Positions 1 through 64,000 of a stretch of DNA of 64,000 nt are shown piece after piece; positions within the stretch are counted from its first letter, which is position 1, and each line of letters begins with the position of its first letter. Below the pieces are notes generated by a model that searched no databases, was not told the origin of the DNA, and saw only the letters and a list, made by a program, of their open reading frames with translations. A program made the translations under genes and the position numbers. The DNA lies in NCBI GenBank assembly GCA_029556615.1, contig JAKQDD010000091.1:1-64000 (forward strand), read 5' to 3'. This stretch comes from Verrucomicrobiota bacterium (GTDB taxonomy: Bacteria; Verrucomicrobiota; Verrucomicrobiia; Limisphaerales; J093).

Positions 1-292
1 CGCGGAGGGTGTGGACGTAGGGGCTCGTGGTGCCGTAGAAGGCCACGGCGCGCTCGACCAACTCGGGGTCGGAGGGGGTGACCGGGGCGGGGACGCGCAC
101 GAGGAGGTGGATGTGGTTGGACATGAGGCAGTAGGTGAGGATCTCGATGCCGCTGAAGGCGGCCTGGTGCCAGAGCAAGTGCCGGAGCTTCTCCTTTTCG
201 AGCTCACCGAGCAGCCGTTCCTCGCCGACGATCCGCGAGATGCAGTGATAGATTGCTCCCCGCCCGCTGATTCTGATACGAGCCATGCGCAT
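1..292 (-). CDS. REP-associated tyrosine transposase (RAYT, Y1/IS200-like), N-terminal part
   Basis: The reading frame runs off the left edge, so only the first 97 or so residues are seen. It starts MRMARIRISGRGAIYHCISR and contains LMSNHIHLLV. The HIH of that motif is the metal-binding HUH-type pair of Y1 transposases, and the preceding 'YHCISRIVGEERLL' region is typical of the chromosomal TnpA_REP (RAYT) branch. These single-strand DNA transposases act on REP palindromes, and two tandem copies of a palindromic repeat lie just upstream. The start at 292 is chosen because AGGAGG sits 6 nt before it; the internal ATG at 286 is possible. The catalytic Tyr would lie outside the window, so activity cannot be judged. 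Confidence 0.9.
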   Translation of the reverse strand, partial: MRMARIRISGRGAIYHCISRIVGEERLLGELEKEKLRHLLWHQAAFSGIEILTYCLMSNHIHLLVRVPAPVTPSDPELVERAVAFYGTTSPYVHTLR

Positions 293-298
293 GGGAAA

Positions 299-304
299 CC
301 TCCT
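299..304 (-). promoter_or_regulatory. Shine-Dalgarno AGGAGG of the RAYT gene
   Basis: A perfect AGGAGG lies 6 nt before the ATG at 292 and decides that start over the in-frame ATG at 286. Confidence 0.7.
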
Positions 305-340
305 GTCGGCTGTTTGCCTCCTTGACGGCCCCCACTACAA

Positions 341-463
341 CCCGAGCGGACGCACCGCGTCAACGGTGAACTGAAGACTATGAGTCTGTCACCTTGTTGA
401 CCCCCGAGCGGGCGCACCGCGTCAATCGTGAACTGCCGATAATTAGCCTGTCACCTTGTTGAC
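341..463. repeat. Two tandem 61-bp REP-like units beside the RAYT gene
   Basis: Unit one (341-401) and unit two (403-463) share CCCGAGCGG-CGCACCGCGTCAA..GTGAACTG, and both end in CTGTCACCTTGTTGAC. The tail TGAGTCTGTCACCTTGTT (381-398) recurs at 3237-3254 and 58745-58762, with a variant at 443-460. Position next to a RAYT transposase suggests these are its REP substrate. No gene is seen between 293 and 585. Confidence 0.7.
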
Positions 464-585
464 ATCCCCGAGACAGACGACAGAGGTCGAACGGAGTCGC
501 GGGGTCCCCTGTCCGCCCCCCCGCAGTCAGCGTCCGCGGGTGTCTTGCGTTGGCGTTTTCCCGGAGTGACGCTACACTCCCCACC

Positions 586-2961
586 ATGACCAAACGCACG
601 GAACGGCTGCGGCGCGAGAGCCTCGACGCCCGCCCCGCTCTCACCGCCGAGCGCGCCCGCCACATCACGGAGTTCTATCGCGCCAACGAAGGGCGCTATT
701 CCGTCCCGGTGATGCGGGCCCGGGCCTTCCTCCATCTCTGCGAGCAGAAGACGATCTGGATCGGCGAGGGCGAGCTGATCGTCGGTGAACGCGGTCCCCG
801 ACCCAAGGCCGTGCCCACCTTCCCGGAGCTGACCTGTCACAGCCTCGAGGATCTCGAGATCCTCAACGCCCGCCCCAAGACGCATTACGACGTCGATGCC
901 GAGTGTCTCCGCATCTATCGGGACGAGGTCATCCCCTACTGGCGCGGGCGGTCGATGCGCGACAAGCTCTTCGAGCAGTTGCCAGCCGATTGGCGGGAAG
1001 CTTATGCCGCCGGCCTGTTCACCGAGTTCATGGAGCAACGCGCGCCCGGCCACACCGTCCTCGACGGCAAGATCTACTCGAAGGGCCTGCTCGATTTCAA
1101 ACGGGACATCGCCGACGCGGTGGCGAAGCTCGACTTCCTGAACGACCCTCGGGCGTATGACAAGCGGGAAACCCTGACCTCCTTCGCCATCGCCTGCGAC
1201 GCGGCGATCCGGTTCGCGGAACGCCACGCCGAGCTGGCGCGCGCGCGCGCCGCCGCCGAGTCCGACCCTGTTCGCCGGGCCGAGCTCGAGAAGATCGCCG
1301 ACGTCTGTTCCCACGTCCCCGCCCATGCGCCCCGCGATTTCCACGAGGCGCTGCAGTCCTACTGGTTCTGTCACCTGGCGGTCATCACGGAGCTCAACGG
1401 CTGGGACGCCTTCAATCCGGGGCATCTTGACCAGCATCTGTGGCCGTTCTATCAGCGCGGTCTTGCGGACGGCACCCTCACCCCGGCCGCCGCCCGCGAA
1501 TTGCTCGAGTGCTTCTTCATCAAGTTCAACAACCATCCGGCCCCGCCCAAGGTCGGCGTCACCGCCGCCGAGAGCGGCACCTACACCGATTTCGCGAACA
1601 TCAACATCGGCGGCCTCACTCCCGAGGGCGCTGACGGCTCGAACGATCTCTCCCATCTCCTGCTCGATATCGTGGATGAGATGCACCTGCTCCAGCCAAG
1701 CTCCAACCTCCAGCTCTCCCGCAAGAGCCCCAACGCCCTCCTCGAACATACCCTCCGCGTGCTGAGCAAAGGGTACGGATTCCCCAGCCTGTTCAATGCC
1801 GACGCCGTCGTCGAGGAGCAGCTCCGCCAAGGCAAGAGCCTCGAAGACGCCCGCGCCGGCGGCTGCAGCGGCTGCGTCGAGGTGGGGGCTTTCGGCAAGG
1901 AAGCCTACATCCTCACCGGCTACTTCAACATGCCCAAGTGTCTCGAGCTTGCCCTCCACGACGGCCTTGATCCCATGACCGGCAAGCCGCTCGGTCCCCG
2001 CACCGGTGCCCCCGAGACCTTCGCATCCTTCGAGGATCTGTTTGCCGCCTACCGCACCCAGTTCCGCCATTGCCTCGAGATCAAACTGCGCGGGAACCAG
2101 CTCATCCAGCGCATGTACGCCACCCTCATGCCCGCCCCGTTCCTGAGCGTGCTCACCGACGACTGCATCCGCAACGGCCTCGACTACAACGCCGGTGGCG
2201 CCCGCTACAACAACACCTACATCCAGTTCGTCGGGCTCGGCAGCCTCACCGACAGCCTCAGCGCCCTACGACAAACCTGCTGGAACGGGACCCATCCCTC
2301 CCATCGGCCCATTCCCCTCGCCGAGATCGTCCCGATCCTCGATGCCGATTTCGCCGGCCAGGAACCCCTGCGCCAGCGGCTCACCCACAAGACCAGCAAG
2401 TATGGCAACGACGACGATGCCGCCGACGACCTGATGGTGCGCATCTTCAACACCTGCATCGAGGAGCTGGATGGCCGGCCCGATGCCAAGGGCGGCCGGT
2501 ACCGCGTCGAAATGCTGCCCACCACCTGCCACGTCTACTTCGGCGCCATGACCGGCGCCATGCCCGACGGCCGGCGCGCCCACCGCCCGCTCAGCGAAGG
2601 AATCAGCCCCGTCCAGGGCGCCGACCGCCGCGGGCCCACCGCCGTGATCAAGAGCGCCGCCAAGATGGATCATGTCCGGGCCGGCGGCACCCTGCTGAAC
2701 ATGAAGTTCACGCCGGCCCTCGTGGCCACCGACGACGGCATCCGTCATTGGGCTCACTTGGTCCGCACCTACTTCAAAATGGACGGCCACCACGTCCAGT
2801 TCAACGTCGTCCGCGCCGACACCCTCCGCCAGGCCCAGGCCAACCCGGCCGAACACCGCGATCTCATCGTCCGCGTTGCTGGCTACAGCGACTACTTCTG
2901 CGACCTCTCCCGCGATCTGCAGGACGAAATCATCGAACGCACCGAGCACCAGGGGTTCTGA
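586..2961 (+). CDS. Glycyl radical enzyme, HypD (trans-4-hydroxy-L-proline dehydratase)-like
   Basis: This is a 791-residue PFL-type glycyl radical enzyme, close to full length for the dehydratase/lyase branch. The thiyl-radical Cys is in CSGCVEVGAFGKEAY (about residue 430), with the adjacent Glu (CxE) found in glycerol/diol dehydratases, CutC, HypD and isethionate lyase. The radical Gly is in RVAGYSDYF near the C terminus. As I recall them, FTEFMEQRAPGHTV, ELNGWDAFNPG and MLPTTCHVYFG match HypD best, which removes water from trans-4-hydroxyproline to give pyrroline-5-carboxylate; isethionate lyase or an uncharacterised relative remains possible. It would be a cytosolic, strictly oxygen-sensitive enzyme. 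The ATG at 586 (MTKRTERLRRES) fits family N termini; an in-frame TTG at 550 would add 12 residues. No radical-SAM activase lies nearby, which is unusual. Confidence 0.88.
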   Translation: MTKRTERLRRESLDARPALTAERARHITEFYRANEGRYSVPVMRARAFLHLCEQKTIWIGEGELIVGERGPRPKAVPTFPELTCHSLEDLEILNARPKTHYDVDAECLRIYRDEVIPYWRGRSMRDKLFEQLPADWREAYAAGLFTEFMEQRAPGHTVLDGKIYSKGLLDFKRDIADAVAKLDFLNDPRAYDKRETLTSFAIACDAAIRFAERHAELARARAAAESDPVRRAELEKIADVCSHVPAHAPRDFHEALQSYWFCHLAVITELNGWDAFNPGHLDQHLWPFYQRGLADGTLTPAAARELLECFFIKFNNHPAPPKVGVTAAESGTYTDFANINIGGLTPEGADGSNDLSHLLLDIVDEMHLLQPSSNLQLSRKSPNALLEHTLRVLSKGYGFPSLFNADAVVEEQLRQGKSLEDARAGGCSGCVEVGAFGKEAYILTGYFNMPKCLELALHDGLDPMTGKPLGPRTGAPETFASFEDLFAAYRTQFRHCLEIKLRGNQLIQRMYATLMPAPFLSVLTDDCIRNGLDYNAGGARYNNTYIQFVGLGSLTDSLSALRQTCWNGTHPSHRPIPLAEIVPILDADFAGQEPLRQRLTHKTSKYGNDDDAADDLMVRIFNTCIEELDGRPDAKGGRYRVEMLPTTCHVYFGAMTGAMPDGRRAHRPLSEGISPVQGADRRGPTAVIKSAAKMDHVRAGGTLLNMKFTPALVATDDGIRHWAHLVRTYFKMDGHHVQFNVVRADTLRQAQANPAEHRDLIVRVAGYSDYFCDLSRDLQDEIIERTEHQGF

Positions 2962-2978
2962 CCCGCCCGAGTGTGGTG

Positions 2979-3234
2979 TCTCACCAATGGCTGGTGCTTC
3001 GTTGCGCCCAAAACGGCCTGGGCCGCGAAGCGAGGAAGGAGCATCCACGCAGCGGGCTGTGACTGACGAGCGACAAAGCCCCGGGCCGTTTTCGGCGCAA
3101 CCCTCCGGGCCGCAGTCCTTTTCGGCCCCCGCTTCGTTGCTCGCTCCCTACAGACCTCTTCGGGTATGCTCGTCGCTCGCGCCTCGTGGAAGCCGAAAAA
3201 CCCTCGCGGCGAAGCTCCAGCCATTGGTGGAGAC
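2979..3234. repeat. 256-bp inverted-repeat (MITE-like) element downstream of the glycyl radical enzyme
   Basis: The ends form an imperfect 28-bp inverted repeat: 2979-3006 contains TCACCAATGGCTGGTGCTTC, and 3206-3234 contains GAAGCTCCAGCCATTGGTGG. The interior has no convincing gene. The REP-like TGAGTCTGTCACCTTGTT follows immediately at 3237-3254. No transposase is inside, so it would be a non-autonomous element. Confidence 0.6.
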
Positions 3235-3390
3235 AATGAGTCTGTCACCTTGTTTGCGGCACTCCCCCCGCTCCGGGGTCGCAGGGGGAGGGAAGGACCG
3301 GCGTGCGGACTCGATGCGGGAGTCGGCGTTCGCGAACTGCTGTTCGCCGCAGGCGGACCCCTTTTTCCCAGCGCAGTCTGGGAAAAGGCG

Positions 3391-3480
3391 TGGAGTCCTC
3401 GACTTATGAAAGTTGATGCGATTAGGTCAAGTTTGGCCCCTGCGGTTCCAGGCCATCCCTCCTTCCGTCGAGGACTTTAC
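3391..3480. repeat. E-type palindromic repeat (copy E1)
   Basis: This is an element of about 90 bp bounded by GAGTCCTCGA (3393-3402) and TCGAGGACTT (3468-3477). The interior contains TTAGGTCAAGTTTGGCCCCTG and is shared with copies at 11606, 14979 and 59069. The TAA stop of the leftward gene (3477-3479) lies inside its right arm, so insertion may have set the end of that protein. The interval 3235-3390 shows no gene. Confidence 0.75.
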
Positions 3481-6167
3481 GGCGGCGGCGGCACCCCCGG
3501 CCGGACGCACTCGCCCAGAATCCGCTGCGGCGGCGGATAGTCCCCGCAGCCGTCCTGGTCGAAGTCAACAAACGTCACGACCTCGTCCGGGTTCGCTCCA
3601 AAACTGACCGGGTCCAGGACCAGCCCGCCGTTCATGTTGAAGTCCAGGATCTGGAGGCCGCTGAGATCGCCCTGGGCGGAGAGCACCCCATCGCCGCTAA
3701 TCGCAATCATCTCCGCAAACGAGTCGCCCGTGCACTCGGCTCGTCCTCCGGCCACGCTGAACGCGCCGGCATACTGGTTGCCGCGGCTGGTGTAGTTCCC
3801 TGAAGACCCGGCGTTGCCCAGGAAGGTCTGGCCCGTGATCTGGTTGCCCTCGAGCGTCATTTCCCCGTCCTCGACGTCCACGCTGAACTCGGCGTACTCG
3901 CCGGTGAGCCCGTTGTTTTCGAGGGCCGCCGAGCGCGCGACCGTGACGCCGAAGAGGCTCATGGGTCCGGTCACGCGGCAGTCGGTCACCGCGGCGTCGG
4001 CGCTGTCGATCGTCAGGCTCGGCGCCAGGCCGCCGTTAATCCGGATCCGATCGGCTGTGACCGACTGGTCTCGATCGTCGTTCTGGATCAGGACGCTCCC
4101 CTCCGCCAACACGACGTCCCGGACCACAACCGGGCCCGCGACATTGCTCACGTGCAGATCCCCCTTGCCGTCGAAAACACAGCTCTCGATCGTCACTGGG
4201 ACCGGCAGGTCGAACACGTTGATTTCCCGAAGACCGGTCTTCACGTCGCGCACGAGGATCTGCGGCTCACCGATGCCGGCCAGGCCCGGCGACGCCAGGC
4301 CCGCCCCGAGTGAGCCCACCACTGAGCCCGGATCCTCCGGCCCCCAGCACTCAATGCTCCCGCCTGAGAGGAAATCGCACCCAAGGAACTCGAGTGTCAC
4401 GACGCCGATGCCCTGGGGCGCATCCAGCTCGAACCCGGGTCCCAGCGAGCCGGCCTGATACCGGCCGGATACCGTGGCGCGCACATGTTCGTTCTCGACG
4501 GACACCCCGCCCTGAAGGAGCGCCCCGTGCGAGTCGACGTCCAACACCCCCTGGTGGACGGTAAACGAGGCCTGGCCGCTGAGCTTGACCCCGTCGCCGA
4601 AAGTCCAATGGGTCTCGCCATGGAGCGAGGCGATCAAGTTGAGCCCGTTCACCATCGCCAGGTTCGCGTAGAACCGGGAATTCTCGTTCTCTGCGAGGTC
4701 AAAGCGCATGTTGGCTCCCACTGTCGTCCGCTGCAGGTCAACGCGCGTCTCCTGGACGCTCACGCCGCCTCCGGCGCTGGCGGCTACTTGCAGGTCGCCC
4801 CGGGTTTTCGAGTCGCTCATCTCGACCCGGCTCTTTCCCGCGCCCAGCGCCAGATTCAGAACGTCCGCCTCGAAGTACCGCAGGAACGCCGTGAACTCAC
4901 CGATCCCCGACACCTGGAAGCTGGTGTCAAGCGCCACACTGTTCTCGAGGGTCAGCTGGGGATTGCCGACCGCGTTCCCCTGGAACTCGAACGCGTCGGC
5001 GTCCCGCAGGCCGCGGATCGTGAACCGGCTGTCCAGAAGCAACGAGGCCTTGATCCCCGTGCGCTTGAACAGCTCGTCGCTCAAGGACACTTCCCCACCC
5101 ACCGATCCCTGCAGGTCCAAAGCGAAGGAAGGCCCCCGGTTCTGCGTAAACAGCAGTCCCGAGCCCGTGCCCAAGGTGCCGCCCACGACGACGTCGAGCG
5201 CCCCCAGGAACGTGTTATGTTCCACCACGCTCACCGAGCTTCCTCCGCCCGAGGCCGGCCGCGGGCCCGAACCAGTCAATCCCACCGCCCCCCCGCCAGC
5301 CGGCCCCAACGCCACCTGGGTCCCCGGCAGCGTGTTGTGCCGCAGGCGAAACCTCAGCGGCGAATGAAACACCACGCCCCCGGCGTTCTCGATCGTCAGC
5401 CCCCGGAAGTCCAAACCCCGGCCGGCCGTCACCATCAGCGGGGCCGAGCCGGGCCCCGAGAGCTTCGCCTTGCCCTGAAACCCGTCCGCCACGTCGATCG
5501 TCACGCCTGCCGACACGTCGAGGACGGCGACGGCGAGCACCCGCTCCGTGGCGATGAGCACACGGCCCAGCTGGCCTACCGGCACGGCTCCGTTCAAATA
5601 AGCGACGGCCTCCGGCAATTCGCGATACTCGGTGAGGCTCCCCGGCGCAGGCGTGTCCACCACGGTCACCGTGAGCGCGTAGTCCTCCTGGGCCGGATCG
5701 GTACCCGCGCGATACTCGTCCAGGTTCATCCGGCCGTCCTCATCGGGGTCCCCGCCCGCATCGGCCGGGTCCAAGGGATTCAGCAGGCCCGGCCGGCGCA
5801 GCTCGTAAACATCGTCCATGCCGTCGGCATCAGTGTCCAATGGAGCCGCCTGCGGCACCTGCCGGAGCCGATAGAACAACGCCCGGGCTGTGGGCGGCGG
5901 ACCGTCGAGCAGAACGGCGACACCGGCCTGCCCGAGGGCCAATTTGACCGGTGTGCGAATCTGGCGGACCGCGTTACCCCGCTCGAGAACGAAATAGGCG
6001 GTGGCTTCCGAGAGGTGTTCGATTTGCACTTCGCCTGTCGGCAGCACCCGCACGCCGGAGAGGATAAGATCCTGGGCGGAGGCGGTCAGGATCAGGAGGC
6101 TCGCCAGGAGAATCGATGCACCTCGAAACCTCCGCAGTGGCGGCCGAAAGAACGCAAATCTGTCCAT
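3477..6167 (-). CDS. Secreted calcium-module and beta-helix-like protein
   Basis: The product is 896 residues. A signal peptide is clear after the ATG at 6167 (MDRFAFFRPPLRRFRG, then a hydrophobic stretch and SAQD), so upstream codons to 6263 are ignored. After an N-terminal beta-rich segment ending FYRLRQV there is a thrombospondin-3/dockerin-like acidic module (LDTDADGMDDVYEL...GGDPDEDGRMNLDEY). The remaining 700 residues are rich in short Val/Leu/Asn repeats ('IENAGGVVFHSPLRFRLRHNT', 'LEGNQITGQ') that resemble a right-handed parallel beta-helix, although no catalytic motif is recognisable. The terminal segment again has DFDQDGCGDY. It is likely extracellular or surface exposed; the function is unknown. 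The N-terminal architecture is common in Verrucomicrobiota. Confidence 0.8.
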   Translation of the reverse strand: MDRFAFFRPPLRRFRGASILLASLLILTASAQDLILSGVRVLPTGEVQIEHLSEATAYFVLERGNAVRQIRTPVKLALGQAGVAVLLDGPPPTARALFYRLRQVPQAAPLDTDADGMDDVYELRRPGLLNPLDPADAGGDPDEDGRMNLDEYRAGTDPAQEDYALTVTVVDTPAPGSLTEYRELPEAVAYLNGAVPVGQLGRVLIATERVLAVAVLDVSAGVTIDVADGFQGKAKLSGPGSAPLMVTAGRGLDFRGLTIENAGGVVFHSPLRFRLRHNTLPGTQVALGPAGGGAVGLTGSGPRPASGGGSSVSVVEHNTFLGALDVVVGGTLGTGSGLLFTQNRGPSFALDLQGSVGGEVSLSDELFKRTGIKASLLLDSRFTIRGLRDADAFEFQGNAVGNPQLTLENSVALDTSFQVSGIGEFTAFLRYFEADVLNLALGAGKSRVEMSDSKTRGDLQVAASAGGGVSVQETRVDLQRTTVGANMRFDLAENENSRFYANLAMVNGLNLIASLHGETHWTFGDGVKLSGQASFTVHQGVLDVDSHGALLQGGVSVENEHVRATVSGRYQAGSLGPGFELDAPQGIGVVTLEFLGCDFLSGGSIECWGPEDPGSVVGSLGAGLASPGLAGIGEPQILVRDVKTGLREINVFDLPVPVTIESCVFDGKGDLHVSNVAGPVVVRDVVLAEGSVLIQNDDRDQSVTADRIRINGGLAPSLTIDSADAAVTDCRVTGPMSLFGVTVARSAALENNGLTGEYAEFSVDVEDGEMTLEGNQITGQTFLGNAGSSGNYTSRGNQYAGAFSVAGGRAECTGDSFAEMIAISGDGVLSAQGDLSGLQILDFNMNGGLVLDPVSFGANPDEVVTFVDFDQDGCGDYPPPQRILGECVRPGVPPPP

Positions 6168-6435
6168 GGCGGCTCCCCGGGTTCGAGCGGGCCACACGCC
6201 GACCCCGCCGGTCGTCAACCTGTGGACCGCAGGATGCCAGTATGCCCGGATCCCGCTGGTCATTCAAGGTGAAAGGCTGTTCCGCGCGGGGGGGGCGTGT
6301 CTGTAGCCGCGGGCGCTGACCGCGGCGGGTGCAGGGGGATGCCCCGCCGGCTCCTTTCGAAGGTTGCAAGACAGGGTTCCGGAGGCTTGAGTTCAGGGGA
6401 ATGCACCATGATCCGTTGCCTGCCCGGTCGGGGGA

Positions 6436-6529
6436 GGACGGGATGAACGGGATGAACAGGATGGACCGAGAGGATAGGGGGACAGTTTCAGAGTTGCCCC
6501 GCATCCTGTCGATCCTGTCAATCCCGTCT
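6436..6529. repeat. Inverted repeat with GGGATGAAC/GGATCGACAGGATG motifs
   Basis: GGACGGGATGAACGGGATGA (from 6436) faces its near reverse complement ending ATCCTGTCAATCCCGTC (6502-6529). This could fold into a long imperfect hairpin in the 514-nt gap between two divergent genes (6168-6681). The rest of the gap has no gene. Confidence 0.55.
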
Positions 6530-6617
6530 AAAAGCGCGAGGGGATGAAAGAGGAGCATGCCCCGGCCCGTAGTCCTCTCGAACTGCCCCCCGACCCCCCG
6601 AACGGAGTTGACTTGGC

Positions 6618-6647
6618 TTGTGACCGTTGCTATTGGGATTGTGTAAT
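6618..6647 (+). promoter_or_regulatory. Candidate sigma70-type promoter
   Basis: TTGTGA (6618-6623), an 18-nt spacer and TGTAAT (6642-6647) lie 34 nt before the ATG of the secreted protein at 6682. The match is partial and is offered only because position and local AT-richness fit. Confidence 0.3.
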
Positions 6648-6681
6648 CTGGACAAGCGTTGGATCCAATGACCTCCTGCCT

Positions 6682-8793
6682 ATGAAAACGATCCTTGTGA
6701 GCCTGGGCGTACTGGTCGCCGTTGCCGGCCTGGCACGGGCTGATTTTGTGTACGTGACCGCAACAACCTCGAACTGTACGGACACGGTGAACTGCCGGCT
6801 TAATGAAGATGTCAATTACTACGGCGGGTACATCTACAACGAGAACGGCCTCGGCAACTTCACCACAGCCGTGTCGCTGGCTCCGGGCAAACCGCCGACC
6901 GCCGGCGCGCGCTACTTCAGCACGTCGTTTGTGAATGCCTCGACGCCGGACACGGGCGTCACGATCAGTCCGACCCTGGGAATCCCCGGGGGTGTCTATC
7001 GCATCTATCACGTGTTCAGCTCCGCCGCAGGGAACGTCAGCACGAACGTCGTGCTCGGCGTGACCGCGATTGCCGACTGCACCCTCTCGTTCACGAGCAC
7101 GGACAAGTTCCAGTCCCAGTACGGTGCGGCCACCGGCGGAATGAACTCGTGGCAGTTCCTGGGCTACCTCACCTGCGCCCCGGGCATGTCGACGCCCGTC
7201 ATCAACTTCTTCTGGGAGAGCGGCGACGTCGACGCCGGCGCCCAGAAGCGGTTGCTGGTGGACACCTTCCTGTTCGTCAGCGACACCTGCACGGACGTGG
7301 CGCCGGTGGGCATCTCGGGTGCCTACTCGATCACCTCGACGACGGTCACCGTCACCGGCATCGACACCGCCGCCACCGCCCTCAAGGTCTATCAATACAC
7401 CGGCGGCGCGTGGGCGAAGGTCGGGGAGCGGACAACGTCGATCACCAATGCCACCCTTACCGTCCCCGTCAGTGGCCTCGTCCTGAACGCCCAACTCGCT
7501 GCAACCCAGACCCTCAACGGCCAGGAGGGCTGCCTCTGGGGCGTGCCCACGGGCGTGATGGTCGGCAGCGCCAACCCCCGCGTGCGCCTCGCCCTCAGTC
7601 TCCGCGAGACCCCGAGCACCGGCCCCGCAGGCACCCCGGGCGTGATCACCGGCTCGACCACGGCCAATATCCACTTCCTGGGCGTCACCAACCGGTTCAC
7701 GGCCGCGCCGGGCAACCCGGGCGTCGTCATCCAGCCCACCCCAGGCTGGCAGGAAATCACGTTCGACGCCGGAATCCAGTCGGTGGGCGATTCCTCGGAT
7801 GTGCAGGGAACTCTGGCCTCGGCCATCGGTCAAGTCGGCTATGGCGCCTATGAGACGGTCACTCTCCAGGTCTATGCGTTCCGGGTGGTCCCGCCCGACA
7901 GCGTCATGATCTTCTCGAGCACCCCGGCCCAATCCGAGCTCAAGACCAGCACCGACTCGTTCCTGGTCGACTGGTCGTGGCAAGCCGTGCCCGATGCCGA
8001 CGGCTACCGCCTGCTGCGCGACTGGAACGGCGGCGGTTATGCCGAGTACATGGACGTCGTGGGCGCGACGACGGTCCGGGACAACAACACCGCCTGGGCC
8101 TACGGGGGCGAGGTCACCCCAAACCGAGTCCAGACGGGCCCCTCGGTGAAATGGAACACCGTCGCCAGCGATCCCGATGCCGTCGGCTGCATCTCCTGCC
8201 TGCGGAGCAACTGGTACACGATCGATGCCCTAGCCTTCGCCATTGATGACCTCACGTCGAGCGGGCCGCATGATATCTACATCGACAGCATCAAGAACGG
8301 CGACACCGTGTTCTACGGGTTCGAAGAGGTGCCCGCCGGCACGACCGACTTCGGGTTCCGCACCCCGAGCTTCTCGGGGAGCACGAGCGGCAACCTAGCC
8401 GGCAGCCCCAACTCCGCGGTCGTCGTCAACACCGCCGCCTACGAAGGGACCAAGTCGATGCGGATCCAGTGGGCCTGGAACGGGACCGTTAACACCAAGT
8501 GGCTCCGCTGCACCGCCTACAACGTCGGGAACCCGCAGGTGAACATCAACCACCCCATCATCATCCGCTTCCTCTACCAGCCCGCCGGCGCCGAATTGCC
8601 GCCCGCCCCGCCTGCACCCAGCCTCACGGCCGCACGCGAGGGAGACCAGACAGTCCTGCACTGGCCCGGAACCCATCGTCTGCAGACGGCCCTCGAGGTC
8701 ATCGGTCCTTACACCACAATCCCGGGCATCACCAACGCGCCGTACTTCAACACCTACCCTGACCCGCAGCGGTTCTTCCGTCTGGTGGATTGA
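6682..8793 (+). CDS. Secreted hypothetical protein with verrucomicrobial C-terminal signature
   Basis: The product is 703 residues with a signal peptide (MKTILVSLGVLVAVAGLARA). The N-terminal third has the layout of golvesin/xanthan-lyase-like beta domains (VYRIYHVFSSAAGNVSTN, VDAGAQKRLLVDTFLF). A middle region VDWSWQAVPDADGYRLLRDW is FN3-like. The C terminus, VLHWPGTHRLQTALEVIGPYTTIPG...RFFRLVD, is the short module that many Pedosphaera-type secreted proteins end with. No catalytic residues are recognised; a carbohydrate- or matrix-binding role is only a guess. The gene ends 47 nt before the start of the amidase gene, and the two are probably co-transcribed. The start is placed at the ATG before the signal peptide rather than the ORF opening at 6544. 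Confidence 0.8.
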   Translation: MKTILVSLGVLVAVAGLARADFVYVTATTSNCTDTVNCRLNEDVNYYGGYIYNENGLGNFTTAVSLAPGKPPTAGARYFSTSFVNASTPDTGVTISPTLGIPGGVYRIYHVFSSAAGNVSTNVVLGVTAIADCTLSFTSTDKFQSQYGAATGGMNSWQFLGYLTCAPGMSTPVINFFWESGDVDAGAQKRLLVDTFLFVSDTCTDVAPVGISGAYSITSTTVTVTGIDTAATALKVYQYTGGAWAKVGERTTSITNATLTVPVSGLVLNAQLAATQTLNGQEGCLWGVPTGVMVGSANPRVRLALSLRETPSTGPAGTPGVITGSTTANIHFLGVTNRFTAAPGNPGVVIQPTPGWQEITFDAGIQSVGDSSDVQGTLASAIGQVGYGAYETVTLQVYAFRVVPPDSVMIFSSTPAQSELKTSTDSFLVDWSWQAVPDADGYRLLRDWNGGGYAEYMDVVGATTVRDNNTAWAYGGEVTPNRVQTGPSVKWNTVASDPDAVGCISCLRSNWYTIDALAFAIDDLTSSGPHDIYIDSIKNGDTVFYGFEEVPAGTTDFGFRTPSFSGSTSGNLAGSPNSAVVVNTAAYEGTKSMRIQWAWNGTVNTKWLRCTAYNVGNPQVNINHPIIIRFLYQPAGAELPPAPPAPSLTAAREGDQTVLHWPGTHRLQTALEVIGPYTTIPGITNAPYFNTYPDPQRFFRLVD

Positions 8794-8840
8794 CAAGGCC
8801 GCGCCAGACCGACCGCTACCCGCTGCATCAGCCGGGCGGA

Positions 8841-11603
8841 ATGGCGGTGCGCACCCCCGGGGGTGCGCATCGCGTGGCGCTTGCGAGCCTCGTTCTGGGC
8901 GTGGCGCTCTCCGCCGCCGCGGAGGATGAGGCGGCTTTCCATCCTTTCCGACAATCCGCCGAGCCGCCCGAGGCTGAACAGGCTGCGGTACCAGCCGCCG
9001 CCGCATCGCCGGCCGAAAGCCCGGCAGCCGTCGGCGCCACCGGTGTCGCCGCACAACCGACCGGCGCGCTGACTGGCCGCATCGTCTTCACCTCCGGCGG
9101 TCATGGATGGACGTGGACCGCCAACGGCTGGGTGACGCAACGCGGCGTCAACAACCAGATGAACGAGGACACCGGGAACCTCGATCAGATGACCCTGTTC
9201 GTCGCCTACTGCTTCAACGCCGGCGCCACGGTCATTCCCTTGCGCCCTGTCGGCTACCAGGCCCACGAGGTCGTGCTCGACAACGACAGCCCGGGCGTGA
9301 CGTTCGCCGGGTCGTGGTCGGATAGCACCGCCACCGTGTATTACGGGACGACGGGCGATCTGCCCTATCGCTTCGCCACTGCGGCATCCACGGAGACGGC
9401 CGTCGCCACGTACACGCCCAACATTCCCGCCACCGGGGACTACCCCGTGTACTGCTGGGCCGCGCACGGCGCCAACCGGGTGCGCCAACTCTACCGGATC
9501 TTCCACACCGGCGGCGAAACCCAGGTCCGCATACCCCATGACCGCGTCGGCAAAGGCTGGGTCTATCTCGGCACCTACCGGTTCCGCGCAGGAACCGATG
9601 CCGCCGCCGGGTCGGTGCGAATCAGCAACCGACTCGAACCTGGCGCCGCCAGCGGAGTCGTCATTGCCGACGCCATCCGTTTCGGCAACGGCTTCGGGGA
9701 CGTCAATCGCGGCACCGGGGTCTCGACCTACCCGCGTGAGGAGGAGTGCAGCCGCTACTGGGTCCAGCGGATGGTCGGCCCCGGCCAGGACCCGGCTCTC
9801 TACGACGGCGCCGGGGATGACTCGAGCGACAACGTGGGCACCCCGCCGCGCATGGCCGCGGAAATGAACCGCAGCGAGAGCGGCACCGCCGCCTCCCGCG
9901 TCTACGTCGGGTTCCACTCGAACGCCGGCGGCGGCCGCGGCGCGATCGGGCTCTACAACAACGAATCGCTCTTCCCGGGCACCAGTACGTCCGCGCGACA
10001 GATCACCCTCGCCCGCCTCCTGGCCCGCGAGGTCAACGACGATCTCGTCGCGCTCAGTTCGCTCCTCGAAACCCCATGGCACAACCGGGGCGATAATCTC
10101 GTCTACGCCCGCAGCGATTACGCGTTCGGCGAAATCCGCGGCGACGCCCTCGATTACGAAATGGACGCCACGATCGTCGAGGTGGCGTTCCATGACAGCG
10201 ATCCCGACGCGCGCCTGTTGCGCGATCCCAAGGCGCGAACCTGGTGCGCGCGGGCGGTCTGCCACGGGCTCGTCCGGTACTTCGCCCAGTATGACGGCGC
10301 CTCGCTCGTCTTCCTCCCCGAGCCGCCCGCGGATCCCCGGGCCGGGGACGGAGCCGATGGCATCCGGATCTCGTGGTCCCCGCCCCCGAGCCAGGCGGGC
10401 AGCGGTGTGCCCACCGCTTACCGGGTGTACCGATCCACTGATGGCTACGGCTTCGGATCACCGGTCAGCACCACGGGCACTTCGATCCTGCTCACCGACG
10501 TGCCGCTTGATACCCCCGCCTTCTTCCGCGTCACCGCCGTCAACGCCGGCGGCGAGTCACTCCCCTCCGCCACCGTCGGCTGCCGCCGCGCCTCGAACCC
10601 GGCCCAGTCCCGCGTACTCGTGGTCAACGGATTCACCCGCCTCGATCGTACGCTGAACCTCCGTCAGACCCTGACCCCCTCCGCCTATCGTCCCCCGGGC
10701 CACGACCAAAACACCGGCGCGGCAGACCGCGTCGTTCCGGCTCGGGCCAACGCGTTCAACTACGTCGTCCCCCACGGCGAGGCGATCGACGCCTTCGGCT
10801 GGCCCTTCGATTCGTGTCAGCGACGCCACGTCGCAGACCGCACGATCCGGCTCGACGACTACGCGGTCGTCATCTGGGCCAGCGGCAATCAGTCCACGGC
10901 GGGCCGCACCTTCACGGCGTCGGAACAATCGGCCATGACCGCGTTCCTCGCCTCCGGCGGCAACGCGTTCGTCAGCGGCGCCGAAATCGCCTGGGACCTC
11001 GACCGGGACTCGGGCCCCGGCGCCAGCGACCGGGCTTTCCTGCACCAGCAGCTCCACGCGCGGCTCGGAGGCGATGCCAACGACGATGCCGGTAGCTACA
11101 CGGTCATCCCCGCCGCCGACTCGATCTTCGCGGGCAGCGCCAATGGTCTTTTTGACGATGGCAGCCGCGGCCTCTACTGGGTGGGGTATCCCGACCGGCT
11201 GACTCCTGAAGGGGCCGGGGCCTCGACGGCCCTGCGGTACGCCGGCACCACGGGGGCTGCGGCCGTGGTGCATCCCGGCACCGCCGGCGGCGGCCGGATC
11301 GTCTACTTCGGTTTCCCGTTCGAGACCCTCACCAGCGCGGCCATCCGCCGCGCTTACATGGCGGACGTCCTCCGGTTCCTGAGCCGGCCCGCCCGCCTCG
11401 AAATCCTCGGTCTGGACAGCGACGGCCGCCTCCAGGTCCGCCTCGCCGGCGAGCCCGGATTGACCTACGAGATTCAACGCTCCGTCGGGGGCGGCCCCTG
11501 GATCACCGTGGCCCGCGTCTTGAACGCTTCGGGGACTGTCGACTTCGCCGACACCGTCGTCGACACGACCCCGGTGTTCTATCGGACCCTACTCGAGCCC
11601 TGA
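8841..11603 (+). CDS. Secreted N-acetylmuramoyl-L-alanine amidase-like protein with golvesin, FN3 and glutaminase-like domains
   Basis: The product is 920 residues with an N-terminal hydrophobic export segment (VALASLVLGVALSAAAED). The Amidase_3 fold is split. The first zinc motif SGGHGW is near residue 86, with a Glu in NNQMNED. A golvesin-C-like beta domain (VYCWAAHGANRVRQLYRIFHT...VVIADAIRFG) follows at about 170-290. The second zinc His (GFHSNAGG, about 357) and the catalytic Glu (IVEVAFHDSDPDARLL, about 446) come next. An FN3 domain spans about 500-595, a GATase-like domain (DYAVVIWASGNQ...GGRIVYFGFPFET) spans about 595-850, and a verrucomicrobial C-terminal module (YEIQRSVGGG...FYRTLLEP) ends the protein. 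It probably acts on peptidoglycan or another glycopeptide outside the inner membrane. It sits behind the 6682 gene in the same direction. Confidence 0.82.
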   Translation: MAVRTPGGAHRVALASLVLGVALSAAAEDEAAFHPFRQSAEPPEAEQAAVPAAAASPAESPAAVGATGVAAQPTGALTGRIVFTSGGHGWTWTANGWVTQRGVNNQMNEDTGNLDQMTLFVAYCFNAGATVIPLRPVGYQAHEVVLDNDSPGVTFAGSWSDSTATVYYGTTGDLPYRFATAASTETAVATYTPNIPATGDYPVYCWAAHGANRVRQLYRIFHTGGETQVRIPHDRVGKGWVYLGTYRFRAGTDAAAGSVRISNRLEPGAASGVVIADAIRFGNGFGDVNRGTGVSTYPREEECSRYWVQRMVGPGQDPALYDGAGDDSSDNVGTPPRMAAEMNRSESGTAASRVYVGFHSNAGGGRGAIGLYNNESLFPGTSTSARQITLARLLAREVNDDLVALSSLLETPWHNRGDNLVYARSDYAFGEIRGDALDYEMDATIVEVAFHDSDPDARLLRDPKARTWCARAVCHGLVRYFAQYDGASLVFLPEPPADPRAGDGADGIRISWSPPPSQAGSGVPTAYRVYRSTDGYGFGSPVSTTGTSILLTDVPLDTPAFFRVTAVNAGGESLPSATVGCRRASNPAQSRVLVVNGFTRLDRTLNLRQTLTPSAYRPPGHDQNTGAADRVVPARANAFNYVVPHGEAIDAFGWPFDSCQRRHVADRTIRLDDYAVVIWASGNQSTAGRTFTASEQSAMTAFLASGGNAFVSGAEIAWDLDRDSGPGASDRAFLHQQLHARLGGDANDDAGSYTVIPAADSIFAGSANGLFDDGSRGLYWVGYPDRLTPEGAGASTALRYAGTTGAAAVVHPGTAGGGRIVYFGFPFETLTSAAIRRAYMADVLRFLSRPARLEILGLDSDGRLQVRLAGEPGLTYEIQRSVGGGPWITVARVLNASGTVDFADTVVDTTPVFYRTLLEP

Positions 11604-11605
11604 TG

Positions 11606-11694
11606 GAGAGTCCTCGACGGCAGGTGGGGAGGCTTGGAACGGCAGGGGCCAAACTTGACCGAATCGCATCGACTTTCACAAGTCGAGGACTCTG
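11606..11694. repeat. E-type palindromic repeat (copy E2) between convergent genes
   Basis: GAGTCCTCGA (11608-11617) and its complement in GTCGAGGACTC flank an interior that is the reverse complement of copy E1 (GGGGCCAAACTTGACCGAAT). It fills the 92 nt between the TGA of the amidase gene and the TAG of the leftward oxidoreductase gene, so it could serve as a bidirectional terminator. Confidence 0.75.
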
Positions 11695-11695
11695 G

Positions 11696-13042
11696 CTATA
11701 CCGTCAACGGTGTCGGATGAACCCAGGGGGCACGATAAGCCCGCTGCAGCAGCTGATTGGCCTCGGCATCGCCGCGCACCTGCCCCTGCGCGGGGTCCCA
11801 TACCAGCCCGCGCCCGAGCTTCTGCGAAAGATTGGCCAGGATGCAGGCAATGGTCGAAATGCAACCCTGCTCGATGTCCGCCACCGGCCGGCCGCGGGAG
11901 ACCGTGGCCGCCAGCAGGTCTTTCATGTGGCCGCGGATGGCCGACGCGCAATGTTTCTCGAGGTCTTTCTCGGTCTGGTCCTCGGGGTACTTGTCGTACT
12001 CGTAGAGCGGCTCGCCGTGGGCGGCCTTGCCGTCGCCGACCGGAGTGAAATCGTAGCCGAACACGCTGGCCTTGAGCGTGCCTTTGTCCCCGTAGAACGT
12101 GGCGCTCCACGGGTACTTCGGATCGGGCGAGGAACCCCAGGTGCGGTGCGTCCAGACCACCGGGAGCGTGCCGAAATCGAACGTGGCCACCTGGGTGTCG
12201 GTGATGTTCGCCTTGCTCGCGGTGTCGACCAGGATGCCGCCCGCCGAGGCGACCGACCGCGGCCAGCCCAGGTCGAGCATCCAGCGCACCATGTCGAGCA
12301 TGTGGATGCACATGTCGCCGACAATCCCGTTGCCGTACTCCATGAACGCCCGCCAGCCGCGCGGATGCGTCCAGGTCGTGAACGGCCGCATCGGCGCCGG
12401 GCCGGTCCAAAGCTCGTAATCCAGATGCTCCGGCGGGGCGATGTCGGGCGGGTTGCCCTTCGCTCGCATGTGCCAGTAACAGCAGATCTCGACATGGGAG
12501 ATCTTGCCGAGGCGCCCTGCCTGGATGAGATCGTTGCGGGCCTCGATCAGGTGCGGCGTGCTGCGCCGCTGGGTGCCCACCTGGACCACCCGCCCGTGCT
12601 TGCGCGCCGTCGCCAGCATCGCCTGGCTCTCGACAATGTCCACGCTCGTCGGCTTCTGGACCCAGACATCGGCGCCCGCCTTCACCGCCTCGATCATCGT
12701 CAGCGCGTGCCAGTGATCCGGCGTGCCAATCAGGACCAGGTCGAGGTCCTTCTCCTTGAGCATCTCGCGGTAATCGCCGTAGGTCCGGGGTTTCTTGCGG
12801 GAGACCTGCCGCGTGGCGACCAGGTCCGCCGCCTCCGCCACCATCTTGCGGTCGACGTCGCACAGGGAAACCACCTCGACGGGCGCCACCTGGATCAGCC
12901 GCAGCAGATCGCACTTGCCGTACCAGCCGGTGCCGATCAGCCCGACGCGCTTCTTGAGGTCGAGAACCTCGGCGGCCCGCGGACGAAGCACCGTGAACGC
13001 GGTGGCCGCCGTGCCGAGATGGAGGAATTGACGACGGTTCAT
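11696..13042 (-). CDS. Gfo/Idh/MocA family NAD(P)-dependent oxidoreductase with Tat-type leader
   Basis: The product is 448 residues. The leader MNRRQFLHLGTAATAF resembles a twin-arginine signal. The Rossmann fingerprint VGLIGTGWYGKCDLL follows, then the strand VVSLCDVD and TPDHWHALTMIEAVKAGADVWVQKPTS, which carries the EKP-type catalytic lysine region (here QKP). The C-terminal alpha/beta domain has GDMCIHMLDMVRWML and MEYGNGIVG. The family oxidises or epimerises sugars and inositols; the substrate cannot be told. Such exported Gfo/Idh paralogues are frequent in Verrucomicrobiota and Planctomycetes. The ATG at 13042 is chosen because it begins the leader. The gene is monocistronic and ends against repeat E2. 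Confidence 0.9.
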   Translation of the reverse strand: MNRRQFLHLGTAATAFTVLRPRAAEVLDLKKRVGLIGTGWYGKCDLLRLIQVAPVEVVSLCDVDRKMVAEAADLVATRQVSRKKPRTYGDYREMLKEKDLDLVLIGTPDHWHALTMIEAVKAGADVWVQKPTSVDIVESQAMLATARKHGRVVQVGTQRRSTPHLIEARNDLIQAGRLGKISHVEICCYWHMRAKGNPPDIAPPEHLDYELWTGPAPMRPFTTWTHPRGWRAFMEYGNGIVGDMCIHMLDMVRWMLDLGWPRSVASAGGILVDTASKANITDTQVATFDFGTLPVVWTHRTWGSSPDPKYPWSATFYGDKGTLKASVFGYDFTPVGDGKAAHGEPLYEYDKYPEDQTEKDLEKHCASAIRGHMKDLLAATVSRGRPVADIEQGCISTIACILANLSQKLGRGLVWDPAQGQVRGDAEANQLLQRAYRAPWVHPTPLTV

Positions 13043-13080
13043 GCGTTTTCCTTGGCATAAGCGGCCCCAAAACACAAGCC

Positions 13081-13190
13081 CTAGCGAGGCGCGCCTCAGA
13101 CCCAGCCAAGTCCGCGATCCCATGAAGCTCTCCTGCCTTTCCGGACCCCCTCTTCCGCGCCTCGCTAATGTAGAGTCCTGGAAGGCAGGG
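13081..13190. repeat. Composite repeat: C-type palindrome plus truncated E-type end
   Basis: The C element (13081-13168) runs from CTAGCGAGGCGCGCCTCAGA to TCTTCCGCGCCTCGCTAATG, with inverted ends TAGCGAGGCGC/GCGCCTCGCTA. It abuts TAGAGTCCTGGAAGGCAGGG (13171-13190), a truncated end of the E family. The same C-E junction occurs at 15067-15071 and 59158-59162. It lies 39 nt upstream of the oxidoreductase start. Confidence 0.7.
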
Positions 13191-13498
13191 GGGTGGGGTT
13201 GGACTGCGGTAGGGCGGGCAGTCCCTCGCCCGCCGCCTCGATCAGCACGCGAACCATCTCCGCTGCGGCGCGCTGGGGACAGCGCCCCCCACCCGACGCA
13301 CCGTTTTGACGTTTACTTGACGACGAAGCCCGGGTAGACAGCAGGCGTGGCCCAGCACGTCGCGCCTCAGAGCAATCAAATCCCTGGCGAGGCGCGCCTC
13401 AGACCCGATGAAGCATGCAGTCCCGAGAAACCGCGGGGGGCAGCGGGGAACCCTGTCTCCGCGCTTCGCTCTGCCAGACTCCCCGCCGCCCGTCTTTC
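13191..13498. other. Gene-free interval with C-type repeat fragment
   Basis: No coding sequence with a plausible start is seen. A partial C repeat, CTGGCGAGGCGCGCCTCAGA, begins at 13384. A short GC-rich hairpin (GCTGGGGACAGCGCCCCCC) is near 13271. Confidence 0.4.
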
Positions 13499-14887
13499 AT
13501 GAAATCAACACCCGATCGTTGGAAGCACTTTCAGTACCGCGGCGACGCCCGCGGCATCGGCCAACTCTACGAGGAGTATAATGTCGACGGCTTTCTCTCC
13601 GCGCGCGAGGCCGGCCAGCGGGAGTGGGGTCACTCGATGCGCGATCGCCTGCTCAAGGACGGCGTCCTCCTCAACGAGGTCCTCTCCCCGCGCATCTACC
13701 GGATCGTCCGGTCGGTCCAGGAGACGCTCGCCGTCGAGGGGACCTTCGAGGTGTTCTGCGTCCGGGACGCCGACGTCAACGCCTTCGCCCTCCTCGATCA
13801 TTCCTCCGACCAGCCGCGGCACCTCGTCGGCATCACCTCCGCCGCCCTCGAACACCTCGAGGACGACGAAATCTCATTCCTCCTCGGGCATGAGCTCGGC
13901 CATTTCCTCTTTGGCCACAATCGCCTGTTGGGCCTGTTAAACCAGGACGAGCGGGTCGAGAAAGTCACCGTTCTGCCCTACCTGGGGGAGTGCCTGTTCC
14001 TCCGGTGGCGCAAGACCAGCGAAGTCAGCGCCGACCGGCTTGGCCTCGTGGCCAGCGGCTGCTTCGCCGCCGGCGCGCGCGCCCTGGTCAAGGCCGGCTT
14101 CGGCCTGAGCGACCGGAACCTGGACGTGAACGTCGACTCCCTGCTGCGGCAGATCGAGGCCATCAAGGACAAGCCCGAAATCATCGAGGCCGCCTACCGG
14201 TCGCACCCGCTGCTCCCGCTGCGGCTCAAGGCCCTCCACCTGTTCTCTGAGGCCCTCAACCAGGGCGACAAGGCGGACCTTGCCGCGGTCGACGACCAGA
14301 TCGACGCGCTGTTCGAGTGGTTTCGGCGATACCCGCGCCGGCCTCTGGCCGAGGCCGTCATGCGCATCGTCGCCCTCGCCGGCATGCGGATCGTCGGCGT
14401 GGAACGTGAGATCGACGAGGAAGAGGTTCGCACGGTCATTTACATCCTGCACGGCCACTTCACGGACACGCCGGAGGCGGAGCTGGTGCTCGACCCCGAC
14501 GAGCGGGACCGGCGCTGGCGCGCGGCGCTCGAAGTCCTGGCGCGCGAGGGCGACGATTCCGACCGCGGCTTCATCATCTCGCGGCTGGCGGACATTGCGC
14601 TCGCGGACGGCAAGCTGCTCGAGTCCGAGGCGGGGGTGATCCTCGAGATTGCGGAGCAGATCGGGATGTCGCCGCGGATGGCGTACGGGGTCATTGTCGG
14701 CGCGGCGCAGACGGTGGGGTTCCGGGTGGACCATCAGCTGCGGGAGATCACGCAGCGCGTGCGCGGGCAGATGGCGAACCTGGTGGCCGAGCAGGGCGGC
14801 TTCCGGCCCCGGACCTCCCCCCCTCGCCGCCCCGGCACCTCCGACATGCTCTCCTCGGTTAAAGACCTGAAGGACCCGGGAAGGTAA
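13499..14887 (+). CDS. M48-type metallopeptidase fused to a TerB-like domain
   Basis: The product is 462 residues. The zincin motif HELGHFLFGH is at about residue 131, with EVSADRLGL about 45 residues later supplying the third ligand, as in M48 peptidases. No transmembrane segment or signal peptide is visible, so unlike HtpX it appears soluble. The C-terminal region (about 360-435) reads GFIISRLADIALADGKLLESEAGVILEIAEQIG, an acidic helical pattern with the ADGK...E motif of TerB/DjlA-type domains. TerB domains are linked to tellurite/stress and membrane-associated metal-sensing systems. The gene stands just upstream of the VWA/tubulin operon in the same direction, separated by 380 nt that include a composite repeat. 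A functional link is possible but not shown. Confidence 0.82.
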   Translation: MKSTPDRWKHFQYRGDARGIGQLYEEYNVDGFLSAREAGQREWGHSMRDRLLKDGVLLNEVLSPRIYRIVRSVQETLAVEGTFEVFCVRDADVNAFALLDHSSDQPRHLVGITSAALEHLEDDEISFLLGHELGHFLFGHNRLLGLLNQDERVEKVTVLPYLGECLFLRWRKTSEVSADRLGLVASGCFAAGARALVKAGFGLSDRNLDVNVDSLLRQIEAIKDKPEIIEAAYRSHPLLPLRLKALHLFSEALNQGDKADLAAVDDQIDALFEWFRRYPRRPLAEAVMRIVALAGMRIVGVEREIDEEEVRTVIYILHGHFTDTPEAELVLDPDERDRRWRAALEVLAREGDDSDRGFIISRLADIALADGKLLESEAGVILEIAEQIGMSPRMAYGVIVGAAQTVGFRVDHQLREITQRVRGQMANLVAEQGGFRPRTSPPRRPGTSDMLSSVKDLKDPGR

Positions 14888-14910
14888 GGGGGCATGTGCG
14901 AACGGGGGGG

Positions 14911-14969
14911 CGCCGCAAGAGGGGATTCGCCGCCAAGAAGCGCAGAAGTCGCAAAGGGAAAGACGCCGC
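14911..14969. repeat. D-type repeat (half copy)
   Basis: GCCGCAAGAGGGGATTCGCC followed by GCCAAGAAGCGCAGAAGTCG matches the left arm of the hairpin at 57488-57598. It lies 23 nt after the M48-TerB stop. Confidence 0.55.
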
Positions 14970-14978
14970 ATATCTTCC

Positions 14979-15160
14979 TAGAGTCCTCGACTTGTGGAAT
15001 GTGTGGTCAACAGGTCAAGTTGGGCCCCTGCCGTTCCAGCCCTCCCCACCTTCCGTCGAGGACTCTACATTAGCGAGGCGCGGAAGAGAGGGTGGGCAGG
15101 CACAGCAGGGTCTGCATGAACCTGAGGACTCGACTGGGTCTGAGGCGGCGCCTCGCTAGG
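14979..15160. repeat. Composite E-C repeat (copy E3+C3)
   Basis: E3 (14979-15067) is bounded by TAGAGTCCTCGACTT and TCGAGGACTCTA. C3 (15070-15160) is bounded by TTAGCGAGGCGCGG and GGCGCCTCGCTAG. The two are joined by only a few bases in the same arrangement as at 59069-59250. Between 14888 and 15267 no gene is seen. Confidence 0.8.
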
Positions 15161-15203
15161 GATTGGTCTGGTCTGAGGTGCGCCTGGATGGGGAATGGGG
15201 GGG

Positions 15204-15219
15204 CGGAATCCAAGTTGCT
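15204..15219 (+). promoter_or_regulatory. Candidate sigma54 (-24/-12) promoter of the VWA/tubulin operon
   Basis: GG at 15205-15206 and GC at 15217-15218 have the exact N10 spacing, and the -12 part reads GTTGCT. The -24 part (CGGAAT) is weaker than the TGGCAC consensus. It lies about 50 nt before the first VWA gene. The facing operon encodes a sigma54 activator, which makes the match worth noting, but one site could arise by chance. Confidence 0.3.
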
Positions 15220-15267
15220 ATTGCGTTCCGCCGAGGCAATCGACACAATGCCCTGGAAATCAGCACG

Positions 15268-18165
15268 ATGATGAAGAGCCTGCCCGAAGCGTTGGTCAGG
15301 GCCAAGGGAGTAGTACTTCTGTGCTGCTTGGTCCTGGTCTGGGCAGCGCCGACGCTCCTGGGCAGGGACTTCGTACTGGTCTTGGATTACTCCTCGTCGA
15401 TGACGGAGAACGACGGTCTCGGACTGCGGCGCGAGATGAGTTGCCTGGCAATCGACTCGGCCCTGAAGAACGACCGCGTTGCCGTCGTTGTGTTCGCGGC
15501 GAGCCATTTTGTTGCCGTTCCCCTGACGCCAACGTCCGACGAAGCCAAGGGAGCCATCTGTGACGCCATCCCCGACCCGCGGCGTCCTGTGCGGATGCCC
15601 GGCGGGTCCACCCTGCCTGACGGAACGGACTTGATCGGCGCGCTGCAGGCGACCGGCCGGCTCTTGCCGCAACTGGGGCGAGAGGCCGAGGTTATCTTCC
15701 TTACCGACGGGATCATGAATCAATGGAAGGCCTATGGACTGGCGGATGACCGCAAGGACCAGAGCCGGCGAACAGATCTCCTTGATCAAACGCTCAAACC
15801 GTTCGCTGCCGCGGGCGTGCCTATTCACGCCATCGCCCTGGGCCGGCAGGCAAACACGGAGTTGTTGCGGACAGTCTCACTGAAGACCGACGGCCAATAT
15901 TTCGCGCTCACCAGTGCGGCGGAGTTGCCGCAAACGTATGTGAACCTCCTGGCTTCCGGCAAGGGCATGGTCGCAGTGACCGGCACCAGCTTCTACGTGT
16001 GGCCGGGTGCGCAGGAACTTGACGTGGTGCTGTTCAAGACGGCCTTGGGGCAGAAGGCTGCCATCGAGAGGATCTTCGGGCCATCCCGAGAGGTGGTCCC
16101 CGGCAGTCCGCAAACCTACTGGTCACGCGTTCGGAGCGAGCGCCCTTCGTTCTATGATTTCGTCCGGGTCAGCAAGCCCGAGGGCGGAGACATGGGTGTG
16201 GTGACGTCCGGGCGCGGTCAGATGCAGGTTCATGCACTGCAGGAAGCGCCGTTCGAATTCCAGATCATTGTCCCTGCCCGCGACGCGGAGAAAATTGTGC
16301 TGGGGGGGGCCATCGAGTTTCGGGCGCGTCTCCAACCCCGGGCGGGCGTGACACCGGAGGTTGTCGAGACCATTGCCCAGAGCACGGAGGTCACGGCGAC
16401 GCTGCGCCGGCCTGACGACTCGACGCGCCCGCTCCGCAAGTTTCGGCGTCAGGCGAATGCCTCGTTTGTCAGCGATGAGCCCCTGACCGCCACCGAGCAA
16501 GGGGAGTATCAGCTGCACCTGAAAGCCCTCTTCCGGTCCCCAAAGGGCAGCGCGTGGACCTTCGAACAAAACCGCTTGTTCCGGGTCGCTGCCGCCGATT
16601 TCGCGTTACGGTTGACTACGCCGACCCACGAAACCAGCCTGGCGAGCCCGCTGGACGCTCTCGCGGTTGGCATCGCGGCGGACAAGCTGGATCCACAAAG
16701 CGAGTTCAACACCCCCCCGGAAGACACCATAGTCCGCCTCGAGATCTTCGGGGATGGCGGCCAGCCTCTGGTTCAGGCAGAGGAGGGCTGGGCCAAGGCG
16801 GTTACCGGAGTGAAGCTCGGCGATGGGCAAGGCCTCTTGCTGGCTCCGGGCCGATACCGTCTCCGCCTCGCCGCTTCACATTCCCGGTGCAGCTTCCGTG
16901 CTGCGGAAGTCGCTCTTCGGGTCCACGACTGGCCGGCACCGGTCGTGACCGGGGGCCAGGGCCTGAAGGCAACTCTCGAGTGGATCGATGCGGCGAAATG
17001 CACTCCGGGAGAATCACTGAGGGGCTCAATCCAGATCAAAGGCCCTCAGGGGAGCCGGGTGCCCATCGGATCTCGATTGCCCGGAGACCCGTTCTGGGTG
17101 CTGCAGCGAGTCACTGGCGTCAGCCTGACCATCATGGAACCTGTCGGCGAATCCGTCCCGGTGACCGTGACCACCTCCCCGTCGGGCGAGCCGGCGATCA
17201 GTTACCGTCCGCGCTGGTCCGGTGAATACCGCGCAACGGGTTCGGTGGAACTCGCCCTGGATCTCCAATGGCGGGGCAAGAGCCTGCACAGCCGGAGCGT
17301 CTCCCTGGCACTGGAGCCGGCCAAGTTCGATGCGCCGGATCGGGTTGGGTTAAGTCCCGAGCAATTGCGATTGGCCGCGGATCAAGTGGCGCGCCCGTGC
17401 TCCCAGCCCGTGGTCCTCACGTCATGGTTTGCCAAGGAAACGGCCCTCGCACTGAGGATCGATCCGTGCCGTCTTGGCGAGGGGGAGTTGGCGCTCCCCG
17501 CGGAGTGGTGTGCCGTCCCGCCGCTCCGGATCAGTCCAGCTCCTCGTTCCGGCGGGGCCGGAGGGACAACCAACACCGCCACCGTGACGATTGGCGTGCC
17601 GGCCTCGATGACGGGCACGGCCAAATTCGGGAATTACCGCGGACGGCTGGTCGTGTGCCGCCCGGAACGACCTCAGGCGGTGCTGGCGGAAGCCGATGTC
17701 AGTTTCATGCTGAACGTCGAGTGGCCCGACGCCAATGACTTCACGATCCGGCATGACGTGCCATCGCGTTTTGGCGGCGAGACGTCGATTCTGGTGTTCG
17801 AAGACCGGCTGAGCCCGACCGCCGAGCAGTCCAAGGCGGCTGGCAGCACGAACAAGTTCTCCGTCTGGCTGCAGTACACCCCCGAACCCGGCTCCCGTCT
17901 GGTCAAGGGGGCTCTGGTGGCGGGCCGCTTCCGCGTCGAAGAGATCGAATGGGCGTGGCCGGAGCCGTGGGGGAGGTTCCGAGAGGAAACCGACGAGCGT
18001 GCTCCCTATGCCGTTCTCGGGGTGTTCGAAAGCCGCGAACCGATCCGGGCGAGGCTCTCGGTTGCCAGGCTTGTGTTGACCTTGATGGAGGCGCCTACCC
18101 AGCGGCGCGAGTATCACAATCTCGAGGGTGAACTCGAGACGAGGTGTTCTCCCAACGAACCTTGA
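15268..18165 (+). CDS. VWA-domain protein with N-terminal membrane anchor or signal
   Basis: The product is 965 residues. After MMKSLPEAL comes a hydrophobic stretch (GVVLLCCLVLVWAAP), then a von Willebrand factor A domain. Its MIDAS motif is complete: DYSSSM (about residue 40), the Thr in PDGTDLIGAL and the Asp in FLTDGIMN. The domain ends near IHAIALGRQA (about 200). The remaining 750 residues are beta-rich with Ig-like spacing (ITVSLTIMEPVGESVPVTV, RAEYRATGSVELALDL) and no known catalytic motif. VWA domains bind metal and partner proteins, so this is probably a periplasmic or membrane-facing adaptor. It is the first gene of a six-gene operon, and its stop is 3 nt before the next start, so the two are likely translationally coupled. 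ATG 15268 or 15271 is preferred over 15163, which would precede the hydrophobic segment by 35 residues. Confidence 0.85.
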   Translation: MMKSLPEALVRAKGVVLLCCLVLVWAAPTLLGRDFVLVLDYSSSMTENDGLGLRREMSCLAIDSALKNDRVAVVVFAASHFVAVPLTPTSDEAKGAICDAIPDPRRPVRMPGGSTLPDGTDLIGALQATGRLLPQLGREAEVIFLTDGIMNQWKAYGLADDRKDQSRRTDLLDQTLKPFAAAGVPIHAIALGRQANTELLRTVSLKTDGQYFALTSAAELPQTYVNLLASGKGMVAVTGTSFYVWPGAQELDVVLFKTALGQKAAIERIFGPSREVVPGSPQTYWSRVRSERPSFYDFVRVSKPEGGDMGVVTSGRGQMQVHALQEAPFEFQIIVPARDAEKIVLGGAIEFRARLQPRAGVTPEVVETIAQSTEVTATLRRPDDSTRPLRKFRRQANASFVSDEPLTATEQGEYQLHLKALFRSPKGSAWTFEQNRLFRVAAADFALRLTTPTHETSLASPLDALAVGIAADKLDPQSEFNTPPEDTIVRLEIFGDGGQPLVQAEEGWAKAVTGVKLGDGQGLLLAPGRYRLRLAASHSRCSFRAAEVALRVHDWPAPVVTGGQGLKATLEWIDAAKCTPGESLRGSIQIKGPQGSRVPIGSRLPGDPFWVLQRVTGVSLTIMEPVGESVPVTVTTSPSGEPAISYRPRWSGEYRATGSVELALDLQWRGKSLHSRSVSLALEPAKFDAPDRVGLSPEQLRLAADQVARPCSQPVVLTSWFAKETALALRIDPCRLGEGELALPAEWCAVPPLRISPAPRSGGAGGTTNTATVTIGVPASMTGTAKFGNYRGRLVVCRPERPQAVLAEADVSFMLNVEWPDANDFTIRHDVPSRFGGETSILVFEDRLSPTAEQSKAAGSTNKFSVWLQYTPEPGSRLVKGALVAGRFRVEEIEWAWPEPWGRFREETDERAPYAVLGVFESREPIRARLSVARLVLTLMEAPTQRREYHNLEGELETRCSPNEP

Positions 18166-18168
18166 CCT

Positions 18169-20367
18169 ATGCACACCTCTTCCTCAGCACGGCGTGGCAG
18201 GCTCAGAGCGGGAGTCCATGCCGCAGTTGCCCTGCTGGCGCTGACCCTGCTGTGCGGCGTCCGGGCCTTCGAGGGATTCGATGTGTTTGTCCTGCTCGAC
18301 ACGTCGGGTTCGATGGCCGCCAAAGGCAGGACCAACCTCGTGAACATCTTCCCCGAGGTGAAACAGCGCCTGATCAACGACATCAAGAGCCGTCGGACGG
18401 GCGACTACGTGGCGATCTACACGTTCGACGAGGGGCGTCCCCGGCTGCTGGCGGCCAAGACCATCGGCGCACAGGCCGACTACGCGTTCTTCGAGGAGAA
18501 GCTGACTGCCCTTCAGGCGAATGGCGCCTACACGTTCCTGGACCTCTGCTGCTATGAGACGTTCACCAACGCGAGCCACTACGCCAGAACTCACACGAAC
18601 CACCTGGTGGAGCTGCGGGTCTACACCGACGGCTCGAACACCGGGCCGCCCATGACCCCGGCCCAGCGGGATCTGGTCAAACTCCATCTGGGCGAACTGC
18701 CCTACCTCCTCTTCAACTACTGCCTGTACAATCAACCGGGGGAGACGAACCCCCCGCCTCCGTGGCTCCCTGTACAGCCTCTCTCGCCGGACACGGTTTT
18801 CGTGCGGGTTGATCCCGGCAGTGGGGATCTCGGGAACCTCCGGGCGCAGGGCTTCCAGCGGGACTTTCCGATGGTGACCTATTTCGACCAAGACGTCCGC
18901 GGCCGGCCCATGTACTGCGAGGCCGTCATCGACCGGATCATCTCCCATGGGCAGCCCGAGTACCCGGGGAAGCTGATCCCCAATCTCTCGCCTCGTCCGA
19001 TCGAGATCACCGACAAGGCGTATCACCTGATGTTCGAGTTGGCGAACGGCCGCGAAGTGCCTGAGGAGGCGCGCGTGGCATTCTCCGGCCGGATTGTCTT
19101 CCGAGCCGCCGACGTCGCTGCCAAGCCCGGGCAGACGCCGCCCGTGCCCCTGTCGTTTGTGCCCCGATCCGTCCCGATCAAGGGCCGTGTGGGACCCCAG
19201 AGCGTCCTCGCGTTCAGCGTGGAAGGCGTCACCGGCGCGGTGCTGGACGCAGGAGTGGGTCATCTGAGTCTCACCCGCCGGGAGATCATCCACACCGACC
19301 GCGGACTCCGGCCCATTCTCCTGCGCTGCGTGTTGGCCGAGCAGGTGCGGGTTCGACCGGAGGACAAGCTAATCCTTGAAGTCAGCACACCGGATTCGGA
19401 ACTTGCGGAGTTTCCTGTCGCCCGTTTCCTGGTCAGCCCGACCGAATCCGGCGAGGGTCAACGCGTGTTTACCGCCGGTTCGGACACCAAGGAGTTCTTC
19501 CTCCGGGTTGACTACCGTCCGCAACACCTGGCCAAGATCTCCGGCCCCGGCTATTATCCGGTCGAGATCCGGGTGCGATCGAGTGCTGAGGACTTGGTAG
19601 GGGAGTTCTCCTTTGTCGGCACCGCCGCCGGCGCCCGGCAACCTCTGGGCCTCCTGCGGTTCTTTCCGGGACGCGCACCCGGACTCCGCGACTACGCCCC
19701 GGCTCCCGGCGGTGCGCCGGGCGAGGCTGTTCCCAAGGACCTTGTCTCACGCATCGAGCCGCCGCCCGCCGTGGGCTGGAAGCTGCTTGTCATTCTGGCC
19801 GAGGCCGTGGCCTTGTTCGCCGTCCTCCAGTTTCTCTGCTTCGTTCCGCGAGGCACGAGTGCCGTCGCCGCCGCAGCGCTCGCGGGCGTTGCCTGGTTCT
19901 TTGGAGGCTGGACAGGTTTCCTGATCTTGCCCCAAGAGCCGCTCGACGCCTGGGTGTGGGGCGGGTTGGGTTTGCTGGCGGTTCCGTTCATTCTGTGGCC
20001 CTGGTGTTTCAGCGTGACGCCCTGGTTTGGCGGGTGGACGCTCAACGGACGCCCGCTGCGTGAAATCGCCCGAGCCAAGCGGCGCCGGGCCGTTTTCCTT
20101 GTGCCGGGCAGTGACAAACTCACCATTCGCGTGGGAGGCCCGCGGAAGTTCGATGTGTCGGACACAGCGTATGACAGCCTCGAAGTGACGCTGATCTTCC
20201 CGGCCGGCCGCGGGGCCCTGGTTCCAGGCAGGAAACTGAGGCTCGTCGCGAACAGCCCCAACGTCCGGCTCGGAACACGTCAGCTGCAAACGATGGAGAG
20301 TCTGCAGCTTGACGACGGCGCGCGCCTGCGCGTCAAGGGCAAAGACCTCGAGTTCCGCTGCCAATGA
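18169..20367 (+). CDS. VWA-domain membrane protein
   Basis: The product is 732 residues. A signal or anchor (VALLALTLLCGVRAF) precedes a VWA domain with an intact MIDAS: DTSGSM (about residue 44), the Thr in GAYTFLDL and the Asp in RVYTDGSN. A beta-rich central part follows. Three hydrophobic segments lie at about 540-620 (LLVILAEAVALFAVLQFLCF, AAALAGVAWFFGGWTGFLIL, VWGGLGLLAVPFILWPW). About 110 cytoplasmic residues close the protein, with a beta-sandwich pattern (KRRRAVFLVPGSDKLTIRVGG). The layout suggests a VWA domain outside and a C-terminal tail inside. It is the second VWA protein of the operon and probably pairs with the preceding one. The Tubulin_2 gene follows after 55 nt. Confidence 0.85.
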   Translation: MHTSSSARRGRLRAGVHAAVALLALTLLCGVRAFEGFDVFVLLDTSGSMAAKGRTNLVNIFPEVKQRLINDIKSRRTGDYVAIYTFDEGRPRLLAAKTIGAQADYAFFEEKLTALQANGAYTFLDLCCYETFTNASHYARTHTNHLVELRVYTDGSNTGPPMTPAQRDLVKLHLGELPYLLFNYCLYNQPGETNPPPPWLPVQPLSPDTVFVRVDPGSGDLGNLRAQGFQRDFPMVTYFDQDVRGRPMYCEAVIDRIISHGQPEYPGKLIPNLSPRPIEITDKAYHLMFELANGREVPEEARVAFSGRIVFRAADVAAKPGQTPPVPLSFVPRSVPIKGRVGPQSVLAFSVEGVTGAVLDAGVGHLSLTRREIIHTDRGLRPILLRCVLAEQVRVRPEDKLILEVSTPDSELAEFPVARFLVSPTESGEGQRVFTAGSDTKEFFLRVDYRPQHLAKISGPGYYPVEIRVRSSAEDLVGEFSFVGTAAGARQPLGLLRFFPGRAPGLRDYAPAPGGAPGEAVPKDLVSRIEPPPAVGWKLLVILAEAVALFAVLQFLCFVPRGTSAVAAAALAGVAWFFGGWTGFLILPQEPLDAWVWGGLGLLAVPFILWPWCFSVTPWFGGWTLNGRPLREIARAKRRRAVFLVPGSDKLTIRVGGPRKFDVSDTAYDSLEVTLIFPAGRGALVPGRKLRLVANSPNVRLGTRQLQTMESLQLDDGARLRVKGKDLEFRCQ

Positions 20368-20422
20368 TCTGCAGCCGATTGAAAGCGATTCACCAATTCA
20401 AGAGAACACACTGTAGCAACGT

Positions 20423-23400
20423 ATGATCACTCCAACTCTGTTCATTGGCGTCGGTGGCCTGGGAGACAACCTGGTTCGCCGGGTCCGCCGGCGGCTACTC
20501 ATGTTACATGAGGAGGAAGGCGGCTTCGACCCCAGCCTGTTCCATTTCGTCGTCATGGACCCGCAGGTCAACATGCCAGCCGGCGCGACGGTCGATCCGA
20601 AGGACGGCTTCGAGCGCTCGCATTACTATCAGATGCAGGGCTTCAACCAGCGGGTCTACGACGCCGACATGGGGATGCCGGGGTTCGCCGATATCCGGCG
20701 GCGCGCTTATCCGGGGTACTTGGTGAAACCGTCCGCCACCAACGGCTACAATCAAGTCCGGTGGAACGGCGCCTTCGGTTTGAAGCTCAACACCTCGGTG
20801 GTTCGCGGCAACATCAATCTGGTTCAGTTTCTCCGGGACGCGCTGGGACATCTGATGAGCCATACCACGGCGGTCCACCGGGGAGGGGCTGGGGTGGTGA
20901 TCTACGTATGCGCCTCACTGTGTGGCGGCACGGGTTCTGGCGTGGCGCTGGACCTCGGCTATCTGATCCAAGCCCTGGCTATGCAGGCCGGCTATGACCC
21001 GCACGTTTATGGCGTGTTCGGTTTGCCCGAGCTGATGGCCAAGATCGCCAATGCGTACAAGGAGTCCTTTTACGCGAATGCCTACGCATTTCTCAAAGAG
21101 CTGAACTGGTACATGCTCCCCACGGATCCCGCGGCCAACGCCCAGACACGGAGGTTTTACTATCGCGCCGCGTTTGGTAGCGTGGTGGTGGATGAGGAAC
21201 GGGCTGAGAACCCCATTTCCAATCCTTATGATCATGTGTTCCTCCTGTCGACCTACGGTCAGGAAGGAGGCGTGATCAACGACGCGGGTTCCGTTCTGGA
21301 CATGGCCGCCGAGGCCCTGTGTCTCATGAACGCCAAGGGCGCCGAACAGTATCAGCCGAACGTTGAGCATGACCGGCCCTACGTCGAAAACCGCCTGCAG
21401 CAACGTCGGGCGACTTCCTTCGGCGGTCTCGGGAGCTGCACCCTCCGTTTCCCGGTTCTGCAGGTCCGGAATTACCTCCTGGCCCTTTGCCTGCCGCCGA
21501 TACTCACCGATTACTTGATCAGTCCCAAGGCGGCCGGATCGCTCGGGGGGCGTCGCGCGGAGGATTTCCGGTGTTCGGACCAGATCCCGTTTCGCCTGGA
21601 CAAAATGGAGGCGTTGGCGGCCGGCCGGATGCCCGGCACCAACCTGAATTACACGGACCGCATCAACAGCACACAGATGCCCGAGGCCGGGACCATCGAA
21701 GACGATGGCGCCCTGAGCGAGTTGGACGCGCTGGTGGGTTTCTTTCAGGAAGTGAAGCGGGACGCCGGGGACGAGGTCGCGCGGCGGCGTTTGCCAATCC
21801 TGCAACAGGAGTTGGACGGGCATTGCAGTGCGGTGCGAGCCCGGGTCGACACTGTCTATGCCGAGATCTTCGAGGGCAAGGGCAACCTCGTCGCTCTCGG
21901 GGAAGCTGCCGTGTTCCTGGGAGACCTCAAGAAGTACTGCAAGGGTCTGACGGGTTATGGACTGACCGGCGAGGAGGCCAGTTCGCCCGACCTGCTCAAG
22001 GCGCGCGCGGCGGCGCTGCGGGCGCGCGTCGAGAGAACGTACCTGACGCGAGACAGCGCCGAGTTGCAGAAGTTGGCCTTTGAACACGAAGGCTGGATGG
22101 GCCGACAGAAGAACTACCGCCTGCGGATCGGGACGGCGGTTGCGACCATCATTGAGCTCATAGCGCAAGCGTCCATCCTGGACGAACTGCACAGCTTCTA
22201 CATCAAGGTGCTCCAGCATGTGGAAGCACGCAAGCGACCGATACGGTTCATCCAGGAGGAGGTGGCGGGTGCGTACTACGGAGCGCTGAAGGGCAACCCC
22301 GCGACGCGGCTCTACGTGGCCTCCAAGGAGGCGCATGGCCTCGAGGACTTGCGGTGTGCGACCGAGGAGGCCGTGCAACTTGTGGTCGTGCCGTTCGTGC
22401 CTCTCCTTTCGAAGGACGCGAAGGTGCGACAGGAACTGGAAACGCGCCTGTTCGGCGTGGTCTTGCCCCGGATACGGCAGTTGGTCGAGGATCTGGGCGG
22501 GGAGTTGAAGAACGTACCGGAGGAGCAGCGAGAGCGATACCTGCACGATCACAAGAAGCAATACGAACGAGCTCTCGAGAAGATCCTCGTGGAAGTCTAT
22601 GGTGGCGAGTTGGAGTCGGTCCTAAAGCGGGAATTCAGCATCGGCCAGGTGCTGGTTCGGGAAGCCATGGCACGTGGGGAAACCAAAGCCAAAGCAGTGG
22701 TTCATGCGCGTTCGGTGGTCAGCCGCATGGCGAAGCAGGCGCAGGTCTACTCGGGCATGGACTACAACGCGCGCGGGTCCGCGGCCGCAGAAATGGAGCG
22801 GGTGCTCCTCCTCGATCGTGACGCCTTCAATCAGGCCATCGCGGCCCATTCCGGAGGCAACTATGACATCGCCACCGATACTCTCATCGGTATGGGCGAA
22901 CCGCTGACAACCCAGGACCCATTCAGCATCAGCATGTTGTGCGTGGGGAAGAACTGGCCGCTGTACACGCTTAAGATGCTGGCCCAGTGCCGCAGCAGTT
23001 ACAATCAGTACGTCCCCTACGCCAAGGGGAGCAAGCCCGTGCATACCGACTACCGCTTCGAAAACCCGAGTGCCGCGCCGGAATTCCAGTTGCCGACCGT
23101 CGAGATGGTCCAGGACGAGAATGACGCCGACATCTTCCTGTTTCTGCTGGCGGAGCAAGACTGGTGGAAAGACCTCGAGGGGTTTCAGGGGGGCGAAGGC
23201 GGATCGGAATGGGACGGGCCCCTCGGGCCGCTCGTCACCCAGGCCAAGAACTACTACACGTGGCGCGGTCCGAACGGAGAGCAGAGCGAACTGGGACGGG
23301 AACGCGCTCAGACCGCGTTCTGTATCGACGAGAAGTCCTTGCGCGAGGGAATTCGCGAAGTGCTCCAGCGCCGCTGGAATACCGCCTTTACCAAGCAAGA

Positions 23401-23542
23401 GCAGAGGAAGCTGCTGACCAGCCTCCGGGACAAGAAGGCCAAAGACAAGACCACGACACAGTACAAGGAGCTGATCCGCTGCTATTCGAACGAACAGCGG
23501 ATCCTGGACGAGCGCCTGGAGGAAGGGAACTATGCCCTGTAA
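20423..23542 (+). CDS. Tubulin_2 (FtsZ/tubulin-like) protein
   Basis: The product is 1039 residues. It starts TPTLFIGVGGLGDNLVRRV, a Rossmann-like first strand and glycine loop, and has the tubulin/FtsZ T4 signature as CASLCGGTGSGVALDLGYLI (GGTGSG at 168-173), followed by YGVFGLPELM. These are hallmarks of the Tubulin_2 family of large bacterial tubulin-superfamily proteins, which are predicted to bind GTP and possibly polymerise. Residues beyond about 450 are helical and charged, with coiled-coil-like stretches (ARVDTVYAEIFEGKGN, RQELETRLFGVVLPRIRQL), and are not found in FtsZ. Family members are known to sit beside VWA proteins and have been proposed to act in membrane remodelling, which fits the two VWA genes upstream. 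Substrate and polymer properties are unknown. Confidence 0.85.
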   Translation: MITPTLFIGVGGLGDNLVRRVRRRLLMLHEEEGGFDPSLFHFVVMDPQVNMPAGATVDPKDGFERSHYYQMQGFNQRVYDADMGMPGFADIRRRAYPGYLVKPSATNGYNQVRWNGAFGLKLNTSVVRGNINLVQFLRDALGHLMSHTTAVHRGGAGVVIYVCASLCGGTGSGVALDLGYLIQALAMQAGYDPHVYGVFGLPELMAKIANAYKESFYANAYAFLKELNWYMLPTDPAANAQTRRFYYRAAFGSVVVDEERAENPISNPYDHVFLLSTYGQEGGVINDAGSVLDMAAEALCLMNAKGAEQYQPNVEHDRPYVENRLQQRRATSFGGLGSCTLRFPVLQVRNYLLALCLPPILTDYLISPKAAGSLGGRRAEDFRCSDQIPFRLDKMEALAAGRMPGTNLNYTDRINSTQMPEAGTIEDDGALSELDALVGFFQEVKRDAGDEVARRRLPILQQELDGHCSAVRARVDTVYAEIFEGKGNLVALGEAAVFLGDLKKYCKGLTGYGLTGEEASSPDLLKARAAALRARVERTYLTRDSAELQKLAFEHEGWMGRQKNYRLRIGTAVATIIELIAQASILDELHSFYIKVLQHVEARKRPIRFIQEEVAGAYYGALKGNPATRLYVASKEAHGLEDLRCATEEAVQLVVVPFVPLLSKDAKVRQELETRLFGVVLPRIRQLVEDLGGELKNVPEEQRERYLHDHKKQYERALEKILVEVYGGELESVLKREFSIGQVLVREAMARGETKAKAVVHARSVVSRMAKQAQVYSGMDYNARGSAAAEMERVLLLDRDAFNQAIAAHSGGNYDIATDTLIGMGEPLTTQDPFSISMLCVGKNWPLYTLKMLAQCRSSYNQYVPYAKGSKPVHTDYRFENPSAAPEFQLPTVEMVQDENDADIFLFLLAEQDWWKDLEGFQGGEGGSEWDGPLGPLVTQAKNYYTWRGPNGEQSELGRERAQTAFCIDEKSLREGIREVLQRRWNTAFTKQEQRKLLTSLRDKKAKDKTTTQYKELIRCYSNEQRILDERLEEGNYAL

Positions 23543-23660
23543 GAACGGACATCGGATTCCCGGAGGGGCACTCCTGATGCTTCGCTGACACACGACGCGG
23601 AGCTCATGTCTTCGCGAAAGCCGGTCGTCGCAGCAGGAGCTCCGCAAGCCCTCGGCCACC

Positions 23661-26105
23661 ATGGTCATCCGACCCAGCGTGTACATCGGAATCGGGGACT
23701 TTGGCATCGAGGCCATCGGGGAGTGGATGGCGTTTCTGCACACCCGTTTGCCCCACGTGTTGCCATACGTCCGCGCGTGCGGTCTCTGCGGGCCGGAGGG
23801 CGAATCCTCTCCGCGGAGAATCCCCTGCGGTCGGATCGTTCATGGGCAATTGGATCTCACTGCCGAAGCATGGATCCAACAGATCAGAGCGGCCTCGGAT
23901 CTCGATGGGTTCGCACGTCGCATCCGGCATGGCGTCGACGCCTTGCCCCTGGTCGAGAAACCGGAGGCATGGCCGGTTCAAGTTCATGTGTCGGTGCCCC
24001 GGGTCGTTCTGGTGGCCAGCTCGGCGGACCCGCTCTTCAGGGAGACGTGTTTCCCGGAGGTTGATCCTCGAGGGCTGGATCTCGGGAAAGCCATCACGGA
24101 GCACGTGGCCCCCGGGATTGGTCTGAACGACCTCGTCGCCCTGCTGTTCATTGACCAGCCGGAGGATGCGCCTTTCGGGCCCTCCCTCCAGGGTATCGCC
24201 AGGGCGCTGGCATGCTGGGAGGGCAAGGGCATCGGCTACTTGGTGTCACGCCGAGGCTGGCACCGGAACGAGACCGGAGACGCCCTGCAGCGGTCCTTGT
24301 GGCAGGCCGTGGCCGGCTGGGACGAGGAGTATGGCAAGGGCGCGCGGTGCTTTGCCCGGCACGCATTGTTGTTGCTTCTGCGTGCGGGCGAACCTCCAGG
24401 CGCTTCCAGCGTGTGGGACTGTATACAACCCCACGAAAACCCAGCGCCCCACTTCTATGCGCTCGGGTTCGGAGTCGTCCTCGAACCGGCTTACGAAGTG
24501 GAGCAGTATCGACGGGCACGGAGGCTGCGATTCGATCTGTTGGGCAAGCTGCGCGACGGGCCGGTCGAGGTACCGCCCAACCGGCCGTCGGGGGTTGCCC
24601 GCGGCAAGTTGCCGGGAGGCTTTGAGGCTTTGCTGGATCCCACGGCGGATCCGCACGATGTGGAATTCCTGGAGCGGCTGATCACGGCTTTGACCATCGT
24701 TCCGCGGCCGGAGGGTTTTCGCTTCGAGCCGCCGGAATCACCGGCGTTGGCCGATCTGCGATCCTTGAAGCTCGAGACGTTGACCCTGTCGGACGTCAGG
24801 TGGTGGACGGGACGCCGGCTTCCCGTGGAGACCCGGGAGTTGCTGCGGCGCATCCAGAAGCACTGCCTCGACTGCCTTCAGGCGGCGATGCACTGGCGCG
24901 ATTTCCTCGCCCGCGCCTTTCGGCAGGCGGGCGACGCCGTCAAAGCGGGCTACGATGCCTCGTTGCGAGCCACCCTCGCCATGCAGGAGGAGAGCGTGGC
25001 CGCCCTCGTGACCAGCCGGCTCGGTGCCGGCGGTTTGTCCAAGTCCCAAGTTCTGCTACTCTTGAAAAATCTCCTCGAGCGCCTTGAATTCCGGGAGGGC
25101 ATGGTGGCCATGGTGCCGCCCAAGATCGACGCGATCGTGGACGAGCAATTCGCGCGTCGTGTCCGCCAAATGGTTTTCGAGTTAAGGGTGCAAGAGCAGA
25201 TCAGCACGCGGAGTTCGCTGGCCTATGCGACTCTGTCCTCGGCGGTGCTGGGTGTCGGCCTGGCGTATGCCGTGTACGGTGCGTGCCACAGCCTGCCTCG
25301 AGCGCTGCTGTACTCAGGTGTCAGTTTCCTCGCCGGTCCCGTGGTCGGAGCACTCCTGCATCTCAAGGGCCAACGGAATCGCGTGGCCCGAGAGCGAGCC
25401 CTGCAAACGGGCTTGCTCGACAGCGGGCAGAGTCTTGTGACCCGGGTCGAGGCGGAAATGCGGGGGCTGGCGGAAGCGTACTGCAAGGCCTACGAGAGAC
25501 TCTATCAACTGCGCGCCGAGAGGGCTTTGAGGAGGTTGCTGACCCGCACGGCCGGTCGCCTTCGGGTTGCGGAGCAACTGGTCGAGGACCGCTGCCGGGA
25601 GATGGACCAGCGGCTCCAGTTGTTAGGCCAGTTGCCTGAGCTCAAGGCAGCCTGGGTCCATTGCACCGCCGGCCAACAGGAATATGAGGATGCCTTGCGT
25701 CAAGGGGCGTCGGCGAATTCTGGCCTGACTCCCCTTCAAGCCCGCATGCCCCTGGCAGTCCCGGGCGAACCCTTCGAAGAGGAACCGTTCCAATCCTGTC
25801 TCGGACGTCAAATGATGGACTTCGCCGGGGCCGGTTTGCAGGCGTCAAGCCAGGGACCGCCCGATCGGGTCCTCGGCCGGTTCGATGCCGCGTTTCAGGA
25901 ATGCCAGAAGGGCGCCGCCTACCCCTCTGAACCCGAGGAGCTCGCCGCAGACACCTTCGCCCTGATTCCTCAGAGCGCGGAAGGACTGCCGGCCTGGAGG
26001 GAGCGGATCCAGAGGGCCGGGCTGACAGGGCGGGCGTTCCCCTGGACCCTGGACGAGATGGTCCTGTTTGCCCGTGTATGGCGGGTGAATCCAATCCCGA
26101 GTTGA
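23661..26105 (+). CDS. Membrane-anchored protein, possible degenerate tubulin-like partner
   Basis: The product is 814 residues and is not confidently assigned. The first residues, RPSVYIGIGDFGIEAIGEW, mirror the start of the preceding Tubulin_2 protein (TPTLFIGVGGLGDNLVRRV). Later strands (RVVLVASSADPLFRET, LNDLVALLFIDQP) could continue a nucleotide-binding fold, but there is no GGTGSG loop. A helical region at about 380-520 precedes two hydrophobic segments (LAYATLSSAVLGVGLAYAVY and LLYSGVSFLAGPVVGALLHL, about 520-570). A coiled-coil-like stretch follows (RVEAEMRGLAEAYCKAYERL). It may be a pseudo-GTPase that holds the tubulin-like protein at the membrane. The gap to the upstream gene is 118 nt and the gap to the next is 14 nt. 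Confidence 0.65.
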   Translation: MVIRPSVYIGIGDFGIEAIGEWMAFLHTRLPHVLPYVRACGLCGPEGESSPRRIPCGRIVHGQLDLTAEAWIQQIRAASDLDGFARRIRHGVDALPLVEKPEAWPVQVHVSVPRVVLVASSADPLFRETCFPEVDPRGLDLGKAITEHVAPGIGLNDLVALLFIDQPEDAPFGPSLQGIARALACWEGKGIGYLVSRRGWHRNETGDALQRSLWQAVAGWDEEYGKGARCFARHALLLLLRAGEPPGASSVWDCIQPHENPAPHFYALGFGVVLEPAYEVEQYRRARRLRFDLLGKLRDGPVEVPPNRPSGVARGKLPGGFEALLDPTADPHDVEFLERLITALTIVPRPEGFRFEPPESPALADLRSLKLETLTLSDVRWWTGRRLPVETRELLRRIQKHCLDCLQAAMHWRDFLARAFRQAGDAVKAGYDASLRATLAMQEESVAALVTSRLGAGGLSKSQVLLLLKNLLERLEFREGMVAMVPPKIDAIVDEQFARRVRQMVFELRVQEQISTRSSLAYATLSSAVLGVGLAYAVYGACHSLPRALLYSGVSFLAGPVVGALLHLKGQRNRVARERALQTGLLDSGQSLVTRVEAEMRGLAEAYCKAYERLYQLRAERALRRLLTRTAGRLRVAEQLVEDRCREMDQRLQLLGQLPELKAAWVHCTAGQQEYEDALRQGASANSGLTPLQARMPLAVPGEPFEEEPFQSCLGRQMMDFAGAGLQASSQGPPDRVLGRFDAAFQECQKGAAYPSEPEELAADTFALIPQSAEGLPAWRERIQRAGLTGRAFPWTLDEMVLFARVWRVNPIPS

Positions 26106-26119
26106 CCGGAGCGTGACCC

Positions 26120-26827
26120 ATGATCCTGCTGCTGGCCTCCACCTTGGTCTTCTTGGCCTCCGTCATCCTGGTATTCGCCGGGTTCCTGACCAGCGGCCTC
26201 CCGGCTCGGTTCTTCCATTGGGTCATGGATACCGGGCTGAACCGTTGGCCGTGGCTCCAAGCCGTGGCGGACTGGTTCCTGTTCCCGTGCCTCCTCCTGG
26301 TCCTCTTGGTAGCGGCGGTGATCCTGCTGCGGGTGGTTCTGGGGTCACCCCGCAGGATCATGCGCCAGTATGACTGGCCCCTCGAGCCGCAAGACCCACC
26401 CGCAGGCCTCGACGGGATGCGCTATCGCTTTTGGTCACGATGGTTCGGATTCTGGGTGTTTCGGAAGGACGCGGTTTGGCCATTCCCGTTCGCGGCATAT
26501 CCGCTGATGGTCCTGGCAGGCGCGGCCGCCATCGGGTGCGGGGTGCTCCTGGGGCTCTTCCCCGCGGCGATGTATCCCGGCGGCTCCCATCCGACGCTGC
26601 TGATCGCTGCGCTCCTGGTCTACCTGGGAATGAGCGCCGCGCACCGGGATGTCGCAGCACGAATTCGTGAGATCCGGGAAGGAGGTGCGGTCACGGACCT
26701 GGACTCGATTGCCGACGTCTCCCAGGGTCAGGATCGGAGCGCTCAAAGGGCCCCGAACCCTGAGGACCCATCCTCGGCGGCCTCGCCTCCGGCGCCAAGC
26801 GGGCGAGGATCCGCCGAAGTGACATGA
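26120..26827 (+). CDS. Small multi-pass membrane protein
   Basis: The product is 235 residues with four hydrophobic segments: LLLASTLVFLASVILVFAGF (start), LFPCLLLVLLVAAVILLRVV (about 54-73), YPLMVLAGAAAIGCGVLLGL (about 125-145) and TLLIAALLVYLGMSAA. The C-terminal 60 residues are hydrophilic and rich in Pro, Ser and Ala, so probably disordered. No family is recognised. It lies between the membrane-anchored tubulin-like partner (14 nt upstream) and the pseudo-helicase gene (27 nt downstream), so a structural role in the same membrane complex is likely. Confidence 0.7.
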   Translation: MILLLASTLVFLASVILVFAGFLTSGLPARFFHWVMDTGLNRWPWLQAVADWFLFPCLLLVLLVAAVILLRVVLGSPRRIMRQYDWPLEPQDPPAGLDGMRYRFWSRWFGFWVFRKDAVWPFPFAAYPLMVLAGAAAIGCGVLLGLFPAAMYPGGSHPTLLIAALLVYLGMSAAHRDVAARIREIREGGAVTDLDSIADVSQGQDRSAQRAPNPEDPSSAASPPAPSGRGSAEVT

Positions 26828-26854
26828 AAGCGCATGCGAGTCTGAAGTGAAGTC

Positions 26855-29800
26855 ATGGACCTAGACCCCGTCCAGCAACAAGTCCGCGAGGCGACGCTCC
26901 GGGAGGCCCTGGACCGTCTGAGGCACCCTTGCCGTCAGGACATGCGCCTCGTGGGTTCGATCCTGACGAGCGGATGCGGTCTTCACGACAGGCCGAGCGC
27001 TCGCTACACGCTTCAATTCGATTACCTGTCGCTCGCCAAAGGCCTCCTGGCCACGCAGGGCGAGACGACCCCGGCCCGCGCCTTCCTGGTCGAGTGCCTG
27101 GGACAGCGGCGGGCGGATGGCCGGCCTACAGGGGATGAGGCTTGGGTCGACGACCTTCTCGGGAGCCTTCAGCTGGGGGAAGCGGCTGAAGCGTTCCTGT
27201 ACGGTAGGTCGACCAGCGTGATGGCCGATTTGACCCACCAGCCCCGGATCGTGCGCGCGCTCGCCTGCAGAGATGCCGGCAAGCGGCACATGGTCTCGAT
27301 GCTCCCTTGGGGCAGCGGCCGCAGCACGGCGGCGTTTCTGGCTTCCATGCATCTTCTGACACGGCGCATGGGAGGCGTGCTCTATGTGACGCCCACGGCA
27401 AAGGTGGCCGAACTGATCACCCGGCAAGCCGCTGATTTCCTTCTCGCCAGCGGGTGGGCGGGAGCCCTGACGCTGGTCTGTCTCACGGAAGGCCGCGCGG
27501 ATGGGGAACGATACCGGCGCCTTCGATGGGATGATGCGCAGGGAATGCTTGTGGAATGGAGCGATCCCACCCTGATTCCGAACCTCGTGGTGGTGCATCC
27601 GGAAACGCTCTCGGAGTTTCTCCTTCAGGGCCACCCTGACTACCGGGAGTTCCTTGCAGACGTGGAGCTGGTAATCCTCGACGGTGCTGACGCGTTTTAC
27701 GGCACGGTTGGCACGCACGTGTCCTTGATTCTGCGACGGCTCCGGTTGGTGCTGGAGCGGCTGGGAGCCGACTATCGGACCTTCACGACAGTCGCGCCCT
27801 GTGCCAATGCCCTTCCGCACGTCACCCGCCTTTGGGGCTTTGACCAGGATCGTGAGACCGGCGAGGAGCAGTTGGACGTCATTCGTCCGGGAGAAGACTT
27901 TGCCCCGCGACCCGAGCGCATCGTGGCCATGTGGTCGCCCCCGTTGCGATTCTCGCCCACCGAAGGATCCCACGATCCGCATGCCCCTTTGCTCCGTTTC
28001 TCCACGACGCCCTGCCAGGTGGCGACCCGCGATGGCCTCGCAGCCCTCCTCAGCGCCCTCGCCTTCGGACTGGCCGAGTCTCCCCCGGCGAGGCTGCGAC
28101 TCCGCGGTACTTCGGAGGAGGCCATCCTGCACATCCCGCTGCTCACCCAGAGCCCCCATCTCACCGAAGATGATCTCCAGCATCTCGGGGTTCGGGGTGC
28201 GCGGTTCGAGTTGGTTCGAACGCCTGCTGAGCTCAGGCGGCAGGAATTGGATCGACGCGCGCTGGTCGTCTTCGGGCATTCGGCGGGGTGGCCGGAACTG
28301 CTCCATGAGCTTGCTCATTTTGGAGAGCCAGGGAGCCTGATCGTCTTTGCCTCCGGACCCGATCCGACCAGCCGTCATTTCATCCAAGAGGCATCCGGTG
28401 TCCTGGAAGAACGGCTCCAGCGCTTTGCGGCAGAAGGCGGCACCGGAGTGCAGGACTTGTGGGAATCCGGCACACAACGGCTCGAGTTCGCCCCCGACAA
28501 TGCGGAGATGCTGAAGCTGCACCTGTACCTGGCAGCCACAGCCGAGCACGGAATCACCGACGACGAGGCGCGGAGGTTCTTTGGCCATGGCGCAGTGGAC
28601 TGGCTCGAGAGCCTGGCTCGGGAGGAACTGGGGGTTGCGGAGGGCACGCAAGTGGCGGTTCAAGGCAAGATGGTGCGACGATACCGTTTTGCGCCGTCAG
28701 CGGCGCTGGGGCGGCCCACATGGGATCTCCAGTGCGTCGCTTGGGATCGCCCGGGACGCGGAGATCGCCTGTTGCCGATTGTCGTTCCCGGGATGGGGGC
28801 GCGCCCGCTGGGACTGGTCGAGAAGGTGTTTTGGAGCCCGGGACACGGGCTTGCTCACGAGGCCGGCAGCATCGTGTTGCGGCAGGGTCGCCGATTGGCT
28901 GTCTCCGAGGTGACTGGGGCCGGTGTGGAGTGCCGGTATGCGAATGGGATGGAATGGCGGCCTCGGCTCTCCCGAATCGAAGTCGCTGTCTCGCGCCTTG
29001 CACAGCGGCCACCGCGGACGGCAGAGCTGGACCTCATGGGCCTGAAGTTGTGCATCCAGGAGATTGAGGTTGTGGATCAAGGTGTCGGGCGCGTGGATGT
29101 ACCGGGCTATCTCATCGAAAAGCCCGGGATAACCCTGTATCAAGGGTCGTGCGCACGCTATGCGACCCAGGGGCTGTTTCTCCGCTTTGGAGCCGCAGAG
29201 AAACCCAGCCTCGTTCTCCGCCACTCCCTCGAACATCTGATGAAGATCGTGCTTCCCATGTTCGTCCGCTACTCCCCGGAAGACCTTGAGGTCCGCGTGG
29301 TCCCGGGGGAGGGAGGGGAGTGGGATTTGGTCCTGTTCGATCGGCATCCCGGGGGTACCGCGTACTCCTCGGCTCTCTGGCAGCGGGACGTCGATTGGTG
29401 GCGTCGTCTTTTCAAGGCTGCGTACGATCTGCTTCGTGATTGTCCGTGTCACACGGGCTGCTGGCGGTGTCTCAAGACGTTCGACTGCCACGGCACTGTC
29501 ACCGGCACAGGAGTCCATTACAACGAGGAACTGAGCAAAGAGGAGGCATTCCTCTTCCTGGGCAAACACCTCGATCCCGACCGCTACCTCCAAACCTGGA
29601 CTTTGAAGGCGGGTTGGACCAGGGGCAACACGGGGGCTGGGACACCCTCGCTTGCCGCCGCAGTCCGCCAGGACGGGCTGGCCCTCCTGACCTACCACGC
29701 GGGTGTGATCCGGCGTGTCCTCCGCGACCGTTGCGCCCTCGAGGTCCCCGCTGAGCACCAACAGACCGTCGGCTATGACGATGCCTCCCCCACGGGCGGC

Positions 29801-31096
29801 TACTGCAAGGGAATCCAAATCCGTGTCTGGAGCCCGGAGAAGTCGGGGTGGAGTGAACGGCAATACATCAAGGTGCTCGCGCATGAAATGACCCATTTCT
29901 GGCAGGCTCTGTCCGGTCAGTTCTCGCCGCAGCTGATGGCGTACGATTTCGACAACATCGAAGCCGAGACCAACATCCCCTTCCGCGGGAGGTTGTTTGT
30001 CGAGGGCTGCGCGGAGTGGGTCTGCAGCCACGTTTGCAGCTATTACGGCTTCGCCCACGAAATGAGTCAGATCCGGCAGGCGTGGGGGGACAGCGAATAC
30101 GATTTCGGTTATCGGCTGTTTTTGTTCCTCGAGTATCACACTGACATCGCCCGGCTGTTGCATCTGCTCTCGTCAGGGGAGATTCTCGTCGAGCCGGAGC
30201 GACAGCAACAGGGTTGGCGTTTGCTGCGCAGCCCGCGGGACTACGAGGTCCATCTCTACAACGACCCCCGCTTGGGCCTGTTGACCCAGATGACGAGTGC
30301 CGGTTGGGATCGTCCCGAGGACGTCCAATGCTTGAGGCGGTATGAGCAATACCCCCACGGTGCCGTGCGAGGGCCGCTGGGAGCAAGCCAGGATGCCCCG
30401 CGTGGCAGCTACATCCTGGGCCGTGCGGCGTCAGTTCCGGACGAGGCTGAGGACCGGTTCAAGGCGGATCTTCAAGCCCGGCACCGGTTCGGATTCAGGC
30501 TGGACGATCCCATCGGCAGCGTTCTGGCGAAGATTGGCCGCAAGGCCGCGGACGATCTTGCCCTCCAATGTCGGCGGTGCAGTGAACGAGAGAAGTGCAC
30601 GGTGTTCCAAGCGTGTCACCTCCATTCCTCGGGGGAGCCGGGCCGGAGCACCACGGAGTTGCTGCTCCAACTAGCCAGGGCGCTCAAAGAGGAGAACGCG
30701 CGGCGGAAAGGCACGCCTCCACCATCAGGCGGACCACGGGGCAACCCCAGGGAGGGAGCTGCAGAGGGCGATGCCGTCGAGCCGATGCCGCCTTCGCCTT
30801 CGGCGGAAGGCTGCGAACCCCTGGGGGATTCGCGAGAGGGCGCATCATCCGAGGACGACAGCAGGACCAAGCAGGACCGGCCGGACGTCGCCGATGCGCG
30901 CACCGCGTCGGCTGACAAACTGGACATCAATAGGGCGTCCCGCCAGGAGATCCTCGACCTTCTGATCGTCGGCCCTGTGCTCGCCGATCGCATTGTGGCG
31001 GCGAGGCCCTACCACAGTATCGACGAATTACGGTGCGTCGAAGGCATGTCTGAGAGCGTCTTCGAATTGCTCAAGCAGCACCTTGAAGTGCGATGA
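26855..31096 (+). CDS. Pseudo-helicase (MrfA/Hrq1-like with MZB zinc domain) fused to a zincin protease and helix-hairpin-helix
   Basis: The product is 1413 residues. The N-terminal half follows the order of MrfA-type SF2 helicases: LPWGSGRST for motif I (about 150), VLYVTPTAKVAEL for Ia, VELVILDGADAFYGTVGTH for motif II (about 270), TTVAPCANA for motif III, and ASGPDPTSRHF after the place of motif VI. Motif I has Arg instead of Lys, DEAH is DGAD, and the QxxGRxGR of motif VI is absent, so ATP hydrolysis is unlikely. CPCHTGCWRCLKTFDC (about 862-877) is the DUF1998/MZB four-Cys zinc site. Residues 1010-1014 are HEMTH, followed after about 40 residues by EGCAEW, a gluzincin/DA1-like metalloprotease layout. 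CRRCSEREKC may bind zinc. The last 60 residues (LDINRASRQEIL...) are a ComEA-type helix-hairpin-helix. It is the last gene of its operon. Confidence 0.8.
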   Translation: MDLDPVQQQVREATLREALDRLRHPCRQDMRLVGSILTSGCGLHDRPSARYTLQFDYLSLAKGLLATQGETTPARAFLVECLGQRRADGRPTGDEAWVDDLLGSLQLGEAAEAFLYGRSTSVMADLTHQPRIVRALACRDAGKRHMVSMLPWGSGRSTAAFLASMHLLTRRMGGVLYVTPTAKVAELITRQAADFLLASGWAGALTLVCLTEGRADGERYRRLRWDDAQGMLVEWSDPTLIPNLVVVHPETLSEFLLQGHPDYREFLADVELVILDGADAFYGTVGTHVSLILRRLRLVLERLGADYRTFTTVAPCANALPHVTRLWGFDQDRETGEEQLDVIRPGEDFAPRPERIVAMWSPPLRFSPTEGSHDPHAPLLRFSTTPCQVATRDGLAALLSALAFGLAESPPARLRLRGTSEEAILHIPLLTQSPHLTEDDLQHLGVRGARFELVRTPAELRRQELDRRALVVFGHSAGWPELLHELAHFGEPGSLIVFASGPDPTSRHFIQEASGVLEERLQRFAAEGGTGVQDLWESGTQRLEFAPDNAEMLKLHLYLAATAEHGITDDEARRFFGHGAVDWLESLAREELGVAEGTQVAVQGKMVRRYRFAPSAALGRPTWDLQCVAWDRPGRGDRLLPIVVPGMGARPLGLVEKVFWSPGHGLAHEAGSIVLRQGRRLAVSEVTGAGVECRYANGMEWRPRLSRIEVAVSRLAQRPPRTAELDLMGLKLCIQEIEVVDQGVGRVDVPGYLIEKPGITLYQGSCARYATQGLFLRFGAAEKPSLVLRHSLEHLMKIVLPMFVRYSPEDLEVRVVPGEGGEWDLVLFDRHPGGTAYSSALWQRDVDWWRRLFKAAYDLLRDCPCHTGCWRCLKTFDCHGTVTGTGVHYNEELSKEEAFLFLGKHLDPDRYLQTWTLKAGWTRGNTGAGTPSLAAAVRQDGLALLTYHAGVIRRVLRDRCALEVPAEHQQTVGYDDASPTGGYCKGIQIRVWSPEKSGWSERQYIKVLAHEMTHFWQALSGQFSPQLMAYDFDNIEAETNIPFRGRLFVEGCAEWVCSHVCSYYGFAHEMSQIRQAWGDSEYDFGYRLFLFLEYHTDIARLLHLLSSGEILVEPERQQQGWRLLRSPRDYEVHLYNDPRLGLLTQMTSAGWDRPEDVQCLRRYEQYPHGAVRGPLGASQDAPRGSYILGRAASVPDEAEDRFKADLQARHRFGFRLDDPIGSVLAKIGRKAADDLALQCRRCSEREKCTVFQACHLHSSGEPGRSTTELLLQLARALKEENARRKGTPPPSGGPRGNPREGAAEGDAVEPMPPSPSAEGCEPLGDSREGASSEDDSRTKQDRPDVADARTASADKLDINRASRQEILDLLIVGPVLADRIVAARPYHSIDELRCVEGMSESVFELLKQHLEVR

Positions 31097-31169
31097 GCAC
31101 GGCCGGGGCTGCGTCGGCCCGGGGGCCCTGGTGGGCACTCGGGCAGGAGGTGGCCGCCGGATGCGATTC

Positions 31170-32024
31170 TCAAGGACCAGGGAATCCGCTGGCTGGATCC
31201 GCGTCCCTTCGTGGCGCCTTCCTACGGGAGCGCGAGACGGGTCGCAACGGACCCACCTCGGGCCCTGACCCTTGCGCGTGGGGCGAGGTGAACGGCGGAG
31301 CAGTGGCCTGCGCGGCAGCCGCTTGCCGGAAGAGATCGAGCCACCGGCCGGTATCCGGTGTTGCCAGGTGTCTGCGTTTGGCCCTGTCCCGGATGCCGAG
31401 GAAGGGGTGGCAGACCGCTTCGGCGAGCACAAGCTCCGCTTCGGTCCACAGGCGGAGAACCAGCGCGGCGTGGTCGCGATCCTCCGTCAGCAGACGCCAC
31501 GTCGCGGTTTCGCAATCGTGGGCGTGCTTGAGGTAGAGCAGGAGATAGAGCATGAAGGACGCCAGGCCATCCCGCTCGCTCACCTGCACGTTCTTGTCGT
31601 ACAGGGAATGCAGTGCGGCGGCTGCGCGACAGCCGTGCGTGTAGGCGTTAAGCTCCTCGAGCAACGAGTCGAATCCCTGGGCTCCGCATTTCCCGGTCAG
31701 GTACTCCCGGTGATAGTCGTCGTGCTGGTCCGGTGGGAGGTGCGCCGCAACCGCGGAGCGCGGGAAGGTTGGGACCCGGGGCACTGTAAGCGTTGTGCTC
31801 TGATCCACCGAGTAGGACCGTTGGTCGAAGTCGCTCCACTGGGAATCGAGGTGGTGCAGGCCTTCATGCACGGCGCCGGGCACACCGTACAGTGGCGGAT
31901 CATCATCCAGCCAGAAGGTGAAGTGGGTCTTATCGGCAAGACGCTCGGGGATGTAGAGCTCGCGAGGGACATAGCGCCGCAGCAGGTCGAGTGCCTGGTT
32001 CGCCGTCGCCGTGTTGGTGCTCAT
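31170..32024 (-). CDS. Small soluble HExxH (zincin-like) protein
   Basis: The product is 284 residues with no signal peptide. AVHEGLHHLD (His53-Glu54-x-x-His57) matches the zincin HExxH motif, and LLEELNAYTHG about 66 residues later could give the third, Glu, ligand of a gluzincin. No named family is recognised, so the protease assignment is inference from motif spacing. The rest is helical (AAALHSLYDKNVQVSERDGL). It is the last gene of the leftward ten-gene operon, 25 nt after the CYTH-nucleoside hydrolase gene, and its stop lies 73 nt from the end of the facing operon. The ATG at 32024 is the first Met of the conserved-looking reading; the open frame extends further upstream but overlaps the previous gene. 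Confidence 0.65.
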   Translation of the reverse strand: MSTNTATANQALDLLRRYVPRELYIPERLADKTHFTFWLDDDPPLYGVPGAVHEGLHHLDSQWSDFDQRSYSVDQSTTLTVPRVPTFPRSAVAAHLPPDQHDDYHREYLTGKCGAQGFDSLLEELNAYTHGCRAAAALHSLYDKNVQVSERDGLASFMLYLLLYLKHAHDCETATWRLLTEDRDHAALVLRLWTEAELVLAEAVCHPFLGIRDRAKRRHLATPDTGRWLDLFRQAAAAQATAPPFTSPHAQGSGPEVGPLRPVSRSRRKAPRRDADPASGFPGP

Positions 32025-32049
32025 GCTGCTTCTTTGCCGGCGGGCGGGT

Positions 32050-33669
32050 TCAGGCACCAGCTCCGAGGAGGCGTTCCAGAAGCCGCTTGCGCAACTCCAA
32101 GCGGTCCACCCGCAAGGCGATCTCGGTGATTTCTCTCGCCGCCTGGCGATAAAGCCGCGTGGGACGGAAATCCGCGACGGTCGTGCCGGCGAAGTCGCCG
32201 GCGCCAGGGCCGGCGATTTCCACATGGTACGTGTCCGAGACGAAGAGCTCCGGCCAAAGGACAAACCCCACCGCCATCGCGTCATGGATGGGACACCCGT
32301 TCAGCGCCTGGTTGCGATGGTAGAAGTCCATGTAGGGCCGTGTGAGATCGACGAGAAACTCCGCGCGGGCGTCTCCCTGTTGGGCTCGAGCGACCAGCGG
32401 CCGCTGCTCAAGGACGACGCGATGGGTCACATCGAGGGGAACGAAGGCGTGGGGCAAGTGGCGTTCCCGGCAGAAGCGCAGCACGTCGATCGCGCTCTGG
32501 GGATCGGCGGCGATGTTGAATTCGACCGAAGGATGGCGGTTGCCAGCCTCGGCGAAGGCGCCTCCCATGTGGACCATCCGGCGAAGGCGGCACAAGGCCT
32601 CCGGGCACTCGCGAACCAGCGTTGCCACATTCGTGAGCGGCCCGGTCGTCACCAGGACCACGCTGTGGGGTGCCTGTTGCTGGATAATCCCGGGAAAGAT
32701 CTCGAGGAGCGGCATCGGTTCTCGAGGACGAAAGGTCCCCAAGTGCCGCCTGATGTCGCCCATGCCGTCCGTGCCGTGTACGTTCTGAGCCGTATGCGGC
32801 TCGCCTCGGGCGATCTCGCCGGGTCCAATACAGAGGGGAATCGCGCTGGCGGAGGCGTAGTGCAGGATCCTGGCATTGTTGGCCGAGGCCTGGCGCGCGG
32901 GCACATTGCCGGAGACGGCAGAGACGCCCAGCACCTGGCAGAGGTCGGGGGACCGCAGCGCCAACAGGAGGGCCAGGGCGTCGTCCACGCCCGTGTCCGT
33001 GTCGAGCCAGAGGCTCTGCTGTCCGTAGCGCTGGGAGACCGCGGCGGCGAAGTTCTCGAGCTTGGAGCGCCGGATCTTGACCAAGCGGAACGAGCTCGTG
33101 AGCAACTCGGAGGCTTCCGCCACCAGTGACGCGCTCTCGGAGACCAGCTCGATCTCATGCAACTCCCCGAGGCGGATGCCGAAGTCGTCTTCGACGCGAA
33201 AGGCATCCAGATGCAGGCTCAGGGTGGGGCCGCCCGAGTGGCGCGCGAGAACCAGCGTTTCACGGTCGTTGCGGAGACAGCACATCCGCTGCAAACCCAG
33301 GCGGGATACCCCGAGCGTCTCGCGAAGGTGGGCGAGAACGTCCTCTCCGGGCTCGTTGGGGGTCTCGCCCGATGGCGCCCAAAACTCGCGGGTGTCGTAG
33401 TGCGGATACTCCTGCTCGCGGATGATGCGGCTTTTGACTTCGATGACGCGGAGGCTCTGCCGCCGTCGCAGCCGGCAGGCGACGCTGCGGGCCGCCAGCG
33501 TCAGCGTCATCGTCGCGGCGTCCACCTCATCATAGTAGACATCGCGAATCTGTTCCTGCTCCCGCCGCAGAACGCTGAAGGCGCCAATCCGGTCTCTCGC
33601 CTTCAACAAGGCCAGGATCTCGCTCGCGAACTCCTCTTCCGGCAGGATGAACTTGAACTCGTGCGTCAT
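32050..33669 (-). CDS. CYTH-domain and nucleoside hydrolase fusion
   Basis: The product is 539 residues. Residues 1-200 look like a CYTH/triphosphate-tunnel domain. They begin MTHEFKFILPEE, followed by VYYDEV, CRLRRRQSLRVIEVKSR, and HEIELVSE near the end of the barrel. Residues 220-530 are an inosine-uridine-type nucleoside hydrolase with every active-site element visible: LDTDTGVDDALALL (calcium Asp residues), VLVTTGPLTNVA, VHMGGAF, SVEFNIAADP and CPIHDAMAV. This half should cleave the N-glycosidic bond of (deoxy)ribonucleosides. CYTH domains hydrolyse or cyclise triphosphate compounds. A fusion of the two is new to me and suggests stepwise destruction or sensing of a nucleotide. It is cytosolic. 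The gene starts 4 nt after the stop of the receiver-HD gene, so it belongs to the same transcript. Confidence 0.85.
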   Translation of the reverse strand: MTHEFKFILPEEEFASEILALLKARDRIGAFSVLRREQEQIRDVYYDEVDAATMTLTLAARSVACRLRRRQSLRVIEVKSRIIREQEYPHYDTREFWAPSGETPNEPGEDVLAHLRETLGVSRLGLQRMCCLRNDRETLVLARHSGGPTLSLHLDAFRVEDDFGIRLGELHEIELVSESASLVAEASELLTSSFRLVKIRRSKLENFAAAVSQRYGQQSLWLDTDTGVDDALALLLALRSPDLCQVLGVSAVSGNVPARQASANNARILHYASASAIPLCIGPGEIARGEPHTAQNVHGTDGMGDIRRHLGTFRPREPMPLLEIFPGIIQQQAPHSVVLVTTGPLTNVATLVRECPEALCRLRRMVHMGGAFAEAGNRHPSVEFNIAADPQSAIDVLRFCRERHLPHAFVPLDVTHRVVLEQRPLVARAQQGDARAEFLVDLTRPYMDFYHRNQALNGCPIHDAMAVGFVLWPELFVSDTYHVEIAGPGAGDFAGTTVADFRPTRLYRQAAREITEIALRVDRLELRKRLLERLLGAGA

Positions 33670-33673
33670 AGAT

Positions 33674-36490
33674 CTAATGCCTCCGAATCGGCGGGTGGAC
33701 CCGGGCCAGGGTGACCCGTTCGCTCCCCGCCTCCCTCCCGTTCCAACGAAGCCTCCCCAGCCGAATGCGTTGCGCGAGGTGATTGTCGGCGATGGCCTGG
33801 TATTCCTCAATCACGTCGCAGAGGACCGCCAGCGCAGCCACTGTGGGTATCAAGCCCTGGACGCGACGCTCGGGCGGTTGTGTCAACTGATCGGCCATCC
33901 AGGCTTCGAGCTGAGGCCGCACCTCATCGAGGGCCTTGGCTGGGTCCTTTGCCGCCAGGGACGGGTCCCCCGACAGGCTCGCCAGGCGACGGACAGCCTC
34001 CCCGATGGGGGTCTCGTCGAAGCCATCCCAGAGGGTGACATTGCCTGCGGGAAGGAGACGCTGCAGCTCGAGCTTCATGTCGTTGGGCGACGCGGCGTTG
34101 AAGGTGATGCTGACGGATCCCCGTTCGATCGCCACCGCCTCGACCACCTGCCGCTTGCAGTTCTCCGGGTCCTGTGTCGGCGGGCGGTTGGGATCCAGAG
34201 TGATGAAATCCGCCGGCACGCGAGACCGGTCGATGTCAATGGCATCCGCGAAGCGGAACATGGCGCAAAGACGTCGCAAGCGCTCGACCGCCGACCGATC
34301 CCCATGGGATGCGACCCAACCGAGGTGTTGTCCCAGGCACCGCTCGAGGGTCTGGACCGCAGACTCCGCGTCGGCGGATCCAGCGTTGGAGAAGCGCCTG
34401 ACCAACGTGGCGCGGTCGGGCTCCTCGAACCGGCCCGCAGTCTGCAGCGCGGCGAACGCCTTGGGGGTCAAAGGGAGCGCCCGGGCGTGGAAGGCGGTCA
34501 GCACCGCAACCCGCGAGAGAAGCGACGTGCCGCTGCTTCCATCCCCCACCGATGCGAGCGTCCGGATCAGCTCCTGCAGATCTGGAGGCGGCGCGTCGGG
34601 TGTCGAGAGCAGCAAGCACCCGAGCGGGGCGTGGAGCTTCCGGATGCCCTTCAGCGCCTTATCCCGGGCGTCCTCGCCGCCAGCCATCGCCGCCTGCCAA
34701 CTCTTCATCGAGCTCGGAACATCCTCGACGAGGTCGTGTTCCGCAATGGGGAACATGCCCAACTCATGACACAGCGCGGCCAGGTAAAGGCAGAGGATCT
34801 CGATTTCGCGTTCCTGCAGCGTCGTCGAGAAGACCGACCGGTCCTCCTCCGGAGCCGATCGGGGGTCGACAAACAGCACGGGGTGCAGCAACCGCTCGAG
34901 ATAGCTGAGCAGGGCGACAATGTGACGTCCCCCGTGGTCATTGTAGAACTTGAAGAAGACCTGGTCGACCGCATGGAAGCCGTCCAGGCATTTCAGACAC
35001 CAATGCGTGAAGTCCAGCGCGCACGCGCGAAGAGCCTGGCCACGAATCACGTGGTCGAAGAAGGGATTGGGCAGTGAGATGAGTCTGCGAGCTCGCCCTG
35101 TGGCGAGCCACCGGCCGATCGTTCGGGCAACCTGGGCACACGTCGCAGTCTTCTTGTAGAGGTATCCGTTGTCGAGGGTCGCCTCGGACGCCAGCGTCGG
35201 ATCGAGGGAGGAGGTCCAGAGCAACACCGGCAGGTCACCCAGCCGCTCCCGAATCTCGCCCAGAAGATCCAATCCTGTGCGCTCACCAGGCAGACAGATG
35301 TCCAGCAGCATCAGGTCGTATTCCGGCAGGAACTGCCAGAGCGGCACGCGTTCCTCATCGGGCTGGGGAGGGTCGATCCACGTTGCGTCCCGGGAGAAAT
35401 CGATGATGACCGAAGCAACGCCCCGGGTTCCCGTCGGGCTCGGCTTCTGGTTGAACAGTGGAACCAGCATTCGGGCAATCACCTCGAACACGCCGCGCCA
35501 TAACGCGGCGTGGTCATCAACCACGAGAAGTCGGAAGGCGTCGTGGGAACCTCCCCCGCCGGGATGGTTGACCGGGGCAGCCGGCTCGGGATCAACCCCA
35601 GACGCCCGTTCCGGGGCGGGTTCCCCTGCCAGATGCCGTATTTCCGTGAGCAGGACCAGGAAGCGATCCAGCTCGTCGAGCGGCTCCTGAGGATCTGGCG
35701 GCTTGGGTTGTCCCAGCAACCGCTCGACACCTCCGAAGGAGTTGCTCAGCTCGGTGAGAAGGCCGCCCGGCGGCATCCCGGATGGATCAAGGACCTGCCG
35801 TCGGAACTCGGCCAGCAACGCCGTTCGCGGGAGCCCCGCCTGATCTGACGTGGCGCCCAACCGGATCTCCTTCGTCTGCGCGAACCACGCCTCGATTTCT
35901 CCTGGGGTGGCGCCGCCGGGTTCCCGTCCACTCTCGAGCAGCATGCGGGCGGGGCCGATGACGGTGTTGGCGAGGTCGTTCTTGCCGCCGTGGATGAACT
36001 GGCCCAATCGCCGGTGCAGCGCCTTGGCCACGACGATGCGACCACAGAAGTCCTGGGCGCTGCAGGAAGACTCGGGCTCGCCTCCCGGTTCCATGGCGCG
36101 GTCGATCGCCTCCAGAATCTCCGTTACCTCGAGGGTGCAGCAGCGGCACCGATCCCGGAGCGCTCCCTGGCCTACCACCGAGAGACCCTTCCAGGGCTGC
36201 CAATCCGGTCCGAACGGCGAGGCCACCACCATCGTAGGGATGGCGACGCCGGCGTAGGGCAGCAGTCTGCTCCAGAACTCTTCCTCGGTCAGGGCGATGA
36301 TGAGCCCCACGCACCTCTGGGGGGTTGTCTCGGCCAGAGGTCCCGTCGTGTTCCGGGCCTCTCCGCGGTGCGCCCTGACTTCCCAGCCTCGGAGCGTGAA
36401 CACGACCTTCCGGAGCGCGCCCAGCAGCGCGGTGCCGTCCGGCTCCGGAGTCACCACAACGATCCGAGGAACTTGAGTGGAGGCGCGCAC
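33674..36490 (-). CDS. Receiver protein with C-terminal HD-like domain
   Basis: The product is 938 residues. The N-terminal 130 residues may be a degenerate receiver (RIVVVTPEPDGTALLGAL). A helical region at about 145-300 includes a possible dimerisation segment (RRLGQFIHGGKNDLANTVIG) reminiscent of a kinase phosphotransfer helix. The receiver at about 318-470 has the acidic pair in LLVVDDHAA (about 322), the phospho-Asp in LMLLDICLPGE (about 393), the Ser/Thr in LLWTSS and the Lys in YLYKKT; about 50 residues are inserted between the acidic pair and the phospho-Asp. An HD-like domain begins NDHGGRHIVALLSYLERLL (about 515) and continues YLAALCHELGMFP (about 572), where HE stands in place of the usual HD. 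The output may be a phosphohydrolase or a ligand-binding relic of one. It is separated by 4 nt from the next gene and by 13 nt from the previous one. Confidence 0.78.
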   Translation of the reverse strand: MRASTQVPRIVVVTPEPDGTALLGALRKVVFTLRGWEVRAHRGEARNTTGPLAETTPQRCVGLIIALTEEEFWSRLLPYAGVAIPTMVVASPFGPDWQPWKGLSVVGQGALRDRCRCCTLEVTEILEAIDRAMEPGGEPESSCSAQDFCGRIVVAKALHRRLGQFIHGGKNDLANTVIGPARMLLESGREPGGATPGEIEAWFAQTKEIRLGATSDQAGLPRTALLAEFRRQVLDPSGMPPGGLLTELSNSFGGVERLLGQPKPPDPQEPLDELDRFLVLLTEIRHLAGEPAPERASGVDPEPAAPVNHPGGGGSHDAFRLLVVDDHAALWRGVFEVIARMLVPLFNQKPSPTGTRGVASVIIDFSRDATWIDPPQPDEERVPLWQFLPEYDLMLLDICLPGERTGLDLLGEIRERLGDLPVLLWTSSLDPTLASEATLDNGYLYKKTATCAQVARTIGRWLATGRARRLISLPNPFFDHVIRGQALRACALDFTHWCLKCLDGFHAVDQVFFKFYNDHGGRHIVALLSYLERLLHPVLFVDPRSAPEEDRSVFSTTLQEREIEILCLYLAALCHELGMFPIAEHDLVEDVPSSMKSWQAAMAGGEDARDKALKGIRKLHAPLGCLLLSTPDAPPPDLQELIRTLASVGDGSSGTSLLSRVAVLTAFHARALPLTPKAFAALQTAGRFEEPDRATLVRRFSNAGSADAESAVQTLERCLGQHLGWVASHGDRSAVERLRRLCAMFRFADAIDIDRSRVPADFITLDPNRPPTQDPENCKRQVVEAVAIERGSVSITFNAASPNDMKLELQRLLPAGNVTLWDGFDETPIGEAVRRLASLSGDPSLAAKDPAKALDEVRPQLEAWMADQLTQPPERRVQGLIPTVAALAVLCDVIEEYQAIADNHLAQRIRLGRLRWNGREAGSERVTLARVHPPIRRH

Positions 36491-36503
36491 AGGCGTCTTG
36501 GAT

Positions 36504-38777
36504 TCAAAGAGGCTCGGTCACTGGTTTCTCGTCGAAGATCAACTGGAGGAACAGCGCCAGAAAGACGCAGATGAAGGCCCGATGCAGAAGCACGCCGGGC
36601 AATAGCTCCCACGGGTCGCCCGATCCGCGCCAAAGCGGCCGTGGGTTCTGGTACACTACGCGGATGCCGCCGGTCGACCGCAACGCCGGGGGCGCGAGGG
36701 GCGCGCCCGGCACACCCCAATAGAGCTGGCTCAGCTGCGCCTTGCGCAGCTCACCGGACGTCCAGCACCGGTCAGGTCCGCCGGTCGACACGCCTGGCTG
36801 AAGCGCTCTTGGCGCCGCTGAAAGCCGATCGCGAGGCACGCGGAAGACCCCCTGGAGGTCGCACTCGTCATACGGGACCGCAAAGTTCGTCAAACTGGGG
36901 AGAGGCCGCTGATCCGCCGTCATTGCCTTGGCGCTGGCCAGGAAGGCCGGTTCATCCAAGTACTTGGCGCTGCGCCAGGCGGATCTCAGAACCGTGTTCG
37001 TGAAGAGGAAGCCGACGAGCAAGGCCAGGGCAAAGCAGTAAAACGTGATGCTGAGCGCCCGCCACCACGACTGCCACAGGTCCCCTGTGCGCCGGCTGAT
37101 CTCGATCGTGGCAAACAGGAGTGTGATCACCAGCAGCGGAACGCCCGACCACAGGATATCTCCCCATCCGACCAGCAGCGAGGTCTTGAGAATCTCATCC
37201 GGACCGGCCATCACTACCACCCATGTCGTCGTCACGGTCATTAGTACGCGCGGCAGGCCCAGCCGAATCACCAGCAACAGGGAGGTGAAACGGAGGGCCC
37301 CGCGCTTCCACAGCCAGACGACGCCGGCGCTCGCGAGGAGGGGGACTGCAACGCAGAGGCCGTTCAACAGACCCCACCCTGTGGCGACGACCGTCCGGTT
37401 CTCAAGGCCTCCGAGATCCGCCAGCAGCAGCACACCCCAGACCACGGCCAGGAAGACGCCCAGAATCAGCGAGAACGGACGGGCTGGCATGGGCGTACGA
37501 TGAATCGGACTCCGACTCTGCCGCCTGCGACGGAAGTGGATGCACGCCAGGAGTAGCGCGAGCAGGGGCGGAAAGAGATAGCCCGCATGCTGCCCGAGGT
37601 CCGCCGCGGGAATCCGGCCGGACAGATGCGCCAGGGTGTAGACAGCGCCACAAGCGAAGGCGAGAAGGACGCCCAACCACGCCCCAACGGATGCCGTGCC
37701 CGTGGAAGTCGAGCGTGGGGCCCCGGTCCAGGAGCGGTGGGGCTTGGGACGCCGCAGGAGCATCAGCAAAGCGGCATCCAGGTCATAGCGCCGGAGCCAC
37801 CAACCGGCAATCCATCGAGTGCGCTCAGCCCAATCCGACGCCGCGGGCTTGCAGGGTGTTGGTGCCTGGTGAGAGTGCGGATCCGTTTCGGCTGGTTCGT
37901 CGCCGGCCAACGGCAACGGGGGCTCGCCGGTTGGTGGCCTCTCGTGCGGGGCGCAAGCTCCCGGCGGGCGGCCCCTGTAGAACACGACCGACCGCACCTC
38001 GTCTTCCACACCGAGGAACCACTCCTTGCCGCGCGCCAGGACTTCGGCTCCATCGTCAGCCGTGCACGCCCGCAGCCATTCAGTTTCGGCATTCCAGACC
38101 TCCTCCTCGGCGAAGCCGGGTGTCAAGCCCCCTTGGTACCGGCTCTCAACCTCGCACCGTTCCATCTGCCAGTGGTACTCCGCCTTGTCGTGGAGGGCAT
38201 TGGCCACCGGGCATTGGAGCAAGCCGGTTTCGATCCCGTCATAGCGTGGGCTGTGCCGGAAGACCGTCGTGTGCTTGAGACAGAACAGGAAGTCGAGGAC
38301 GAGGCGCCCGAGACTGATTGAGGCCGTGCCCCGGGCCAGCGGATGATCGAGGCATCCGAGGGCCCTGCGCCCCGGTTGAAGCCAGCACGGCTGAGCGGCG
38401 TACCCTTGTGGTGGGGCAGCCTCCCAGGCCTGCTCCTGACCGTCGCCGAGGGGCCATTCCTCCGTCGCACAACGGCCCAGGACATGGGATAGGTCATCCT
38501 TGACCGCCAGATTCAACGAGAGCGGCAGATGCAGAATGCGCTGGTGCGGCGCATGATCGGAGATGGCGGATGCCGCGGGGTCGATTCCCGAAGCCGACGC
38601 GTGACAGTAGAAGTCGATGGCGCGCGCCCGCAGGACGACGTAAACGGGAAAGGCACACGGGGAGTCCTTCGGCACGGCTCGCACGGACACCTGGGTGTAA
38701 TGAAACACCAGCCCTTCCGAGTCGTCCGGCTCCGGAACAAACAAGGAATCCGTCGGGAATGCCAGCGTGTCAGCCAT
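36504..38777 (-). CDS. Multi-pass membrane protein of the signalling operon
   Basis: The product is 757 residues. The first 430 are soluble, with no recognised domain (SLFVPEPDDSEGLVFHYTQV, HLPLSLNLAVKDDLSHVLGR). Seven or so hydrophobic segments follow at about 440-660, for example VGAWLGVLLAFACGAVYTL, FSLILGVFLAVVWGVLLLA and ALSITFYCFALALLVGFLF. A further one is at the C terminus (LLHRAFICVFLALFLQLIF). The long N-terminal part probably faces the cytoplasm. The gene begins inside the end of the preceding receiver gene (8-bp overlap), which supports co-translation and selects the ATG at 38777 over longer readings. It is a plausible membrane receptor or anchor for the phosphorelay. Confidence 0.75.
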   Translation of the reverse strand: MADTLAFPTDSLFVPEPDDSEGLVFHYTQVSVRAVPKDSPCAFPVYVVLRARAIDFYCHASASGIDPAASAISDHAPHQRILHLPLSLNLAVKDDLSHVLGRCATEEWPLGDGQEQAWEAAPPQGYAAQPCWLQPGRRALGCLDHPLARGTASISLGRLVLDFLFCLKHTTVFRHSPRYDGIETGLLQCPVANALHDKAEYHWQMERCEVESRYQGGLTPGFAEEEVWNAETEWLRACTADDGAEVLARGKEWFLGVEDEVRSVVFYRGRPPGACAPHERPPTGEPPLPLAGDEPAETDPHSHQAPTPCKPAASDWAERTRWIAGWWLRRYDLDAALLMLLRRPKPHRSWTGAPRSTSTGTASVGAWLGVLLAFACGAVYTLAHLSGRIPAADLGQHAGYLFPPLLALLLACIHFRRRRQSRSPIHRTPMPARPFSLILGVFLAVVWGVLLLADLGGLENRTVVATGWGLLNGLCVAVPLLASAGVVWLWKRGALRFTSLLLVIRLGLPRVLMTVTTTWVVVMAGPDEILKTSLLVGWGDILWSGVPLLVITLLFATIEISRRTGDLWQSWWRALSITFYCFALALLVGFLFTNTVLRSAWRSAKYLDEPAFLASAKAMTADQRPLPSLTNFAVPYDECDLQGVFRVPRDRLSAAPRALQPGVSTGGPDRCWTSGELRKAQLSQLYWGVPGAPLAPPALRSTGGIRVVYQNPRPLWRGSGDPWELLPGVLLHRAFICVFLALFLQLIFDEKPVTEPL

Positions 38778-40572
38778 CGGGGTCCGTTCGGTGAAAATAC
38801 CCAATGACCTTGACGGCCTGCGCCAGGAACCCTTGGATCCGGTGCGTATCCTCGGCGGAGGGCGGAAGATCGGTTTTCGACAAGTGGATCTCCAGTCTGT
38901 GCAATTCCGCGCGCATCTGCGGCCATTCCATCCCGGGAGCCCACCCCACCAGGCGCAGCAACTCGGAGAGTCGACCCAAGAAGTCCCGCCATGGGGCCCA
39001 CAACGCGATCGCTCGTCCGGCAAAGGGGCTGCTCTCCTCCGGAGGTCCGGCCGCAGCCTCGGCCAGGCGATCCAACATCGCCCGCCACTGCACGACCTCC
39101 GCGTAGCGGGCTTGTGCGACGCGGCGGATCTCGCTGCCCCGCAGGGGCTCCGGCCAATCGGGAAGAAGCGAGAGCGCCTTTGCCCTCACGCTCGCTGTCG
39201 GTATCGCGTGCCCGATCCGCAAACCCGCCGCCGACTGCATGGCCTCCCGGAGGTGGAGGAGGGCATGGCGGAAAAGCCCCGGCGTGCACAGGGGGTCCGC
39301 GCCGACCGCGACAAGCGAGCAGGTGTTGACATTCTGCACCCGGCCGCTCTGCATCTCGGCGAAAAACGCCGGGGCGAACGCCGAGACCGGGAAGATCCAG
39401 AACCGATTGTCGACGCCGGCTCTGACGACCTGGGCGTCCGCCTCATCCAGCCAGCGGATAAGGTCCGTGCCACGGGATGGCAGCTCGCCAGCTCCTGCAG
39501 TGCCGGCGCGGCGCTCCAGTTGGTAGTCCAGCAGGACGATGTCATACCGGCGCCTCCCCCGCAGAAGTTCCTGGGCCTTGTCCAGGGTCTCGGCGATGAC
39601 CCAGTCGTCCTGCTCGCCACCCGGCTCCAACGCCGCGAGAATCGCCCTCTGCTTGCTGGTGCTTCCGGGCTCCTGAAAGACCGTGGGCAAGCTCTGGGCT
39701 CCAAAGTCATCGACCAGGAGGAAGCGGCAGGGCAGAGACTGATCATCGCCGGTTCGCGCTGCCTGGCTGCAGGAGGTTTCGCTGTGAAAAGCGGCGAGGT
39801 TCATCCATCCCAGGTGATGACTGTCCTCTCCGAAGTCCGGCAATCTCTGATAGAGGAGCTTCCGCAGGTCGTGATCCAGGCGCTCGAGAGCCGCCGCGGT
39901 GTGATAGCGGCGCTCCTCGGTGTAACGCTTGGCCTCCCGGATCAGCTCGATCACGCCCGACAACGACTCCGGCAGGGCCGCATACCGATGCCAAATCGAG
40001 CTGTCCAGGAAAAGGAGATCCCCGCTCTCCGGCGGGAGGGGGCGGAGGCCGAGGTAGATGATCGGTAGCGAAAAGGCTCCGAACGCTGCCCCAGGGTGCG
40101 CTTGACTGCCGCCCAGAACCCCCGCCAGCAGATCGAAGGGCAACCGGTACGAGAGCGCATGGCCTTGCGAGAGGTCAATCCCGACGGCAGGAGGTTCAGA
40201 GGGGCCGGCCGCTTCGTCCGGCCTCGACGGCGGTGTCGCCGAGCTCGCCAGCCACCGTCGTACCCCGAGTGGGTCCGCGGGCGGAAACCCCTCGAGCGCC
40301 AATTCCTGGATGACCAGCCAGGGACCCTCGGGTGGCTGCCTATCCTTCGCCGCTTTGGCCGCCCGTTGAAGGAGGAACTGGATTGCCTCTCGGCGTTCGG
40401 TCGCGGTCCAGACCGCATGCAGCTTGAGATTCAGCAGGGCACGAATGACTTTGGCCAAGGCCAGCGCCACCGGCTGCGTGGTGGCATCCACAACAATGTC
40501 GGACTGGAGCAGCGCCGGATTCGATCCAGACGCGGAAGCCTCTGCCTGCTGATGAGCCTCGAAGGGAGACAT
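38770..40572 (-). CDS. Receiver-domain protein with long flanks
   Basis: The product is 600 residues. The N-terminal 270 residues are unassigned. A receiver-like domain spans about 280-430, with CRFLLVDDFGAQ (acidic pair about 284), YDIVLLDYQLERR (phospho-Asp about 344) and FWIFPVSAFAPAFF (Ser before the alpha4 region). The usual Lys is not obvious, and a loop of about 40 residues lies between the acidic pair and the phospho-Asp. The C-terminal 170 residues are helical (RAMLDRLAEAAAGPPEES). No DNA-binding or catalytic output is seen, so it may act as a phosphate sink or protein-interaction switch. It follows the sigma54 activator gene after 20 nt. Confidence 0.72.
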   Translation of the reverse strand: MSPFEAHQQAEASASGSNPALLQSDIVVDATTQPVALALAKVIRALLNLKLHAVWTATERREAIQFLLQRAAKAAKDRQPPEGPWLVIQELALEGFPPADPLGVRRWLASSATPPSRPDEAAGPSEPPAVGIDLSQGHALSYRLPFDLLAGVLGGSQAHPGAAFGAFSLPIIYLGLRPLPPESGDLLFLDSSIWHRYAALPESLSGVIELIREAKRYTEERRYHTAAALERLDHDLRKLLYQRLPDFGEDSHHLGWMNLAAFHSETSCSQAARTGDDQSLPCRFLLVDDFGAQSLPTVFQEPGSTSKQRAILAALEPGGEQDDWVIAETLDKAQELLRGRRRYDIVLLDYQLERRAGTAGAGELPSRGTDLIRWLDEADAQVVRAGVDNRFWIFPVSAFAPAFFAEMQSGRVQNVNTCSLVAVGADPLCTPGLFRHALLHLREAMQSAAGLRIGHAIPTASVRAKALSLLPDWPEPLRGSEIRRVAQARYAEVVQWRAMLDRLAEAAAGPPEESSPFAGRAIALWAPWRDFLGRLSELLRLVGWAPGMEWPQMRAELHRLEIHLSKTDLPPSAEDTHRIQGFLAQAVKVIGYFHRTDPDG

Positions 40573-40592
40573 GATCCGATGGCCGATTGGCT

Positions 40593-42122
40593 TCAGGGTA
40601 CGGACCGATCATCAAGAGCCTGGACCCAGGTGCGCAGTTCCGCGTCTTCCGACCAGCGGGGTTCTCCCCATGGGCCGCTGGTCAGTCGGTGAATCAAGTC
40701 GGCAAAGCCCTTGGCGTTGGCGGCTTTACAGTGAGGGTACATCAATCTCATGAATTCCGCCTTCCACTGATTGCCCTTGTACTTCTGGATGCGGCGTCGC
40801 GCCTCGACCGCCAGGCGCAGCTCCGCCAGCAGACGCGCTCTCGCCCAGGTCGACGGATCCTCATCCAGGGGACCTTCCACGGCCGGGGTCGCCCTCGATG
40901 GAAGCCCCAGAGAGCCCGTCGAGTCGGGCTCGGTCCTGGCAATCTCCGGCGGCAGGCAGTCCACGCCGATGATGTCGCTGCGCGAGAGGATGATGGATCT
41001 CTCGACAACGTTCTTGAGCTCACGGACGTTCCCAGGCCAGCCATACTGTTGCAGACGATCGAGCACGGCCTCCGGCACTCTGTCTCCCGGATACGACGCC
41101 CCACCGCGGGCCCTGAACTTCTTGAGGAACAAATCGACGTAGACCGGGATGTCCTCCGGCCGCGAGCGAAGCGGGGGGGTGTTCAGGGTCATCGTGCTGA
41201 TTCGGTAATAGAAGTCCTCCCGGAGCCGGCCCTCCTCGATCAGGCGCCGCGGTTCACGATTGGTCGCGCACACGAGCTGGAAATCGCTCTCGATGTCGGT
41301 ATCACCACCCAGGCGCCGGAACGTGCGCGTTTCAAGCACCCGCAACAGCTTGCCCTGCAACTGGGCCGGCATGTCAGCGATTTCGTCCAGGAACAGCACG
41401 CCGCCGTTCGCCTCCTGGATCAGGCCGATGCGCTGCTCGTCCGCCCCGGTGAATGCCCCTTTCTCATGGCCGAACAGTTCACTGTCCAGGAGTTGTGAAT
41501 CACAGTGAGCGCAGTTCTTGGCGAGAAACGGAGCCGTGCGCCGAGGCCCTTGGCGGTGGATGGCCCGGGCCACCAGTTCCTTGCCCGTGCCGCTCTCGCC
41601 CACCACCAGCACGGAAACGCTCCCGCCAAACGCCACCCGCGCAATCTGGGCCCGGAGATGGCGGATCTTCCCCGAGTTTCCGTAGAGCGCATAGTCCAGG
41701 CCGGGATCCGTGTAAACGCTCAGGATGTCCGCCATGTGCGCCGCGTCAGGCGCTTTCTCGACATACTCGTTAGCTCCCGCTTCGATGCACTGCACGACCA
41801 GTTCGCGATTCGATTCGGATTCCACCGACGTGAACACAATCACAGGCAGGCTCGGCCAATGTTGTCGGATTCGCTCCAGGATTTCGATCCCCAACCGCTC
41901 CATCTTCGGGCCAAAGACGATGTCCAGGAGAACCGCCGTCACGTCAGGCATTTCTCGTTTCAGGCGTTCGATCGCGACGTGGCTCGAGAACGTCCCGTCG
42001 GATTCCCGGCTCGCCTCTTGGAGAAACTCGTACGGCAGCGAGGAATACAGCGTGCTGATCATGGGATCATCCGGGAGGCCCCACTGATCATCAATCAGGC
42101 AAATCCTCGCTTGTCTCTTCAT
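40593..42122 (-). CDS. Sigma54-dependent response regulator (NtrC-like) without an obvious Fis helix-turn-helix
   Basis: The product is 509 residues. The receiver has Asp11/Asp12 (CLIDDQW), phospho-Asp67 (AVLLDIVFG) and Lys123 (YVEKAP), with about 20 extra residues after the acidic pair. The AAA+ domain has Walker A GESGTGKE (175-182), GAFTGA (222-227, the sigma54-contact loop), Walker B GGVLFLDEI (about 240-248), the arginine region REDFYYRI and the WPGNVRELKNVVERS segment. It should remodel sigma54-RNA polymerase at -24/-12 promoters. The C terminus (ARARLLAELRLAVEARRRIQ...WVQALDDRSVP) does not look like the usual Fis-type helix-turn-helix, so promoter targeting may be indirect or use a novel fold. 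The ATG at 42122 overlaps the upstream stop (ATGA). Its natural target may be the facing VWA operon. Confidence 0.92.
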   Translation of the reverse strand: MKRQARICLIDDQWGLPDDPMISTLYSSLPYEFLQEASRESDGTFSSHVAIERLKREMPDVTAVLLDIVFGPKMERLGIEILERIRQHWPSLPVIVFTSVESESNRELVVQCIEAGANEYVEKAPDAAHMADILSVYTDPGLDYALYGNSGKIRHLRAQIARVAFGGSVSVLVVGESGTGKELVARAIHRQGPRRTAPFLAKNCAHCDSQLLDSELFGHEKGAFTGADEQRIGLIQEANGGVLFLDEIADMPAQLQGKLLRVLETRTFRRLGGDTDIESDFQLVCATNREPRRLIEEGRLREDFYYRISTMTLNTPPLRSRPEDIPVYVDLFLKKFRARGGASYPGDRVPEAVLDRLQQYGWPGNVRELKNVVERSIILSRSDIIGVDCLPPEIARTEPDSTGSLGLPSRATPAVEGPLDEDPSTWARARLLAELRLAVEARRRIQKYKGNQWKAEFMRLMYPHCKAANAKGFADLIHRLTSGPWGEPRWSEDAELRTWVQALDDRSVP

Positions 42123-42625
42123 TGTTGTCGCTCGCTGAAGCACTTCCAGAACTCGGGCACCTCGATGTCGAGGTTGTGCACAAAGTCCACCAGGTCGATC
42201 GCCGCATTCCAGAACGCTGTGACCGTCGCTGGGGTCAGCGCAGAATCCGCCCGCCCTGAGTCCATGGTCTCGAGCTGTTCGATCCCCAGGCCCATCGACG
42301 CAAGCCACTGCCCGACTCTGGCATCGCTGGGAAAGCTGTCGGTAGGGGCGAGATCCGGAAGACTCCGGGCACGGCTCACCAGGTCGTTGACCAGCAGGGG
42401 AACGGAACGGCCCGTCTCCGGCTCCCGCCTCCACACGGCGCAAGCGCGCTGGACATTGGGCGTCGCTGCCTGAAGGTGCAGCAGGAACTGCGACAATGCC
42501 TCGATCCGTCCGGCTCGGGGACACTGCCTGGCCGCAATCATGTCGACCCGATCCGTGAGTCGCGCCAACAGCTCATTCTTCAGAATGTTGTGGCTGACCA
42601 TCGCCCTGTGCTCGGAGAATCTCAT
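42119..42625 (-). CDS. Small hypothetical protein upstream of the sigma54 activator
   Basis: The product is 168 residues, all-helical by appearance, with no known motif (VSHNILKNELLARLTDRVDM, LTPATVTAFWNAAIDLVDFV). The HNILKNELLARL segment near residue 12 recalls the phospho-accepting helix of histidine kinases (HxxKNxL), so it could be a small phosphotransfer protein, but this rests on one short stretch. It overlaps the sigma54 activator start by 4 bp and begins 3 nt after the previous stop, so it is tightly co-translated. Confidence 0.65.
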   Translation of the reverse strand: MRFSEHRAMVSHNILKNELLARLTDRVDMIAARQCPRAGRIEALSQFLLHLQAATPNVQRACAVWRREPETGRSVPLLVNDLVSRARSLPDLAPTDSFPSDARVGQWLASMGLGIEQLETMDSGRADSALTPATVTAFWNAAIDLVDFVHNLDIEVPEFWKCFSERQQ

Positions 42626-42628
42626 CGG

Positions 42629-43921
42629 TCAATGATTGGCGATGCGGTCCAGCACAACGCGGCAGCACTCCGTGACGCTGAGGAACTCGCGATGGGCGGA
42701 GTCAAAGAGGCGTAACAGCGCTTGGGGCGGGAACTCCGCAATCTGGTTCCTGAACGGGCGGCCATCCGGGTTTTCGGAATCTGTGCGAGCCTGGATCATC
42801 TCCCAGACAAAGCGCAACGAACCGGGTACGTGCGAGAAGGCGGAACCGATAGCCTGTTCCTGTAGTCGTCGGGGCGTGACGGTCCTTGCCTCCTCGAGGG
42901 AGGCTATGCTGTGCACGGCGGCGGCCAACTGCTGGGCCTTCTCGCTCTTCGGGCCACCGAGACGCTTTGCCATGAACGGGATGAGGGCGTCGGTATCGAG
43001 CGTGAAGGGAGTCTCTGCCGCGGCGTTGGTGGTATCCGGAGAACGAAGGGTGACCGGGTCAAACCAGCACTCGGCTTCGCCCGGAGCCGCGTCCCGGACC
43101 CTCTCGTGCTGAAAGAGGCGGAAGCGGTCTGAACCACTGGGTGTGTTTCCGGCGAGCACTGCAGGTTGAAGCAAAAGGCCTTGCAGCAGGAGGTCCAGCG
43201 GCAACAGGGCGCGCATCATGCCGCGGATGCGGGCCGGCAGGTCGAGGAGCACGATCCAATCCGTGGCCGTGGGTCGGCAAACCGCCGCCGAGATCCCCGG
43301 GGCGGCCACGGCCGTACGCTCCAGAAACGCCTTCAGGTCAAGGCCACCCTCGTACAGCCGGTTGAGTGTCGTGAAGCGCAGCAGGTCGCAACACTCCCCG
43401 GCCTTGCCGGGCACGTGATGGTCCAACCAGTCCCGGGGTTCGGCGGAGCGATTCTCATCGCCCCCGCTGACGGCCAGGACGGGGATGCCGTAGTCGCCGA
43501 TACATAGTACGGCGAACTCCTCGGCGCAGACGTTTCCCCCCTTGCCGGCGGCGTTCATGTGCAGGACGACCATGGCGGGGCTCAACTGGTCCAGCAAAGC
43601 CCGGCAGAGCCTGGCGCAGGCACCGAGCCATCGGAACTGATCGAGCGCAGGAAGCTCCCGCACGCTCTCCCGCAAGGGTTGGCAGGCGTCAGTCGTCTGC
43701 TCAGCACACGCCTCGCAAAGCCCCAGGAGTCCGGTTCGTGTAAGGGGCGGCGATTTCGCGTCATGCTGCCGCGTTCTCAAGTTGTGACACCAGAAGCCGG
43801 GACCGTAGACTTGGCGTTCATAGAAGACGCGGCATCCAGCGCCTTCACAGGAACCGATCACGCGGAGTCTCTGCCAAAGCTCCGGATCGCGGTGGACGAC
43901 GAGGAGGTTCATCACGCGCAC
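42629..43921 (-). CDS. Degenerate receiver-like protein
   Basis: The product is 430 residues. It opens MRVMNLLVVHRDPELWQRL, where a receiver would have LLVVDDD, and later has MVVLHMNA at the phospho-Asp position (His121) and VLAVSGGDEN at the Thr/Ser strand. The key Asp residues are therefore missing while the strand order remains. A Cys-rich insert (CRVFYERQVYGPGFWCHN, LGLCEACAEQTTDAC) may bind metal. The rest is unassigned. It is probably a pseudo-receiver that relays interaction rather than phosphate. It overlaps the upstream gene by 10 bp and is 3 nt from the next. Confidence 0.65.
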   Translation of the reverse strand: MRVMNLLVVHRDPELWQRLRVIGSCEGAGCRVFYERQVYGPGFWCHNLRTRQHDAKSPPLTRTGLLGLCEACAEQTTDACQPLRESVRELPALDQFRWLGACARLCRALLDQLSPAMVVLHMNAAGKGGNVCAEEFAVLCIGDYGIPVLAVSGGDENRSAEPRDWLDHHVPGKAGECCDLLRFTTLNRLYEGGLDLKAFLERTAVAAPGISAAVCRPTATDWIVLLDLPARIRGMMRALLPLDLLLQGLLLQPAVLAGNTPSGSDRFRLFQHERVRDAAPGEAECWFDPVTLRSPDTTNAAAETPFTLDTDALIPFMAKRLGGPKSEKAQQLAAAVHSIASLEEARTVTPRRLQEQAIGSAFSHVPGSLRFVWEMIQARTDSENPDGRPFRNQIAEFPPQALLRLFDSAHREFLSVTECCRVVLDRIANH

Positions 43922-45978
43922 GAGGAGTGTCGCTGCTGGATGATGTGAGCGGGGCGCATTTCCATGTCGTCAAACACCATGGCCAGCATGGGGAGTTTGC
44001 CGTGAAGTTGGCCGTGCGGGGTGCACAAGTCGCACAGGAGCTTGTAGTCCAGAGGATCGGTCTTCTGGCATTCCGCAAAGCGTTCGCTGGGCTCGGCGCT
44101 TGGCATGACGGACTTGATGTGCGGGCTGTCCGGCTCGAGCAGCAGGTACATGCGCCCGAAGAGCTCGAACCCGTGCTGTCCGAAGCCGCCAATCCAGTCG
44201 TTCGTGAGCGATCCCTGAATAAACTGACGGGCATCGAAGCAGGGGTCCGAGCCAGCGAAGCTGAAGGCCAGAATAGCCACGAATTGGCCGCTGACCGCGG
44301 TGGGCTCGCGCAGCGTCCAGACGGAAGTGATGTGCGGATGTTGTCCGTCTTGCGCCCAAGCGAGGAAGGACGTCAAAGGCTCACGAAAGACCGACACCAG
44401 CGGCCAGTGGACAAAGTCCCCGGGAACACCCTCGGCGACGGCCTTGACGTCAATCCCCGTGGTCTTCTTGCCGGTCTCGTTCAGCCGATCGCGGCCCCAT
44501 GACGCACAGATGTTCAAATTGGTAATGATCTCTCCGACGTGCTTTCGTCGGCGATCAATCAGCCGGCTCAAGAGGGGCCATGATCGCAAATCCAGGGGCA
44601 GGGCCGCCGTGCCGGAACCGAGGTGGGTCTTGAGCCTCTCCAATTCACGAATGAAGGCCTCAAGACAGCCGGAAGGGCCAGCCGGCCCGGACCAGGGCAA
44701 GGACGGTACAGACATGAAATCGGCGTCCCGTTCGTAAAAGTCGGAGAGACACTGCTGAAAGGAGGCATGCAATCGATCCTGCACGGCATCGAGTTCGTGT
44801 TGCAGGAGCCTCACGCGCTGCGCTCCGTGATCGCAGCTCCACACGAGGTCGTCACGCAGAGCCGCGGGGTTCGTCCGTTTGAGCTCGTGCGAATGCCGGA
44901 TGATCTCGATGCCGCTGCAACCGAAGGTCCTCGCGAACGACAAGCTGAGGTTCGTCGGGAGCGATCGCACAATGTCCTTCCACACGGCTCTGACGTAGTC
45001 CAGGGAGTCGGGGAGGTCGATCGGTTGCGCATCGAGTGCCTTGGCGTAGGTGGTTGCCATTCCCGGTCCGCAGAGCTCCCGGATGTACTGGGTCGCCACG
45101 GCGCGATAAGCCAGTTGGGTGGCGTACTCGGCCCTGGGATGGGAGATGCGCAACTCCGGGAACAGGATCCCGATGGGCAGAAGCCTCCCGCCGGGGAGTG
45201 TGACGCCGGCCGTCGTTCTTAACGTCTCCATCGGCCTGAGCAAAAGCTGGCGTGCTTCGGCCAGAAGGTCCGGGTATTGCGCCAGGAACCTGGATCTCGC
45301 CACTTGCCAGACGCGGAGCAGTTGGACCGTGAGGCTGGGGTTGTCCTTGCTCAGTGCATGGTCAGCGCCAACGCCCTGTCCGGCCTCCGCCTTTCGGAAG
45401 ACCTGCTCTTCGGATGGGACCGGCACGTGGACCATCCTTGCGAACTCGAGGATCGCACTTGAGGTGGTCTCAAGTTTGGAGTCCAGTCCCGTAGCCGCCC
45501 AGCAGGTGCAACGCGTGCCCAGGACTCTCTTGACTTCAGAGCAGAGCACGAAGCCGTCAGCATTGTTCCAGCTGTGAGCATCTTGTCCGGAGGGGCCTTC
45601 AGGGCTGCGAAGGTCCAGATCGGAGGCCAGCAGGAGATGCCCCAAGTGGTCCGGGAGAAACCGCCAGATCATGGTTTCAAAGTAAGCTTCGTGATAAGTC
45701 CGCGGGTCTGCCGCCACCAGCTCCTGGAGATCCTTGTTCGCCAGGATGGCCTGGATGGTGACAAGCTGGGCCAAGTTGGCACCGCGGGCGGTCGATCGGG
45801 ACAGGGGTGTCCCGCGCGCCGGCATGATCGGAGGAATCAGCACGTCCGAGTAACGAGTGACGTACTGAGAAGGGATCCCGAGCACTCCGAGGGCCCCCTC
45901 GATCGTCCTGACGATTGCCTCGAGACCGTCGCCAGCCTTGCGGTCATCGACAACCAGAATGTCGAGAAGCGTGTTCAT
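43912..45978 (-). CDS. Receiver-domain protein with large insert
   Basis: The product is 688 residues. The N terminus NTLLDILVVDDRKAG has the acidic pair at 11-12. The likely phospho-Asp is in HLLLASDLDLRS (Asp120), after about 100 inserted residues, and VLGTRCTCWAATGLDSK follows as the Thr strand. The remaining 500 residues form an unassigned, mostly helical region (RFLAQYPDLLAEARQLLLRP, LQHELDAVQDRLHASFQQCL). The ATG at 45978 overlaps the stop of the histidine-kinase-like gene by 4 bp (ATGA), which decides the start. It is probably the direct partner of that kinase. Confidence 0.72.
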   Translation of the reverse strand: MNTLLDILVVDDRKAGDGLEAIVRTIEGALGVLGIPSQYVTRYSDVLIPPIMPARGTPLSRSTARGANLAQLVTIQAILANKDLQELVAADPRTYHEAYFETMIWRFLPDHLGHLLLASDLDLRSPEGPSGQDAHSWNNADGFVLCSEVKRVLGTRCTCWAATGLDSKLETTSSAILEFARMVHVPVPSEEQVFRKAEAGQGVGADHALSKDNPSLTVQLLRVWQVARSRFLAQYPDLLAEARQLLLRPMETLRTTAGVTLPGGRLLPIGILFPELRISHPRAEYATQLAYRAVATQYIRELCGPGMATTYAKALDAQPIDLPDSLDYVRAVWKDIVRSLPTNLSLSFARTFGCSGIEIIRHSHELKRTNPAALRDDLVWSCDHGAQRVRLLQHELDAVQDRLHASFQQCLSDFYERDADFMSVPSLPWSGPAGPSGCLEAFIRELERLKTHLGSGTAALPLDLRSWPLLSRLIDRRRKHVGEIITNLNICASWGRDRLNETGKKTTGIDVKAVAEGVPGDFVHWPLVSVFREPLTSFLAWAQDGQHPHITSVWTLREPTAVSGQFVAILAFSFAGSDPCFDARQFIQGSLTNDWIGGFGQHGFELFGRMYLLLEPDSPHIKSVMPSAEPSERFAECQKTDPLDYKLLCDLCTPHGQLHGKLPMLAMVFDDMEMRPAHIIQQRHSSCA

Positions 45979-48974
45979 TGGAGTTGGTCGGCGGGGGCGT
46001 ACTTCAACATCGGAGAAAGGCCGCTCGTGTTCGAGACCGGAGCGAAGCGAAGAACCAGCAGCATGTGCCAAGTGCGAGCGTCATGCTCCAGCGCAAGGTT
46101 GGTGCGATAGCACGCGTCGTACGACCACTGGCTGAGCCTCTTGGTCGAGGCGGCCTCGTACAACAGTGTCCCCTCCACTTGGCGAAACCGTCCCGTTGAG
46201 GTGGCCGCCACATGGCCGCAAACGCGTTCTGCCAGGAAAGAGAGGGCGGCCAGCCGCGTCTCGGTCGAGAGGTTCGATAGCGTTGTCTGCAGGCGTTCGA
46301 GGTGGTCGCCAAAGACCTCTTCGAGCAGCGCTCGGTTCAGACGCTGGAGTTCGATGCCGGAGGGTTGAAGCGCCGCCCGTGCGGCGAGGGGGGCAGAGAT
46401 GGGGACCTGTCCATCCCGGAGCAGTCTGGGGGGCAACGACAGCAGGGGATTGAGCGCTTCCGCAAGAGCTTGAGCCGGACGTTCACGATGAGAATCGAGG
46501 GCGTCGAAGAAGTGAGGGAGCACACTGAGAAGGTCGTGTTGAAGCGCGGCAAAACAAGGGTCTTTGGCGGAGCGCAACTGCTCCAGGAATTCGCCAGCCT
46601 TGTGAAAATCCGACTCGCGCAGGGTGGGGTTCGAAAGGCAGAAATTGAGGCTTAGGTTCTTAATGACGTTGTTCTCGATGTCCATCCGGGTTCCAGCGTG
46701 GGATGCCTGTCGGCGTCGAATCGCGTTGGTTTGATAGAGGAAACAGACGTGGTGTGGCCACAGTTTGGGGGTGGTCCAGAGCCGCATCTCGCCTCCGGGA
46801 GCAACGGACGAGTCGGCGTGCCGCTCGTAGTTGGCGATGAGGGTGCGCAGGAGCTCAACGAAGGCAACGTCGGCCAAGGCGATAGCCGCCTCCTTCGCAA
46901 ATGACTCATCAGCTACCAGGAACGGCAGATACCATCCCTCCGCCATGCTTCCCGGTTGTAGGCTGATCCGGGTGGCTCCAAGGACTCGTCGGCACAGCTG
47001 GAACAGACTGCTGACGGAGGGCAGTCGGTAGATGGGTGAGGGCTTGTTGGCACCAAGATCGCTCTGGAATGCGACGCTGCTCTGGGTGGCTTTGAGGGGG
47101 TAGGATATCTCGGCGACTGTCCTCTCCAAGGTCTCCACATAAGCGCTGACGTGGTCCAGCCACATGGCACGTTCCACGGGGTCGCTGGCAGCACGGGCGT
47201 TTTGAGCGGCAGCCTTGATCTCCGCGGGCATGGATTCGATCGTCGAGAACGTGGCCACCGGCCAGGAAATCTGGTTCTTGATGGCGTGCATCGCGCAGCT
47301 CCAGCGGTTCGAGTCCTGGACCGCGATGGCTTCCTTCTCCCTGGCCTGCGCTTCGGCGCGGGCGGCCGACTCCTCGGCGCGCAGCGCACTCTCCCGGATG
47401 TCCACATCCCGCTCGGTCTGGCGAATGACGGTAAACACGGGCTGGATAAGTCGTCGGAGCTTCTCGGAGTCGAGGGACTTGGGATCCGTGGAACGCTTGA
47501 GAATGATGATGTTGCCATGGGCGTTGCGGCTGATCAGGAGTGAGAGCCCCTCGTTCATCAATCGTCGCAACCGTTCCCGCGGGGAGAGGTTTCGTTCCAT
47601 TCGCAGCTGTTCACCCGCCCGCACCAACTCCAAGGCGATGTCGGCCACGCTCCGGCAGCGCGGGACGGTGATGACGTGCACCTCGTGAAGATCCAGCGTG
47701 AGCGGAGTGCCGATGAAATCCAGGAAGTTGCGGTAGGTGCCGCCCAGGGTGACGGCAGCGAGAAAGAAAGGCAGCGAGGGGCATCGTTCGAGCAACCGCG
47801 GGTCGGTCTCGGGCGAGTCCGGCAGCCCCGCCGCGTTGCCCAGGGACTGCAGCGACAGAGGCTCGCGCTCCTCGATGACCCGGCGCGCGAGCGCCGGCTC
47901 GTCCAATGCGGCCCGTCCCATGAAGAGCTTGATGGCGAGCGTCCTGAGCAGCGATTGTTCCGAACCGTTGGCAGCCTCGCCTGGAAACGTAAACCGTATG
48001 CGCCGAATGAGGTCGCCGACTCGCCGATAGTCCAAACTTGACATCGCCGCCTGCATTTGGGATCGGACCGTTTCTTCGTCGCTTGCGCTCTCGAATACCA
48101 CATCCACCAGCGCAAGCGAGGAATACCGTGGATCCGCCTTTGCGTTGGCAAGCCAAGTGACGGGATCTGCTGCGCGTTGGCCGCCGCCGCGGCCGGGACT
48201 TTCGTTGGTCAAGAAATCCGCCAACTCCCTGTTGAGGATGTCAGCAAACATCGGTGCGGGCAGATGGCAATCCACGCCAAAGGCCTCCGCGACATTCACT
48301 GGCAGGCACGGGGTACGCTCGACAAAACCCAGGAAGCCCTCGAAGAGGATCTCTTGGTTGGAAGCGGCGGTCGCAGCGCCGAGTTCGACGGCGTGCCCCC
48401 AAGGGAACTTGCTGAGGAAGTCCTCGTCACCCCTAGCGACCGTCTCCAAAAGACCCGGCACCACGCCGGCATCCTGGGTTTGGCGAATCCAGCCCATCAA
48501 GGGCACGTGGCTCGTAATGTCCCGAGCCATGCAGGCGATCCGCCTGAAGGTCATCGTGGGATGATCGTCCTGCCGGAGCTCGGTATCCGGAGTCTCATTC
48601 CTCAGGAGTGACGAATAGTAGGTCAGGTAGAAGAACTGTTCGGCGACGGGTGGGATGAAGGGCAGGACGCGTAGGAAGGCTTCCCTGAGCCAAAGGTCCC
48701 GAATGAGCTCGACAGCGGCATCAGCTTCCCGCCGGCGCTCTTCCCCTTCCAGCGGGGCGATTCTCTCGAGAGATCTCTGGAGTCTGCCCGCCTTGTAAAG
48801 CTCGGAGATCGTGAAGTCGGGACTGCATCGACGCCCCGAGACAGTGCCCATCTTGCTGCTCCCAGCAGGGCCCGGAGGGCTCCGGTTTTCTGAGGTCTGT
48901 CTTCCCGACTGGTCTCCAGTTGCCATCAGCCGTTCCGCTTCGTCAGCGAAGTCCTCTCGCCGCGCATCGCTCAC
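45975..48974 (-). CDS. Divergent histidine-kinase-like protein
   Basis: The product is 999 residues and is the first gene of the leftward operon. About residue 530-560 there is a coiled segment (ALRAEESAARAEAQAREKEA) that leads into SCAMHAIKNQISWPVATF (about 561), which resembles a HisKA H-box with His and the following KNQ. A possible N-box, LLRTLIANYERHADSS (about 710), lies where the ATPase domain should start, but clear G boxes are not seen. The N-terminal 500 residues are unassigned and lack signal peptide or transmembrane segments, so sensing would be cytosolic or through the 757-residue membrane protein. Its identity as a kinase is inferred from two short motifs and from the receiver genes that follow. 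Confidence 0.6.
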   Translation of the reverse strand: MSDARREDFADEAERLMATGDQSGRQTSENRSPPGPAGSSKMGTVSGRRCSPDFTISELYKAGRLQRSLERIAPLEGEERRREADAAVELIRDLWLREAFLRVLPFIPPVAEQFFYLTYYSSLLRNETPDTELRQDDHPTMTFRRIACMARDITSHVPLMGWIRQTQDAGVVPGLLETVARGDEDFLSKFPWGHAVELGAATAASNQEILFEGFLGFVERTPCLPVNVAEAFGVDCHLPAPMFADILNRELADFLTNESPGRGGGQRAADPVTWLANAKADPRYSSLALVDVVFESASDEETVRSQMQAAMSSLDYRRVGDLIRRIRFTFPGEAANGSEQSLLRTLAIKLFMGRAALDEPALARRVIEEREPLSLQSLGNAAGLPDSPETDPRLLERCPSLPFFLAAVTLGGTYRNFLDFIGTPLTLDLHEVHVITVPRCRSVADIALELVRAGEQLRMERNLSPRERLRRLMNEGLSLLISRNAHGNIIILKRSTDPKSLDSEKLRRLIQPVFTVIRQTERDVDIRESALRAEESAARAEAQAREKEAIAVQDSNRWSCAMHAIKNQISWPVATFSTIESMPAEIKAAAQNARAASDPVERAMWLDHVSAYVETLERTVAEISYPLKATQSSVAFQSDLGANKPSPIYRLPSVSSLFQLCRRVLGATRISLQPGSMAEGWYLPFLVADESFAKEAAIALADVAFVELLRTLIANYERHADSSVAPGGEMRLWTTPKLWPHHVCFLYQTNAIRRRQASHAGTRMDIENNVIKNLSLNFCLSNPTLRESDFHKAGEFLEQLRSAKDPCFAALQHDLLSVLPHFFDALDSHRERPAQALAEALNPLLSLPPRLLRDGQVPISAPLAARAALQPSGIELQRLNRALLEEVFGDHLERLQTTLSNLSTETRLAALSFLAERVCGHVAATSTGRFRQVEGTLLYEAASTKRLSQWSYDACYRTNLALEHDARTWHMLLVLRFAPVSNTSGLSPMLKYAPADQLQ

Positions 48975-49319
48975 ATGGTTGTTTCGCCAAGAGATATGGG
49001 CCGCGCTATGCGAGATTCAGTACAGGTCTGGAAAAAGAAGTATTCCCTGGGGGTATTACTGTCAAGTTTCAAACCAGCCCGCCGGGTTGACTGGGACGAT
49101 TTGTTTTGCCGAATGTGGACATCTGAGCATCCACGTGGCGACTTTCCTGGCAATTGAGGGACCACATCAATGTAATATCTTGGTCACGAATGTCTTATGA
49201 GCAATAAGTCCCAAGAAAGCAACAACGGGAAGTGTCAGTCGAAAGCGGCATGGATGAATCGTGGAGCATCTTCGGCACGCTCTGTGCTTCGGCCTTCCAG
49301 ACATTGCTGGAAGTCATTT
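48975..49319. other. Divergent intergenic region
   Basis: 345 nt separate the histidine-kinase-like gene (leftward) from the ABC lipoprotein gene (rightward). The region is more AT-rich than its surroundings and should hold promoters for both. A TTGACT at about 49087 is one -35 candidate without a good -10 partner. No RNA gene or clear operator is recognised. An open frame from 49197 joins the lipoprotein gene but precedes its signal sequence. Confidence 0.4.
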
Positions 49320-50360
49320 ATGAGGAGCAACAAACAGAATCGGGTATGGACGACGTCTGTCGTTGTTTTGGGCCTTCTTCTGGTTGTCCTGACGGGGTGC
49401 AAGCCAAGGCAGGACCCAGGAGTCGTTCCCGTCGACCAACCGCGCGCGAAGATCCGGATTGTGGATGGTCTTTCGGTGAACAGTATGCACGTGATGCTGG
49501 CGTCGAAGCTGGGGTATTTCAGCGAAGAAGGGCTGGACGTGGACGCCAGTTATGTGGCTCTCGGCAAGCTGGCGATGGACGCGCTCAACGGGAACAGTGC
49601 CGAGTACGTGGGGATTGTGGACATGAACGTGGCGCAGACCCTGTTCACCCACAAGGACATGGCGATCCTGTGCGAGTTCTCGGAGCCCATTCGGGGCATC
49701 AAGGTCCTGGGCCGGGCCGACAAGGGGGTCAAGAGCGGTAAAGACCTGAAAGGCAAGAAGATCGCCGTCTTCTTCGGGGTCAACATTCACGTGTTCATAC
49801 AGAAATACCTGCAGGAGCAGGGCATCGAACAGGGCCAGGTCGAATTCGTGAATTTCAAACCGCCGGATGCGGCGGCTGCCTTCATTTCGGGTGCGGTGGA
49901 TGCCGTGGTGACGTGGGAGCCGCTGGTCTACAACATCCAACAGAAGGTGGGCGACAATGTCGCGTTGTTGACGGAGGACTCGCAGGCCTACTGGCCTTAC
50001 AAGCTGCTGCTGGTCACGCGGCAGACCCGGCTGGTTCAGAATCGGGACGAGGCCCGACGAGTGCTGCGGGCCATGATCAAGGCGGACGAGTTCATCAAGC
50101 GCGAACCGGAAAAGGCCTACGGGATGCTGGCCAGTCACCTGCAGATCGCACCCGAGGTGATGCCCGGCTTCTGCAAGGAGATCCACTACGAAGTCCGGCT
50201 GACGCCCAGACTGCTGGACATGATCCGTTTCGAGACCGAGTGGATGCCTAAGAACCTGCCCGAGTTCTTCAAGGACAAGCTGCCGGTGACGACCGATTTT
50301 CGATCGCTGGTGGCCGATGAGCTGAAGTCCCTCAAGCCGGCAGCCTGCCAAATCCAATAG
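49320..50360 (+). CDS. ABC transporter substrate-binding lipoprotein (SsuA/THI5/NMT1 type)
   Basis: The product is 346 residues. MRSNKQNRVWTT is followed by a hydrophobic stretch and the lipobox VVLTGC, so it is a diacylated, membrane-tethered periplasmic protein. This decides the ATG at 49320. The body matches the SsuA/TauA/NMT1 fold: HVMLASKLGYFSEEGLDV, NGNSAEYVGIVDMN, VNIHVFIQKYLQEQGI and GAVDAVVTWEPLVY. The family delivers nitrate, sulfonates, taurine or pyrimidines to an ABC importer; the ligand cannot be told. Permease and ATPase genes follow directly. Confidence 0.9.
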   Translation: MRSNKQNRVWTTSVVVLGLLLVVLTGCKPRQDPGVVPVDQPRAKIRIVDGLSVNSMHVMLASKLGYFSEEGLDVDASYVALGKLAMDALNGNSAEYVGIVDMNVAQTLFTHKDMAILCEFSEPIRGIKVLGRADKGVKSGKDLKGKKIAVFFGVNIHVFIQKYLQEQGIEQGQVEFVNFKPPDAAAAFISGAVDAVVTWEPLVYNIQQKVGDNVALLTEDSQAYWPYKLLLVTRQTRLVQNRDEARRVLRAMIKADEFIKREPEKAYGMLASHLQIAPEVMPGFCKEIHYEVRLTPRLLDMIRFETEWMPKNLPEFFKDKLPVTTDFRSLVADELKSLKPAACQIQ

Positions 50361-50377
50361 TCGTCCCAAGGGCGGGT

Positions 50378-51148
50378 GTGGAGCGCAAGAGAACATCGGT
50401 CCTGATCGGGCTGGGCTCCGTGGCCGCGTTTCTTCTGCTGTGGCATCTGGCGGCGGTCTGGGGCGTGCTCTCGCCCGAGTCGAGCATTCCGTCGTTGTCG
50501 GCGGTGACCAAGGCGGCCCGGAATTGGCTGAGCGAAGGGTTCCTGTCGCGCGACTTGGCAGCCAGCTTGATGCGGGTGATCCCGGGCATTGTCATTGGCT
50601 CCGCCTGCGGTGGGCTGCTGGGATTGGCCACGGGCCGCATTGGGATTCTGTACCAGATTGTGGGTCCCCATCTGCACATGTGGCGGGCCCTGCCGGCGGT
50701 TGCGGTGGTCCCGCTGCTCCTGCTGATTCTTGGCGTGAACGAGAGCACGCGGATCATTGTGGTCTCCTTGGGGGTGTTCTTCCCCGTGTGGGTGAGCGCG
50801 CATGAAGGCTCGGCGCAGGTCGACCCCCGGTTCCTTGAAGTGGCAAGGGATTTGGACTTCAGTCCATCTCAACTCTACGTGAGGGTGATCTTCCCGGCGA
50901 CCGTGCCGTTCATCATTGCGGGCATTCGGACCGGCATCGGGCTCGCCTACATCATGGTGTTCATTGCCGAGTGGATTGGCGCGAACAAGGGCATCGGCTA
51001 CCGGCTTTCAGTCGCGCACAGCGTGCTGCGCACGGATCACATGGTGTTCGGCCTCGTGGTGCTGGGGGTTCTCGCTTACTGCACGGATGCGGTGTATCGG
51101 CTGGCGGCACGCCGTTTGTTCCCCTGGACGGAGAAGAAGCATGGCTGA
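50378..51148 (+). CDS. ABC transporter permease (SsuC/TauC type)
   Basis: The product is 256 residues with a GTG start 17 nt after the lipoprotein stop. Six hydrophobic segments are seen, beginning VLIGLGSVAAFLLLWHLAAV. The cytoplasmic EAA loop reads EVARDLDFSPSQLYVRVIFPATVPFIIAGIR, with the family's conserved spacing. WIGANKGIGYRL near the C terminus is typical of nitrate/sulfonate/bicarbonate permeases. It forms the inner-membrane channel with the neighbouring ATPase. Its TGA lies inside the ATGGCTGA start of the ATPase gene (8-bp overlap). Confidence 0.92.
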   Translation: MERKRTSVLIGLGSVAAFLLLWHLAAVWGVLSPESSIPSLSAVTKAARNWLSEGFLSRDLAASLMRVIPGIVIGSACGGLLGLATGRIGILYQIVGPHLHMWRALPAVAVVPLLLLILGVNESTRIIVVSLGVFFPVWVSAHEGSAQVDPRFLEVARDLDFSPSQLYVRVIFPATVPFIIAGIRTGIGLAYIMVFIAEWIGANKGIGYRLSVAHSVLRTDHMVFGLVVLGVLAYCTDAVYRLAARRLFPWTEKKHG

Positions 51149-51908
51149 CCCGGGCTCGCATCCTCCGGCCGTGGTTCAACTCGAGAAGTTGACCTTCTCC
51201 TTTGGTCAAGAGCCAGTATTGCGCGATATCTCGCTGACCGTCACCGAGCGGGAGTTTGTGGTCATCGTGGGAAAGTCGGGTTCCGGGAAGAGCACGCTGC
51301 TGAGAATCATCGATGGGCTGTTGACGGGTGAGGGCGAGGCACGAGTGCAAGGGCGGGTGCGCATGGTGTTCCAGGAGGACCGTCTCTTCCCGTGGTATCG
51401 CGTACGCCAGAACGTGGCGGTTGCGGTCACTCGGGACGCGACTCCGGCAGGAGAAGCAGCCGTGGCTGGCTCAGCATCGGCGCGGCTTTCCGACACAGAG
51501 AAGGCGATGCGACTTCTGGAGGAGCTCGGCATGCGTGAACTGGCGCACCGCTATCCCCACCAGCTCTCGGGGGGCGAGCGCCAGCGGGTCGCGATCGCCC
51601 GCGCGTTTGTGGCCCGGCCGCAGATCGTGCTCATGGACGAGCCGTTTGGGGCCCTGGATGTCCTGACCCGGGAGCAGATGCAGACTTGGTTGCTGGACTT
51701 CTGGCAGCGCAATACGGCCGCGGTGGTGTTCGTCACACACGACGTCGAGGAGGCGCTGATCCTGGGGGACCGCATTCTGGTCATCGTGGACGGCCGACTG
51801 CGGCCGGTGCTCAACGTCAACTTTCCGCGCCCGCGTCCCCAGCGGTTGCGGTACGCGCCGGAATTCCTCGAGGCGAAGCAGCGCGTGCGCGAGCAGTTGG
51901 CCGACTGA
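51141..51908 (+). CDS. ABC transporter ATPase (SsuB/TauB type)
   Basis: The product is 255 residues. Walker A is GKSGSGKST (about residue 44), the Q loop is MVFQEDRLFPW, the signature is LSGGERQRVAIARAF, Walker B is IVLMDEPFGALD, and the switch His is in VVFVTHDVEEAL. The EDRLFPW segment is characteristic of the nitrate/sulfonate ATPase branch. It powers the importer formed by the two preceding genes. The ATG at 51141 overlaps the permease stop by 8 bp. Confidence 0.95.
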   Translation: MADPGSHPPAVVQLEKLTFSFGQEPVLRDISLTVTEREFVVIVGKSGSGKSTLLRIIDGLLTGEGEARVQGRVRMVFQEDRLFPWYRVRQNVAVAVTRDATPAGEAAVAGSASARLSDTEKAMRLLEELGMRELAHRYPHQLSGGERQRVAIARAFVARPQIVLMDEPFGALDVLTREQMQTWLLDFWQRNTAAVVFVTHDVEEALILGDRILVIVDGRLRPVLNVNFPRPRPQRLRYAPEFLEAKQRVREQLAD

Positions 51909-52021
51909 TAGAGAGACACGACGATGATTCCAGCCCTTCCTGCGAAAAGAGCACCCCTCGGGGTTTTCAGACAGGCTCTTAGGCGGACCCGGCGTTGCGC
52001 CGGCAGCCGGAATTCAACTCC

Positions 52022-52744
52022 ATGGAGCTGAGCGTTCAACTGCAGCAGGCCCAGATCCTGGGCTACAGGCATTTCAAGGACACCGTCGCCAGCCGCAACC
52101 GACGGATCCGGTCGGGGCACTTGCTGCGGGCGAAGGCGTATGAAGTCGAGTATGGCGGTTATGCCCTGACGATCCTGCCGGGGGTCCTCGACCCGACGAC
52201 CGGCGAAGGCAGCCTCATCATGCTGGAATGCCGCGACCTGTTCGTCGGGGACCGCGTCCTGGACATGGGAACAGGCTCGGGCAATCTCAGCATCCTCGCT
52301 GCCGTCAAGTCGGGCCACATTGTGGCCGTCGATATCTCCCCTGTTGCCGTGGAGTGCGCCCAGATGAACGTCCGGCGGCACGGGCTCACTGAGAGAATCG
52401 ACGTCCGGCTGGGCGACCTTTTTGCGCCCCTCCGACCGGATGAGAAGTTCGACTTGGCTCTGATCAACCCGCCGTTTCTCGAAGGCAAGCCGCGGGCGGG
52501 GATCGACCGTGCCATGATGGATCCGGAGTACGACATGCTCACGCGCTTCCTGCAGAACGTCGGGAAGTACTTGACCCCCGCGGGACGGGTGCTCCTGTGT
52601 TTTGGCTGTGTCGGCGATCTCGCCTACCTCCACAACCTGATCGCGTTGTGCGGCTTCGCCTGTTCGATCCGGAAGGCCCGGGTAACCCTGGGGCTTCAGT
52701 TCTTTGTGTATGAGTTGACGATTCTGCCTTCCCAGGGCGGATGA
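52022..52744 (+). CDS. Class I SAM-dependent methyltransferase (MTS/PrmC-like)
   Basis: The product is 240 residues. The SAM-binding motif I is VLDMGTGSGNLSILAA, followed by IVAVDISPVAVECAQMN and the catalytic LALINPPFLEG. NPPF/Y motifs belong to enzymes that methylate amide or exocyclic amino nitrogens, such as PrmC or RNA/DNA N6-adenine and N2-guanine methyltransferases. The small size and lack of an N-terminal PrmC helical domain leave the target open. An in-frame TTG at 51995 is possible; ATG 52022 is preferred. It lies 113 nt after the ABC operon. Confidence 0.85.
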   Translation: MELSVQLQQAQILGYRHFKDTVASRNRRIRSGHLLRAKAYEVEYGGYALTILPGVLDPTTGEGSLIMLECRDLFVGDRVLDMGTGSGNLSILAAVKSGHIVAVDISPVAVECAQMNVRRHGLTERIDVRLGDLFAPLRPDEKFDLALINPPFLEGKPRAGIDRAMMDPEYDMLTRFLQNVGKYLTPAGRVLLCFGCVGDLAYLHNLIALCGFACSIRKARVTLGLQFFVYELTILPSQGG

Positions 52745-52851
52745 TGAGCAGCCGACACAAAACCCAGATCCGGCACGAGCGGGCAGACTGTCCACCATGC
52801 ACCGCAGCTCCGTTGTGGGTGATCCCGCGTCGCCCTCAGGTTCAGGATCTC

Positions 52852-54186
52852 ATGGGCAATGTCGCCGGGGACGGGGGCACTCGGCAACCGCGGCCTCGGA
52901 GCATCTGGCTGCTCTTGATCCTGGGGGCTCTGGCGGCGGTTGCTGCCGAGGCGCAGAATCCGCCACCCACGGATACGCCTGCTGAGACGACGGCCCTCAC
53001 TCGGGCGTGGGCTTTCGTCGAGAAGGGCACGCTCTCGGCCAGCGCCCGTTACCGCTTCGAGGTCTTTGACCGCGACGAGCCCGCTTTCCCGGACACTGCG
53101 GAAGCCTCGACCTTTCGTCTCGCGGTGGGGTACGAGACCCCACCGGTGCTCGGAATCTCCGGCTTCGCCGAATACGAAGGGGTCTTCGCCCTGGGATCCG
53201 CCAGCTACAATGTTCCTGGTGTTCCGGAGCAGACCAAGCCGGGCTACCCGAGCATCCTGGACCCGGAAGGGCATGAGCTGAACCAGGCGTGGTTGCGTTG
53301 GCGACACAAGGGCACCAATCTCCACGCTTCGCTAACTGTCGGTCGCCAGGAGTTCATGCTCAACGATGGCCGGTTCGTCAGCCTCGCGCCATGGAGGCAG
53401 AACCACCAGACGTTCGACGCGGTACGGGCCGACCTTGGGCTGCCCCACGGTTTCTCCCTCACGTATCTGTTCGCCGATCGGGCCCGGCGCGTCGTCGGGG
53501 AGGACGCTGCGGACGGCACGCCCCCGATGGACTCGCATTGGTTTGATGCACACTGGAGACTGAAGAACCGAGTAGACGTTGGAGTGTATGGGGTGATGCT
53601 CGACTACGAATCCCCGCCACAATATGGCCTCTCGACCAAGACCTTCGGTGTTCGCTGCACGGGCCCGTGGCGAATCGATGCCAACTGGGATATCCACTAC
53701 GTCACCGAATTTGCCCAACAGCAGGATTTCGGACAGAACCCCGATCGAATCAACGCGAACTACTGGCTGGGAGAATTGGGTGTTGTCTATCGAGGGCACC
53801 GGTTGAACGGTGGCATCGCCTGGCTTGGGGGACGCAGTGCCACGGACAAACTCTCGACGCCGCTCGCCCACCCGTTCAACGGGTGGACCGAGCTGTTTGC
53901 CTCCAATCCAAGCTCGGGAACAAGCCATGGCCTGCAGGCAACGTATGTCAGCGCCACGGGTACCGCTTGGAGCAAAGCTCCCCTGATCTACTCGGCCACG
54001 TTCTACGACTATCGATCGGTGAGCGATCACCGCCACTACGGCAACGAAGTCGACCTCGGGTTGGTTTGGAAGGTGAAGCCCGTCTATGAACGATGGGAAA
54101 TCGGGTGCCGGTGTGCCTGCTACTGGGCCGACACTCTGTTCTGCGATGCCCTGCGGGCCTCGGTCTACACCGCCGTCAGTTTCTGA
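52852..54186 (+). CDS. Outer-membrane beta-barrel (alginate-export/porin-like)
   Basis: The product is 444 residues. A signal peptide (SIWLLLILGALAAVAAEAQ) is followed by alternating beta-strands with outer-membrane character (ASARYRFEVF, HASLTVGRQEFMLNDGRF, FDAVRADLGLPHGFSLTYLF, VDLGLVWKVKP). The last residue is Phe, as needed for Bam-dependent insertion. VGRQEFMLNDGRFVS and WRQNHQTFDAVRA resemble the alginate-export (AlgE-like) barrel family. It probably lets a small or charged solute across the outer membrane, perhaps the ligand of the neighbouring ABC importer. The ATG at 52852 precedes the signal peptide; the frame is open from 52741 and would overlap the methyltransferase gene by 4 bp. 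Confidence 0.82.
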   Translation: MGNVAGDGGTRQPRPRSIWLLLILGALAAVAAEAQNPPPTDTPAETTALTRAWAFVEKGTLSASARYRFEVFDRDEPAFPDTAEASTFRLAVGYETPPVLGISGFAEYEGVFALGSASYNVPGVPEQTKPGYPSILDPEGHELNQAWLRWRHKGTNLHASLTVGRQEFMLNDGRFVSLAPWRQNHQTFDAVRADLGLPHGFSLTYLFADRARRVVGEDAADGTPPMDSHWFDAHWRLKNRVDVGVYGVMLDYESPPQYGLSTKTFGVRCTGPWRIDANWDIHYVTEFAQQQDFGQNPDRINANYWLGELGVVYRGHRLNGGIAWLGGRSATDKLSTPLAHPFNGWTELFASNPSSGTSHGLQATYVSATGTAWSKAPLIYSATFYDYRSVSDHRHYGNEVDLGLVWKVKPVYERWEIGCRCACYWADTLFCDALRASVYTAVSF

Positions 54187-54362
54187 ATCTACAAACACCC
54201 CACCGTTCTGTATTTGAACGTGGAGGTGATGGGGCGTAGGCGTCACCTACCATGAACCGATCCAGGCCAGACGCAGGCAGGGCGCAGCGCGAGGACCGCG
54301 GCGGGACCGCGACGAACGCGGGACTGGCGGCCAGCCGACCGGACCGGTTCCCTGGGTCCCCC

Positions 54363-55292
54363 ATGAACACAAGACCGTCCACAGGCTCCGGCAACCTCAC
54401 TGCCATCGCCGTCGCCGGTGTGGTCCTGCTCGCGCTCGGCGCCGGGCTGTGGGTCTTTCATCCCCACCGGCACGCGCTCCGGTTCCCCGAGGTGCTGGTG
54501 GTCGCGGATTTCCAGCGGGGATTGGACCGTGACCTCACCGCTCCCTTGAACCGGATCCTCCAGACCCGGCCCGCCCAGGCTCTCGAGTCGAAGCTCCTCA
54601 AGCCCGCCCTCGATGATGTCACGCTGGCTCACCTGAATGTCGCCGGGGTTGAGGTCCGGCCCGGCCAGTTCCCGGGGCGGCCTGAACTGCTCCGGATCGT
54701 GCAGGACTGCGCGCGGATGCTCCACATCCCGACGCCGCGGGTCTTCGTCGTCAATGACCCGGCGCGAAACGCCCATACGATGAACTTCAAGGAGCCGGTC
54801 ATCGTGGTGAACTCCGGCCTGCTTAATGCCCACCGGGATCCGGCCGAACTGCGCTTCATCCTGGGCCACGAGATGGGGCACATCAAGTGCGGGCACGTCA
54901 AATGGCAGATGGCGCTCCGAGGCGTGCTCGAGACCTTCCGCGTCAGTGACGCTATTCCCGAGGAGGCCGGTGTCGCGCCGTTCCTTCCGCTGTTCTGGGA
55001 GGCGCGGGAGGCCGAGATGAGCGCGGACAACGCGGGCCTGATCTGCTGCCAGGACTTGACCGTGGCGGAGGAAACGCTGGTCCGGTTGGTGACGGGAGCC
55101 TCCGACGCCGATCTGGGGAAGGTCGACGTCAAAGCCTATCTCGATCAGAGCGGTCAACAGACCATCAGCAAGTTCGCCGAGGTCGTCCAGTACGGGCGGC
55201 AACTGCTGCAGGACCACCCGTTCGTCCCGGATCGGATCCTGCAGCTCCGGGAGCACGCGAAGTCCGTGCGATACCAGCACCTTTGGCAGTGA
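54363..55292 (+). CDS. M48-family metallopeptidase with N-terminal membrane anchor
   Basis: The product is 309 residues. One hydrophobic segment (LTAIAVAGVVLLALGAGLWVF) lies near the N terminus. The zincin site is ILGHEMGHIKCGH (about residue 168), with EAEMSADNAGL about 50 residues later giving the third ligand. HIPTPRVFVVNDPARNAHTM and VIVVNSGLL are typical M48 strands. The protease domain is probably periplasmic. It has no C-terminal TPR and differs from the cytosolic M48-TerB protein at 13499. An in-frame ATG at 54252 would add 37 residues without changing the anchor. The MCE-like gene follows after 25 nt. Confidence 0.85.
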   Translation: MNTRPSTGSGNLTAIAVAGVVLLALGAGLWVFHPHRHALRFPEVLVVADFQRGLDRDLTAPLNRILQTRPAQALESKLLKPALDDVTLAHLNVAGVEVRPGQFPGRPELLRIVQDCARMLHIPTPRVFVVNDPARNAHTMNFKEPVIVVNSGLLNAHRDPAELRFILGHEMGHIKCGHVKWQMALRGVLETFRVSDAIPEEAGVAPFLPLFWEAREAEMSADNAGLICCQDLTVAEETLVRLVTGASDADLGKVDVKAYLDQSGQQTISKFAEVVQYGRQLLQDHPFVPDRILQLREHAKSVRYQHLWQ

Positions 55293-55317
55293 AGATCGGA
55301 ATACCCACGCACCCCAC

Positions 55318-56022
55318 ATGAGCACCAATACGCATCGCGAGATCAGATCAACCGCCTCGGTTCGGCGCGGGCTGGGATGGGTCATGGTCTTCGGCTGGAT
55401 TCTCCTGACAGGCTGCGGCGGGCCCACGATCCGCATCACGTGGGATTCACCCAAGCCGGGCCTCGAGCAGGGTGTCCCACTCAAGTACGAGTCGGTCGAG
55501 GTCGGCAAGGTGACCAAGGTCGACACGACGGCAGCGGGAGTGACTGTCACCGCGAAGCTCCGGAGCGCTTCGGCCCATCACGTGCGGGTCAAGTCGGCGT
55601 TCGTCTTCCATCCTGCCGGTACCAACCAACCGGCCTACATCAACATCCGTGCCCTGGACCGGGACAGCAGCCCGGTTCAGACCGGCGCCATCCTGCGGGG
55701 CTCGGCCTCGGAGGAAGCCGCCACGATCGAGGAGATTCTGACGGACTGGAAGCGGACGCTGTTGTTTTGCGCGATGGGCATCGCGCTGCTCCTGGTGGTG
55801 GTGTGGCTCACCAAGCTGCTGTTCAAAGCCTGGGTCCTGATGTTCACGGTGGCGGCGGGGGTGGCGTCGACGGTCTTCCTGAGCGCCTGGCTTGAGGCCA
55901 CTCTGGCCCCGCTGCTGCCGCCGACGCTCCGGGTGGACCTGATCGCCTATGTGGCGGCCTTCGTGGTGGGTTCCGTGGCGGCCTCCACGCTCGTCGGGGT
56001 CCTGCTCCGACCAAGGTCTTGA
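55318..56022 (+). CDS. MCE/MlaD-like protein with C-terminal membrane segments
   Basis: The product is 234 residues. A hydrophobic N terminus ends in ILLTGC, a possible lipobox. Residues about 45-115 resemble one MCE/MlaD domain (PGLEQGVPLKYESVEVGKVTKVD). MCE proteins bind lipids for transport between membranes. Two or three hydrophobic segments follow (LLFCAMGIALLLVVVWLTKL, WVLMFTVAAGVASTVFLSAW, LIAYVAAFVVGSVAASTLVG). The order (MCE first, helices last) is unlike MlaD, which has its helix only at the N terminus, so the topology is uncertain. No MlaE/MlaF genes are nearby. Confidence 0.65.
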   Translation: MSTNTHREIRSTASVRRGLGWVMVFGWILLTGCGGPTIRITWDSPKPGLEQGVPLKYESVEVGKVTKVDTTAAGVTVTAKLRSASAHHVRVKSAFVFHPAGTNQPAYINIRALDRDSSPVQTGAILRGSASEEAATIEEILTDWKRTLLFCAMGIALLLVVVWLTKLLFKAWVLMFTVAAGVASTVFLSAWLEATLAPLLPPTLRVDLIAYVAAFVVGSVAASTLVGVLLRPRS

Positions 56023-56097
56023 CGCGCGTGTTGCTGAATTGGCGCGTGCACTCCGGAAGAAGGGGCGGAGTGGCGCAGATGCGGACACCGGGCGCCG

Positions 56098-56679
56098 ATG
56101 GCGCATGGAGTGCGTATGATTGTGGTGTTGTCGGTCGCCGGGGGACAGGGGTCCGGGGCCTTGATCGAGTGTCTCCGCCTGCGGCGCGTGCATTTCCCTT
56201 GGGGCGAGGATGGTCTGACGGTGTTGCTGCTGTTGCCCGGGCGCTGCATGGGCAACCGGTCTCACAAGCCCTCCGCGGCGCCGGCATGGTACTGGGGACA
56301 ATGGACCCTGCCCGTTCATGTCCTTGAGGAGACCGGGTTGATTTCGAACCCGGCTCTTGAGTGCCTGAAGCGGCTCGGGATGGAGCCTGTGTGCGTCGAC
56401 GCGCCCCTTGAAAGCCTTGATGCTCTGCAACTGTGGCGCCGGCTGGCAGGGCAAGTCCGACCCCTTTACGAGGTGCTTGTTCGTGCCTATGACATTGTTG
56501 AGGATCTGAAGTGGGTGGAGCGGCTCGGACGCCAATTGGAGGAGGCTGATCGAGCTCTCAGTTCCCGGTGCGCCACTGGGATGGACTCGAAGAGGCCATG
56601 CGAACCTACAAAAGCAGCGCTGCGGCCTTCCGAACCTTTGCCGATGTACCTGAGTGATCCTGAAACCGCCTTTTCTTGA
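56098..56679 (+). CDS. Hypothetical protein of uncertain reality
   Basis: An open frame of 193 residues (MAHGVRMIVVLSVAGGQGSG...). The middle (PLYEVLVRAYDIVEDLKWVERLGRQLEEADRALS) looks like a genuine amphipathic helix, but no family is recognised. The last residues run into a D-type repeat. An opposing frame is also open here, so this may not be a gene. Confidence 0.35.
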   Translation: MAHGVRMIVVLSVAGGQGSGALIECLRLRRVHFPWGEDGLTVLLLLPGRCMGNRSHKPSAAPAWYWGQWTLPVHVLEETGLISNPALECLKRLGMEPVCVDAPLESLDALQLWRRLAGQVRPLYEVLVRAYDIVEDLKWVERLGRQLEEADRALSSRCATGMDSKRPCEPTKAALRPSEPLPMYLSDPETAFS

Positions 56680-56755
56680 GCCTTCTGCGCCTTGTCGCGG
56701 CCAATCCCCCCTGTTCGCTTCTTGGCGGCAGATCACGCCTCTTCGCGGCGTCTTC
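56669..56755. repeat. D-type repeat (right half)
   Basis: CTTCTGCGCCTTGTCGC and CTTCTTGGCGGCAGATCACG match the right arm of the hairpin at 57488-57598. It lies against the end of the isomerase remnant. Confidence 0.55.
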
Positions 56756-57370
56756 TAATCGCCGGCGATGGCGTCGAGCATCCGCTTGCCCTTGCGGCAG
56801 GCATCGTAGGGGTCCGGGATCTCCCAGGCGTCGATCATGATCCATCCGCGAAACCCGCCGGCACGCAGGAGTCGAAGCGAGGCGGGGATGTCGGCATGCC
56901 CGTCGCCGCAGGCCACGTGTTTCGACGTCCCGCCGTCGCGCAGGGTACCATCGGTGTCCGTCAGGTGCACATACCCGACGTTCTTCACGCCGACGCGTTC
57001 GAGCATCTCGTGCGGCTTGCCCGTGGACCCGTTCATCAGGTCGTAGTGGCTGGGGTCATAGATGATTTTGAGCGCGGGATGATCGGCCTGGGCATGGATG
57101 CGCTTGAGGTGTTCCTCCCGGTTGAACACAAAGGGCGGCCAGGATCTCCCAAAGGGGGAACGTCTGCCGGTACTTCCGGGACGACGACTCGAATCCGTTC
57201 AGGCCTACGGCAGTGCGCCAGCGGGGGTTGGGGCCGGCGGCCTTCGTGGTCGTGGCGGCCAGGCAGCCTGTGCCCACCGCGAGGCCCATCTCGCGGAGCC
57301 AACGGCGGCGCGATCGGATTTCGATACGGGGGTTTGCGAGCCGTGGGGCGGGTGAGGGATCGGTGCGCAT
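56755..57370 (-). pseudogene. Decayed Tat-exported sugar phosphate isomerase/epimerase (TIM barrel)
   Basis: The first 85 or so codons from ATG 57370 encode a twin-arginine leader (RSRRRWLREMGLAVGTG) and the start of a mature domain (AVGLNGFESSSRKYRQTFPLWEI). The frame is then lost near 57130-57150. The C-terminal 124 residues resume in another frame (VFNREEHLKRI...IIYDPSHYDL...GYVHLTDTDGTLRD...WIMIDAWEIPDPY), which are the metal-site strands of xylose-isomerase-like enzymes. About 140 middle residues are missing relative to the roughly 340-residue family length. An internal deletion plus a frameshift has made this non-functional. It is flanked on both sides by D-type repeats. Confidence 0.8.
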
Positions 57371-57487
57371 GAGATTCCGATCGGGATCATGCGCCGACAG
57401 GGGGTCTGTACACAATGTCAAAGGCCCGTGTGTCGGTGAATCGGTGCTCAGCGCCCCACAGACGGCCACGCCTTCCGCAGACCGTTG

Positions 57488-57598
57488 CGCCACAAGAAGG
57501 GATTCGCCGCCAAGAAGCACAAAAGTCGCAGAAGACAAGGCCGGGCCTTTCCTTGTGCCTTCTGCGCTTCTTGGCGGCAGATCCCCCTCTTCGCGGCT
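57488..57598. repeat. D-type repeat, complete hairpin
   Basis: The left arm (GCCACAAGAAGGGATTCGCC, GCCAAGAAGCACAAAAGTCG, AAGACAAGG) pairs with the right arm (CCTTGTGCCTTCTGCGCTTC, TTGGCGGCAGATCCCCCTCT). Half copies occur at 14911 and 56669. It lies 10 nt beyond the stop of the leftward esterase gene and could act as its terminator. The 238-nt gap 57371-57608 holds no gene. Confidence 0.65.
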
Positions 57599-57608
57599 GC
57601 GGACGGGC

Positions 57609-58589
57609 TCACGGGGCCGCGGCGTTCTTCGCCGGGATTCCCCGCAAGTGGGTATCGAACCAGTCGGCAAGGGTTGGGAGGTCCTCAGCGATCGAGGGCC
57701 AGCCGTGGCCGGCCCCGGGTTTGACGTCGAGGCGGACCGTGGCGCCGGCGGCCTTGGCCTTTGCCACGAAGGACTCCGCCTGCTGCAGCGGCACCAGGCG
57801 GTCGGCGTCCCCGTGCAGAATCAGCGTTGGTGGCAGGTTCGACGTGACGTAGTAGATCGGTGAGATCTCGCGTCCGAGGCTTTGGCGGCCTTCGGGCGTG
57901 TCCGAGCGCGGTCCGAACGCGGGCTTGAAGTCTTTGAGGGTGCCCACGCCGACGGCGTCCTCGCCGGGCTGGCCGTAGTTGAGAAGATCCGTCGGCGGGA
58001 AGAAGCAGGCCACCGCCGCGACCGCGCTGCTCTCGCGGTCGACGGGGTCTTTGGCGTCGGACTTGCCGGGCCCGCCATGGACGGCGAGGGTGAGGCTGAG
58101 ATGGCCGCCGGCGCTGGCGCCCATCACGCCCAGGCGATCCGGCTTGACGCCGTACTCGGCGGCATGATGCCGGATGAAGCGGACCGCCCGGTGCATGTCC
58201 TCGACGATCTCGGGAATGGTGTACTTGGGCTGGGAGCCGTGGACGACCGCGAACACGGTGTACCCGCGGTCGAGGGTGGGCCGGAAGAGCCCCGCGTTGA
58301 TCGCCTCATGGCTCGAAAAGAACCCGCCGCTGATCACCATGATCACGCCGTACCCATTGGGCGCGGCCGGCTTGAAGACGTCCAGGGTCAACGCCACACC
58401 ATGCTTGCGGCCGTATATCACGTCCTCGGTCCGCGTGAACTCCGCGGCGTTCGCGGGGATCAGGGTGAGGAGAAGCAGCAGGAGGAGGGGGAGCAGGCCG
58501 CGGTCGATCGCGCGAAGTTGGGATCGCAGGTTGGCGGGGGTGAACGCGGGGGTGTGATTCGAGGTGTGGAACACGCAAGTCCCTTTCAT
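57609..58589 (-). CDS. Secreted alpha/beta-hydrolase, BD-FAE (feruloyl esterase)-like
   Basis: The product is 326 residues. A Leu-rich export segment (GLLPLLLLLLLTLIPANAAE) is followed by the alpha/beta-hydrolase fold. The nucleophile elbow is GVMGASAGGHLS, the acid is in LILHGDADRLVPLQQAE, and the His is in KPGAGHGWPS. VIMVISGGFFSS takes the place of the HGGG oxyanion loop, and DMHRAVRFIRHHAAEYG is typical of the BD-FAE family. It probably cleaves acetyl or feruloyl esters from plant polysaccharides outside the cytoplasm. The gene stands alone. Confidence 0.87.
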   Translation of the reverse strand: MKGTCVFHTSNHTPAFTPANLRSQLRAIDRGLLPLLLLLLLTLIPANAAEFTRTEDVIYGRKHGVALTLDVFKPAAPNGYGVIMVISGGFFSSHEAINAGLFRPTLDRGYTVFAVVHGSQPKYTIPEIVEDMHRAVRFIRHHAAEYGVKPDRLGVMGASAGGHLSLTLAVHGGPGKSDAKDPVDRESSAVAAVACFFPPTDLLNYGQPGEDAVGVGTLKDFKPAFGPRSDTPEGRQSLGREISPIYYVTSNLPPTLILHGDADRLVPLQQAESFVAKAKAAGATVRLDVKPGAGHGWPSIAEDLPTLADWFDTHLRGIPAKNAAAP

Positions 58590-58694
58590 GGTCGCATGGC
58601 CGGCGATGCGCCCGCCGGAGGCGGCTCACGGACCGCCCGTGAGGATCGGGGTCGAGCATACCCGGGCGATCCGCGAAAGGAAGCCTGTATGTGC

Positions 58695-58995
58695 CGCCAT
58701 CGGCTCCTGGCGGGTTTTCGCCTTGAAGGCGCGTCGGGGGACAATGAGTCTGTCACCTTGTTTGCGGCACCGTTCCTCGGGACTGGATGCGGCATCGGTC
58801 TGAGGCGGCCCCGGGCTGGACCCCAATCCGCGCGTAAGCGTCCCTTGCGGCTAAACCTCCTGGGCTGGACCAGGCGCCTTGAGCCGCCCAGTCCGGGGGT
58901 TTCGCGGATTGGGAAGCCCGCCCCCGGGGGCGGGCCACCCCGGAGCCGACACCCCACGCGCCTTCAAGGCGAAAACCCACCAGGAGCCGATGGCG
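58695..58995. repeat. 301-bp MITE-like element with 39-bp terminal inverted repeats
   Basis: The left end (58695-58733) starts CGCCATCGGCTCCTGGCGGG. The right end (58957-58995) is its reverse complement with one mismatch. Inside are the REP-like TGAGTCTGTCACCTTGTT (58745-58762) and a second palindromic region, but no gene. It is part of a 763-nt gene-free stretch (58590-59352). The near-perfect arms suggest recent activity. Confidence 0.8.
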
Positions 58996-59068
58996 AACGT
59001 TCGCGCCGCACGCGTTAGGCGAGGATCCGGGCTGGAAGTAATCGGTCGACAGTGACCAGTGCCGCGGC

Positions 59069-59250
59069 TAGAGTCCCCGACTTGTGAAAGTCGATGCGAT
59101 TAGGTCAAGTTTGGGTCTCTGCTGTTCCAGGCCTCCCCTTTCTCCGTCGAGGACTCTACATTAGCGAGGCGCGGAAGAGAGGGTCCGGAAAGGCAGGGAG
59201 GTTTCATCGGATCGCGGACTTCGTTAGGTCTGAGGCGGCGCCTCGCTAGG
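59069..59250. repeat. Composite E-C repeat (copy E4+C4)
   Basis: E4 (59069-59158) is bounded by TAGAGTCCCCGACTT and TCGAGGACTCTA. C4 (59161-59250) runs from TTAGCGAGGCGCGGAAGAGA to CTGAGGCGGCGCCTCGCTAG. It has the same order and junction as 14979-15160. Confidence 0.8.
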
Positions 59251-59352
59251 TTTGATGACGTGATTCCGGCGGTGGTGGTTGAACGGAGCGCTGCACAAGC
59301 CGCCTCTCAGGAGGCAGTGCGGCGGTAGACTCCCGGACTTGGCACCCGACAC

Positions 59353-60660
59353 GTGCGCATTCTGCTGACAGGCGATCTGCATCTAGGCCGTTCAAGCTCA
59401 GGTGTCCGATCCACGTCGCGTGGCCTCCGCACCGAAGGCGCCTGGGGGCGGATTGTCGAACTGGCCGTGGAGCGTGGCGTTGGCGCAGTCCTCCTCAGCG
59501 GCGACATCATCGACCACTCGAACCGGTACTTCGAGGCATGGGGGCCGTTGACGCGCGGACTGAGCCGGCTCGCGGCAAACGGGATCCCGACGCTCGCGAT
59601 CGCGGGCAATCATGACCACAGCGTGCTTGGTGCGATGGCGCTCGAGTGCGCTGGGCCGGAGTTTCGTTTCCAGCTGCTGGGCCGGCAGGGTGCCTGGGAG
59701 CAGGCGGTGGTGGAGGAAGCAGGCCGGCCCGCTCTCCGGGTGCTGGGTTGGTCGTTCCCGTCCGAGCTGCATGCGCGGGATCCGCTGGAGACTTTCCCGC
59801 AGGATCTCCCGCGGGATCTTCCGCTGCTCGGCCTGGTTCATGGGGATCTGGACACGGCCGGTTCGCGTTACGCGCCGTTGGATCGGGCCCGGCTCGCAGC
59901 CCAACCCGTGGCCGGCTGGCTCCTCGGTCACATTCACGCGCCCCGCCTGGTCGAGAACCGGGGAGGTCCGTGGATCCTCTATCCCGGGAGCCCGCAGGCG
60001 CTCGATCCGGGCGAGGAGGGCGTGCACGGGATCTGGATCGCCGAGGTCTTGCCGACAACCATCGCCTGTCCGGTCGGGGTCCCGGTTTCAACTGTCCGCT
60101 ACGAGCGAATTGCCATCGATGTGGGCGGTGTCGCGGATGAAGCCGGCCTGCGGATCCGGCTGCGCGAGGAACTGCAGCGGCACGCCGAGATGGCCCGCAG
60201 CCACGGCGGGGAATCGCTGCACACGCTCGTCACCCACCTGACCGTCGAGGGCGGCACTCCGGTGGCTGACGCCGTCGAGCCCTGCCTGAAAGAGCTCCAG
60301 GAACTGCCAGGGCTGGGCGCGGCAGTCACGATCGAGGTCCGGCAGGCCACCAACCGGGCCACGCCGCCGCTCGACATCCCCGCGCTGGCCCAGGGGCCAT
60401 CCCTTGTGGGCGTTCTGGCCCGGCTCGTGCAAGCGCTCGAGTCCGGAGCCCATGGCCGTGAGGTCGATGCGGTGATGGCGCGCGCCCGCGACGCCGTCGG
60501 CAGCCTGACCCTGGTGAGCCGGGTGCAGGAAGGGGACGGCGACGCGGGGTTTGAGTTCGGCGATGACGCCCTGCGGCGCAGCCTCGCGACCGCCGCGCGC
60601 AAGCTGCTTGCCGGACTCCTCACGGCAGGCCGGTCCGACGGCAAGGGAGGTACAGCGTGA
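59353..60660 (+). CDS. SbcD/Mre11-like DNA repair nuclease (YhaO type)
   Basis: The product is 435 residues with a GTG start. The calcineurin-like phosphoesterase motifs are all present: GDLHLG (residue 6), LSGDIIDH, AGNHDHS, GLVHGD and GHIHAP. The C-terminal 180 residues form a capping region. The length and the partner gene fit the YhaO branch of the SbcD/Mre11 family, manganese-dependent nucleases that process DNA ends. The stop overlaps the GTG of the ATPase gene (GTGA), so the two subunits are translationally coupled. Confidence 0.9.
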   Translation: MRILLTGDLHLGRSSSGVRSTSRGLRTEGAWGRIVELAVERGVGAVLLSGDIIDHSNRYFEAWGPLTRGLSRLAANGIPTLAIAGNHDHSVLGAMALECAGPEFRFQLLGRQGAWEQAVVEEAGRPALRVLGWSFPSELHARDPLETFPQDLPRDLPLLGLVHGDLDTAGSRYAPLDRARLAAQPVAGWLLGHIHAPRLVENRGGPWILYPGSPQALDPGEEGVHGIWIAEVLPTTIACPVGVPVSTVRYERIAIDVGGVADEAGLRIRLREELQRHAEMARSHGGESLHTLVTHLTVEGGTPVADAVEPCLKELQELPGLGAAVTIEVRQATNRATPPLDIPALAQGPSLVGVLARLVQALESGAHGREVDAVMARARDAVGSLTLVSRVQEGDGDAGFEFGDDALRRSLATAARKLLAGLLTAGRSDGKGGTA

Positions 60661-63600
60661 GCGGGGGAACAGTCCGGTTCACGCAGGTGGAGATCGTGAA
60701 GGCGCTCGGCCTCGGGCGCGGGCAGGGTTTTCGGGTCCCTGATCTCTCCGCGGCCGTGAACGTGGTCTACGGTCCGAACGGGTCGGGCAAATCGACGCTG
60801 GCGCGGGTCATGCAGAAGCTGCTTTGGCCGATGGCGCGTGAAGTCGAGCCGGCGCTGGCCCACGCCGCCGTGATGGCACAGATCGAGGTTGCCGAGACTC
60901 ACAAGACGCGCCGCTGGACGGTGGAGATCGAGTCGGGTGCTGTGACCAGCACCGTTGACGGCGTGTCGACGCCGGTTCCCGCCGGCCGGCCCGACCTCCA
61001 CGCCCGTTACCGGATGCCCCTCAGTGAGCTTCTGGTGGAGGATAATGCGGATTTCGCGCGCGAGATCCTGCGGCAGGCGTCGGGCGGGTTCGACCTGGCT
61101 CCCGTGGCAGCCCTGGCCGGGTTCGCGGAGAGACCGGTGAACCCGCGGGCGCTGCAGAGTGCTCTGCGAGAAGCGGCTACCGGGGTTGCCGAGGCGCGTT
61201 CAAGCCAGGAGTCGCTCAAGGGTCGCCGGGATGAACTCGTGTCCCAGGGCGCAAGACTGGAGGAAGTCCGGGAGAAGCTCCGTTCCCTGGGCGAACTAGC
61301 CCGCGCGAAGGAGTATCTTGTCGCCTGCGCTGACCGGGACCACGTCCAAGGCCAGCACGACGCCTTCGAGGCGCAGGTGAAGGCGTTGTCGGGCAGCGAG
61401 CAGGAGGAACTGGCGCGGCTGGAGAAAGACGTCCGCGCCGCCGAAGCGGCCTTCGACCGTGGCAAGCGAGAACGGGTTGACTTGGCCGGGCAGATCGACA
61501 GGCTCCGCGCTACCGAGGTCGAACGGCAGGCCGATCTCGACTCGCTGCAGGCGGCTGTCGCGGCTCTCGAGGTGGCGGAGGGGCGAGCGCAGACCGAGAT
61601 GAACCGCGCCACCGAAAGCGCGGCCGAACGTGCGGCAGCCGAGGCGCACTTGTTCAATCGCCGGCAGGCCGGGGAAGCCGCGGCGATCGACCGCGCAGCC
61701 CTGGCGGCGGCCGATGACCTGTTGAAGCTGGCGCTGGCCTGCCGGGCCTCCGAGGTCGCGCACGAGGCAGAGGCGGCTCGGATTCGGCTCCTCCCGGAGC
61801 CGGATGCCGCGCTCCCGGATGCACTCGTGCTGCGACGCGGCATCGAGGCGCTGGCCAGTTGGCTGCGGGCGCCGTCCCCGGCATCGCCTCCTGTCGGCGA
61901 CGCCGCACGGATCCCGCTCGGGAAGCTGGGCATGGTCTGCGCGGTGCTGGGGGTTGCGTCCCTGAGCGGGGCGGTCCTCGTCCATTGGGCCTTTGCGGCC
62001 GGGGCCTTTGGTGCGCTGGCGATGTTCGCAGCGATCCTGCTGCTTTCAGCGCGGAAGACGGAGCCAGCGGCGGTGGCAACAACCAACGCCGCCGCGGTGT
62101 ACCAGGACGCCTTCGCGAGGCTGTCGCTCACGCCACCGGCGGACTGGAGCGTTGCGTCGGTGAGCGCGGCCTTGGACGGGCTGGTGGAACAGCTGGAGAG
62201 GCGGACGGCCATCGATGCCGCGCGGCCGGTTCGGGCCGCGCATGAGAAACATCGGGCGGAGTTGGAACAAGCCCGGAAGCGCCTCGGGGATGCCTGCGCG
62301 GATCTCGAGGCACGATACGGGATCGCGGCGGGTGACGCGGACCCGATCTGGATCCGTCTGTTGATCGAGGCCGTCCTGGTCTGGCAGAAGGCCGTGCAAA
62401 AGGACGAGGGAGCCGCGGCGGCATCGGCGGCGGCCAGGGCGTCCTTGGACGCCGCTCGCCAGGAGTGCAAGACCCGATTCGCCTCCGCCGGCGTCGATCT
62501 GGGCGCGACGGCCTGCGTGACAGCCGACCTCGCGACCCGGCGCTTCGAGTCGCTGCGCGAGAAGCGCCGGCTGTGGCTCGACCTCGACGAACGGTATCGC
62601 CAATGCGAAGGCCGGATGGCGGAGGCTGGCCGCACGTGCGACGAAGCCCGGAACGGACTGGCGGAGTTCTGGCGCCGGCTTGGATTCGCAGCGGCCGACC
62701 GCCAGGGTCTCGCCCGGCTGCTGGCGCGACGCCGCGACTTCGTCGCGGTGGACGACGCGCTGCGGATCGCGCGCCAGCGGGCCGCAGACGCGGAGAACCG
62801 CCTTGGGAGCGCCGCGTCGTTATTGCCGCGGGGGCTTGTGGCGATCGACTCGGAACTCGGCAGTGAAGAGGCACTGCGTTTGGAGGAGAACAGGCTGACG
62901 CGGGAGATCGCCGAGGTGGAAGCAGACCTCCGCCACGCCTCGAAGGGACACGAACTGTCGGAGAGGCTGGAAAAGCTCGCGGAGGCGAACGCGCGGCTGC
63001 GCCGGCAGGAGGAACTGAACGCCGAGCAGGCGGTGGGGTACGCGCTGACGGGGTGGCTGCGGGAGCAGGCGCGGGAGGTTCTGGCGCCACGGGTGCTGAC
63101 GCGGGCCCAGGACTTGTTGACCCGCATCACGAATGGCCGGCTGGTGTTTCAGGCAGAGGAGTCAGCCTCGGAACCCCGGTTTGTCGCTGCCAACGCGGAC
63201 GAGCCCTGGCGACCGGTCACCCAGCTTTCCTCAGGCGAGCGCGTTCAGCTGCTGATGGCCGTGCGCCTGGCGTTCCTGGAAGAAAACGAGGAGCGGGCGC
63301 TGCCTTTATTGCTCGACGAGGTGCTGGCGTCGAGCGACGACGAACGGAGCGGGCACATTATCCAGACGGTGCTGGAGATCGCGCGCTCGGGCCGCCAGGT
63401 GTTCTACTTCACGGCGCAGGCCGATGAACGGGCTCGATGGATCTCAGCCCTGGCTGCAGCGGGAATCGAATCGCGGGTGTTTGACTTGGGCGCACTGCGC
63501 GGGATGACCGAGCGCGCCGCCCATCCGCTCCGGCCTGCTCCCGACCCGAGGGCGCCGGTGCCGGCCCCTGGCGGTCTTACGCACCGACAATACGGGGAGC

Positions 63601-64000
63601 TGCTCGGCGTGCCGGGGGTGGACGTCTGGGATCTGGAGCTCGATCGCCTGCACCTGTGGCATGTGATCGAGGACCCCGAGCTTCTCCATCGCGTGCTCTG
63701 TTCCGGCATCGAGCGGTTCGGTCCCCTGCGCCGCCTGATCCGGCACTCCGGATATGACGGCTTGGGCGAGAGCCGTGAGACGGTGCTGGCGACGGGCCTT
63801 GCTTTCCAGGCCGCCTTTCGGGCATGGCGCCTCGGCCGTGGCAGACCCGTGACGCCCGAGGTGCTGAGGCAGGCGGCTGGTGTCACCGACGTCTTCCGGC
63901 AGCGGGTGGTCGAATTGGCCGCCTCGGTGAACGGCGATGCGGAACAACTGCTCGAGAAGCTCGGCGACGGGACCCTCAGGAACTGGCGTGAGAAGTCGAC
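60657..64000 (+). CDS. SbcC/Rad50-like ATPase (YhaN type), 3' end outside window
   Basis: At least 1114 residues are open to the right edge. The start is GTG inside the GTGA overlap with the nuclease gene. Walker A is YGPNGSGKSTLAR (about residue 40). Long coiled coils follow (QEELARLEKDVRAAEAAFDR, RLEENRL). A hydrophobic pair lies at about 425-465 (LGMVCAVLGVASLSGAVLV, FGALAMFAAILLLS), as in Bacillus YhaN. The signature motif is VTQLSSGERVQLLMAVRLAF (about 855), and Walker B is LPLLLDEVLASSDDER. The ATPase should move DNA ends for the nuclease. After Walker B the protein continues for over 200 residues with a helical domain (ETVLATGLAFQAAFRAWRLG, EVLRQAAGVTDVF) that standard YhaN lacks as far as I know. 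Confidence 0.88.
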   Translation, partial: MSGGTVRFTQVEIVKALGLGRGQGFRVPDLSAAVNVVYGPNGSGKSTLARVMQKLLWPMAREVEPALAHAAVMAQIEVAETHKTRRWTVEIESGAVTSTVDGVSTPVPAGRPDLHARYRMPLSELLVEDNADFAREILRQASGGFDLAPVAALAGFAERPVNPRALQSALREAATGVAEARSSQESLKGRRDELVSQGARLEEVREKLRSLGELARAKEYLVACADRDHVQGQHDAFEAQVKALSGSEQEELARLEKDVRAAEAAFDRGKRERVDLAGQIDRLRATEVERQADLDSLQAAVAALEVAEGRAQTEMNRATESAAERAAAEAHLFNRRQAGEAAAIDRAALAAADDLLKLALACRASEVAHEAEAARIRLLPEPDAALPDALVLRRGIEALASWLRAPSPASPPVGDAARIPLGKLGMVCAVLGVASLSGAVLVHWAFAAGAFGALAMFAAILLLSARKTEPAAVATTNAAAVYQDAFARLSLTPPADWSVASVSAALDGLVEQLERRTAIDAARPVRAAHEKHRAELEQARKRLGDACADLEARYGIAAGDADPIWIRLLIEAVLVWQKAVQKDEGAAAASAAARASLDAARQECKTRFASAGVDLGATACVTADLATRRFESLREKRRLWLDLDERYRQCEGRMAEAGRTCDEARNGLAEFWRRLGFAAADRQGLARLLARRRDFVAVDDALRIARQRAADAENRLGSAASLLPRGLVAIDSELGSEEALRLEENRLTREIAEVEADLRHASKGHELSERLEKLAEANARLRRQEELNAEQAVGYALTGWLREQAREVLAPRVLTRAQDLLTRITNGRLVFQAEESASEPRFVAANADEPWRPVTQLSSGERVQLLMAVRLAFLEENEERALPLLLDEVLASSDDERSGHIIQTVLEIARSGRQVFYFTAQADERARWISALAAAGIESRVFDLGALRGMTERAAHPLRPAPDPRAPVPAPGGLTHRQYGELLGVPGVDVWDLELDRLHLWHVIEDPELLHRVLCSGIERFGPLRRLIRHSGYDGLGESRETVLATGLAFQAAFRAWRLGRGRPVTPEVLRQAAGVTDVFRQRVVELAASVNGDAEQLLEKLGDGTLRNWREKS

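Follow-up and report, generated by a model that had tools for sequence, protein, structure and literature searches.

A predicted YprA/MrfA-family pseudohelicase carrying a gluzincin-like domain and a helix-hairpin-helix in an FtsZl1/vWA operon of a Verrucomicrobiota bacterium

In this study we analysed a 64,000-nucleotide stretch of a Verrucomicrobiota contig (the window) and confirmed the existence of a 1413-codon ORF in which a YprA-type helicase body that has lost its ATPase motifs is followed by a HEXXH/E motif pair and a helix-hairpin-helix (HhH). Our preferred reading, tentative at a probability of roughly 40%, is that this protein is a pseudohelicase serving to position a gluzincin at DNA or at a protein complex within an FtsZl1 stress or conflict system. 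The domain anatomy, which is well supported, comprises the following features.

26855..31096, + strand: pseudohelicase-zincin-HhH ORF (w14), 1413 aa, ATG start, last gene of its operon
27233..29476, + strand: YprA/MrfA-like region, aa 127-874 (RecA1, RecA2, OB/connector, MZB); hhalign 99.4%, E=3.2e-21
27236..27241, + strand: Q-motif HQ (aa 128-129), retained in the alignment with active relatives
27311..27328, + strand: degenerate motif I GSGRST (aa 153-158), Lys lost; ASGKT in active proteins
27680..27691, + strand: degenerate motif II DGAD (aa 276-279), Glu lost; DEVH in active proteins
27791..27799, + strand: degenerate motif III, VAP for SAT (aa 313-315), from the alignment
28304..28330, + strand: degenerate motif VI, HELAHFGEP for QQAGRVGRK (aa 484-492), Gln and arginine fingers lost
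29228..29473, + strand: MZB (DUF1998) zinc-binding domain with Cys 863, 865, 869 and 872; Pfam 55.6 bits
29858..30136, + strand: gluzincin-like domain (BSP-like), from profile scores
29882..29896, + strand: HEMTH (aa 1010-1014), predicted zinc ligands H1010 and H1014, predicted catalytic E1011
30002..30019, + strand: EGCAEW (aa 1050-1055), predicted third ligand E1050
30569..30619, + strand: four-Cys cluster CxxC-x5-C-x6-C (aa 1239-1255); weak DUF6455 match, E=0.029
30911..31084, + strand: ComEA-type HhH, HHH_3 (aa 1353-1410), 35.2 bits (cut-off 27); 2DUY, E=1.7e-6

The ORF shows a coding-like GC3 and codon-position bias that is even across all 1413 codons, and at the helicase/zincin junction the two other frames contain 7-9 stops; no chimera or frameshift is visible at the domain junctions. 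Pfam recognised DEAD at aa 142-297 (33.4 bits, cut-off 26) and MZB at aa 792-873 (cut-off 24.2). The sole credible solved structure related to aa 1-898 was that of Bacillus subtilis YprA/MrfA (6ZNP, E=1.1e-9), in agreement with the original prediction, which had proposed an MrfA/Hrq1-like order of SF2 motifs with the MZB zinc cluster kept and had expected residues 100-900 to match MrfA with a lost active site. Measured against the profile of 11 active YprA-type proteins that served as the hhalign reference, 41 of 85 invariant columns are kept overall, and 8 of 9 in the MZB, all four cysteines among them, making the MZB the best-kept part of the helicase body.

Of the residues that mark an active SF2 helicase (motif I Lys, DExH, SAT and QxxGRxGR) none was found, their places being taken by GSGRS, DGAD, VAP and HELAHFGEP. 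The automatic alignment of motif I is one residue off, and the lysine is absent from the motif in every register, as had been claimed from the sequence alone, together with the change of DEAH to DGAD. Motif VI, described at that time as missing, is present in the fold with its catalytic residues all replaced. Moreover, motif V has lost its Gly and Asp relative to the 11 active proteins, motifs Ia and Ib are mostly gone and the DNA-contact motifs are degraded. Among the MZB proteins retrieved from the phylum, those of full-length YprA type have motifs I and II intact, and nearly always motif VI, and no HEXXH was found in the other YprA-type or MZB proteins retrieved. The alignment identifies the 1413-aa protein as a predicted YprA/MrfA-family pseudohelicase, with the fold kept and the ATP-hydrolysis site destroyed. 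An AlphaFold model of aa 100-905, built from an alignment of one relative only, reached a pLDDT of 30.

Downstream of the helicase body, the claimed HEXXH+E site was found again at the sequence level, in the arrangement H1010-E1011-H1014-E1050 that characterises gluzincins (clan MA). Three zincin families coincide weakly at this site (BSP, E=0.01; DUF6055, 0.015; M91, 0.023), and no Pfam family cut-off is reached in the region, BSP (PF04450) scoring 16.1 bits where 23.8 are needed. A BSP profile that we built from nine BSP domains at loci in the same order of bacteria scored 35.0 with the real sequence (E=8e-5, probability 61%), compared with a maximum of 18.8 for shuffled sequences, 28.6 for shuffles keeping HEMTH and 15-28 for control HEXXH sites. 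Removal of E1050 lowered the score to 28.3, and removal of the histidines lowered it as well. When only the core, which starts ahead of HEMTH and runs to EGCAEW, was kept and the rest shuffled, scores were similar and 16 of 80 sequences equalled or exceeded the real score, so the evidence lies in the arrangement of the two motifs and not in family-wide similarity; sequence outside them made no measurable contribution to the BSP similarity. The domain therefore resembles BSP in these two motifs alone, membership not being claimed, and we regard it as likely of gluzincin type and as a probable, putative metalloprotease. The proposed likeness to DA1 was rejected, with no DA1-like match up to E=10 and BSP as the closest profile. 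A relation to SprT was likewise dropped for want of sequence support, and none to IrrE appeared in the Pfam and profile comparisons. Further downstream, the four-Cys cluster is a possible second structural metal site, and the predicted ComEA-type HhH at the C terminus was verified above its cut-off.

The HEMTH...EGCAEW pair might instead be fortuitous and lie in an unrelated type of fold, leaving a pseudohelicase with an unassigned C-terminal domain and an HhH, a reading we hold to be improbable. It draws on the failure of the region to reach any family cut-off, on the lack of a usable AlphaFold model (pLDDT 36 for aa 885-1413 alone, without an adequate alignment) and on a second, chance HEXXH in the same protein (HELAH, aa 484-488); yet both motifs stand in the gluzincin arrangement, 0 of 60 HEMTH-keeping shuffles reach the real score, and HELAH and an M48 control score only about 17. 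Even less credible, and in our view very improbable, is a decaying gene, a once-active YprA fusion under relaxed selection and now without function. The loss of every helicase catalytic motif and the lack of conserved copies in sampled relatives would fit such decay, but the reading frame is open with its even codon-position bias, the MZB cysteines, the HEXXH+E and the HhH are intact, and the gene holds the terminal position in a tight operon.

The original prediction had overlooked the genomic neighbourhood, in which an FtsZl1/vWA operon is linked to a regulatory cluster of HD-CE/receiver and sigma-54 genes:

13415..14887, + strand: M48 peptidase and TerB protein, immediately upstream of the operon, to which it may or may not belong
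15163..18165, + strand: vWA protein, first gene of the operon
18169..20367, + strand: vWA protein with TM segments
20423..23542, + strand: FtsZl1/Tubulin_2 protein, GGTGSG intact; Pfam 104.7 bits
23661..26105, + strand: 814-aa protein, possible degenerate tubulin-like paralogue (lead only)
26120..26827, + strand: small multi-TM protein
32050..33810, - strand: nucleoside hydrolase-containing ORF; a relative adjoins the HD-CE gene in genome G175
33674..36490, - strand: receiver and HD-CE protein; full-length relatives in genomes G175 and G072
38770..40572, - strand: receiver-like (cREC_REC) protein
40593..42524, - strand: receiver and sigma-54 activator AAA protein; relatives at the G175 and G072 loci

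Intergenic spacing within the operon (15163-31096) is 3-118 bp, and the presence of a Tubulin_2 protein and a vWA gene in one operon identifies an FtsZl1 system. The minus-strand cluster with the HD-CE/receiver, cREC and sigma-54-activator genes is convergent with it. For the 814-aa protein a 'dead tubulin' is not established: the global comparison with its neighbour gave z=4.1, but hhalign gave E=0.09. The scan of the operon and its neighbouring genes found no methyltransferase, BrxHII, nuclease or DruH partner, and GAP1, TRAFAC GTPase and HSP70 were not recognised in the genes scanned, several ORFs having no Pfam match. Sigma-54 promoter matches numbered 5, with 4.2 expected.

Across 388 sampled genomes of the phylum, Tubulin_2 exceeded its cut-off in 12, and full-length relatives of the HD-CE/receiver protein were confined to two further genomes (G175 and G072), each time with an FtsZl1 gene within ~25 kb (at about 11 and 18 kb). 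Since the HD-CE/receiver relatives lie near FtsZl1 in both, the operon and the convergent cluster are probably one system, a conclusion for which the two independent co-localisations provide good, though not overwhelming, evidence. Sigma-54 activators accompany both loci. The domains, lost motifs, gene order and this linkage are established. FtsZl1 operons elsewhere are without the pseudohelicase-zincin gene, and the G072 locus instead carries a receiver-AAA-M41 protease together with CDC48_N and Macro proteins. An FtsZl1/vWA cassette was also seen on a Thermaceae plasmid, within a stretch that bears BREX.

The claim of a new architecture held in the genome, plasmid and viral searches, and the fusion is a single example among the sequences searched. 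An exact-pattern scan of genome contigs gave no second fusion, a search of 58 relatives, the 388 phylum genomes (a sample) and plasmids returned only helicase, MZB or HhH pieces, and the zincin in 286 genomes of the class likewise gave none; such searches miss strongly diverged copies. Widened zincin scans yielded 40 stretches in viral and 593 in genome contigs, none related, the underlying alignment having been widened by simulated rows, made only to broaden the DNA pattern, so that these negatives cover only the motifs HEM[TC]H[FAV][WF](Q) and VEGCA[ED][WY][VI]. Viral scans for further YprA sequences gave one useful locus.

From these features we infer DNA binding, zinc binding, proteolysis, a substrate and a biological role as follows. 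A gluzincin-like domain and a ComEA-type HhH would have been added at the C terminus of a YprA body; pseudohelicase and HhH would dock, without translocation, on DNA or on a partner in the FtsZl1 complex; the MZB module would relay docking to the tethered gluzincin, much as DISARM DUF1998 was proposed to act as an allosteric relay upon DNA binding (PMC9142583); and the gluzincin would cut one protein, whether a regulator, a component of the system or a protein bound to DNA. Together with the HD-CE/receiver and sigma-54-activator genes, the gene probably belongs to one regulated stress or conflict system. In favour of this mechanism we counted the YprA homology, the lost catalytic residues, the non-chance zincin signature, the HhH, the operon spacing, the HD-CE linkage and the occurrence of a metalloprotease also at the G072 locus, and against it the single example, the restriction of the BSP similarity to two motifs, the loss of half of the invariant helicase residues and the FtsZl1 operons that lack the gene. 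A narrower version appears unlikely to us: an ATP-independent, DNA-gated metalloprotease, derived from a YprA helicase turned pseudoenzyme, in which DNA-induced MZB movement switches the fused gluzincin and which serves an FtsZl1/vWA/HD-CE defence or stress system as its sensor-effector.

The main rival to a gluzincin placed on DNA or a complex is a purely structural pseudohelicase that acts as protein scaffold of the FtsZl1/vWA complex, with the gluzincin acting on complex members, a protein-binding HhH and no role for DNA, a possible though on balance unlikely reading. Functionally characterised MZB proteins act on DNA, as do ComEA-type HhH, and the MZB is the best-preserved part here, which speaks against such a scaffold; the degradation of the DNA-contact motifs speaks for it. 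So do the FtsZl1/vWA setting, which points to membrane-associated assemblies (PMC2875224, PMC7159879), and the precedent of the DEAD-type pseudohelicase Utp25 (PMC9539457), which shares an SF2 fold without catalytic motifs, although Utp25 acts in eukaryotic ribosome assembly and has no protease domain. One might also think of a protease that cleaves DNA-protein crosslinks or a repressor, a bacterial analogue of SPRTN or IrrE, with DNA structure directly switching proteolysis independently of FtsZl1. DNA-dependent metalloproteases occur in other families, and a DNA-helicase fold, an HhH and a zincin are united in one chain, but the sequence comparisons showed no relationship to SprT or IrrE, and the vWA/FtsZl1 operon is unlike the setting of a stand-alone repair factor, which leaves this analogy quite improbable.

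Compared with known systems, the protein shares with B. subtilis MrfA (6ZNP) the RecA1-RecA2-OB-MZB order and the four-Cys zinc cluster, and differs in its destroyed ATPase motifs, its C-terminal additions and its FtsZl1 operon in place of MrfB. Defensive YprA systems (DISARM DrmA/DrmB, Druantia, Dpd, ARMADA, BRIGADE, TALON; PMC12458937) likewise combine a YprA body with an extra C-terminal effector domain, a nuclease in those described there, in some cases inactive, whereas here a dead helicase carries a protease-like domain and no methyltransferase, nuclease or BrxHII stands among the genes scanned. The portion of the recent family survey consulted mentions inactivated nucleases, but neither a helicase that has lost its activity nor a peptidase fusion. 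FtsZl1/vWA systems (Makarova & Koonin 2010, PMC2875224) and GAP1-N2 tubulin conflict systems (Kaur et al. 2020, PMC7159879) share the Tubulin_2, vWA and TM proteins and linked regulators, but the accessible parts of both papers mention no YprA-like or zincin-fused component; the cassettes were initially connected with membrane remodelling, and the later work placed them, alongside GAP1-N2 GTPases, in conflict systems. BSP (PF04450) shows the same succession of HExxHxxQ and EGxA[DE][YW] motifs, the present domain differing in its sub-threshold score and its fusion to a helicase fold.

In the literature found, YprA helicases appear as motors that are driven by ATP and serve DNA repair and phage defence, and the architecture described here suggests a protease under the guidance of a dead helicase, not a motor. 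If this is true, the DNA-responsive canopy of the YprA family would be reusable without its motor, and the fusion protein would be a concrete candidate sensor or effector for the poorly understood FtsZl1 systems.

Within the pseudohelicase-zincin protein and around the FtsZl1 operon, of which its gene is the last, the following features were recorded:

13415-14887 (+), M48 peptidase-TerB fusion, immediately upstream of the operon
23661-26105 (+), 814-aa protein, adjoining the FtsZl1 gene
30569-30619 (+), CxxC-x5-C-x6-C cluster, C-terminal of the zincin, with a weak DUF6455 match
36507-39023 (-), multi-TM protein with a Pfam match to poxvirus A14

Over its N-terminal 300 aa, the 814-aa protein weakly resembles the adjacent FtsZl1 in global comparison (z=4.1), and it lacks GGTGSG; it is possibly a dead tubulin paralogue, as a candidate only. 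The M48-TerB fusion represents a second metalloprotease at the locus.

Inside the pseudohelicase-zincin protein, the cysteine cluster may form an additional, putative metal site. A second HEXXH, HELAH (28304-28318, +), occupies the exact former position of motif VI, probably by chance. The poxvirus match of the multi-TM protein is most likely spurious, arising from membrane segments.

A tubulin-like gene also lies in a cassette on an Allomeiothermus silvanus plasmid:

L084 10123-16524, vWA / tubulin-like / hypothetical cassette

IS elements flank this cassette and BREX genes adjoin it, with a RecQ-annotated protein (weak YprA profile match) and a WYL gene upstream. In the phylum genome G072, what appears to be a larger system of a related kind surrounds FtsZl1 (loci L138, L065 and L059); the proteins encoded there are of the receiver-AAA-M41, receiver/HD-CE, sigma-54 activator, CDC48_N and Macro types.
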